From a virus, in IMG/VR virus record IMGVR_UViG_3300009158_000099, positions 1 to 38,720 of that record: a stretch of DNA of 38,720 bases; one strand, written 5' to 3'. Positions 1-38,720 of this stretch are shown here, in pieces. Position numbers and translations under genes: made by a program. The notes beneath the pieces were generated by a model that was not told the origin of the DNA, did no database searches, and saw only the letters and a program-made list of their open reading frames with translations. Positions within the stretch are counted from its first letter, which is position 1; the number at the start of each line of letters is the position of its first letter.

Positions 1-30
1 AAATATATGTTCCAAAAAATTCAAAATTAA
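1..30 (+). CDS. Possible C-terminal end of an upstream gene (partial)
   Basis: Reading from base 1, nine codons run into a TAA at 28-30 (KYMFQKIQN then stop). The next gene starts 20 bases later with its own ribosome binding site, so this could be the tail of the preceding late gene. Nine residues cannot identify a family, and the reading may be chance. It would be confirmed by extending the contig leftward. Confidence 0.3.
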   Translation, partial: KYMFQKIQN

Positions 31-43
31 GAGAGGCGTTAGG
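31..43 (+). promoter_or_regulatory. Ribosome binding site that decides the start of the first complete gene
   Basis: A purine-rich stretch (GAGAGG at 31-36, then TTAGG at 39-43) precedes the ATG at 50. The gene's frame stays open to the left edge of the window, so the start cannot be fixed by an upstream stop codon. The Shine-Dalgarno-like purines and the stop of another frame at 28-30 favour ATG 50. Confidence 0.5.
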
Positions 44-49
44 TATATA

Positions 50-2275
50 ATGGCAGGAGCAACTACAGCGTCATCAGTGGCAACTACTGTTTTAACAGGC
101 ATAGGTGCAGCAACAGGAGTTGCAGCGGCAATTGACAGCACTATTAGTGCAGTCACATCTGCATTTAAAGAAATTGCACCACAACAATTTCCAATTGCCA
201 ATGCACTACACGGATATGCAACCTATGACTACGTGATCGGCATAGGATCGTTAACAGCAGAAGACTGTAACTACCCAGATTCGACATATCTTGCAGGAAA
301 ACGAGTTCCGCTAATTTGTAAATCAGCTAATGCTGATCCGAATAATCGCGTAAACACCCCGTATGGTAAGTTTGATTTTTTTGTTGAAGATTTACAATTA
401 GATAGCCAAATAGGTTTACAGTTTGGATTTAATACAAACGTTTCGTCTATCTCTTTTAAAGTTAGAGAACCGTTTAGCATGGGCCTGTTTATGATTTCAA
501 TTCAACAAGCAGCTCAAGAACAGGGGTGGAATGCATGGCGTGATGCACCGTTTTTATTAACTATTGATTTTAGAGGTAATAAAGAAAACGGATCAATGGT
601 TCCTATTCCTGGTTTAGAAAAACGCATACCGTTTATGTTTAATGAGATTAACATGTCAGTTGATGCAAGCGGCAGTTCATACACAGTAACTGCGCAACCG
701 TATAACCAGCTAGGGTTAAGTGACGAACATGCAACATTAAAAACTGACGTTTCAATTAAAGGAACAACTGTACAAGAAACGTTGCAAACAGGTGAAAAAA
801 GTTTACAAACGGTAGTTAATAAACGATTAAAAACACTACAAGATAAAAAAATTGTTTCGGTGCCGGATGAAATTTTAATTTTATTTCCGATCGATACCTC
901 GTCCGAAGCATCAGGAGGAGGGTCAGGCAATACTGAAAATAAAGATGGTGCAACTACTGATGCAACACAGCAGGCATTGTTTGATAAAATAGGTGTTTCT
1001 CGAAACAAAGACACTCAATCATTAGAACAAGATCCTAAGAATTGTAATGATTTAGGTAAGGCAAAATTAGGCTTTGACGAAAAACGCAAAGGTGATGCAC
1101 CTGTTGGAAAAGATAATGTTATCTATGATGATAAATTAAAAGTCAATGTGCGTGCGAATAATACTATCAATGCTGCAGAAAGTGATTTTAGATTTAGACA
1201 AGATACCGATATTCCAAATGCAATTAATCAAGTTATTTTACAAAGTAATTTTGTTACTGATGCATTTAATCCAGACAATCTTAGTCCAGAAGGGTACATA
1301 GGCTGGTGGAGGATTGATGTTCAAACTTATATTATTCCTAATACAGACAACATGAAATCAACTGGGTCGTATCCCAAGTTAATTGTGTATAGGGTAGTAC
1401 CATACGATGTACATTCTAGCAAAATGGCTCCGCCTAATGCGCAAGTGCCGGGATTTGATAATCTAGCAATGCAAGCAGTAAAAGCATACAATTACATTTA
1501 TACTGGAAAAAATGTCGATATTTTAAATTTTGATATTAAGATTAACAACGGCTTCCAAACAATCATGGCTGCTGATGGATTAGAAGACGGCGGTGATGTT
1601 AAAGATTCTGAAATTGGGAATGTTAAACCAAAAGGTGGTTCGCCGCTTGCTGAAGGGTTTGCGCCCGAACAGGAGTTAGGAGTAGGTTCAACAATTGTAA
1701 AATATATCGGAACATTAACCGGGTCTGACAAAATGGGCGGTGGTGGTACAGAAACAAAAGGCACCCGCGCTGCTAGATTTTTTATGGACTCTGTTACATC
1801 GGGGCTTGATATGTATAACATAAAATTAAAAATTGTCGGTGATCCCTATTTTGTTGTGCAAAGTGGAATGGGAAATTACACCGCAAGTTCAACACAGTAC
1901 AGTAATTTAACATCTGACGGATCAGTAAACTACCAAAACGGTGAAGTTGTTATTAGCATTTTTTTTAGAACTCCAATTGACATTAATCAAACAACTGGAA
2001 TGTATTCATTTGGTTCTGCGACTGCACCGCTGATGCAGTTTAACGGATTGTATAATGTTATTACTGTTAAAAGTTCGTTTAACGGCGGGCAATTTACACA
2101 AGAACTCGATGCATATAGATTACCAATGCAAGAAGGTACAAATGTTGCACCAAGTGGCACATTTAATATAGCAAATCTAGCATCAGGCGTTGTTGATGCT
2201 GCAGCAAAAATTGCAGGTGATGCAGTTGGTGCAGTAACTGACGCAGTGACTAGTGTAGTTAGCAAGGTATTATAG
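50..2275 (+). CDS. Probable baseplate hub / tail-tube-fold structural protein upstream of gp5
   Basis: A 741-residue virion structural protein. After an Ala/Gly/Thr-rich helical N-terminus (residues 1-45), residues about 50-240 read like a tail-tube/hub beta-barrel domain: an 'FDFFVEDLQLDSQIG' strand pair, then 'FKVREPFSMGLFMISI', then 'PFLLTIDFRGN'. A second beta-rich part follows an acidic, Gly/Asn-rich linker (about 285-370). The C-terminal 35 residues are again small, hydrophobic and probably helical. The position directly before the gp5-like gene suggests the hub role that gp27 plays in T4, but I see no direct gp27 signature and it could be another hub or tube-cap protein. The 8-nt gap to the next gene indicates co-transcription. 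The frame is open upstream of ATG 50. Confidence 0.6.
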   Translation: MAGATTASSVATTVLTGIGAATGVAAAIDSTISAVTSAFKEIAPQQFPIANALHGYATYDYVIGIGSLTAEDCNYPDSTYLAGKRVPLICKSANADPNNRVNTPYGKFDFFVEDLQLDSQIGLQFGFNTNVSSISFKVREPFSMGLFMISIQQAAQEQGWNAWRDAPFLLTIDFRGNKENGSMVPIPGLEKRIPFMFNEINMSVDASGSSYTVTAQPYNQLGLSDEHATLKTDVSIKGTTVQETLQTGEKSLQTVVNKRLKTLQDKKIVSVPDEILILFPIDTSSEASGGGSGNTENKDGATTDATQQALFDKIGVSRNKDTQSLEQDPKNCNDLGKAKLGFDEKRKGDAPVGKDNVIYDDKLKVNVRANNTINAAESDFRFRQDTDIPNAINQVILQSNFVTDAFNPDNLSPEGYIGWWRIDVQTYIIPNTDNMKSTGSYPKLIVYRVVPYDVHSSKMAPPNAQVPGFDNLAMQAVKAYNYIYTGKNVDILNFDIKINNGFQTIMAADGLEDGGDVKDSEIGNVKPKGGSPLAEGFAPEQELGVGSTIVKYIGTLTGSDKMGGGGTETKGTRAARFFMDSVTSGLDMYNIKLKIVGDPYFVVQSGMGNYTASSTQYSNLTSDGSVNYQNGEVVISIFFRTPIDINQTTGMYSFGSATAPLMQFNGLYNVITVKSSFNGGQFTQELDAYRLPMQEGTNVAPSGTFNIANLASGVVDAAAKIAGDAVGAVTDAVTSVVSKVL

Positions 2276-2283
2276 GTAAAGTA

Positions 2284-3789
2284 ATGGCTGATAATAAACA
2301 AGGTGGATTCATTTCATCATCGGGATCAAAACCAGAACCAGGACCGTTCTTAGCAACGGTAGTAAGTCATCAGGATGGTACATATATGGGCATCCTTGAA
2401 GTAGAACTTGATCGACCCACTGGCGGCACGAGCAAAGAGGGAGAGTTGCACCGTGTTAATTACATGAGTCCCTTTGGTGGAATAACAAGTAAAGAATTTG
2501 TTGCTGAAGATCCGAACGATTTTAACAACACACAAAAAAGTTATGGCTTTTGGATGGTCCCACCTGATGTAGGATCAAAAGTAATTGTTTTTTTTATTAA
2601 TGGTGATCCAAAATACGGTTACTGGATAGGCTGCGTGTTTGAAGAAAATAAAAATTTTATGATTCCTGGGCTTGCTGCAACAGAATATGTGCTTGATAGC
2701 AAACAGCGCAGACCAGTTGCCGAATTTAATTCTAAAGTTAACACAGCAACGTCTGATCCTTCTAAATTTAAAAAACCTGCACATCCATTTGCAGTAGTTT
2801 TAGAAAATCAAGGGAACCTTGGCGCAAACGACGGCGGTTTGTTGTATGATGACACTCGTGGAATTACGACTAGTAGTGCAAGACGCGAAACGCCTAGTAT
2901 GGTGTTTGGGATTTCAACACCTGGCCCTCTTGATAAAAGATCAGGAGCAAAGACTGGACCAATTGGCAAAGATGAACACAAAATTCCAAATGCGTTTGTG
3001 AGTAGATTAGGCGGTAGTACGTTTGTTATGGACGACGGCGATGACAAGTTTCTTCGTAAGAAAAAACCCAGCGAAGCAGGTCCGGAGTATATGGCAATTG
3101 AACAAGGCGAAACCGGGGGTAATGTAACAATACCGCATAACGAACTTGTTAGAATCCGAACACGGACTGGACATCAAATCCTGTTGCATAACAGTGAAGA
3201 TTTAATTTACATTACAAATTCTAGAGGAACTGCATGGATTGAAATGACCAGCAACGGAAAAATCGATATATATGCATCAGACAGCATTAGTTTTAGATCT
3301 GATGTAGATATTAACTTTAGTGCTGCTCGAGATATTAATTTACATGCAGGTGCAGATACTCCGGGTAAAACTGTTGGAAAATTTACTGCAGACACTGACG
3401 GATGGGTTAATATTACAGCTAGACGAAATGTTAAAATTACTGCAACATTTGGTGATTTAGAAATACTCGCCGATGCCGGCAGCGGTAAAATAACAGTTAA
3501 AAATAATTTAAATTTAAAAAGTACTAACCATATCGAATCTGCAACTAAAATTGATATGAACGGCGCCGCTGCAGTTGCAGCCACTAAAGCATATATTCCT
3601 ATTAGGGTTCCGACGCAGGAGCCTTATAGTGGACATGAAAATTTAGATCCTACTAAAGTTATACCTGAGCAAACTAAAGCTAGTGACCCGACTGCTAGTC
3701 GAGGAAATGCAACACCGGATTTCTTTAAAAAATACACAACAAAAACAGATACTTTCGCTAAAGTTAAAGGCGAGGAGAAACAAAAATGA
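2284..3789 (+). CDS. 5: gp5-like baseplate hub / central needle protein without lysozyme domain
   Basis: A 501-residue protein resembling T4 gp5 in its outer parts. Residues about 18-130 form an OB-fold-like hub domain ('FLATVVSHQDGTYMGILEVEL', then 'GFWMVPPDVGSKVIVFFINGDP', 'YGYWIGCVFE'). Residues about 255-430 are short repeating strands typical of the trimeric beta-helix needle (for example 'GKIDIYASDSISFRSDVDINFSAARDINLHAG' in pieces of about eight residues). Between them, where T4 gp5 carries its lysozyme domain (T4 gp5 is 575 aa), there are only about 120 residues, including 'ARRETPSMVFGISTPGP'. No lysozyme catalytic pattern is recognisable, so the murein-degrading activity is probably absent or encoded elsewhere. 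The gene overlaps gp25 by four bases (ATGA). Confidence 0.85.
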   Translation: MADNKQGGFISSSGSKPEPGPFLATVVSHQDGTYMGILEVELDRPTGGTSKEGELHRVNYMSPFGGITSKEFVAEDPNDFNNTQKSYGFWMVPPDVGSKVIVFFINGDPKYGYWIGCVFEENKNFMIPGLAATEYVLDSKQRRPVAEFNSKVNTATSDPSKFKKPAHPFAVVLENQGNLGANDGGLLYDDTRGITTSSARRETPSMVFGISTPGPLDKRSGAKTGPIGKDEHKIPNAFVSRLGGSTFVMDDGDDKFLRKKKPSEAGPEYMAIEQGETGGNVTIPHNELVRIRTRTGHQILLHNSEDLIYITNSRGTAWIEMTSNGKIDIYASDSISFRSDVDINFSAARDINLHAGADTPGKTVGKFTADTDGWVNITARRNVKITATFGDLEILADAGSGKITVKNNLNLKSTNHIESATKIDMNGAAAVAATKAYIPIRVPTQEPYSGHENLDPTKVIPEQTKASDPTASRGNATPDFFKKYTTKTDTFAKVKGEEKQK

Positions 3790-4232
3790 GCGTAAAATCA
3801 AATCTTTATCATAGGATTTCGTTACCGGCGGTTGCAATTAAAGCAACTGATATTACACCGAAGATGTATAAAGGGTTTAGCACAGTTAATACAACTACAC
3901 AAAATTTTAGTTTATTTGACATAGAATTAGTTAAACAAGACTTAATAAATCATTTTTATATTAGGCAAGGCGAGCGATTAATGCAGCCGGAGTTTGGAAC
4001 AATAATTTGGGACGTATTATTTGAACCAATGACAGAGCAGGTTAAAGAATTGATTTTGCAAGATGTTAATAAAATAATAAATTACGATCCGCGAATATAT
4101 GCATCAGAGGTAGTAGTAACTGCGTACGAAACTGGAATACAAATAGAATGTTCATTACAATTTAATCCGTATAATATTTCTCAATCTATGAAATTACGGT
4201 TTGATCAAACAAGTGGCTTGCTAATTCAATAA
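3786..4232 (+). CDS. 25: gp25-like baseplate wedge protein
   Basis: A 148-residue homologue of T4 gp25 (132 aa), a wedge subunit that helps start sheath assembly and shares the GPW/gp25 fold. The family signature is clear in the middle: 'FYIRQGERLMQPEFGTII' followed by 'DVLFEPM'. The remaining C-terminal part carries 'EVVVTAYETGIQIECSLQF', matching the family's closing strands. The start codon overlaps the gp5 stop (ATGA) and is preceded by a strong GAGGAG Shine-Dalgarno inside the end of gp5, so the two are probably translationally coupled. The lysozyme name often attached to this family is historical. Confidence 0.92.
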   Translation: MSVKSNLYHRISLPAVAIKATDITPKMYKGFSTVNTTTQNFSLFDIELVKQDLINHFYIRQGERLMQPEFGTIIWDVLFEPMTEQVKELILQDVNKIINYDPRIYASEVVVTAYETGIQIECSLQFNPYNISQSMKLRFDQTSGLLIQ

Positions 4233-4253
4233 AGTACACACATAATTTTATTC

Positions 4254-4261
4254 AATAAATA
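4254..4261 (+). promoter_or_regulatory. T4-type late promoter box upstream of gp6
   Basis: AATAAATA matches the T4 late -10 consensus TATAAATA at seven of eight positions. It lies in the 47-base gap between gp25 and gp6, about 19 bases before the gp6 ATG. The placement in one of the few intergenic gaps supports it. Recognition would depend on a gp55-like sigma factor encoded outside the window. Confidence 0.6.
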
Positions 4262-4279
4262 CACTTATTAGGACAAACC

Positions 4280-7200
4280 ATGAGTGCAATAGATAGACAA
4301 AATAGATTATTAGTAGCAGAAGATTGGAAGAAAATTTATCAATCTTTTAGAAACGCAGACTTTCAAAGTTATGATTTTGAGAATCTTCGTAGAACAATGA
4401 TTGACTATATTCGTCAAAACTACCCGGAAGATTTTAACGATTATATTGAAAGCTCGGAGTATTTGGCACTTATCGATCTAATTGCATTTTTAGGACAAAG
4501 TGTTGCGTTCCGTGTTGATTTAAACGCCCGCGAAAACTTTTTAGAGCTAGCAGAACGTCGAGATAGTGTGTTAAGATTAGCACGTCTTATTAGTTATAAT
4601 GCAAAACGAAATGTTGCTGCTCAAGGATTATTAAAATTTTCAACTGTGCAGACTAGTCAAAGTGTTATTGATAGCACTGGTCGAAATTTAGCCGGTCAGG
4701 TTATTACATGGAACGATGCTTCAAATTCGAATTGGTACGATCAGTTTATTAAAGTTATTAATGCTGCGTTAAATACATCTCAACAATTTGGTAGTCCTGT
4801 AGATAAAGCGACTGTATATGGCATCCCTTCTGAACAATACAGATTTGAAAGCGCAAATTCCGGAGTTCCTGTTTATGCGTTTTCAAAAACAATATCAGGA
4901 AGAAACACGACATTTGAAATAACAAGTACGTCGTTTAATGGGCAGAACTATATTTACGAAGAACCACCTAAAGCAGGAAATAAACTTGCTTGCATTTTTA
5001 AAAACGACGGCCGCGGCTACAGTAGCGCGGCTACTGGTTTCTTTTTAAACTTTACTCAAGGAAACCTTAGCACTGGATCGTTTACAATTTCTCAACCTAG
5101 CACAAGTGAATTAGTTGACATACAATCGCAGGGTATTAACAACAATGATGTATGGTTATATCGATTAGACAAAAATTCTGCAGAAAGTGAATTATGGACT
5201 AAAGTTCCTAATTTTGAAGGAAACAACATTATCTATAATAGTTTAAACAAAAACATTAGAAATATATATGGCGTTACTACTCGCGCAGGTGACGCAGTTA
5301 GTTTAACATTTAGCGATGGCACATTTGGTAATTTACCGTTGGGCACTTTTAGGGTGTATTATAGAATTAGTAACGGATTAAACTATAAAATTACACCGCA
5401 AGATATTCGCAATGTTTCAATTTCTATTCCGTACATGTCGGCAACTAACCAGCTCGAAACATTAACAGTTACTCTAGCGTTGGCAACTTCAGTTAGCAAT
5501 GCAGATACTACTGAGTCTAATGATAGCATTAAAGCAAATGCTCCTGCAACGTACTACACACAAAATAGAATGATTACCGGTGAAGATTATAACATTAGTC
5601 CATTGGGTGTTAATCAACAAATATTAAAAGTAAAAGCAGTTAACAGATCGTCAAGTGGTATTAGTCGATATTTTGACCTCGTTGACCCTACCGGAAAATA
5701 TAGCTCTACAAATTTATTTGCAGATGATGGTGTACTGTATACTGAAAGTTACCAGTCATTTGTTAAGTTTTCGTTTGCTAACAAGACTGATATCGAAGCC
5801 GTGATTTATAATACAGTAATTGATATTTTGAAAAAAATAGAATTGAGAAATTTTTATTATTCAAAATTTATTAATTTAATAACTTTGAGTTTAGATGTGT
5901 TTTGGACTACTGTTTCGACTGATTCGTCGTCATCATCTGGATTTATTAGTAACCAGTCCGATCTTCAAATTAACAAAGTTAGTTCATTTACCGCTACTGA
6001 TCTTAAATATTTTTCACCGGGCGCATTAGTTAGATTCGTTGCACCTGAAGGTAAGTATTTTAATACTAATAACAAAAATGCATTAGTAATAGGAACTGGG
6101 ACAGAACCTGGGTACGTTACCTATCTATGGGCAGAAGTTGTAACAGTTGCATCTGACGGAACGGCATCGGGTACAGGAATGCTACCATCTGGCATGGGTG
6201 CTATTACGCTAAGTACACCAATTCCGACTACTTCAATAGTAAGCCAAATTATTCCAAAGTTTTCGACTTCGCTTTCTCAATCAGTTATTTCGACAATGAT
6301 TGATTTGATATTTTCAAATAAACCTTTCGGACTGCGATACAGTGCAGTTGTTCAGGAATGGCAAATTATTTTTGAAGTGAATTTAAACAGCAAAGGCGCG
6401 TTTAATTTAGGAAAACAAGGCGATATTTCAAATACACAACAAGATTCAAGTTGGGTGTTATTGTTTACGACCGACAATGAATCTTATAAAATAACTAGTC
6501 GCGAAACACGTTTTATTTTTGAAAGTGATAAACAACTTAGATTTTATTTTGACAGCAGTAAAAAAATATACGATACTCGATCAAACTCGTTAATTAAAGA
6601 CTCTATTAAAATTTTAAATATCAATACAGTTTCAGGTAGTGCTTTGCCATTCTTAGTTGACTATAAATGGGAAATCCATTCTGAGTATATCGGGTTAGAC
6701 GGTTATGTAGATAATAAAAAAATTGTAGTGTCGTTTGCAGATAGTGACGACGACGGTATTGTTGATAATCCTGAATTATTTTTAACTATTGTTGATCCGA
6801 CTAACTCAACGATTGTTCTTAAAAATCGATATATTGTTGAAGAAAAATACTCAATTTCGTTAGGGCAAGACGATTTTAGATATATCAATAACGTTAATGA
6901 GATTGTTAAAATATATAATTCCGAATCCGAATTAGCTACATTGTTAGATTTTACAATTGGCCAGTATTTTTATTTTGCAGATACTGCAGTAGTAAAGCAA
7001 TTGACTACTGCAAGAAAATTAGTGCCTTCTCTTATGTATAAAGTATATCAAGGCCGAGATAATCTTAAATTTCAATATATTCATAGTGCAGATTATGAGT
7101 CTCGAATTGATCCAGGAACAAGTAACATTATTGATGTATTTGTTCTTACAAAGAATTATGATACTGCATTTAGACAGTGGCTTGCTGGTGCAGCAATTGA

Positions 7201-7741
7201 CAAACCGCTTGCCCCAGGTACTGATGAATTATACAACACCTTGGCACCGTCTTTAAATTTAATTAAAGCAGTGTCCGACGAAGTTGTATATCATCCTATA
7301 CAATATAAAGTGTTGTTTGGCCCAACTGCGCCATTAGAATTGCAGGCAGTGTTTAAAATTACAAAAACTTCGGGTCAGGTCATTTCAGATAACGATATTA
7401 AATCTCAAGTGATAACTGCAATTAACGAATTTTTTGCTTTAGAAAATTGGGATTTTGGTGATACTTTTTATTTTTCAGAACTAGCAACGTATGTTATGAA
7501 TAAAACATCACCTAACATTTCAAATTTTTTGATTGTACCTCGCCAACCTAATCTATCGTTTGGTAGTTTATTTGAAATTAAATCAACTAGCAACCAAATT
7601 TTTATTAATGGAGCAACAGTAACTGATATTGAAATTATTTCTGGAATTACTGCAAACCAAATTAAATCGGCAAATATTATTACTGCTGAAAATTCAGCAG
7701 ATCAACAACTTATTACTAGTTCATCATACGGGAGTATCTAA
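4280..7741 (+). CDS. 6: gp6-like baseplate wedge protein
   Basis: A 1153-residue wedge protein. Residues 1-120 carry a conserved helical N-terminus I recognise from T4-like marine phage gp6: 'DWKKIYQSFRNADFQSYDFE', then 'YIESSEYLALIDLIAFLGQS', then 'DLNARENFLELAERRDSVL'. In T4, gp6 dimers form the inner baseplate ring that rearranges on host contact. This copy is much longer than T4 gp6 (660 aa); the extra length lies in the middle, beta-rich part after a Ser-rich stretch near residue 550. The C-terminal third ('VVYHPIQYKVLFGPTAPLEL' and onward) looks like the J-type baseplate domain. It has its own late promoter box and an AGGA ribosome binding site. Its stop overlaps the start of the next gene (TAATG). 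Confidence 0.9.
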   Translation: MSAIDRQNRLLVAEDWKKIYQSFRNADFQSYDFENLRRTMIDYIRQNYPEDFNDYIESSEYLALIDLIAFLGQSVAFRVDLNARENFLELAERRDSVLRLARLISYNAKRNVAAQGLLKFSTVQTSQSVIDSTGRNLAGQVITWNDASNSNWYDQFIKVINAALNTSQQFGSPVDKATVYGIPSEQYRFESANSGVPVYAFSKTISGRNTTFEITSTSFNGQNYIYEEPPKAGNKLACIFKNDGRGYSSAATGFFLNFTQGNLSTGSFTISQPSTSELVDIQSQGINNNDVWLYRLDKNSAESELWTKVPNFEGNNIIYNSLNKNIRNIYGVTTRAGDAVSLTFSDGTFGNLPLGTFRVYYRISNGLNYKITPQDIRNVSISIPYMSATNQLETLTVTLALATSVSNADTTESNDSIKANAPATYYTQNRMITGEDYNISPLGVNQQILKVKAVNRSSSGISRYFDLVDPTGKYSSTNLFADDGVLYTESYQSFVKFSFANKTDIEAVIYNTVIDILKKIELRNFYYSKFINLITLSLDVFWTTVSTDSSSSSGFISNQSDLQINKVSSFTATDLKYFSPGALVRFVAPEGKYFNTNNKNALVIGTGTEPGYVTYLWAEVVTVASDGTASGTGMLPSGMGAITLSTPIPTTSIVSQIIPKFSTSLSQSVISTMIDLIFSNKPFGLRYSAVVQEWQIIFEVNLNSKGAFNLGKQGDISNTQQDSSWVLLFTTDNESYKITSRETRFIFESDKQLRFYFDSSKKIYDTRSNSLIKDSIKILNINTVSGSALPFLVDYKWEIHSEYIGLDGYVDNKKIVVSFADSDDDGIVDNPELFLTIVDPTNSTIVLKNRYIVEEKYSISLGQDDFRYINNVNEIVKIYNSESELATLLDFTIGQYFYFADTAVVKQLTTARKLVPSLMYKVYQGRDNLKFQYIHSADYESRIDPGTSNIIDVFVLTKNYDTAFRQWLAGAAIDKPLAPGTDELYNTLAPSLNLIKAVSDEVVYHPIQYKVLFGPTAPLELQAVFKITKTSGQVISDNDIKSQVITAINEFFALENWDFGDTFYFSELATYVMNKTSPNISNFLIVPRQPNLSFGSLFEIKSTSNQIFINGATVTDIEIISGITANQIKSANIITAENSADQQLITSSSYGSI

Positions 7742-10700
7742 TGGCTGACAGCACAAATCCAATCGCAAGTGACAACCTTTCTGCAACATTTCTACCAAGA
7801 TTTTATAGAACAGATGCAAATAAAAAGTTTTTACAAGCTACAGTTAATCAATTAGTCCAGCCCGGGTCTGTACAAAAAGTTAGCGGATATGTTGGTCGTC
7901 AAAATTCTAAAGCTACAACACACGATGATGTTTTTGTTGACGCAGCAAATTCTGCCAGACAGCAATATCAATTAGAACCGGGATTTGTTGTTAAAGATCC
8001 GCTTAATAATACAACATTTTTTAAAGATTATCAAGATTATATTAATCAAATTAGCGTGTTTGGCGGAAACGTTAATAACCATGCTCGATTAAATAAGCAA
8101 GAATTTTACAGCTGGGATCCCCATATTAATTGGGATAAATTTGTTAATTTTCAAAATTATTATTGGTTACCTAATGGTCCTAATACAGTTAATGTACACG
8201 GAAATATCCAAAAAGTTGAAAGTACTTACACGGTTGTTGTTGAAAACGAAGGCGATAACAACGAATATTTATTTACACCAAACGGCCTGTCAAGGAATCC
8301 AACATTAACATTGTATCGCGGTCAGACTTACAACTTTAATATTACAAGCCCAGGAAACCCGTTTAGTTTTAAAACTAAGCGATCTACTGGGTTTACTGAT
8401 CGGTATCGTACTGCCGGTTTAGATTCAGCTGTGGAAGTGGGATCTATTACATTTACTGTTCCTGATACCTGCCCAGATGTTTTATATTATGTCAGTGAAA
8501 CTGACATAATACTCGGCGGTGTTGTACAAATTTTAGACTTAAATGAAAACTCGTCGTTAGATATCGATACAGAATTTTTAGGTAAAAAAACTTATATATT
8601 AAAAGATGGCACACCGTTAAGCAATGGCATGAAAATTGCGTTTGTTGGGAATGTGTCGCCTGCAAAATATGCAACAGGCAAATATTATGTCGAAGGTGTT
8701 GGTACTGCAATTACATTAGTTAGCGAATCAGATTTAGAAATTCTAACTGATTATACACTTCCTGAAACTATTTTATTCGATTCAAACCCATTTGATTCGA
8801 AACCATTCAGTGATGCAATCTCTTATGCAAGCACGCCTGATTATGTTGTGATTGATCGTGCATCTAAAGATAGAAATGCATGGTCGAGGTATAATCGATG
8901 GTTTCATACAGATGTTATTGAAATTAGCGCAACTATAAATGGAATAACGCCGACTATTGATCAGTCGGCTAGGGCAGTTCGACCAATTATTGAATTTGAT
9001 AATAATCTTAAACTATTTAACTTTGGAACACATGCAGTTACCGATATTGATTTAATTGACGACTTTACAACTGATGCATTTTCAATTATTGAAGGATCGG
9101 CTGGATATAATGTCGACGGTGTTAATCTCGCTAACGGCCATCGGATATTGTTTACTGCCGATACTGATAATTTTGTTAGAAATAATATATATCGTGTCGA
9201 AATTGTTAATCTTTATACAAATAATACTGACGCTGATGGTGTTCCGACTAGCAGCCAGATTCATCTTGTTTTAGACGACACTATTGAAAAATATCACTCT
9301 ACCTTGATTCATTTTGGTGCAAAAAATCAAGGAAAAATGTACTGGTTTAACGGTACAGACTGGAAATTAGGACAACAGAAAACAAAATTAAATCAACAAC
9401 CGTTGTTTGATATAGTCGATGATACTGGTATTAGTTTTAGTGATACAAGCAAATATTCGGGATCTACATTTTTAGGAACACCTTTATTTTCGTATAAAAT
9501 TGGTAGCGGCAAAGTTGATAAGAATTTAGGTTTTGCGTTATCATATAAAAATATTAATAATATCGGTGATATTGTTTTTAATTTTTCGTTAATGACTGAC
9601 AGTTTTCAGTACGAAGAAAATTCAAAAATTACAACTAAATCGACAAATGTTGGATTTCTAGTTAAAACAAATTACAATAATTCATTTTCGTATGTTAACG
9701 GATGGCAAATTTGTACATCGCCTAATACACAAGCAGCAGTGCGTGTATACAAAAATTCAACAAATTTAAATAATTTTAAAATTGATTTATATGATGATAT
9801 TGCAACTCTTAATGACTTAGTAGTCCGTGTTTATGTTAACGGAATTCGACTTGATCAATCAAAATGGTCAATTGATACTGCAGTAACTACTAACAACATT
9901 CCAGTTAAAAAAACAATTGTATTGGCAAATGATTTGACACCATCTGATGTCTTATCAATAAGGACATTTTCATCACAATCAATTAACTCAAATGGGTATT
10001 ATGAAATTCCGGTTAATCTTCAAAGTAATCCGTTTAACAAATTAATTTCTGAATTTACATTAGGTGAAGTGATCGATCATGTAACTTCGATTGTTGATAA
10101 TTTGGATAGTTTTAAAGGAAATTTTCCAGGTGCAAGTAACATTAGAGATTTAGGGAACATATCACAATTTGGTACAAAATTTGTGCAGCATAGCGGGCCT
10201 ATTGGTCTATCTCTTTATCATATCACTTCTAGCACTAAAAATATTGTTCGAGCATTAGAATATTCACGTGATCGATATAATGAATTTAAGCGTGGTTTTA
10301 TTATAACAGCAACGTCATTAGGAATCCATACTGACCCTATTTCTTTTGTTAACCAAATAATGAGAGAAATTAATAAAGACATTCCGAAAAATTCTTCGTT
10401 CTATTTTAGTGACATGGTACCATATGGCGCAAGTTTAAAAACATCATTTACTGTGTTAGATTACAGAATTCAACGTTATTCGTTAGCGAATGTGTTTGAT
10501 TTATCAGAATTATCAAATAAAGCAGTTGGTGTTTATTTAAACGACGAACAACTTTTACATGGCAAAGATTACACGTTTGATAGCCAAGGTTTTGTTATTA
10601 TAACTGCAACTAAGCATAATGATGATGTTATAACAATATATGAATACGAGAGTACCGACGGAAACTTTGTACCTGAAACTCCGACTAAGTTAGGAATATG

Positions 10701-13700
10701 GCCAAAATATGAACCAAAAATTTATTTAGATACAACACTAATAACACCTTGTCTTATGATACAAGGCCATGACGGAAGCCAAATACTTGCATATGGCGAT
10801 TATCGAGACAATTTAATTTTAGAGTTAGAAAAACGTATTTACAATAATATTAAGGTTAAATATGATCCTACAATTTTTGATATTGGAGATGTAGTTCCGA
10901 GTTATAATAGATCAAACGATTACAGCTTAACTGAATTTAACGAAGTACTAGCTCCGAGTTTTTATAAATGGTTAGCAAATGTCGATCAAGATTTTACAAT
11001 GCCATTAAATTTTAACAACAGCAATCCGTTAACATACAACTATATCGGTCAACGTGCCTTAGACAACAGATTAGTCCCTGGGTATTGGCGAGGTGTGTAT
11101 CGATGGATGTTAGACACTGATCGACCAAATCTTTGCCCATGGGAGATGCTAGGTCTATCTGAAGAACCAGCGTGGTGGGTAACTTTGTACGGACCAGCAC
11201 CGTATACTGCTGACAATCTAGTAATGTGGGATGATGTCAGCAACGGCTTACTAAAAGAGCCTGGCAAGCCGGCAGTTAAACTTGAAAAATATGCAAAACC
11301 TTTTTTAATTAATCATATTCCTGTTGATAGTAGCGGAAACGTAATTAGCCCGCAAGCTTCGGGCCTAGCATTCGGTACAAACGTATACTTAACGGACACT
11401 AACTTTAAATTCGGTGACGTTAGTCCAGTCGAAAGTGCATGGCGTCGCAGCTCTTATTATCCGTTTAGTGTTCTTATTGCATCGATGTTATTAACACCTG
11501 CACGTACTATCGGTGTGTTACTTGATAGATCGCAAATTGTTCGAGATTTATCAGGCCAAATAATTTATAAAGCATCGGGTCTTAGAATTTCACCTGCGGA
11601 CATTGTAATACCAAGTACATTGTCTGATAATACTAGGGTACAAACTGCAGGTTTAATTAATTACATTGTTAATTATATTTTAAGTGATACATTAAAATCT
11701 TTAACTGAATATCGATACGATCTTACAAACATTACTAGCCAGCTTTGTTATCGTGTAGGTGCATTTACTAGCAAAGAGAAATTTAATTTATTACTTGATT
11801 CGAAAAATCCAATTTCTGCAGGTAGTGTATTTGTCCCCCAAGAAGACTACGAAGTAATTTTAAATACATCGTCACCGATTAAAAAACTTAGTTATAGCGG
11901 TGTGATCATTACTAAAATTAATAATGGATTTTCAGTCAAGGGCTATAGTAAAACACAACCTTACTTTAAAGTATTTTCACCATTAAATTCAGGGAATACT
12001 GTTACAGTTGGCGGAATTTCGGAAAGTTATATGGTGTGGTCTGAATTTAATACTTACTCTAAAGATAAAGTTGTACAATTTAAAAATAATTTTTTTAGAG
12101 TTTTAGAAACGCATGACACAACTTCTGTTTTTGACGTAAAATATTATGCAAAACTGTCTTCTCTTCCGGTTGTCGGTGGCAGGTCTGCAATATTTAGAAC
12201 ATCGTGGAATAAAAAAGAGGTAGTTACTTATTCGTACGGATCGATATTTTTTGATATTCAAGGAGTTGTTGATTTTTTAATCGGATACGGAGAATATCTA
12301 AAAAGCCAAGGATTTATCTTCGATGAATTTAATTCTGAATTAAATCGTGTAGCAAATTGGGGAACAAGCGCACGAGAATTTCTATTTTGGACATCGCAAA
12401 ACTGGTCGTCGAGCAACGATAAATGGACCGAATGGAGTCCGGGGTTATTAATTAAATTTAATTCAATTGTTCGATGGAAAGGTGAGTATTATAGAGCAAT
12501 CAGAATTGTTCAACCGTCACTTGTGTTTGACCCTTCATTTTTTGAAAAATTAGACGGGCTGAGTATTGTCGGAAGTTCAGTGATTTCGTTAAGTCCTGCT
12601 GCAGAAAAAGTTGCGTTTAGCACCCATTTAAGTACAGTTGATGATATATCAAATACATTTAATGATTATGAAATATGTGGAGTCGATGGCCGTCCTGTAA
12701 TGTTTAATTTTTTAAATTCATTTAGGGCCGATCAATCAGTTTCTTATTCTCCTAAAGATAATTCTGCAATTTACGGTGCAGCATTTTACCTTGTACAAAC
12801 AGAACATGTAATTTTGATTAATAATTTAACAATGTTTAACGACACTATTTTTAATCCCGAAAGCGGATATAAACAAGATAGGATTAAAGTTTCGGGGTAT
12901 GTTAGTTCTAATTGGAATGGATCGTTGAATGTTCCGGGTTTTATTGTTGATCAAGGTATTGTAAAAGAATGGAATGCATGGTCTGATTATGCAATCGGTG
13001 ATGTAGTTAAGCACAAAGAATTTTATTATAGTGCAAATGTTGCAATTGCAGGAACTGAAAAATTTGATTCTTCGCAATGGATTAAATTGGATTCAAAACC
13101 AAAATCTGCATTACTGGCAAACTGGACTTATAAAGCAAGCCAATTTGAAGATTTTTATAGTTTAGATACCGGCACCTTTGATTCTACCCAACAAAAAATG
13201 GCGCAGCATTTGATCGGGTATCAAAAACGACAATATCTTGAAAATATTATTCAAGATGATGTAAGTGAATATAAATTTTATCAAGGTATGATTATCGAAA
13301 AAGGCACTCAGAATGTCTTTAACAAGTTATTTGATGTCCTTAGTGCAGATAATCAAGAAAGTCTAACATTTTTTGAAGAGTGGGCGATTAGGATGGGTCA
13401 ATATGGTGCAAACGCAGCGTTTGAAAATATTGAAATTATTCTTAATGAAGATAAGTTTATTACTAATCCACAAGGTGTTGAATTAGTTAACTCTATAAAT
13501 CCAAAAACTGATGATTTTATTATTCGACAAACACCGTCGGACCTATACATTAAACCTGTAGGGTATTCATCAAATCCGTGGCCAGTTGCTAATTCTTCTC
13601 AATTTTTAAGATCAGCCGGGCATGTTAGAGCAGACGAAGTTCAATTAACAGTAAAAGCTATCGATGACATAGCAACTGCAGCTATTAATTCTTTTACTGA

Positions 13701-16700
13701 AGGTGATTATGTTTGGTGTACGTTTGAAGGAATGAGCTGGAATGTGTATAGATATACCGATCCTAAAATTAAAGTTAAAAATATTGTCCAAGTTGGTCAA
13801 ACTGTGGTTCTTACAATTAATCGATCGATTAGATTACCTGCAGGCTCGTATATTGGAATCAAACACCAATCAACCTTGAATGGATTTTTTAAAGTAATTT
13901 TAGCTAAATTAAACACTATTACAATCAAAGTACCAACAACAGTGGAAATTGAAGATCCAGTAGTTGACTTATCATCTACAATCTTATATACGTTTAACAG
14001 CCGTAAAGCTAGTTCGATTAATACTGCTGATGCTATTTTACCTCGACACATCGGTAACGGTGAATTATTGTGGACCGATAATTCGGAAAATAATAATTGG
14101 GCAACTTGGAAATATAATACAGTTTACCAACCGGGGCAATTTTTTAACCCAGATCCTGCGTTTAATTTAGAGTATGGTCGAGGTATTGCAACAAGCACTG
14201 CAGGTGATATTATTGCCGTGTCTACTGCTGCGGGATTCACATACATTTTTGATAGATCGAATCCTACAACTGAATGGGTTTATAGACAACAAATCTTTAA
14301 ACCGTTTATCTATCCTAATGATATTGATGGAAACAATATTAACACCCAGCTTGCAAATAATGTTACGATGTCAAATGACGGCCGTTGGCTAGTTACTAGC
14401 TCACCGTTTGCATCTGCAGCATTTTCGAATTATGTTGGAGTCTTTAGTGAATTTACAGCATACTCACTTAACAACATAGTATTATATAACAATTTACATT
14501 ATCAAGCAATTGTAACTACTGTTTCTGCTAAACAATACCCTTCGTTGCATCTTGATAAATGGAAAAAAGTTCCATATATTCCTGTTGATTTAGCTGCACA
14601 AACCTCGTCGCTTTTAGAACAAGGTGTTATTTCGTTATATGAAAAGGATTCAAATAACATTTACCAACTAGTTGATTCTATCGTAAGTCCGCAACCTGTT
14701 AATTTTGAACATTTTGGGTCAAACATTGCTTTTGCAGGAAATTCATTATTAATTAAAGCAGATGGCCAGGACGGTAAAACAAAGTTATATAATCTTACAT
14801 ATGGTACATCATTTGTTGCAACTTCGTCATTTGACCCTAACGGATCGATTGGGACTAAATTAGTTTTAACATCGATTGCAAACATTGAAGTTGGGATGGC
14901 AATTGTTGGCACAGGCTTTGTAGATGGCCAGACTGTTACTGAAATATTAGCAAATAACACAATTAATTTAAGTGCAGCACCGACTAAGGAGTTGCTAGGT
15001 ACATATCAATTTACTAAAACAGAATGGAAATTTAATTTACAAAATACGCTCACTGACGATATAAGTCTTAGTCATTTCGGTGAAACTATTGTCTCAACGA
15101 TCGACGGCAGGGTGTTAGCAGTGTCGGCTCCTACACCTGCAGGATCAACTGGTAATGTTTACATTTATGCAGCCGGAGGGACAGGCTTTACCTTAGTACA
15201 GACGCTCGGTACTGCTGAAAATATAAACCGATTTGGAACAGGTGTTACTATTTCAAATACAGGTACATATCTTGCAATATCGGCAATGTATAACAATGAG
15301 ACTGCAATTTTACCAACTGCTGGTACAGTTTTAATTTATAAAAATAGCGGCACTGCGGGGTCCTTTGAATATTTTCAAACTTTAACTAATGTTTCTCCGG
15401 AAGCATTTCAGGCATTTGGCAGTAAACTATATTTTACAAATGATTTTACCACGCTTGTAGTTTATAGTGAAAATGCTGATAGTTACGACGATCAAACTTT
15501 TGATCTTGATACAACAACATTTGATTTACAGTCAACTTTATTTAGAGATTTAAATTTTGATTGCGGTAGAGTTGATATTTACGATCGGTACGATGCTACT
15601 TGGACATTTAGCGAAAGTATAACAACACCTGCACACATTAATGACGGCTACGGGCGTGCAATTGCAGTTAACAATCATAGCGTGTTAGTAGGTGCACCGT
15701 ACTCGACTAATGGATACGAAAGGAGTGGAAACGTATATGAGTTTATCAATATTTCGAAATTAAAAAGTTGGGTTAAGATTCACGAAGAAAGCGACAAACC
15801 GGATGTATTTAAAATTAAACAAGCATTTTTATACAACACCCGCACTTTAAAATTGCTAACATATTTGGATATTCTTGATCCGATCCAGGGTAAAAATCCC
15901 GGAACTGCAGATCAAGAGGTAAAATATAGATTATACTATGATCCTGCAATTTATTCAACAGGCACTGCAGCTTCAGTTAATATCGATGAAGGAATTGCAT
16001 GGACGACTGTGCAAGTTGGCCAGCTATGGTGGGATTTAACAACTGCAAAATTTATTGATAGCTACGATACTGATGTGGTGTATAGAAATAATACTTGGTG
16101 CACGCTTGCAGTTGGCGCATCGATTGACATATACGAATGGGTAGAATCAAAGTATAAACCGTCTGATTGGGATTTGCTAGCAGACACCGAAGAAGGCCTT
16201 GCACTAGATATAAGCGGGACTACTTTATACGGAGATACTGCATACAGTGTTAAAACTCGGTTTGATACAATCAGTAAAACTAAAAAATTTACTTACTATT
16301 ACTGGGTCAAAAACAAAAAAACAGTTCCAGATAATAACAGTCGACGCATATCTGCATACGAAGTTTCGTCGTTAATTAGTAATCCGCGCGGGAATGGGTA
16401 TAAATTTCTTGCGTTAACAGGAACAAATTCATTTAGTTTAATCAATGTCAAAGATTTATTAGATGATGATAATGTAGCGTTGTCGATTGAATATTGGACT
16501 GTAGACAAAACTGACCAAAATATTCATACAGAATGGAAATTAATTAATTCAGATTCGTCGACGTCTATTCCGGCAACTATCGAACAAAAATGGATAGATA
16601 GCTTATGTGGCAAAGATGTAAACAATCGAGATGTTCCGGACATGTCACTTCCTATTAAACTTCGATATGGAATAGAATCAAGACCTCGCCAGGGAATGTT

Positions 16701-19700
16701 TGTTAATCGATTCGAGGCATTGAAGCAATATATAGAACAAGTTAACATTGTACTAGGAAAAAATTTAATAGTTGATTCGTGCGATATAACCTCCTTATAT
16801 TTGTATGATCAAGTACCGAATGTTATCCACGGAAAATATGATCAAATTATAGATACATATGAAGAATTACGATTTATTTTAATTAAATCTTATAAAAAAC
16901 CAGAATTATTACCAATAATTGTAGACGGAAAAATTACAGGTGTAGAAATAATTGACTCGGGTCGAGGTTACCTAGTAGCTCCGACAATCGAAGTAGTCGG
17001 CAACGGGATAAATGCAGTTGTTGGAACTACTATTAATGCTGCTGGTAGAATTATTAGTTGTGAGGTTGTTAACAGTGGCGAAGGGTATAACGATAACACT
17101 ACTTTGATAGTTAGAAATTATTCAGTGCTGCTTTTAACCGATTCACAATCAAATAATGTGTGGAGCATATATTCATATCAACCTGAGACACTTAGCTGGT
17201 CAAAAGTTATCTCGCAATCATACGATGTTAGAAAATACTGGAATACAGTTGATTGGTATGCATCGGGTTATAATCAATTTAATCAAATTACTCATGTTGT
17301 TGACACGTATGCTGATTTAAATTCAGTTTCTGCATTAGTCGGTGAAACTGTTAAAATTCGTACAACGAGTTCGGGTAACTGGGTACTATTAGAAAAATTT
17401 GCAAATACTGATTCGATTAACTGGACACAATCGTATAAAGTCATAGGAAGTCAAAATGGTACTATTCAATTAAGCTCGACTCTGTACAAATACACTAGCA
17501 CCGATGTTGGATTTGACGGCATACGATTTGACGGTGGAGTATACGATAACAGTGCAGCAGTTGAACTTAGACTTATTTTAGACACGATTAAGAAAAATAT
17601 CTTAATTAATGAGCTTAAATCGGAATACTTAAATCTATTCTTTTCGACTGTGCGGTATGTACTAAGCGAACAAGCGTATGTTGATTGGATTTTTAAAACA
17701 AGTTTTGTAAAAGCAAATCACAACGTTGGTAGTCTTCGACAACTAGTAACATATAAAAATGATAATCTTCAAAATTTTGAAGATTATGTTTCGGAAGTTA
17801 AACCGTATCGAACACAGATACGCGAATATGTTAGTGTATTTTCAAAAGTTGAAAATACACAATCTGCAATTTCTGATTTTGATTTACCGGTAGTATATAA
17901 CGCAGCATCAAAACAAATTGCGCCGATTGCTACTAAACTAGTAGCAAACGATGAGTTAGTTACTAGTAATTCTGCAATTAATGAGTATCCTTGGAAATTT
18001 TGGTTAGACAACCTTGGATTTTCGATTATTTCGTTAGAAATAGTTGATTCGGGCTCAGGATATATTTCAGCACCGATTGTTACAATTTTAAACCAGCATG
18101 GTACGAGTGCAACTGCTCGAGCATTTATTACGAACGGAAAAGTTAGTCGTATCATACTATTAACTAAAGGTAAAGGGTATCGATCTGCACCGACTGTAAC
18201 TTTAGACGGTGGCCTTAATATCGGAGGATCACCTGCTCGAGCAGTTGCAATTATCGGTAACAGTGTTATACGATCAAATTTAATTAAAATGAAGTTTGAC
18301 CGATTAACGCAGACATATTTTATTACACAACTTCAAGAAACTGAAACATTTGTTGGATCAGGATCGCGTGCGCAATTTTCTTTAACTTGGGCACCTGACA
18401 TACGAGTTGGCACGTCGACTGTTATGGTTAATGGATTAGCGGTGTTAAAAGATTCATATGTTTTAAAAATTATAAAACTAACATCACGCGGGTATACTAG
18501 CTATCAAGGCTCATTGATATTTAATACCCCGCCTGCAATTAATTCGAAAATCTCTATTACGTATTTAAAAAATTGGAATTTATTAAATGCAGCAGATCGT
18601 GCGCATTTTTATTACAATCCGACGTCGGGCCAGCTAGGAAACGATCTTGCCCAACTCATGGGCGGAATTGATTACGGCGGTGTTATTGTTAATGGGCTAG
18701 GTTTTGAATTTAATCAAGGATGGGACGGCTCACCGTATTTTTCAGATAAATGGGATAGTGTTGATCAATCATTTGATGATTATTCGGTTACTGTTGCTGC
18801 TGATACTTATACAATAACACTTCCGTATGTTCCTGCACAAGGTACATATTTAAATGTGTATCATGTTCAATCAGCAACAGAGACCTTTAATTCAAACGGC
18901 ACTGATTTAATTTATTATTTTAGTAACGAAATTGCTACACCGACTGTAACTATTGTTAAATCAACAGTTACTCTTCCGAAAGTAATAGCTACTAAAAATG
19001 CCGTGGGGGTAACTACGTTATCTGTAAACACAACCGTTGGCATTGAAATAGGTGATGTTGTTTCGGACAGTAGTCAAACATTTTGGACTACTAAGGTTAC
19101 AATGACACATACAAACAGTGTTACAAATGTTATCTTTGTTTCTAGCACTGAAAATATGTCAATCGACACTCCGCTTTTGTTTTCAGGAAAAGGTTTTGGC
19201 GGGATAGTAAGCGGTGTATATTATGTTAAAACTATAGTTAGTGAAACTTCGTTGACAATTAGTTCATCAATCGGCGGTGCAGTGTTTGATATTCAACCTG
19301 GGGTCGACAACACTACTGTGTCAGTTGGTGCAATGGGGATTGTATTTGGGACATTTAATTCGAATACAACAGTAGTATCGATTGATAACGATACTGATAT
19401 AACATTAAACCAAATGATATATGCAGATATTGCAACTGCTACTACTATTAAATTTACACGAGTGTTAACTACAGCGAACAACATCTTTATGATTACCGAT
19501 GGACAAATTGAATTAAAGGTCCCGGTAACGTTAGCAAGTGATATTATTATTTCTGGATATCGTCCTGCGATTAGATTAGACGACCCTAACTATAACACAC
19601 CGTTGCAAACAAATGATAATGCAATAATGCAAACTATATCTGCATCTGGAACATCTGATATCGTTACAATACCAAATTCTTTAACTGTAGCAGACGGTGA

Positions 19701-22110
19701 CAAGTTTATCATTCGTAAAAGTACAAGTGACGGTGCTACTGATATTAAATTTGACGATTATGATACTGCATTAAGCGGTGGCAATCTAGCATATACAACG
19801 GCATCTGGTATTGCTGCAGAAGATATTGTAGTCGACGGCGATGGATTTATAACCCCTATGACAAGTTTTGCACCGGACGAAGTTGTTCCTGGTCAGATAG
19901 TAGATGCAGTTGCTATTAAAGTATTTGACAAAGCTAGAAACAGTTCTGCAAATATTAATATCGATGCGTATATTGCAGATGGGGCATTAACACAATTTGA
20001 AATTTCTCAATTTGCTAATAGCACCGATGCAATCATAGTAAAACAATCAAATGCATTAACATCGACTGTAAAAACTGCGACTGCTGATTATGTTGTTGAT
20101 TATAAAAATAGAATTATAGAATTTATAACACCTCCTACTGCAACTGATACTATTACAATAATAAGCTTTGGGTTTAGCGGTGAGCATATTTTAGATATTA
20201 ATTATAAAGTCAGTGACGGAACCTTGCGTGAATTCAGTACAAATGCATTATGGGAACCGCAAGTTTCATCATTAATATACGTTAACGGAGAAGCAGTTAA
20301 TGCTGAATTGTTTAAAATACCATCGTCGTCTATGATAGGTTTTAGATTAGTAGAACTTCCCAAAGTTGGTGATGTAATTAATTATGTTATTGTTGACGGC
20401 ACTGAACAAACATTTTCGACTGTTAAAACTCAGAAGTTTCCTGCAACTGGTGTAATTGAGTATCCGTTGACAAATTTAGTTGGCAACTCGCTACCGCTTG
20501 AATCGAGTATGATTGTTAAAATTGGCCAAAATATTTTAAATTCACCTAATAATTCGTATTTTGAAATTAAAAATAATAAGTTAAATTATTCATTAGACAA
20601 GATAATACTTCCGCCGTACTCGGCAAATATTGAACACTTGTCAGTGTTTGCAAACGGAATACTGCTTGAAATTGGGATCGATTATATTGTTGATCTTAGT
20701 GGTATTACTATTAAAATTAATAAAAATACGTATTCAAGGTTTGTGGGTAAAACATTAACTGTTTCGGTTGCCGATGACACGGGCTATGTTTATATACCTG
20801 CAACAAGTATAACAGTCGCAACGCTTAGATTGTCACAAATTTATGATATTCCGTCAGTGATTGAAGTTACTACATTCTTTAAACACGATGTATTAGACAT
20901 GCACCGATCAAATTTAACAGTTATCCCGTCGGCAACCTTTGCTTTTGACTCGCTCGAGTATTATCAATGTACTGATGTTAAGACAGGTACGATTAATTTA
21001 GACCGCGCAGTTATTGACGATCGATATGTGTGGGTTATTCATAATGGTACGCTGTTAATTCCAAGCATTGATTTTAAACTTAACGACGATAAGACCAGTG
21101 TCAGGATATTTAAATTACCAGAATTAACTGATAATATTTCACTGATAACCTTTAGTAGTAATGTTGACAGACCTGCAATTTCTTATATGCAGTTTAAAGA
21201 CATGCTAAACAGAACACATTTTAAACGTTTAAATCTCAGCAAGCAAACATGGTTAGTTAAAGAGTTGTCGTTTAGAGATATAACAATAACTGTTAATGAT
21301 GCTAGCAATTTTGACCAACCAACGATTTCGTTAAATAAACCTGGAATTATTGAAATTAACGGTGAACGAATTGAATTTTTTACAGTCAATGGTAATGTGT
21401 TAGGACAATTACGTAGAGGTACGTTAGGAACTGGTACTCCTAAAGTTCATCCTGTGGGCGAATTTGTTCAAGAAATTAGTGCAAGTGAAACTATACCGTA
21501 CACCGACAGTGTAATTGTTGAACAACATATTTCAGATGGAACAAACATTGTTAATTTGACATTTGCACCGACAAAATCTACAGACATTTGGACTTACAGC
21601 TCAAATTTTGTTTCTTCAATTCCTCTTAGTTACGGACAGGCAAATGACATAGAAGTATTTGTGGGCGGTTATAGTAATACCGAATGGGTATCAGGTGTTA
21701 GTTATAGCATTGATGATGTGGTTATTTTTGGAAGTTATTCTTACCGTTGCAGTATTGCACACACTAGCGGACTTTCATTCGATACTGACAAATTAAATTG
21801 GGTATTTTTTATTGGGAATATTCGTTTAAAGAAAATACCGTATTCTGTTCATAATGTTAACACTCATTTAGAAAGTCCAGAGGGTGATATACAGTTTGAT
21901 GCAGATTTTGCAGTTGATGGCAATTTAAAACAACTTAGATTGACAAATAAACTAGAAGTAGGTACAAGAATTACAGTAGTCAAACGGGTAGGAAAATCAT
22001 GGGATAGTACAACATCGATATCAGATGAAGAAAGTAAAATTGCTAATTTTATAAAAGCAGTTCCTGGATCGTGGTACACACATGGCGCTGTTAACACAAA
22101 TGTTAATTAA
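7741..22110 (+). CDS. Giant modular virion structural protein (4789 aa) in the gp7/gp8 position
   Basis: An exceptionally long structural protein, starting on the last base of the gp6 stop codon with a GGGAG site upstream. The N-terminus (1-150: 'FLPRFYRTDANKKFLQATVN', 'EFYSWDPHINWDKFVNFQNY') is of a type I associate with large structural proteins of T4-like marine phages. Then come: a cupredoxin-like segment (about 160-270); Trp-rich conserved stretch (about 1105-1165, 'NLCPWEMLGLSEEPAWWVTL'); carbohydrate-binding-like modules (near 1433, 1562, 1744, 2235, 4649); a seven-bladed propeller-like region (about 2140-2690); GxGY repeats (3069-3124, 3432-3495); and beta-rich NG modules (696, 930, 3561, 4099, 4179, 4301, 4431). 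No transmembrane segment or signal peptide is evident. Position suggests a peripheral baseplate or fibre-carrying role comparable to gp7, but no homology to T4 gp7 is visible. The reading frame is intact throughout. Confidence 0.85.
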   Translation: MADSTNPIASDNLSATFLPRFYRTDANKKFLQATVNQLVQPGSVQKVSGYVGRQNSKATTHDDVFVDAANSARQQYQLEPGFVVKDPLNNTTFFKDYQDYINQISVFGGNVNNHARLNKQEFYSWDPHINWDKFVNFQNYYWLPNGPNTVNVHGNIQKVESTYTVVVENEGDNNEYLFTPNGLSRNPTLTLYRGQTYNFNITSPGNPFSFKTKRSTGFTDRYRTAGLDSAVEVGSITFTVPDTCPDVLYYVSETDIILGGVVQILDLNENSSLDIDTEFLGKKTYILKDGTPLSNGMKIAFVGNVSPAKYATGKYYVEGVGTAITLVSESDLEILTDYTLPETILFDSNPFDSKPFSDAISYASTPDYVVIDRASKDRNAWSRYNRWFHTDVIEISATINGITPTIDQSARAVRPIIEFDNNLKLFNFGTHAVTDIDLIDDFTTDAFSIIEGSAGYNVDGVNLANGHRILFTADTDNFVRNNIYRVEIVNLYTNNTDADGVPTSSQIHLVLDDTIEKYHSTLIHFGAKNQGKMYWFNGTDWKLGQQKTKLNQQPLFDIVDDTGISFSDTSKYSGSTFLGTPLFSYKIGSGKVDKNLGFALSYKNINNIGDIVFNFSLMTDSFQYEENSKITTKSTNVGFLVKTNYNNSFSYVNGWQICTSPNTQAAVRVYKNSTNLNNFKIDLYDDIATLNDLVVRVYVNGIRLDQSKWSIDTAVTTNNIPVKKTIVLANDLTPSDVLSIRTFSSQSINSNGYYEIPVNLQSNPFNKLISEFTLGEVIDHVTSIVDNLDSFKGNFPGASNIRDLGNISQFGTKFVQHSGPIGLSLYHITSSTKNIVRALEYSRDRYNEFKRGFIITATSLGIHTDPISFVNQIMREINKDIPKNSSFYFSDMVPYGASLKTSFTVLDYRIQRYSLANVFDLSELSNKAVGVYLNDEQLLHGKDYTFDSQGFVIITATKHNDDVITIYEYESTDGNFVPETPTKLGIWPKYEPKIYLDTTLITPCLMIQGHDGSQILAYGDYRDNLILELEKRIYNNIKVKYDPTIFDIGDVVPSYNRSNDYSLTEFNEVLAPSFYKWLANVDQDFTMPLNFNNSNPLTYNYIGQRALDNRLVPGYWRGVYRWMLDTDRPNLCPWEMLGLSEEPAWWVTLYGPAPYTADNLVMWDDVSNGLLKEPGKPAVKLEKYAKPFLINHIPVDSSGNVISPQASGLAFGTNVYLTDTNFKFGDVSPVESAWRRSSYYPFSVLIASMLLTPARTIGVLLDRSQIVRDLSGQIIYKASGLRISPADIVIPSTLSDNTRVQTAGLINYIVNYILSDTLKSLTEYRYDLTNITSQLCYRVGAFTSKEKFNLLLDSKNPISAGSVFVPQEDYEVILNTSSPIKKLSYSGVIITKINNGFSVKGYSKTQPYFKVFSPLNSGNTVTVGGISESYMVWSEFNTYSKDKVVQFKNNFFRVLETHDTTSVFDVKYYAKLSSLPVVGGRSAIFRTSWNKKEVVTYSYGSIFFDIQGVVDFLIGYGEYLKSQGFIFDEFNSELNRVANWGTSAREFLFWTSQNWSSSNDKWTEWSPGLLIKFNSIVRWKGEYYRAIRIVQPSLVFDPSFFEKLDGLSIVGSSVISLSPAAEKVAFSTHLSTVDDISNTFNDYEICGVDGRPVMFNFLNSFRADQSVSYSPKDNSAIYGAAFYLVQTEHVILINNLTMFNDTIFNPESGYKQDRIKVSGYVSSNWNGSLNVPGFIVDQGIVKEWNAWSDYAIGDVVKHKEFYYSANVAIAGTEKFDSSQWIKLDSKPKSALLANWTYKASQFEDFYSLDTGTFDSTQQKMAQHLIGYQKRQYLENIIQDDVSEYKFYQGMIIEKGTQNVFNKLFDVLSADNQESLTFFEEWAIRMGQYGANAAFENIEIILNEDKFITNPQGVELVNSINPKTDDFIIRQTPSDLYIKPVGYSSNPWPVANSSQFLRSAGHVRADEVQLTVKAIDDIATAAINSFTEGDYVWCTFEGMSWNVYRYTDPKIKVKNIVQVGQTVVLTINRSIRLPAGSYIGIKHQSTLNGFFKVILAKLNTITIKVPTTVEIEDPVVDLSSTILYTFNSRKASSINTADAILPRHIGNGELLWTDNSENNNWATWKYNTVYQPGQFFNPDPAFNLEYGRGIATSTAGDIIAVSTAAGFTYIFDRSNPTTEWVYRQQIFKPFIYPNDIDGNNINTQLANNVTMSNDGRWLVTSSPFASAAFSNYVGVFSEFTAYSLNNIVLYNNLHYQAIVTTVSAKQYPSLHLDKWKKVPYIPVDLAAQTSSLLEQGVISLYEKDSNNIYQLVDSIVSPQPVNFEHFGSNIAFAGNSLLIKADGQDGKTKLYNLTYGTSFVATSSFDPNGSIGTKLVLTSIANIEVGMAIVGTGFVDGQTVTEILANNTINLSAAPTKELLGTYQFTKTEWKFNLQNTLTDDISLSHFGETIVSTIDGRVLAVSAPTPAGSTGNVYIYAAGGTGFTLVQTLGTAENINRFGTGVTISNTGTYLAISAMYNNETAILPTAGTVLIYKNSGTAGSFEYFQTLTNVSPEAFQAFGSKLYFTNDFTTLVVYSENADSYDDQTFDLDTTTFDLQSTLFRDLNFDCGRVDIYDRYDATWTFSESITTPAHINDGYGRAIAVNNHSVLVGAPYSTNGYERSGNVYEFINISKLKSWVKIHEESDKPDVFKIKQAFLYNTRTLKLLTYLDILDPIQGKNPGTADQEVKYRLYYDPAIYSTGTAASVNIDEGIAWTTVQVGQLWWDLTTAKFIDSYDTDVVYRNNTWCTLAVGASIDIYEWVESKYKPSDWDLLADTEEGLALDISGTTLYGDTAYSVKTRFDTISKTKKFTYYYWVKNKKTVPDNNSRRISAYEVSSLISNPRGNGYKFLALTGTNSFSLINVKDLLDDDNVALSIEYWTVDKTDQNIHTEWKLINSDSSTSIPATIEQKWIDSLCGKDVNNRDVPDMSLPIKLRYGIESRPRQGMFVNRFEALKQYIEQVNIVLGKNLIVDSCDITSLYLYDQVPNVIHGKYDQIIDTYEELRFILIKSYKKPELLPIIVDGKITGVEIIDSGRGYLVAPTIEVVGNGINAVVGTTINAAGRIISCEVVNSGEGYNDNTTLIVRNYSVLLLTDSQSNNVWSIYSYQPETLSWSKVISQSYDVRKYWNTVDWYASGYNQFNQITHVVDTYADLNSVSALVGETVKIRTTSSGNWVLLEKFANTDSINWTQSYKVIGSQNGTIQLSSTLYKYTSTDVGFDGIRFDGGVYDNSAAVELRLILDTIKKNILINELKSEYLNLFFSTVRYVLSEQAYVDWIFKTSFVKANHNVGSLRQLVTYKNDNLQNFEDYVSEVKPYRTQIREYVSVFSKVENTQSAISDFDLPVVYNAASKQIAPIATKLVANDELVTSNSAINEYPWKFWLDNLGFSIISLEIVDSGSGYISAPIVTILNQHGTSATARAFITNGKVSRIILLTKGKGYRSAPTVTLDGGLNIGGSPARAVAIIGNSVIRSNLIKMKFDRLTQTYFITQLQETETFVGSGSRAQFSLTWAPDIRVGTSTVMVNGLAVLKDSYVLKIIKLTSRGYTSYQGSLIFNTPPAINSKISITYLKNWNLLNAADRAHFYYNPTSGQLGNDLAQLMGGIDYGGVIVNGLGFEFNQGWDGSPYFSDKWDSVDQSFDDYSVTVAADTYTITLPYVPAQGTYLNVYHVQSATETFNSNGTDLIYYFSNEIATPTVTIVKSTVTLPKVIATKNAVGVTTLSVNTTVGIEIGDVVSDSSQTFWTTKVTMTHTNSVTNVIFVSSTENMSIDTPLLFSGKGFGGIVSGVYYVKTIVSETSLTISSSIGGAVFDIQPGVDNTTVSVGAMGIVFGTFNSNTTVVSIDNDTDITLNQMIYADIATATTIKFTRVLTTANNIFMITDGQIELKVPVTLASDIIISGYRPAIRLDDPNYNTPLQTNDNAIMQTISASGTSDIVTIPNSLTVADGDKFIIRKSTSDGATDIKFDDYDTALSGGNLAYTTASGIAAEDIVVDGDGFITPMTSFAPDEVVPGQIVDAVAIKVFDKARNSSANINIDAYIADGALTQFEISQFANSTDAIIVKQSNALTSTVKTATADYVVDYKNRIIEFITPPTATDTITIISFGFSGEHILDINYKVSDGTLREFSTNALWEPQVSSLIYVNGEAVNAELFKIPSSSMIGFRLVELPKVGDVINYVIVDGTEQTFSTVKTQKFPATGVIEYPLTNLVGNSLPLESSMIVKIGQNILNSPNNSYFEIKNNKLNYSLDKIILPPYSANIEHLSVFANGILLEIGIDYIVDLSGITIKINKNTYSRFVGKTLTVSVADDTGYVYIPATSITVATLRLSQIYDIPSVIEVTTFFKHDVLDMHRSNLTVIPSATFAFDSLEYYQCTDVKTGTINLDRAVIDDRYVWVIHNGTLLIPSIDFKLNDDKTSVRIFKLPELTDNISLITFSSNVDRPAISYMQFKDMLNRTHFKRLNLSKQTWLVKELSFRDITITVNDASNFDQPTISLNKPGIIEINGERIEFFTVNGNVLGQLRRGTLGTGTPKVHPVGEFVQEISASETIPYTDSVIVEQHISDGTNIVNLTFAPTKSTDIWTYSSNFVSSIPLSYGQANDIEVFVGGYSNTEWVSGVSYSIDDVVIFGSYSYRCSIAHTSGLSFDTDKLNWVFFIGNIRLKKIPYSVHNVNTHLESPEGDIQFDADFAVDGNLKQLRLTNKLEVGTRITVVKRVGKSWDSTTSISDEESKIANFIKAVPGSWYTHGAVNTNVN
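8218..8550 (+). other. Cupredoxin-like segment within the giant protein
   Basis: Residues about 160-270 read 'NPTLTLYRGQTYNFNITSPG', then 'GSITFTVPDTCPDVLYYVSE'. This is the strand order seen in cupredoxin-like extracellular domains: a Gly-Gln-Thr-Tyr strand, a Pro-containing turn, then 'ITFTVP...LYY'. The copper ligands of true cupredoxins (paired His, Cys, Met) are not obvious: there is a single Cys and no His in the expected place. A structural rather than redox role is therefore likely. Assignment is by pattern only. Confidence 0.45.
12034..13107 (+). repeat. Three carbohydrate-binding-module-like repeats in the giant protein
   Basis: Three segments share the pattern W-x(4)-Y-x(4)-V-x(7-8)-Y/F-x-A/V. 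They are residues about 1433-1475 ('WSEFNTYSKDKVVQFKNNFF'), 1562-1602 ('WSPGLLIKFNSIVRWKGEYY') and 1744-1787 ('WSDYAIGDVVKHKEFYYSAN', ending in 'QWIKL'). The pattern resembles the CBM5/12 chitin-binding fold, in which exposed aromatics contact polysaccharide. Two more copies lie at residues 2235 and 4649. The resemblance is by eye; copies are diverged, so they are not recent duplications. Confidence 0.55.
14174..15790 (+). repeat. Seven-bladed beta-propeller-like region with two inserted modules
   Basis: Seven successive motifs of the form (F/Y)G-x-x-(I/V)-x(5)-DG-x-x-L-x-(V/I)-(S/G)-A followed by a 'VYIY/ISLY/VLIY' strand can be read: 'YGRGIATSTAGDIIAVS', 'VTMSNDGRWLVTS', 'FGSNIAFAGNSLLI', 'FGETIVSTIDGRVLAVSA', 'FGTGVTISNTGTYLAISA', 'FGSKLYFTNDFTTLVVYS' and 'YGRAIAVNNHSVLVGA'. 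This is an FG-GAP/integrin-alpha-like propeller pattern at residues about 2145-2683. A carbohydrate-binding-like module (about 2235-2274) interrupts blade 2, and a separate module (about 2355-2423) interrupts blade 3. Confidence 0.6.
21670..21819 (+). other. Carbohydrate-binding-like module inserted in the C-terminal domain of the giant protein
   Basis: Residues about 4644-4693 ('WVSGVSYSIDDVVIFGSYSY', closing with 'NWVFF') repeat the aromatic pattern of the other carbohydrate-binding-like modules. The flanking sequence, 'DIEVFVGG' before and 'IRLKKIPYSVHN' after, reads as one continuous beta module of the NG type if this segment is removed. It therefore looks like a domain insertion into a loop of a pre-existing fold. 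Confidence 0.55.
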
Positions 22111-22130
22111 ACTAGCAGATAATAGAACAT

Positions 22131-22138
22131 GATAAATA
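22131..22138 (+). promoter_or_regulatory. T4-type late promoter box upstream of the 202-aa structural gene
   Basis: GATAAATA matches TATAAATA at seven of eight positions. It sits in the 48-base gap after the giant gene, about 21 bases before the next ATG, the same spacing as the box upstream of gp6. It would start a transcript for the 202-aa protein and the fibre genes after it. Confidence 0.6.
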
Positions 22139-22158
22139 TACGATAAAGAGAGATCACT

Positions 22159-22767
22159 ATGCAAAGTAAAGAGTTAACAGGGATTCATGTTGAGGGGCAC
22201 CTTAAAATATTTGATCCTAATACAAAAGAAATTTTTGTGAATAAACGCAATGCAATTCATTATGAAAATATAAGCATTGCATTGGCACAAAGTTTAGCTA
22301 ACAGTGGACAAGGTTTTATTTACGAGATGGGGTTTGGAAATGGCGGCACTGCTATTGACCCGACGGGAATTATCACGTACTTAACTCCGAACAGCGCAGG
22401 GTCAAATGCAAGTTTGTATAATCAAACATTTGCAAAAGTTGTTGATGATCGTTCGAGTAACAACATTGATCCTACTAGAAATTTTATAGAAACACGACAT
22501 GTAACTGGTACTAATTATACAGATGTATTTGTTACGTGTTTACTAGACTATGGCGAACCTACTGGTCAGGATGCATACGATACTGCTACTGATGGTAGCA
22601 GTTTGTTTATTTTTGATGAACTTGGGTTAAAATCATATAGCACTACTGGTGATAGTATGCTAATTACTCATGTTATTTTTCACCCAGTTCAAAAATCATT
22701 GAATAGATTGATACAGATTGATTATACAGTTCGTATTCAAAGTCTTACTGGCTTAGCGGGAGTTTAA
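22159..22767 (+). CDS. Conserved structural protein, possible baseplate-fibre connector
   Basis: A 202-residue protein without a recognised enzymatic motif. It begins 'MQSKELTGIHVEGHLKIFDP' and has a helical stretch ('ENISIALAQSLANSG') and beta-rich rest ('FIYEMGFGNGGTAIDPTGII', 'THVIFHPVQKSLNRLIQIDY'). The strand pattern fits an appended wedge or fibre-attachment protein. It lies between the giant structural protein and the fibre genes, has its own late promoter box and AGAGAG ribosome binding site, and ends two bases before the first fibre gene, so co-translation is likely. I have seen similar open reading frames in T4-like marine phages annotated only as structural. Equivalence to T4 gp8 or gp9 is a guess. 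Confidence 0.6.
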   Translation: MQSKELTGIHVEGHLKIFDPNTKEIFVNKRNAIHYENISIALAQSLANSGQGFIYEMGFGNGGTAIDPTGIITYLTPNSAGSNASLYNQTFAKVVDDRSSNNIDPTRNFIETRHVTGTNYTDVFVTCLLDYGEPTGQDAYDTATDGSSLFIFDELGLKSYSTTGDSMLITHVIFHPVQKSLNRLIQIDYTVRIQSLTGLAGV

Positions 22768-22768
22768 A

Positions 22769-24943
22769 ATGTCATATCAAGTTAAATTTACTGAATTAAC
22801 TAACCCTGCAAAACCAGCATTAACAGTTGACGACCAATCGCTTAATACCCAAACTAGTTTGACTTTTGTTGGGAAAAATTATGCAGGATACGGTACTGTT
22901 TTTGCAGAAAATTTTTTACATATTCTTGAAAATTTTGCAAAAAATGTTCCACCGGCAAATCCTATCGAAGGACAGCTATGGTATGATAATTCTGCAGGTA
23001 TTAATCTTCTTAAAGTGTACGACGGTACTACCTGGTCGCCTGCCGGGTCTGTAAAAAAAGCAACAACTGCACCATTAGTTGCAAATAGTAACAGTGGTGA
23101 TTTATGGGTCGATACTGTTAATCAACAATTGTATATATTTTCAGGATCGACATGGTTATTAGTTGGACCCCAGTTTAGCGCAGGGTTAAAAACAGGTCCC
23201 GATATTGAAATTATTACAGACATTAACAACAATGAATATTCGGTAATAACGCTGTTTTCACAAAATAATCGAATTGCAATTGTAAGTAAAACTTCTTTTA
23301 CACCAAAAACCGTAATTATTGGATTTCCGATTATTAATCAAGGGATTAACCTAAGCACAGTTGATAGTGATTCGCTAATAACACCGACAAAATTTTGGGG
23401 AACATCAACTAATGCAGACGCATTGATAGTTAATAATGTATCAGTTAAGTCTACAAACTTTGTGAGGACTGATGTTACTACTCCTCTTGACGTTCCTCTT
23501 AGTGTCAGGGCAGACGCAGGTATTAGTCTAGGTAGTGATTTAAGTTTTAATATTTCGAATGACACTACTAGTACTAGTTTATTTTCAAAAACGTCCGGAA
23601 AAAGTATTGATATTAGGGTTAATGATAATTCAGTAGTTACAACTGCAATGTATATAAAATCAAATACATACATCGGAGTAGGACCAAATAATAACGATCC
23701 ACAGGAAGTGTTAGACGTTATCGGAAACATTGCAGTTAGCAGTAATATTATTGTTTCAGGGACTACTGATGCAACTTCAACAGGTACTGGCAGTATTATA
23801 ACAGCAGGCGGCTTGTCGGTTGCAAAACAATCGAGATTTAATGGATCGGTTACTTTTTCCGGTAATGTAATTCTTAATAATTTAAATTCTAATAATGATC
23901 CAATTGGCGGTAGCGTAATCCTTCCGGGGTATACTAATTCAGCATCACTTTTGCCCTTATACGATATCGGCTCTGCAACTCGTAAATTTAGAAACATCTA
24001 CGCACAATCAGTCGGTGATGCAACATCTACATTTCAAGGAACATTTACTGGAAATTTTTTAGGATCACTTAGTGGAACCGCAAGCGCACTGGCAAGTCCA
24101 ACAGTTTTTAATTTAACAGGCGACGTAGAAAGTAACAGCATTAGTTTTAACGGCCAATCGCAAACAGGGACTGAAACATTTGTTACTACAATCAGCCAAT
24201 CTATTATTACTGAAAAAGACTTGGTGTCTACAACCTCGTTGACCGACCAGCTTTTAATATATCGAAGCGGTACAAATGGCGGGCTGAAGCGAACAACTAA
24301 ATCAGCATTATTATCGCAAGTTCCGTTTGTTCCGGTTGGTGCAATTTTTCCATTTGCCGGTGATACTATTCCAGCAGGTTATTTGTTGTGTGACGGCAGC
24401 GAAGTAAAGCAATCAACATACATTGAATTATTTAATGTGATTGGCATCAAATATCGCGATATTACTTTATTATTAGGTGCAGGTACGTTTGCATTACCTG
24501 ATCTAAGAGGTCGTTTCCCTTTAGGGCGTGACAACATGGATAATAATTTAACTGTAACCACTGGCGACGGTACAGAAATTAATGCAGGCGGTCGACGAAA
24601 TGGCGGTTTTAATTCATCTGATTCGGCAAATCGAGTATCAGACGCATCGGCAGATATAACAGGTGCAGGATCTGGTGCTGATTCGAGGTCGTTATCGATT
24701 TCAAATCTTCCTGAACATGGTCACAAATTATCAAACGACACTGCTGACTATTATGCAGGTAGTATTGCAGGTGGGTCACTTACTGATGTAAATGGTGTTG
24801 TTGGCGCAAGTTTTGCAGCAGGTGCTGCAGGGCGCGGCGTTAGCCGTACAGGTGGAGTTGATACGCCTTCGTTAGGTACATCTTTTACTACGATGAATCC
24901 ATATCAAACTATTAATTATATAATTTTTACTGGTGTATTATAA
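22769..24943 (+). CDS. Tail fibre protein with phage tail collar domain (gp12-like tip)
   Basis: A 724-residue fibre. Residues 1-135 are an attachment domain shared with the next two genes ('FVGKNYAGYGTVFAENFLHI', 'GQLWYDN', 'GDLWVDTVNQQLYIFSGS'). Residues about 136-520 are beta-rich shaft. Residues 523-590 are a phage tail collar domain ('VGAIFPFAGDTIPAGYLLCD', 'FALPDLRGRFPLGRD'). The end contains 'LPEHGHKL', whose HGH resembles the His-x-His metal site of T4 gp12-like tips, and closes with 'MNPYQTINYIIFTG', typical of collar-containing receptor-binding fibres. It is the best candidate for the short-fibre, irreversible-binding function. The GGAG site is within the preceding gene's end, and its stop overlaps the next start (TAATG). 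Confidence 0.85.
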   Translation: MSYQVKFTELTNPAKPALTVDDQSLNTQTSLTFVGKNYAGYGTVFAENFLHILENFAKNVPPANPIEGQLWYDNSAGINLLKVYDGTTWSPAGSVKKATTAPLVANSNSGDLWVDTVNQQLYIFSGSTWLLVGPQFSAGLKTGPDIEIITDINNNEYSVITLFSQNNRIAIVSKTSFTPKTVIIGFPIINQGINLSTVDSDSLITPTKFWGTSTNADALIVNNVSVKSTNFVRTDVTTPLDVPLSVRADAGISLGSDLSFNISNDTTSTSLFSKTSGKSIDIRVNDNSVVTTAMYIKSNTYIGVGPNNNDPQEVLDVIGNIAVSSNIIVSGTTDATSTGTGSIITAGGLSVAKQSRFNGSVTFSGNVILNNLNSNNDPIGGSVILPGYTNSASLLPLYDIGSATRKFRNIYAQSVGDATSTFQGTFTGNFLGSLSGTASALASPTVFNLTGDVESNSISFNGQSQTGTETFVTTISQSIITEKDLVSTTSLTDQLLIYRSGTNGGLKRTTKSALLSQVPFVPVGAIFPFAGDTIPAGYLLCDGSEVKQSTYIELFNVIGIKYRDITLLLGAGTFALPDLRGRFPLGRDNMDNNLTVTTGDGTEINAGGRRNGGFNSSDSANRVSDASADITGAGSGADSRSLSISNLPEHGHKLSNDTADYYAGSIAGGSLTDVNGVVGASFAAGAAGRGVSRTGGVDTPSLGTSFTTMNPYQTINYIIFTGVL

Positions 24944-26613
24944 TGAGTTACATTTTAAATAAGACCGATGGGTCAAAAATAACAGAGATTATCGACGGGG
25001 TAATTGATCAGACAACAACAGATTTGACATTAATTGGTAAAAATTTTAGCTCGTATGGAGAATTTTTAAATGAAAATTTTATTCATTTATTAGAGAATTT
25101 TTCAAGTACTGCGCAGCCTAATAAACCAATTACTGGGCAGCTTTGGTTTGACCTAACTGATAACCGATTAAAAGTGTATGACGGGTTGACTTTTAGAGTT
25201 AGCGGTGGCGCGTTTTATCAAAATACCCCACCGAGTTCGATATCTGCAGGCGATTTTTGGATCGACAGTGTCCGCCAACAGCTTTATTTTTACAATGGTA
25301 TTTCGCCGGTATTAATCGGACCGCAATATAACGCACAACAAGGTACCTCAGGATTTAAAACTGTTGATGTGCTGGACACTAGTAACATTAATCATACTAT
25401 ATTATTATTGTATATTTCGACTTCGTTAATTGGTATATTTAGTAAAACTATGTTTACTCCTGCTGTTAATATTTCGGGATATTCCGGAATTATTAAAATT
25501 GGTTTTAACGCAAGCGATTATGCAGGTATTAAATTTAACACTACTGCAACTCGTGCAGAATCATTAGTCGACTCGTCGGGCACAGTAGTAACTGCTGATG
25601 CATTTGTTGCAAATAACGCAGATTCGGCAATTGTTGGCACATTGTCTATACAAAAAAGAACCCCGTTAATTTTAGGGACAAATAGTAATACTGAAATTGT
25701 AGTTGATGATTTAATATGTAAAATTAATTCAAATTCAGCTGATCAAAATTTTCAAATTAATGTGTTACATAATAATCAATTATTACCTAGCATACATGTT
25801 AACACTGTTAATCAAAGAGTGGGCATATTTAAAAATAATCCCACAGCAACATTGGATGTTAATGGAGATGTTGTTATTCAAGGAAGTTTAAACGTTATCG
25901 GTGCATTGACATCGATCAACACTACTAATTTAGAAATTTCAGATAAGGTTATTTTGTTAGCAAAAACTATAACTCCTACTAACAACACTGCAGATGGATC
26001 TGGGATTAGTATTGCTGCAGGTACTGATATCGATAAAACGTTAACTTGGGACTTACTATCATTAAGTTGGACCTCGTCGGAATCGTTTAATCTAGTTACG
26101 GGTAAAACATATAAAATTAACAACACTGCAGTATTAACTTCTTCTGCATTAGGATTGACAATTACATCGGCGCCTGGTCTTTCTAGTATAGGTACGCTAA
26201 CTTCGTTACAAGTTGACAATTTAAATGTCAACGATACGACAATTAGTTATGTTAATAATTCTCAAGCCAACGGCACTATTATATTAGAACCAAAAGGTAC
26301 AGGCACTGTGGATGTGAGTAGTAAAAAAATTACAAATCTTGCAACTCCTACAGATGATAATGACGCAGTTAATTTTCTTACATTATATAATACAGTTAAA
26401 CAACAAGCGTTAGTAGTTTCATTGGATACTACTGGCCTAACAATTCTTCAAATTGCTTCGATATATTTAAATAAATTATTTCCGCCTGCAGAGCATTCGG
26501 TTGCAGGTGTTAATGGTCCAATTTGCCGAGCATGTTGCACAGAAAGTGGAGTACTAACAATCCGAGCCTATGAATTGCGTAGTGGCGTTTGGGTTTATCA
26601 AAACGATCTATAA
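24943..26613 (+). CDS. Tail fibre protein, second paralogue
   Basis: A 556-residue fibre. The N-terminal 135 residues are paralogous to the genes on both sides ('LIGKNFSSYGEFLNENFIHL', 'GQLWFDLTDNRLKVYDG'), implying a common docking point. Residues about 200-440 look like a trimeric shaft ('ATLDVNGDVVIQGSLNVIGA', 'KGTGTVDVSSKKITNLATPT'); the 'KITNLATPTDDNDAVN' pattern is common in phage fibre necks. The last 100 residues are a compact tip with an unusual 'CRACC' cluster, which might bind metal or form disulphides. No collar domain is present. It starts on the last base of the preceding stop codon with a weak ribosome binding site, so it probably depends on translational coupling. Confidence 0.8.
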   Translation: MSYILNKTDGSKITEIIDGVIDQTTTDLTLIGKNFSSYGEFLNENFIHLLENFSSTAQPNKPITGQLWFDLTDNRLKVYDGLTFRVSGGAFYQNTPPSSISAGDFWIDSVRQQLYFYNGISPVLIGPQYNAQQGTSGFKTVDVLDTSNINHTILLLYISTSLIGIFSKTMFTPAVNISGYSGIIKIGFNASDYAGIKFNTTATRAESLVDSSGTVVTADAFVANNADSAIVGTLSIQKRTPLILGTNSNTEIVVDDLICKINSNSADQNFQINVLHNNQLLPSIHVNTVNQRVGIFKNNPTATLDVNGDVVIQGSLNVIGALTSINTTNLEISDKVILLAKTITPTNNTADGSGISIAAGTDIDKTLTWDLLSLSWTSSESFNLVTGKTYKINNTAVLTSSALGLTITSAPGLSSIGTLTSLQVDNLNVNDTTISYVNNSQANGTIILEPKGTGTVDVSSKKITNLATPTDDNDAVNFLTLYNTVKQQALVVSLDTTGLTILQIASIYLNKLFPPAEHSVAGVNGPICRACCTESGVLTIRAYELRSGVWVYQNDL

Positions 26614-26615
26614 CA

Positions 26616-26623
26616 TATAAATA
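26616..26623 (+). promoter_or_regulatory. T4-type late promoter box, perfect consensus
   Basis: TATAAATA matches the T4 late consensus at all eight positions. It lies three bases after the stop codon of the second fibre gene and about 24 bases before the start of the third. Of the late boxes in this window it is the strongest. Confidence 0.75.
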
Positions 26624-26646
26624 CTAGATACTGAGGAATAACTGAG

Positions 26647-28167
26647 ATGTCATATATCATCAACAATTATAATAGAGAACAAGTTGCAATAGTAGAAGAC
26701 GGTACAATAAACACTAGTTTAGATATTAAACTAATCGGTAAAAATTATGCAGGTTACGGCGAAGCTCAAAATGAAAATTTTGTATGGCTACTTGAAAATT
26801 TTGCAAATTCGACAGCACCTTCGAGGGCAGTTACTGGCCAGCTATGGTTTGACACTGCGACAAAGAAATTAAAATTTTTTGATAGCGTGCGGTGGCGTAT
26901 TGCGGGCGGATCAGAAGTTAGTAATATATCTCCTGCAAATTTAACCGAGGGCGATTTGTGGTGGGACTCGATCAATAAACAATTAAAAGCATATGATGGT
27001 TCTAGTTTTGTTTTAGTTGGACCACAAGGTACCGGTTCACATTTAACTCAAATGCGTTCACGAACAGTAACTGCTACTATCGGAACCGGCGGAGCGACCC
27101 ATGCAATAATCGAAGCAATTGTAAATGATGCAACGATTTTTGTTATTAGTGCCGACGATGCGTATGAATTAGATTCAAATAGTAGTATTACCGGATTTAC
27201 CGTTATTAGACAGGGTATAACTTTATACAATACTCATACTGATACATTTCCAGGGCAAACACAGAGTTCTCATAGATTTTGGGGAACTGCAACTAATGCA
27301 GACAGATTAGGCGGATATGTTGCGGGTGATTTCGTGTTAAATAGTGATTTGGAATTTGATACTTTAGTTAAATTTGGTGATGTTGGTTTTTCTGTTGGGT
27401 TACCGAATCAACGGTTGTGGGTTTATAACGACAGCAGCTTAGTTCCGACTATTCACAACAAGTTAAGTGATACTATAGTATTTAAAACAACAACAGGTGT
27501 TACTACAAATACCCCGTTAAAGTTAGTTGGTTTAGACTTACTTCCTGGCATTCATCTTACATCAAACATTGGCTCTTCAACTTTAAAATATAATCGAATA
27601 TTTGCAGATTCAATGTCCGGAACTGCTGATCAAGCAAATTCCCTAAACGTAGGCGGAACTTTCCGAATAGCAAGTACTGCTGCATCATCAGGTACAATTG
27701 TTGCAAGAACATCAGCAGATGAAACAATTAGTGGTGTTAATATAACTGCAGGATCTATTAAGGCAAACTTTTTTGTAGGAACTGCAACTGCTGCGTATTA
27801 TGCTGACTTAGCGGAAAAATATCTAGCAGATGAAGATTATGAAGTTGGCACCGTAGTTAAAGTCGGAGGCGATAAAGAAGTCACTGCTGCAACATTTGGT
27901 TCTAGACCACTAGGAACGATATCCGAAAATCCTGCATATATGATGAATACTGGATTAGTAGGTGGAACATATATTGCATTAAAAGGCAGAGTGCCAGTTA
28001 AGGTAACAGGCGCTGTTAACAAAGGAGATTATTTAATTGCATCGACAATTCCTGGTGTTGCAGAATCGACTACTTATGTTTCGGCACACACTAATTTTAT
28101 ATTTGCAATTGCGCTTGAATCTAGTGAAGACTTAGAAGTTAAAATTGTCGAAGCAGTAATACTATAA
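26647..28167 (+). CDS. Tail fibre protein, third paralogue, with a common fibre C-terminal domain
   Basis: A 506-residue fibre. Residues 1-135 again carry the shared attachment domain ('LIGKNYAGYGEAQNENFVWL', 'GQLWFDTATKKLKFFDS', 'GDLWWDSINKQLKAYDGSS'). Similarity to the first paralogue continues to about residue 225 ('HRFWGTATNADRLGG' against 'KFWGTSTNADALIV'). Residues 384-506 form a distinct C-terminal domain ('YYADLAEKYLADEDYEVGTV', 'RPLGTISENPAYMMN', 'GRVPVKVTGAVNKGDYL') that recurs in phage fibres and recalls the peptidase G2/IMC processing domain. The catalytic Ser/Lys pair cannot be identified by eye, so processing is speculative. It has its own late promoter box and a GAGGA ribosome binding site. 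Confidence 0.82.
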   Translation: MSYIINNYNREQVAIVEDGTINTSLDIKLIGKNYAGYGEAQNENFVWLLENFANSTAPSRAVTGQLWFDTATKKLKFFDSVRWRIAGGSEVSNISPANLTEGDLWWDSINKQLKAYDGSSFVLVGPQGTGSHLTQMRSRTVTATIGTGGATHAIIEAIVNDATIFVISADDAYELDSNSSITGFTVIRQGITLYNTHTDTFPGQTQSSHRFWGTATNADRLGGYVAGDFVLNSDLEFDTLVKFGDVGFSVGLPNQRLWVYNDSSLVPTIHNKLSDTIVFKTTTGVTTNTPLKLVGLDLLPGIHLTSNIGSSTLKYNRIFADSMSGTADQANSLNVGGTFRIASTAASSGTIVARTSADETISGVNITAGSIKANFFVGTATAAYYADLAEKYLADEDYEVGTVVKVGGDKEVTAATFGSRPLGTISENPAYMMNTGLVGGTYIALKGRVPVKVTGAVNKGDYLIASTIPGVAESTTYVSAHTNFIFAIALESSEDLEVKIVEAVIL

Positions 28168-28177
28168 GAGGATTTAC

Positions 28178-31100
28178 ATGTCTGGTCAAAATACCCCGGT
28201 TGTTCATAACGATTATAATGTTATCCAGTCAAAAATTTCTCAGATTTTAGGAACAGGTGAAGATACCTACGGTTACGGCCAAAACGTATACAGTAGTCAA
28301 ATTTTACCACGCACGACAATTCTTGCCAATGATTGGAATAATCTTAGACTTGATTTGTTAAAAATTCGCCAACATCAAACAGGTGTTAACGAATCGGCTA
28401 GTATTCCGCTGTTAACACCTGCGTCAACTACAGTAGTAAACAATTACTTTCTAACATTATCATCAGTGTTAACTGCTGCAGAAACTAATCGGCTTATTAC
28501 CCCGCCTAGTTCGCAAGCGACACGAGAAAATTTAGTAGTTGGTACGCGCACGTCGGCGTGGAACGGCGTTGCTACCCACTTAATAGTAGTTACATTTAGT
28601 AGTGTATCTGCAGCAAGGTGGTATTTTAATACCGGAAGTACCTTTGAGTTTACTTCTTCTCGTACTAGCGGTACTGCAGATATTAAGAATGCGTCGTGGA
28701 CAAATCTTTTAAGTTCTATAGGTACCGTAACCTTTAATCATGTCATAACTGCAGTAACTGGTGCAGGTACCGGATCGGCAATCGGATATTTGACATTAAC
28801 TGCATCTAACCAAGTAATTTTTCAATCGGTTACTACTGACTCTTACACTCCTAATGATTACAGAATTCTTGCAAAAACCGGAACATCGCGTGCTCAAATA
28901 ATTTTTACTATTGAGTTTCGCGATTTATCGACTATCGGCGGAGATGTTAACATTGACGGCACGTTAACTAGTATATTAAAATCGTATCATGCATCTGGAT
29001 CGAATGTAGAAGTACCGATTCCTGCAGCTAAAAGTGCGCTAGTAGACGGAGCAGTAGCCGACGGGAACGATATAACTGCAACAATTTCAGCACCGGCTCT
29101 GGGGTCATCGGTTATTATTGCTGTCCCGCTAGTTGAACCTACTCCTACATATAGTTTCGAATCAATTTCGCCACTAGTAATAACTGAAGGTAGTGTACCG
29201 GTTAATTTTACAATTGCTACAACGTTTGTTTACAACGGTACAGTTTTATACTGGACAACTACTGGTGCAAACATAACACCTGAGGATTTTTCTGATTACG
29301 CTACAAATTTATTAATGCGCGGCACTGTTCAGATTGACAATCAAGGAAAAGGGTATATTAGCCGTTCTGCAAGAATAGATGGTACGATTCCAGAAGGAAC
29401 TGAAAAATTTCGAATTAAATTATATAGTAACGGATACCCTGATGACGTTAATGTTAACAGTAAGTTTCTTATTGAAAGCCAGGATATAGCTATTACTGAT
29501 GCATTTTTACCGACGTTTAATATTGAACCAATACCGACTATAATATCAGAAGGGCAAACACCGGTAACTTTTAAAATTACTTCTACAAATGCCCCTGTTG
29601 GTACCAGATTGTACTGGACAACTGAAGGTGCAGGTATTACCTTTGAAGATTTTACTGATTATCAAACTAATCCAGATATGCAAGGGTATTTTGATCTTAA
29701 TGCATTGGGAAGTTATGAATTATTGAGAACTGCACGACTTGATACTGTAGTTGAAAGTAAAGAATATTTTCGGATTAATTTATATACTGGTGGGTATCCG
29801 GCTGCATCGACAAGTAAATTGGTAAAAACTAGTACTGATGTTCAAATTATTAATTTAACTGCTGATCCGGTTATTACTAGTAACTATACAATAAGTGCAG
29901 CTCCTTCTAAATTAATCGAAGGAGATACTGTTACATTTAGCATAGATGGCGGTACATCTGCAGCCGGAGTCCGAGTTTATTGGACCACTGAATCATATGG
30001 TACTGGATTAACTAAAGAAGACTTCTTTGACTATGCAACAAATCCACTCATGCGCGGCACCGTTGTTCTTAATTCAAACGGTACTTATGATTTAACTCGA
30101 ACAATTAATACTGACAAATCATTAGAAGGTGATGAATATTTTCGAATTAAGTTATATACTGGAGGATTCCCAGACGAAGCAGTTTCGACTAGTAAACTTG
30201 AACAGAACAGTCCTTATGTTACAATTTCTGACCCACCGCCTACTGCTCCGATCGATACTACGGTGCCTGCTAGTGTTTATACTGTTATCGCAGATCCGTT
30301 AGTTGTGGCGGAGACTAAAATTGTAACTTTTACAATTAATGGCGGTACATCTGCAGCCGGAAATAAGTTATACTGGAAAACAGACGCATTCGGTACAGGA
30401 ATTTCTAATGAAGATTTTTCTGATTATGCTACAAATCCGTTAATGCGAGGGTCATTTAATCTCAATTCGTCTGGAGTTTACAGTTTTGAACGCACGATTA
30501 GACAAGACAATGTATACGAAGATGCAGAGTATTTTCAAATTAAATTTTATTCCGGAGGGTATCCGGGAGAAGTTAACAGTAAATTTGAACAAAATAGCCC
30601 ATTTATTAAAATCGAGGCAAATTTACCTGTTAATTCACAACCGAACCCGACTGCTACTTATTCAATTGTACCGTTTCCAGATGAATCTGTTAGTTCAATA
30701 ACAGAGGGCGCGAATGGTATTTCTTTTAAAGTTTCAACAGAAAATGTTCCAGTGGATACTGTATTATACTGGACTACTGTGTCAGTGTCTAGCGATATTA
30801 ATGAAGTAACTGCTGCTGACTTTACAGATTACGATACGAATCCAGATATGCGCGGTAGGGTGTATATCGGACCAACGGGCGAAGCGTTAGATTTAATCGT
30901 CAGAGCTGCCCAATTTGATAAAAACGTTGAAAATAAAAAATTTGCGATTGCATTGCGAACTAATCGATATTCGGGTGATGTAGTTAAAACAAGTAAAACT
31001 ATTTCGATACTAGATTCAGCAAGCACGTTCAGTATTACGCCTGATGCAAATATCGTCGGTGAGGGCATTAGCCAAGTTAATTATACAGTGCATACAACTG

Positions 31101-33628
31101 GTATTCCGAATGGGACCGTATTATACTGGACAACAAAATTATATGAAACAAATGGTGTCGAAGCAGCTGATTTTATTGATTACCTTACTAACCCTGACAT
31201 GCGCGGAACAGTAACAGTTGATAGTACTCAACCTGATCCTAAAATTGTCAGAGCATTACGTGCTGATCAAAAATCTGAAGACACTGAAGTATTTGCAATT
31301 GAATTACGAACTAAAAGTTATACTGGACAGGTAGTTGCATCTAGTCTCGGAGATAACAACGAAGAACCGCCTACTACTGTATTAGATTTGTCACAAGATC
31401 CGGACTATTCGTTGACTGCATCGGCAGTTACTATACCGTCAGCATCGATTAATGAAACAACAAATAGATTAATTTTAGTAACGTTTACTAATATCGGAGT
31501 ACCGATCGGAACAAAATTATATTATTCGTTAGCTACTGGACCAGGAAAAATTTCGTTTGCAGATATAACTAAAGTTAGCGGACCAGCGTTAAACGAAACA
31601 GAACAATCTTTTATCGTCAGCGGCCCAACAATGACATGGCAATGGCAAGTAGTTGAAGATCATGTGTCCGAGACCACCGAAACTTTTACTATGCAAATAC
31701 GAAGCGGGTCAAAAACTGGACAGCTACGTGCGTCTAATCCAGCGTTGATAGTATTAGATACTTCTAAAACTCCTAGTTATACAATTTCTGCAACACCGTT
31801 AATTATTAATGAAACTACTAATACTACGATTACTGTTACTGTGAATATTTTAAATGGTGTCGACGGTGCTGTGTTGTATATGGGCATAGGCGGAGGTAGT
31901 GCAGGATGGAGTGATTTTGAATCAGCATCGTTTCCGACCCTAGGACTTAATCATGAATTTACAGTTAGTGGATCGACTATGACGTTTGCATTTAACGTAT
32001 TAACTGACCATCTTACTGAGGGCACTGAACTCTTTACTTTTGATTTAGCTAGCGAATATCCAGTTGCAGGGCATATTATAACATCGTCGCAACTGATAAC
32101 AATTAACGACACATCTAAAGATTATCCAACGTATGCAATTCTAGGAACAACTGGAATTGCAGCATCACCTAATATAGTCGACGAAGCGACTACTACTGCA
32201 CATACAACTACGACTGTTGTTCGCGAACAAATATGGAACATGAAAACCGCCGGTCCGGATCTTGCAGGCACAGTAGTTAAAGGATTGACAGGAGATGTGT
32301 GGGGCAAATGGATGAATGCAAATGCAGTCTATTATAAGGTATCCGGTATGAAAGTATCATGGCGTGTTAACTTCCCTCATACCGGTGAGTATATTTTCCA
32401 ACATGGTTCTGACCAAAAGGGAATATTTTGGCTTGACACTGCTCAAATAGCATCTACTGGATTTTCATATGGGTCCGGTGTTCAGACTAGTGTTAATGCG
32501 TCAGCAGGTATGCACACTGTTACTGTTCAGTTTACAGGTGACGGCAACGGGAGTGACGGGGTTGCGCTTGTTATTTTTGATACTACATCCTCTTCTTCTA
32601 CATACACTACTACACAACCGACAGTTACTTTTAATGTTGCAACTACTAATGTCGAAATGGACACATTGTTATATTGGAAAATTGTTAATGAGTTGGGCTT
32701 GGACATTAACGTATCGGATTTTTCTGGGCTTACATCTTTAGATGACACGGTTACTATTGACAGTTTAGGTAACGGATTAATAATTTTACCAATTGCAGAA
32801 GATAAAGACACTGAAGGACCTGAAAGTTTTAAAGTCGAATTATACACTGATAGTATGTACACTAACAAAGTTAGAACTAGTAATACTATTACAATTAGCG
32901 ACACGTCAAAAACTCCGGCAGGGGCACAAGTATTTGCCCAGCCTAATCAATATAGTTGGACCGTACCGCGCGGTATTACTTCGATTCAAATAACAGTAGA
33001 TGGCGCAGGTGGCGGATCGGGCGGAAAAGATGATAATAAAGCAGGTCATGGCGGGTATTCAGGTGCTCGTGTGTCAGGTACACTAGCTGTTACTCCAAGC
33101 GAAGTTTTAACAATTGGAGTTGGCGGTGGTGGAAATTTTGGTTCTAATCAAGTAACAAACAAAGGAGCCGGAGTTGGCGGACTTGGCGCAGGCGGGTTGT
33201 ATGCAGGCGGGATAGGCGGCAATGCTGGACCGACAGGCAGTTCTGGAGCAGGTGGCGGTGGTGGCGCAGCATCGTTTATATTAAGAGACGGTGTACCTAT
33301 TGTAGTTGCTGCAGGCGGTGGCGGTGGCGGCGGCGCTGGATTAAAAGGTGTCGGGCTTGATTCAATCGTACCTGCAGTATATTCTGCTAGTGTAAATGGC
33401 GGCCCTGGACCATTTAGAATAGGCGATGGTGGTGGACCAGGTGGCGGTGGCGCCGGCCACCCATTCGGTGGCATGGGTGGTACGTATAATAGTGGTGACA
33501 CTGGCGCATATTCTGGACAAACTGGACAATCGCTTGTTCCGGGCGGATGCATTGCTGCAGTTGCGACAAACGGTGGTACGTATCATTTTCCTGGCGGTAC
33601 CGGAAGCATTACATTAAAATGGGGATAA
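28178..33628 (+). CDS. Giant Calx-beta-repeat adhesin with PA14-like insert and glycine-rich tip
   Basis: An 1816-residue fibre or adhesin. Residues 1-300 form an N-terminal domain shared with the gene after it ('YGYGQNVYSSQIL', 'WNNLRLDLLKIRQHQTGVNE', 'AARWYFNTGS'). Residues 324-1578 contain nine Calx-beta-like repeats of about 115-125 residues, with signature 'EG...V.F.I.T...GT.LYWTT...DF.DY.TNPDMRG' and closing 'E..E.F.I.L' strands. The ninth repeat is split by a PA14-like module (about 1340-1478). Residues 1585-1816 are glycine-rich, with many GGGG runs, as in glycine-rich adhesin tips. In other systems Calx-beta repeats make long, often calcium-stabilised stalks. It has an AGAGGA site ten bases after the previous gene and no promoter of its own. 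Host-receptor binding is the likely role. Confidence 0.82.
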   Translation: MSGQNTPVVHNDYNVIQSKISQILGTGEDTYGYGQNVYSSQILPRTTILANDWNNLRLDLLKIRQHQTGVNESASIPLLTPASTTVVNNYFLTLSSVLTAAETNRLITPPSSQATRENLVVGTRTSAWNGVATHLIVVTFSSVSAARWYFNTGSTFEFTSSRTSGTADIKNASWTNLLSSIGTVTFNHVITAVTGAGTGSAIGYLTLTASNQVIFQSVTTDSYTPNDYRILAKTGTSRAQIIFTIEFRDLSTIGGDVNIDGTLTSILKSYHASGSNVEVPIPAAKSALVDGAVADGNDITATISAPALGSSVIIAVPLVEPTPTYSFESISPLVITEGSVPVNFTIATTFVYNGTVLYWTTTGANITPEDFSDYATNLLMRGTVQIDNQGKGYISRSARIDGTIPEGTEKFRIKLYSNGYPDDVNVNSKFLIESQDIAITDAFLPTFNIEPIPTIISEGQTPVTFKITSTNAPVGTRLYWTTEGAGITFEDFTDYQTNPDMQGYFDLNALGSYELLRTARLDTVVESKEYFRINLYTGGYPAASTSKLVKTSTDVQIINLTADPVITSNYTISAAPSKLIEGDTVTFSIDGGTSAAGVRVYWTTESYGTGLTKEDFFDYATNPLMRGTVVLNSNGTYDLTRTINTDKSLEGDEYFRIKLYTGGFPDEAVSTSKLEQNSPYVTISDPPPTAPIDTTVPASVYTVIADPLVVAETKIVTFTINGGTSAAGNKLYWKTDAFGTGISNEDFSDYATNPLMRGSFNLNSSGVYSFERTIRQDNVYEDAEYFQIKFYSGGYPGEVNSKFEQNSPFIKIEANLPVNSQPNPTATYSIVPFPDESVSSITEGANGISFKVSTENVPVDTVLYWTTVSVSSDINEVTAADFTDYDTNPDMRGRVYIGPTGEALDLIVRAAQFDKNVENKKFAIALRTNRYSGDVVKTSKTISILDSASTFSITPDANIVGEGISQVNYTVHTTGIPNGTVLYWTTKLYETNGVEAADFIDYLTNPDMRGTVTVDSTQPDPKIVRALRADQKSEDTEVFAIELRTKSYTGQVVASSLGDNNEEPPTTVLDLSQDPDYSLTASAVTIPSASINETTNRLILVTFTNIGVPIGTKLYYSLATGPGKISFADITKVSGPALNETEQSFIVSGPTMTWQWQVVEDHVSETTETFTMQIRSGSKTGQLRASNPALIVLDTSKTPSYTISATPLIINETTNTTITVTVNILNGVDGAVLYMGIGGGSAGWSDFESASFPTLGLNHEFTVSGSTMTFAFNVLTDHLTEGTELFTFDLASEYPVAGHIITSSQLITINDTSKDYPTYAILGTTGIAASPNIVDEATTTAHTTTTVVREQIWNMKTAGPDLAGTVVKGLTGDVWGKWMNANAVYYKVSGMKVSWRVNFPHTGEYIFQHGSDQKGIFWLDTAQIASTGFSYGSGVQTSVNASAGMHTVTVQFTGDGNGSDGVALVIFDTTSSSSTYTTTQPTVTFNVATTNVEMDTLLYWKIVNELGLDINVSDFSGLTSLDDTVTIDSLGNGLIILPIAEDKDTEGPESFKVELYTDSMYTNKVRTSNTITISDTSKTPAGAQVFAQPNQYSWTVPRGITSIQITVDGAGGGSGGKDDNKAGHGGYSGARVSGTLAVTPSEVLTIGVGGGGNFGSNQVTNKGAGVGGLGAGGLYAGGIGGNAGPTGSSGAGGGGGAASFILRDGVPIVVAAGGGGGGGAGLKGVGLDSIVPAVYSASVNGGPGPFRIGDGGGPGGGGAGHPFGGMGGTYNSGDTGAYSGQTGQSLVPGGCIAAVATNGGTYHFPGGTGSITLKWG
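29147..32911 (+). repeat. Nine Calx-beta-like tandem repeats
   Basis: Repeat starts are at about residues 324, 446, 569, 700, 827, 950, 1076, 1200 and 1318 of the 1816-aa adhesin. Copies 1-6 keep the 'LYWTT...DF.DY' core and, where clearest, 'TNPDMRG' or 'TNPLMRG'. Copies 7-9 are more diverged ('LYYSLATGPG', 'LYMGIGGG', 'LYWKIVNE'). Copies 3 and 4 share an identical 23-base stretch at 29946-29968 and 30339-30361, which points to a relatively recent duplication within the array. Confidence 0.75.
32195..32611 (+). other. PA14-like domain inserted in the ninth Calx-beta-like repeat
   Basis: Residues about 1340-1478 read like a PA14/lectin-type sandwich: 'WRVNFPHTGEYIFQHGSDQK', then 'GIFWLDTAQIASTG', then 'ASAGMHTVTVQFTGDG' and 'GVALVIFD'. 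Thr/Ser-rich linkers flank it ('TTTAHTTTTVV' before, 'TTSSSSTYTTT' after). The host repeat resumes with 'PTVTFNVATTNVEMDTLLYW'. PA14 domains commonly bind sugars, so a carbohydrate-contact role is inferred. Confidence 0.55.
32930..33628 (+). other. Glycine-rich C-terminal tip of the adhesin
   Basis: The last 232 residues begin with a beta strand region ('YSWTVPRGITSIQITVDGAG') and then alternate glycine runs ('GVGGGG', 'GAGVGGLGAGGLYAGG', 'AAGGGGGGGAG', 'GGGPGGGGAG') with short polar or aromatic linkers. This layout is that of glycine-rich phage adhesin tips such as the gp38-type polyglycine-II sandwich, where loops determine host range. Base composition is visibly more GC-rich than the surroundings because of Gly codons. 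Confidence 0.6.
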
Positions 33629-33645
33629 CGATATCAAAATCGTTA
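33626..33645 (+). other. Short stem-loop at the end of the adhesin gene
   Basis: TAACGAT (33626-33632) pairs with ATCGTTA (33639-33645) around a six-base loop, overlapping the stop codon. No run of T follows, so it is not a convincing intrinsic terminator. It overlaps the late-promoter-like box just downstream and could protect the 3' end of the mRNA. Confidence 0.35.
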
Positions 33646-33649
33646 AATA
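33642..33649 (+). promoter_or_regulatory. Late-promoter-like box upstream of the 293-aa gene
   Basis: GTTAAATA matches TATAAATA at six of eight positions and lies 41 bases before the next start codon in a 61-base gap. It is weaker than the boxes at 4254, 22131 and 26616, but its intergenic placement is consistent with a late promoter. Confidence 0.4.
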
Positions 33650-33689
33650 CATACATTAAAAACATTAATTAAAGAATATAGGAAAGTAA

Positions 33690-34571
33690 ATGGCCGGAGT
33701 AGGAACTAACATAACAGCAGCTGATTATAATGCTATTCAAACTAAAATATCAGATGTCATGGCAACGGGAGCAGGAAATTACGGGTATGGCCAAGCTATC
33801 AATAGTAGTCAGGTTTCTACATCGTTAATTGCTACTGTTACCCAATGGAACAATTTAAGAGCTGATTTGCTACGAGCAAGACAACACCAAACTGGAGTAG
33901 ATGAAAGCACTAATCTTACAGCAGCTACAACTAGTACAAAAATTTCCGAAACGATTCGTACTCAGTACGATACGTTTGCTAATACCGTAGCTACAAATAG
34001 GAATGTAGTACCGCCAACAGGGCAAGGTTCGCGACTATCGTTATCTGCGTTGACTAGAACTACTGCATGGAATACGTTAATCACACACACTATTACATTA
34101 ACATTTGCAAGTTTAAATGCAGCAAGGTGGTATTTTAATGCAGGCGGCGTGATTGAATTTACAGCAAGTTTACCTGATGACGGCACAACTGCTACAAAAA
34201 ATAATTCTTGGTACTTATTATTGCGCAATATGGGTAAAATCTCTTTTGTATTAGCGTCGACATTTGCATCAGGGTCCGGAACCGGATCAAATATAGGTTA
34301 CTCTTCATTGACATCGACGGATCAGCTAGTTTTTCAAAAAACTACAGAAGCTCCGACGTATAATCCTAACGCATACAGAATATATGCAAGAACCGGATCG
34401 AGTACAGCTCAGATAATATTTACAATTCAGTTTAACGATAGCTATGCGCCCGGAGGGTACGGAATCGACGAAAATGTCACTGGTGTCATATCAAGTACAG
34501 TCGAAGGGTATTATGCATCTGGAACAAATGTTTCAGTTACTGCACCGTCTGCAACGGCATCATTCCCGTAA
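33690..34571 (+). CDS. Short fibre/adhesin-associated protein paralogous to the adhesin N-terminus
   Basis: A 293-residue protein that aligns along nearly its whole length with residues 1-300 of the preceding 1816-aa adhesin. Matching points include 'YNAIQTKISDVMATG', 'YGYGQAINSSQV', 'WNNLRADLLRARQHQTGVDE', 'AARWYFNAGG' and 'IIFTIQFND'. It lacks the repeats and the tip. It could be a cap, a short decoy fibre, or an alternative subunit occupying the same virion site. AGGAAAG precedes the ATG. I know this domain only as a structural protein of T4-like marine phages. Confidence 0.7.
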   Translation: MAGVGTNITAADYNAIQTKISDVMATGAGNYGYGQAINSSQVSTSLIATVTQWNNLRADLLRARQHQTGVDESTNLTAATTSTKISETIRTQYDTFANTVATNRNVVPPTGQGSRLSLSALTRTTAWNTLITHTITLTFASLNAARWYFNAGGVIEFTASLPDDGTTATKNNSWYLLLRNMGKISFVLASTFASGSGTGSNIGYSSLTSTDQLVFQKTTEAPTYNPNAYRIYARTGSSTAQIIFTIQFNDSYAPGGYGIDENVTGVISSTVEGYYASGTNVSVTAPSATASFP

Positions 34572-34587
34572 ATCAATATTTGTCTAT

Positions 34588-34637
34588 TTGTATCTCCTTA
34601 AATGCTAATTAAAATTAGTAGATTTAAGGAGATACAA
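34588..34637 (+). promoter_or_regulatory. Perfect 16-bp inverted repeat sequestering a ribosome binding site
   Basis: TTGTATCTCCTTAAAT (34588-34603) is the exact reverse complement of ATTTAAGGAGATACAA (34622-34637). The 18-base loop can itself pair (CTAAT 34605-34609 with ATTAG 34614-34618). The right arm contains the AAGGAG Shine-Dalgarno and reaches the A of the ATG at 34637, so a transcript reading through from upstream would hide the start site. No T run follows either arm, so it is not an intrinsic terminator. Confidence 0.85.
34597..34604 (+). promoter_or_regulatory. Possible weak late promoter box inside the hairpin
   Basis: CTTAAATG matches TATAAATA at five of eight positions and shares the TTAAAT core with the box at 33642. 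If used, transcription would begin in the hairpin loop, giving an mRNA without the left arm and with an exposed Shine-Dalgarno. The match alone is weak in AT-rich DNA; the placement is what makes it noteworthy. Confidence 0.3.
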
Positions 34638-34987
34638 TGGACACCCGAATAGAAACCGCATTTGAAGTTGCAAATTATATGGCAACTTTATCCAATCAAC
34701 GCCGCATTATCTTAGAAGAATTTGATCAGCAGTTAGTATATTATACTAATGGTGCAACTTTTAAGATTGGACCAGAATTAATTAGTATTATCAAAACTAT
34801 GTTAGATTTAGGACATACTACTGATATTGCAATTGTAGATACTAACAATTTACCTGTAATAATTTCTGATTTGCAATCATTTTTTGATGATATTTTTTCA
34901 ATATATTTTGAAGCAGTAAACGATTATGCAGCAAAATTTAGTGATATATCATCGAAACGAAAACTTAAAGATATGGTCGAATTATGA
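34637..34987 (+). CDS. Conserved small helical protein heading the glycosyltransferase-like cluster
   Basis: A 116-residue protein, mostly helical by composition, acidic, with no known catalytic motif. It begins 'MDTRIETAFEVANYMATLSN' and has a central 'YYTNGATFKIGPELISIIKT' segment and a C-terminal helix ending 'SSKRKLKDMVEL'. I believe similar short proteins lie next to tail genes in T4-like marine phages, without a function. It has the strongest ribosome binding site in this stretch (AAGGAG), but that site lies within a perfect hairpin. Its stop overlaps the next start (ATGA), so whatever controls its translation may also control the downstream gene. An assembly or chaperone role is only a guess. 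Confidence 0.65.
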   Translation: MDTRIETAFEVANYMATLSNQRRIILEEFDQQLVYYTNGATFKIGPELISIIKTMLDLGHTTDIAIVDTNNLPVIISDLQSFFDDIFSIYFEAVNDYAAKFSDISSKRKLKDMVEL

Positions 34988-35829
34988 CTACCGGTGCTTT
35001 GATATTTGCACAAAATAACACTGATATAGATTATGTTAAAATGGCAATTTTTTGCGCAGCGCGTGTTCGATTATATTTAAATATCCCAGTGTCGATCGTG
35101 ACTGATTCTAAAAATTGGTTAGAAACTTCGTATCCTGATCATAATTTTGATCAAATAATTGAAATCGACCAAAGTACTGAACAAAAGAGAGTTATGTTCG
35201 ATGGCACACTGTCATCTATTTTATCAGAATGGAAAAATTTTTCAAGATACCTGGCTTACGAGTTAACACCGTACGACACTACTATAGTGTTAGACTGCGA
35301 TTATATATTAAATTCGCCAATACTAAACATGTCTTTAGACCAAGATTACGATTTTCAAATTTATAAAAAAAGTTTTGATCTTGCAGAATGGCGACCAACA
35401 TTTGAATTTGAAAGGATTAATCAATATTCTATTCCATTTTATTGGGCAACTGTGTTTGTGTTTAAAAAATCAGCAATTATTGAGTCTTTTTTTAATTTAA
35501 TTTTTTATATTAGAGAAAATTGGGAATATTTTAGAGTGTTGTACAGCATTGAAACTAAGTTATTTAGAAACGATTTTGCATTTAGCATTGCAATTCATAT
35601 AATGAACGGTAAGACTAATGGAGAGTTCGCAGTTGAATTACCGGGAACAATGACATATATTACAGATAAAGATCTATTAATTAATGCAAAAGATAACAAA
35701 ATGCAATTTTTAGTAGAAAAAGAGAATTGTCTAGGTGAATATATAGCTGCAAAAACAACTGGTATTGATGTACATGTAATGAATAAGATAAGTCTAAATC
35801 GATATATTGATGAGGTGAGTAATGTCTAA
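34984..35829 (+). CDS. GT-A-fold glycosyltransferase-like protein, first copy
   Basis: A 281-residue protein with a nucleotide-sugar transferase layout. The N-terminal strand is 'GALIFAQNNTDIDYVKMAIF', followed by 'IPVSIVTDS', and the putative metal-binding DxD motif is in 'YDTTIVLDCDYILNS' (DCD, about residues 100-110). That arrangement resembles GT8-type transferases, which bind UDP-sugars with a divalent metal. Acceptor and sugar cannot be read. It is paralogous to the next gene, which it overlaps by eight bases; it overlaps the gene before by four. There is no good Shine-Dalgarno of its own, so coupling to the 116-aa gene is likely. Confidence 0.65.
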   Translation: MTTGALIFAQNNTDIDYVKMAIFCAARVRLYLNIPVSIVTDSKNWLETSYPDHNFDQIIEIDQSTEQKRVMFDGTLSSILSEWKNFSRYLAYELTPYDTTIVLDCDYILNSPILNMSLDQDYDFQIYKKSFDLAEWRPTFEFERINQYSIPFYWATVFVFKKSAIIESFFNLIFYIRENWEYFRVLYSIETKLFRNDFAFSIAIHIMNGKTNGEFAVELPGTMTYITDKDLLINAKDNKMQFLVEKENCLGEYIAAKTTGIDVHVMNKISLNRYIDEVSNV

Positions 35830-36667
35830 AGGATTTTTAGTAGTTGCACAAAATACACCATCGGTTGATTATATCAAGCAGGCGTATGCACTTGCACTAT
35901 CGATAAAATTTAGTCAAAATACGTATAATAAGATATCAATAATGACTAATGATTTAGTTAGCGATGAGTATAGCGCAGTCTTTGATAAAATTATAGCAAT
36001 ACCGTGGAATGATGCTGCAGTAGACTCAGAGTGGAAGGTTGAAAATAGATGGAAGGTTTTTCATATTACTCCGTATGATGAAACAATTGTGTTAGACGCT
36101 GATATGTTGCTATTAGAAGACATTAGTAAATGGTGGCAATACTGTAGTAACTATGATCTTAAATTTTGTTCAAGAATTAAAAATTATAAACTCGAACCAG
36201 TAATTGATAATGTATATAGAAATGCGTTTTCTTATAATCACCTTCAAAACCCATATTCGGCATTGCACTATTTTAAAAAGTCAGACAGCGCATACACTTT
36301 TTATAAAGTTCTCGAATTTGTTTGTTATAATTGGGAATGGGCATGGACAACAGTTGCTCCGGCATACTATCAAAAATGGTTAAGTATAGATCTTGCGGTT
36401 GCTGTTGCAATCGAACTACTAGGTTTACAAGAAACTGCAGTAGATCGAATTTCACCGTTGGAATTTATTCATATGAAACCTGCATTGCAAGGATGGCACG
36501 AGACTCCGGAAAAATGGCAAGATGTAGTTCCTGCAATGTTAAATTCAAAAGGTGACCTAGTAGTTGGCAATATTAAACAATCAAAATTATTTCATTATGT
36601 TGAAAAAGATTTTATAAATGACAAATTATTAACACAACTAAAAGAGTTAGCACATGGCAAAACGTAA
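35822..36667 (+). CDS. GT-A-fold glycosyltransferase-like protein, second copy
   Basis: A 281-residue paralogue of the previous gene and of identical length. Equivalent segments are 'GFLVVAQNTPSVDYIKQAYA', 'KISIMTNDL' and 'YDETIVLDADMLLLEDI', the last carrying a canonical DAD metal-binding motif. The C-terminal half is Trp/Tyr-rich ('YNWEWAWTTVAPAYYQKW', 'FIHMKPALQGWHE'), with 'HMKP' resembling the late His segment of GT8-like enzymes. A GAGGTGAG ribosome binding site lies within the end of the preceding gene. Tandem, diverged copies suggest successive sugar additions or two acceptors, but the sequence does not show which. Confidence 0.68.
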   Translation: MSKGFLVVAQNTPSVDYIKQAYALALSIKFSQNTYNKISIMTNDLVSDEYSAVFDKIIAIPWNDAAVDSEWKVENRWKVFHITPYDETIVLDADMLLLEDISKWWQYCSNYDLKFCSRIKNYKLEPVIDNVYRNAFSYNHLQNPYSALHYFKKSDSAYTFYKVLEFVCYNWEWAWTTVAPAYYQKWLSIDLAVAVAIELLGLQETAVDRISPLEFIHMKPALQGWHETPEKWQDVVPAMLNSKGDLVVGNIKQSKLFHYVEKDFINDKLLTQLKELAHGKT

Positions 36668-37253
36668 ATCTAAATCTAAAAAAACCAACGCCGCATTGAT
36701 GCCCGTTGATCCAAAATACTATGTATATTATGATGATGCCGGCTGCATATTTTTAGTATCAAATGAGTTTACTACTGCGTTTGATAATTTTTTAGAAATA
36801 AATTACGACGAGTACTACACACTAGTATCCGGAATCGAACCGTTATCTAATTATAGAGTTGGTTATAAAGACAGTGATAAAATTTCATTATATTCGTTAC
36901 TTAATCCGACGATTTCATTTAAAAATGATTTATTGGCCTGGGTATGTGACTCACCTGATAGTGATACTAGATTGATCGTCGAATGGAATAACAAAATCAA
37001 ATATTGGGTATTTAATGTAGCAGAAGAAGGTCGACCGTTCGTGCAATCATATTCGCAGGTATTAGTGTTTTTTGTTACATTAGAAAATGATTTTGATTTT
37101 TTAATACGAACAATAAAAATTAAACCAGCAGATCTGTTAGCGTCTTCTGTTTATATCCCATTTGAAAGCAAGTTCGAAACAAATATTGATAAAATAACAT
37201 TGATAACAAGTAAAGTGTTAAAATCATACGGATTAGTAATTACCCATGAGTAA
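36654..37253 (+). CDS. Unknown protein with basic N-terminus in the glycosyltransferase-like cluster
   Basis: A 199-residue protein that I do not recognise functionally. It opens with a strongly basic segment ('MAKRKSKSKKTNAALMPVDP') followed by 'KYYVYYDDAGCIFLVSNEF'. The rest is mixed alpha/beta, with no DxD motif, signal peptide or membrane segment. It overlaps the gene before by 14 bases and the gene after by eight, so it is embedded in the same translational unit. The basic tail could contact nucleic acid or an acidic partner protein. Confidence 0.6.
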   Translation: MAKRKSKSKKTNAALMPVDPKYYVYYDDAGCIFLVSNEFTTAFDNFLEINYDEYYTLVSGIEPLSNYRVGYKDSDKISLYSLLNPTISFKNDLLAWVCDSPDSDTRLIVEWNNKIKYWVFNVAEEGRPFVQSYSQVLVFFVTLENDFDFLIRTIKIKPADLLASSVYIPFESKFETNIDKITLITSKVLKSYGLVITHE

Positions 37254-38145
37254 TATTATAAAAATTATTGAACAAGATGTTATATTCTTAAGTTACGATG
37301 AACCAAATGCTGAAAAAAATTATGCCGATTTACTTAAAAAAATTCCGTGGGCTAAACGGGTTCACGGTGTAAAAGGCAGCGACGCTGCCCATAAAGCATG
37401 CGCAGCGTTAAGTGACACTGAATACTTTGTAACCGTTGATGCTGATAACATCATTGATCCTGCATTTTTAAGATTAGAAATTGATTTAGATAAATTAGGA
37501 TTAACATCTGAACACGTATTTAGTTGGTGCGGGAAAATTCATGTTAACGGGTTAATGTATGGTAATGGCGGGTTAAAAATGTGGACTCGCAAATTTGTTA
37601 ATGAGATGCAAACACACGAAAATGCAGATCCTAATGATATTAAAAGTAAAGTTGAATTTTGTTTTGACGATCGTTATTATCAGTTTCCTGAAAACTATTC
37701 TGTTAGTTATACGAATGCAACTCCGTTTCAAGCATGGCGAGCAGGATTTCGCGAAGGTGTTAAAATGTGTCTTGATCAAGGTGCAAAAGTTAATGATCTT
37801 ACTACAGTGTGGTGGCAAAACTATCATAGATTGCTAGTGTGGTGTAATGTCGGTAACGATGTTGAAAACGGTGAATGGTCGATTATAGGTGCAAGGGAAG
37901 GTTGTTTACTAACAGCTAACTCAACGTGGGATTATGCAAATGTTAGAGATTTCGAATGGTTAACAACTTACTGGGAAGACACCTATAAAGATTGGAGGAA
38001 TGTGCAAATTTGCAAACGTCGAGAACTGCTTGGTGACGAAATACGAGAAAAATTAGGATTACCAGTTTCGTATCTTGACAGCGAAGGTAGTAAATTTTTT
38101 AAAACAGTCTACAATAATTCGCCACGTTATAGGATCAAACACTAA
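37246..38145 (+). CDS. GT2-like glycosyltransferase-family protein
   Basis: A 299-residue protein of a type I know from T4-like marine phages. It shows 'VIFLSYDEPNAEKNYADLLK', then 'PWAKRVHGVKGSDAAHKACA', then 'TEYFVTVDADNIIDPAF' with a DAD motif at about residues 65-67, and 'HVNGLMYGNGGLKMWTRKF'. This order (substrate strand, nucleotide pocket, metal-binding DxD, acceptor loop) is that of GT-A-fold GT2-like transferases. The C-terminal half is Trp-rich. Which sugar and which target are unknown; virion protein, DNA base and host surface glycan all remain possible. It overlaps both neighbours. Confidence 0.68.
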   Translation: MSNIIKIIEQDVIFLSYDEPNAEKNYADLLKKIPWAKRVHGVKGSDAAHKACAALSDTEYFVTVDADNIIDPAFLRLEIDLDKLGLTSEHVFSWCGKIHVNGLMYGNGGLKMWTRKFVNEMQTHENADPNDIKSKVEFCFDDRYYQFPENYSVSYTNATPFQAWRAGFREGVKMCLDQGAKVNDLTTVWWQNYHRLLVWCNVGNDVENGEWSIIGAREGCLLTANSTWDYANVRDFEWLTTYWEDTYKDWRNVQICKRRELLGDEIREKLGLPVSYLDSEGSKFFKTVYNNSPRYRIKH

Positions 38146-38720
38146 TGTACGATATATTTTTTATTTCAGATGATTCAAAATATGCTACTAATAAATTTGC
38201 ACAATTAAAGTTAAAATACCCGTTAGCAAAACGTGCAGCTTCTATTAATACAGCACAACAACACTCGTTTACTAAATTTCTCTGGATTGTATATTCGGAC
38301 CTTACAATCTTAGATACATTTTCCTTTGATTATACAGTCCAAGAATGGGCTAAAGATTATGTTCATATATTTAAAAATGATAATGAATATACTGGAGTTA
38401 TTTTAATTTCAAAGATAAGATTTCTTTCGACAAACGAAATAGATCATAGGTTTTATCTTAATAGCAATGAAGTTAATATTAACGCATCAACAGTTGTGCA
38501 ATATGATAGATTTGTTATTGACTCGTATGATGAATACCTGTATGCTCTTGATCATACAACTACTGAAATGTTTTGGATGGAATCAAAAGATATTGTCGCA
38601 GTTGATGATTTTAAATTTGATTTACATTTTAAATTTAACAATTTTTATGATCGAGACAAAAATCACGCATTTTTACATTTAGAAGATGACGAACAAACAT
38701 ATAATGGCATATTTTTATGT
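38145..38720 (+). CDS. Partial, degenerate and internally repeated relative of the GT2-like family
   Basis: The frame opens at an ATG on the last base of the previous stop codon (TAATG) and stays open for 192 codons to the window edge, so the C-terminus is missing. The start 'MYDIFFISDDSKYATNKFAQ' and 'KYPLAKRAASINTAQQH' follow the layout of the preceding GT2-like protein. Where that protein has the DAD motif, this one has 'FLWIVYSDLTILDTFSFDY', without DxD. A second, diverged copy of that segment occurs later: 'EMFWMESKDIVAVDDFKFDL'. Loss of the metal-binding acidic pair suggests a non-catalytic binding or scaffold role. Reasoning rests on motif comparison by eye. Confidence 0.62.
   Translation, partial: MYDIFFISDDSKYATNKFAQLKLKYPLAKRAASINTAQQHSFTKFLWIVYSDLTILDTFSFDYTVQEWAKDYVHIFKNDNEYTGVILISKIRFLSTNEIDHRFYLNSNEVNINASTVVQYDRFVIDSYDEYLYALDHTTTEMFWMESKDIVAVDDFKFDLHFKFNNFYDRDKNHAFLHLEDDEQTYNGIFLC

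Follow-up and report, generated by a model that had tools for sequence, protein, structure and literature searches.

A hairpin over the ribosome-binding site of a phage glycosyltransferase-like cassette: a putative lock against late read-through RNA

From which RNA can the first gene of a phage cassette be translated, when its Shine-Dalgarno and the first base of its start codon lie within the arm of a long hairpin? The question is raised by a locus in the IMG/VR virus record IMGVR_UViG_3300009158_000099, whose 38,720 nucleotides were analysed as a whole and are called the window below. The gene concerned, p116, is followed by two glycosyltransferase-like genes and preceded, on the same strand, by a gene that would be the source of read-through RNA entering it (Table 1).

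The hairpin and the cassette behind it

The two arms are complementary throughout and form a perfect 16-nt inverted repeat with 18 nt between them, and both the AAGGAG Shine-Dalgarno and the A of the p116 ATG fall in the right arm, just as the earlier note had described. This is the longest perfect inverted repeat of the window; three pairs of 18 nt found in it reach a complementarity of merely 78%. The length also lies beyond the maximum of 14 bp encountered when the window was simulated 200 times with an order-2 Markov model (loops of at most 40 nt); 169 of these simulations were without any perfect repeat of 12 bp or more. The RNA fold of positions 34560-34680 was computed at -33.7 kcal/mol versus -14.5 (sd 2.9) for shuffles, a z of -6.75, and the minimum-energy fold contains 25 pairs spanning 34584-34640, with a stem of 16 + 6 pairs and a two-base bulge. 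Additional pairs from the loop bases are present as had been suggested, though they number six and not five. The hairpin of the window is real, and the original observation of it is confirmed.

Table 1. Coordinates of the hairpin, of the neighbouring genes and of a -10-like hexamer in the window
Feature	Coordinates	Strand	Remarks
Upstream gene	33690..34571	+	Same strand as p116; ends 65 nt before p116
Left arm	34588..34603	+	TTGTATCTCCTTAAAT; predicted to pair with the ribosome-binding site on read-through RNA
Loop region	34604..34621	+	Inner stem GCTAAT/ATTAGT; apical loop of 4 bases
-10-like hexamer TAAAAT	34610..34615	+	At -27 from the ATG, within the -10 range of the relatives (-31 to -23); weak candidate
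Right arm	34622..34637	+	Includes AAGGAG, the Shine-Dalgarno, at 34626-34631 and, at 34637, the A of the start codon
p116	34637..34987	+	116 aa; first gene of the cassette
Glycosyltransferase-like gene 1	34984..35829	+	281 aa; joint profile with gene 2 resembles glycogenin (GT8)
Glycosyltransferase-like gene 2	35822..36667	+	281 aa; paralogue of gene 1
199-aa cassette gene	36654..37253	+	Fast-evolving
299-aa cassette gene	37246..38145	+	54-100% identity among relatives to the protein of the window

The cassette that follows the hairpin runs from p116 through the two paralogous glycosyltransferase-like genes to the 199-aa and 299-aa genes, with overlapping ends. All five genes occur together in 74 of the 77 fetched loci with a length of 9 kb or more, a sample in which some contigs were fetched more than once, and no match to the 199-aa gene was found in the remaining three. 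p116 matched no Pfam or PHROG family; its predicted structure is an alpha/beta fold (mean pLDDT 88) with a weak prefoldin-like resemblance, and a structural comparison yielded nothing below E 0.001. A pooled profile of the two paralogues (A3, built from 12 sequences of gene 2 and five of gene 1, 17 in all) recovered glycogenin with a best E of 2.9e-05 over positions 4-106, and every one of the 19 distinct sequences that it matched is a glycogenin, which gives the joint profile the similarity to solved enzymes that is expected of the glycogenin type, GT8. Pfam showed no glycosyltransferase family in the cassette, and no transposase family was matched by its genes. The 299-aa protein is strongly conserved and looks glycosyltransferase-like by eye only; no solved relative of it was found. 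A further cassette gene seems to begin at 38145, overlapping the stop codon of the 299-aa gene and occupying the end of the window (38145-38720), and its counterpart in the relative G002 is a gene of 238 aa.

As to the nature of the phage, the p116 region of the window has an identical copy in a 53.5-kb IMG/VR contig, and the baseplate genes of the window include a gp25-like gene, a hub/lysozyme and a tail collar. The hub protein matched 60 phage records, the best among the matches listed being jumbo phages such as PA5oct, XaC1 and GAP32 at 29-34% identity. p116 and the first glycosyltransferase-like protein found no match in the phage collection, nor did the DNA of positions 33600-38720 show similarity to named phages. 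The window thus belongs to a T4-like large phage group, for which the collection offers no named close relative. Thirteen of 17 related contigs, fragments in many cases, carry a homologue of gp55, the T4 late sigma factor.

Promoters and predicted locks in the related leaders

Three scans yielded 197 loci, all of them with p116 and 78 of them fetched only via the glycosyltransferase-like gene; two of the scans supplied the best 80 of 94 and the best 80 of 229 relatives, and a number of contigs are represented two or three times. After nine truncated loci were dropped, the other 188 gave 91 distinct leaders of 60 nt. These were scored, out of 12, for the match to TTGACA, a spacer of 16-18 nt and TATAAT with the -10 near -26. 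The scores are sharply two-peaked (three leaders at 12, 60 at 11, 19 at 10, none at 9, seven at 8 and two at 7), such that a sigma70 promoter close to consensus, with a score of 10-12, is present in 82 of the 91 leaders, and one with a score of 11-12 in 63. The low group comprises nine leaders, that of the window included. Among the other gene starts of the first 117 loci, which were called with a simple ORF script, merely 6 of 736 score 10 or more. The promoter-bearing leaders have an exact TTGACA in 70 cases and a 17-nt spacer in 71, and their -10 box begins between -31 and -23, at -26 in 39 of them. The combination of TTGACA, 16-18 nt and TATAAT thus stands above background in the relatives and does not do so in the window.

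The predicted hairpin encloses the -10 box in all 82 promoter-bearing leaders, with a median of 18 enclosing pairs, and in RNA beginning at the predicted +1 none of these pairs is left in any of the 82. The predicted loss of the 5' strand from local transcripts is accordingly a property of the family and not of the window. On the upstream side, a same-strand open frame ends 50-114 nt before p116 in 90 of the 91 leaders, the remaining one being too short, and a scan of positions 26500-34700 of the window found no terminator-like sites.

Two other arrangements of sigma70 promoters were noted in this group. At least 12 of the 17 related contigs contain a promoter whose spacer is filled by a GC-rich hairpin, the arms of which change together; an example reads TTGACA-CCTCC-TTCG-GGAGG-TGTTATAAT. 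One, at 147144-147172 (-) of G002, in L127, is flanked by genes for a MoxR-like AAA ATPase and a DUF2201 VWA/metallopeptidase, and others are at 18896 of G001, 8431 of G004, 33279 of G006, 6904 of G015 and elsewhere. Such a spacer hairpin may insulate its promoter from read-through at the RNA level. The second is a conserved sigma70 promoter (TTGACT or TTGACA, then TATAAT or TATTAT) some 0.5 kb ahead of the gp55-matching stretch, a promoter which in G002 (105917-105945, -) stands directly before a called gene start and which also occurs in G005, G007 and G013-G017.

To express the strength of the lock we used the energy needed to open positions -15 to +6, on read-through versus local RNA. The predicted cost averages 15.5 versus 3.0 kcal/mol for 81 promoter-bearing leaders, and 17.1 versus 2.6 kcal/mol for the nine promoterless ones, where the 'local' RNA was cut at -14 and is not that of a known start. 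The read-through cost exceeds the local cost by at least 5 kcal/mol in 90 of 90 leaders measured, one of the 91 having too little upstream sequence. For 64 of the 65 leaders of an earlier set the sequence upstream of +1 was dinucleotide-shuffled, which gave 7.8 kcal/mol on average, and 61 of the 64 exceed at least 90% of their own 30 shuffles, the exceptions being L111, which opens at just 7.3 kcal/mol, L019 and L070. The lock predicted for the window is the strongest of these 64 (25.4).

The same calculation was applied to T4 yardsticks, for which the cost falls from 16.0 to 3.4 (gene 49), from 13.3 to 0.4 (I-TevII) and from 15.3 to 4.8 or 2.3 (e); 46 T4 starts, yardsticks included, have a mean of 6.9, and five of them reach 12. 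In a 345-kb relative 431 called starts average 6.2, and the cassette start, at 15.4, ranks eighth with seven above it. Strong predicted locks are not unique to the cassette start, which is in that genome the clearest case where a strong sigma70 promoter coincides with a strong lock and its release. A possible second promoter within a lock was seen at 234678 (-) of G002, in L131, where ATGACA-17-TATAAT is found and the predicted opening cost drops from 15.8 to 5.6. The leader of T4 gene 55 (L221, 3601-4158, -) has a predicted lock of 15.2 kcal/mol that would fall to 4.6 for RNA starting at a TATAAT within the hairpin; if real, T4 itself would have a lock that contains a middle-type promoter.

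The unpaired probability of the Shine-Dalgarno core, which was also tried as a measure, proved too narrow: its mean on read-through RNA is 0.23 versus 0.31 with shuffled left sides, and it lies below 0.3 in 42 of 64 leaders. The contrast is weak because the Shine-Dalgarno (GGAG) of many relatives sits in an internal loop between two helices. By prediction the Shine-Dalgarno and/or the start codon is held in a helix on read-through RNA, and judging from these models the lock is better described as closure of the whole start region.

The proposed mechanism and its alternatives

These features suggest the following scheme. RNA entering from the upstream tail genes would fold such that the hairpin covers the Shine-Dalgarno and start codon of p116, which would then be poorly translated from this mRNA. 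In the form that is most frequent and probably ancestral, a sigma70 promoter of the host type would span the hairpin, with the -35 before the left arm, the left arm as the spacer and the -10 in or beside the loop; local transcripts would have their 5' end in the right arm, so that the left arm is missing from them and their ribosome-binding site stays open. The cassette would be expressed early and blocked on late read-through RNA. Promoter activity, timing and the effect of the lock on translation are all things that we infer, and on the strength of sequence, folding models and analogy with T4 we give a probability of roughly two in three to a lock of the T4 type with reversed timing, by which an early cassette is kept silent on late read-through mRNA. 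There is about an even chance that the arrangement is more specifically an early-only valve, in which an early promoter sits in the loop of a lock that closes off a late tail operon, the cassette is translated from early RNA alone and remains silent on the abundant read-through RNA of late infection, and the lock outlives the promoter in several lineages, that of the window among them. That it would be the time-reversed counterpart of the T4 lysozyme switch is part of this valve reading, and we hold it just as evenly balanced.

The lineage of the window has the lock without a recognisable promoter. Its leader has a sigma70 score of 8.5, which is equalled by 63.5% of shuffles and so is not above chance, and no -35 matching the TAAAAT hexamer was found in it; were that hexamer the -10, the predicted transcript start would be 34622. 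A MotA-like box near TGCTAA, picked out by eye, was rejected since it has no fitting -10. A core of 40 nt (34593-34632) is identical between the window and the leader L004, and the would-be -35 is not conserved between the two. On a quick tree of the 91 rows, with SH-aLRT support only and a midpoint root, the promoterless label requires five changes, at least two of which well-supported branches make unavoidable, and the promoter is present in the deepest group (L038 and L039). From the five changes and the promoter in the deepest group it follows that the promoter was probably lost or replaced more than once, with the lock kept. In the lineage of the window it may have decayed, or may have been replaced by a kind not recognised here, the lock persisting and appearing strong. 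A pattern search of viral contigs for a motif common to the promoterless leaders found just three known contigs, and because of this no new promoter type could be defined.

In this lineage the hairpin might instead serve another end with no internal promoter, either constitutive damping or RNase III-like processing that frees the ribosome-binding site. A stem of 16 + 6 pairs is long enough for RNase III, and the bulged stem of the window is of that size; the nine leaders that combine a strong lock with no recognised promoter and the 40-nt identity with L004 would suit this account too. Set against it are the -10-like TAAAAT at a conserved place, the lack of any direct sign of processing and the strength of the lock, which damping alone would not explain. 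We regard it as unlikely.

The timing proposed for the reversed lock rests on the promoter classes of the group. The late box of these phages is ATAAATA; over 800 distinct starts of neighbouring genes, 78 of the 82 boxes are found in the interval from -24 to -36. Among 524 starts with a good Shine-Dalgarno it is observed 72 times at this place versus 0 expected, and in the window it stands ahead of the genes at 4280, 22159 and 26647. It is absent from the p116 leaders (0 of 91), where no internal promoter of the late class (TATAAATA) was seen. In the 345-kb relative, 14 sigma70 promoters with no more than one mismatch cluster on a single strand within the first 8 kb, and for ten of them a called gene start is no further than 80 nt away, a pattern that an early region would show; across that whole contig a reversed control pattern occurs 15 times in the same direction versus 21 for the sigma70 pattern. 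Sigma70 promoters are early in T4-like phages, and because of this, together with the use of the late box by the neighbouring tail genes, we infer early-only expression: by analogy, the internal promoter would be early and the read-through RNA late. With a sigma70 promoter whose -10 lies inside the hairpin in 82 of 91 leaders, the timing would be opposite to that of T4 e, soc and 49.

The earlier note had taken the hairpin for a late switch of the T4 type, where read-through or early RNA is folded and a late promoter in the left arm, CTTAAATG, gives translatable mRNA. Its hairpin logic is that of T4 e, soc, 49 and I-TevI as given in an excerpt of PMC3014915, and CTTAAATG, which is indeed present at 34597-34604, would start RNA near 34610 and hence without the left arm. 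However, the word lies at -40 from the ATG, outside the late-box range, and the window has fewer matches to it, one mismatch allowed, than chance would give (46 found, 66 expected). At the late-box place of the 524 starts TTAAATG occurs 0 times versus 0.6 expected and TAAATG 0 times versus 1.5, while CTTAAAT, the first seven letters of CTTAAATG, occurs twice versus 0.6, too low a count to carry weight. Given its position, its lack of enrichment and the different box of the group, the reading of CTTAAATG as a late box is unsupported and was rejected, and the word gives no sign of being a variant of ATAAATA. Moreover, 82 of 91 leaders carry a sigma70 promoter instead, and a late lock would have little to do because the cassette already follows late genes. 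What survives of the original proposal is a ribosome-binding-site lock released by a start within the hairpin, which the relatives support well; its late promoter is not supported, and the switch in its late form is very unlikely.

The preferred reading places the pairing in RNA. In 37 representatives, no two of which are 80% or more alike in both arms, the arms of a leader pair with each other at a mean of -10.78 kcal/mol versus -7.00 (sd 0.41) when permuted, and 0 of 20,000 permutations, which ignore relatedness, reached the observed value. Compensatory change of the arms in related phages, which had been put forward as a check, is thereby borne out: between the window and L004 two double changes and two one-sided changes keep pairs and two pairs are broken, and the most distant leaders, L038 and L039 (45 and 43% identical at the protein level), show the same arrangement with arms of unrelated sequence. 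The sense fold is lower than the antisense fold in 79 of the 91 leaders and in 37 of 46 in a reduced set, and G-U pairs make up 199 of 1625 sense pairs versus 47 of 1420 antisense pairs. The sense-strand fold and the G-U excess speak for RNA over a DNA dyad, with a possible contribution from the purine-rich Shine-Dalgarno.

Operators are commonly placed over the -10 box, and the dyad encloses that box in 82 leaders, which would suit a palindrome bound by a repressor or activator, with the RNA pairing incidental. But the arm sequences vary widely with their pairing kept, the sense strand pairs better than the antisense with about four times more G-U (the purine bias of the Shine-Dalgarno bearing on this too), and nine leaders retain the hairpin without the promoter, so that a DNA operator seems to us quite improbable. 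An intrinsic terminator of the tail operon, as might be imagined from a stable hairpin behind the last tail gene, is rejected: the stem is AT-rich and followed by a ribosome-binding site and gene with no U-run, and the terminator scan did not report it.

Relation to known read-through locks

As a class of mechanism, the lock on a ribosome-binding site is already known. What is new is the early-type promoter in the lock with late genes upstream, its occurrence in 82 of 91 leaders and a lock that persists where this promoter is absent. A literature search, whose coverage falls short of most subscription journals and which is weak evidence of novelty, found no paper that describes a lock of this kind with an early promoter in it. 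If the reversed lock is true, the phage lock would be a general filter of read-through that works in either temporal direction, and its signature, a -10 box in the loop of a hairpin over the ribosome-binding site, would find genes insulated from read-through. It would also raise the question of why glycosyltransferase-like genes of the tail region should be kept off in late infection.

In the transposase genes of IS10 and IS50 a fold-back pairs the ribosome-binding site on read-through RNA only, and this protects them from outside transcription. The internal promoter and the protection from read-through are points of likeness; the difference is that there a mobile element guards its transposase, whereas here a cassette occupies one place in a phage family. 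For sigG of Bacillus subtilis a hairpin of 20+ bp has been proposed to block translation of spoIIG read-through, and it likewise would be unable to form when transcription starts at the promoter of sigG itself (PMC5942855, in part). Unlike the present case, sigG is a cellular gene under sporulation sigma factors, with no phage early/late pair.

The T4 systems are close in their layout too. The sections of PMC3014915 consulted describe inhibitory structures at the start sites of e, soc, 49 and I-TevI, and for e a translated RNA that comes from late promoters and is without the 5' strand. An excerpt of PMC2988022 gives I-TevI the same arrangement as e and describes every T4 gene and homing endonuclease under this control as a late gene that is present on early and middle transcripts. 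In these locks (e, soc, 49 and I-TevI, and also I-TevII, I-TevIII, segB and mobE of Aeh1) a promoter likewise lies inside the hairpin over the ribosome-binding site, the read-through RNA is folded and the local RNA open, and the opening energies of e, 49 and I-TevII are similar to those predicted here. They differ in that their internal promoter is late (or middle) and their read-through RNA early or middle, whereas in the present family the promoter is of the sigma70 type and the upstream genes are late.
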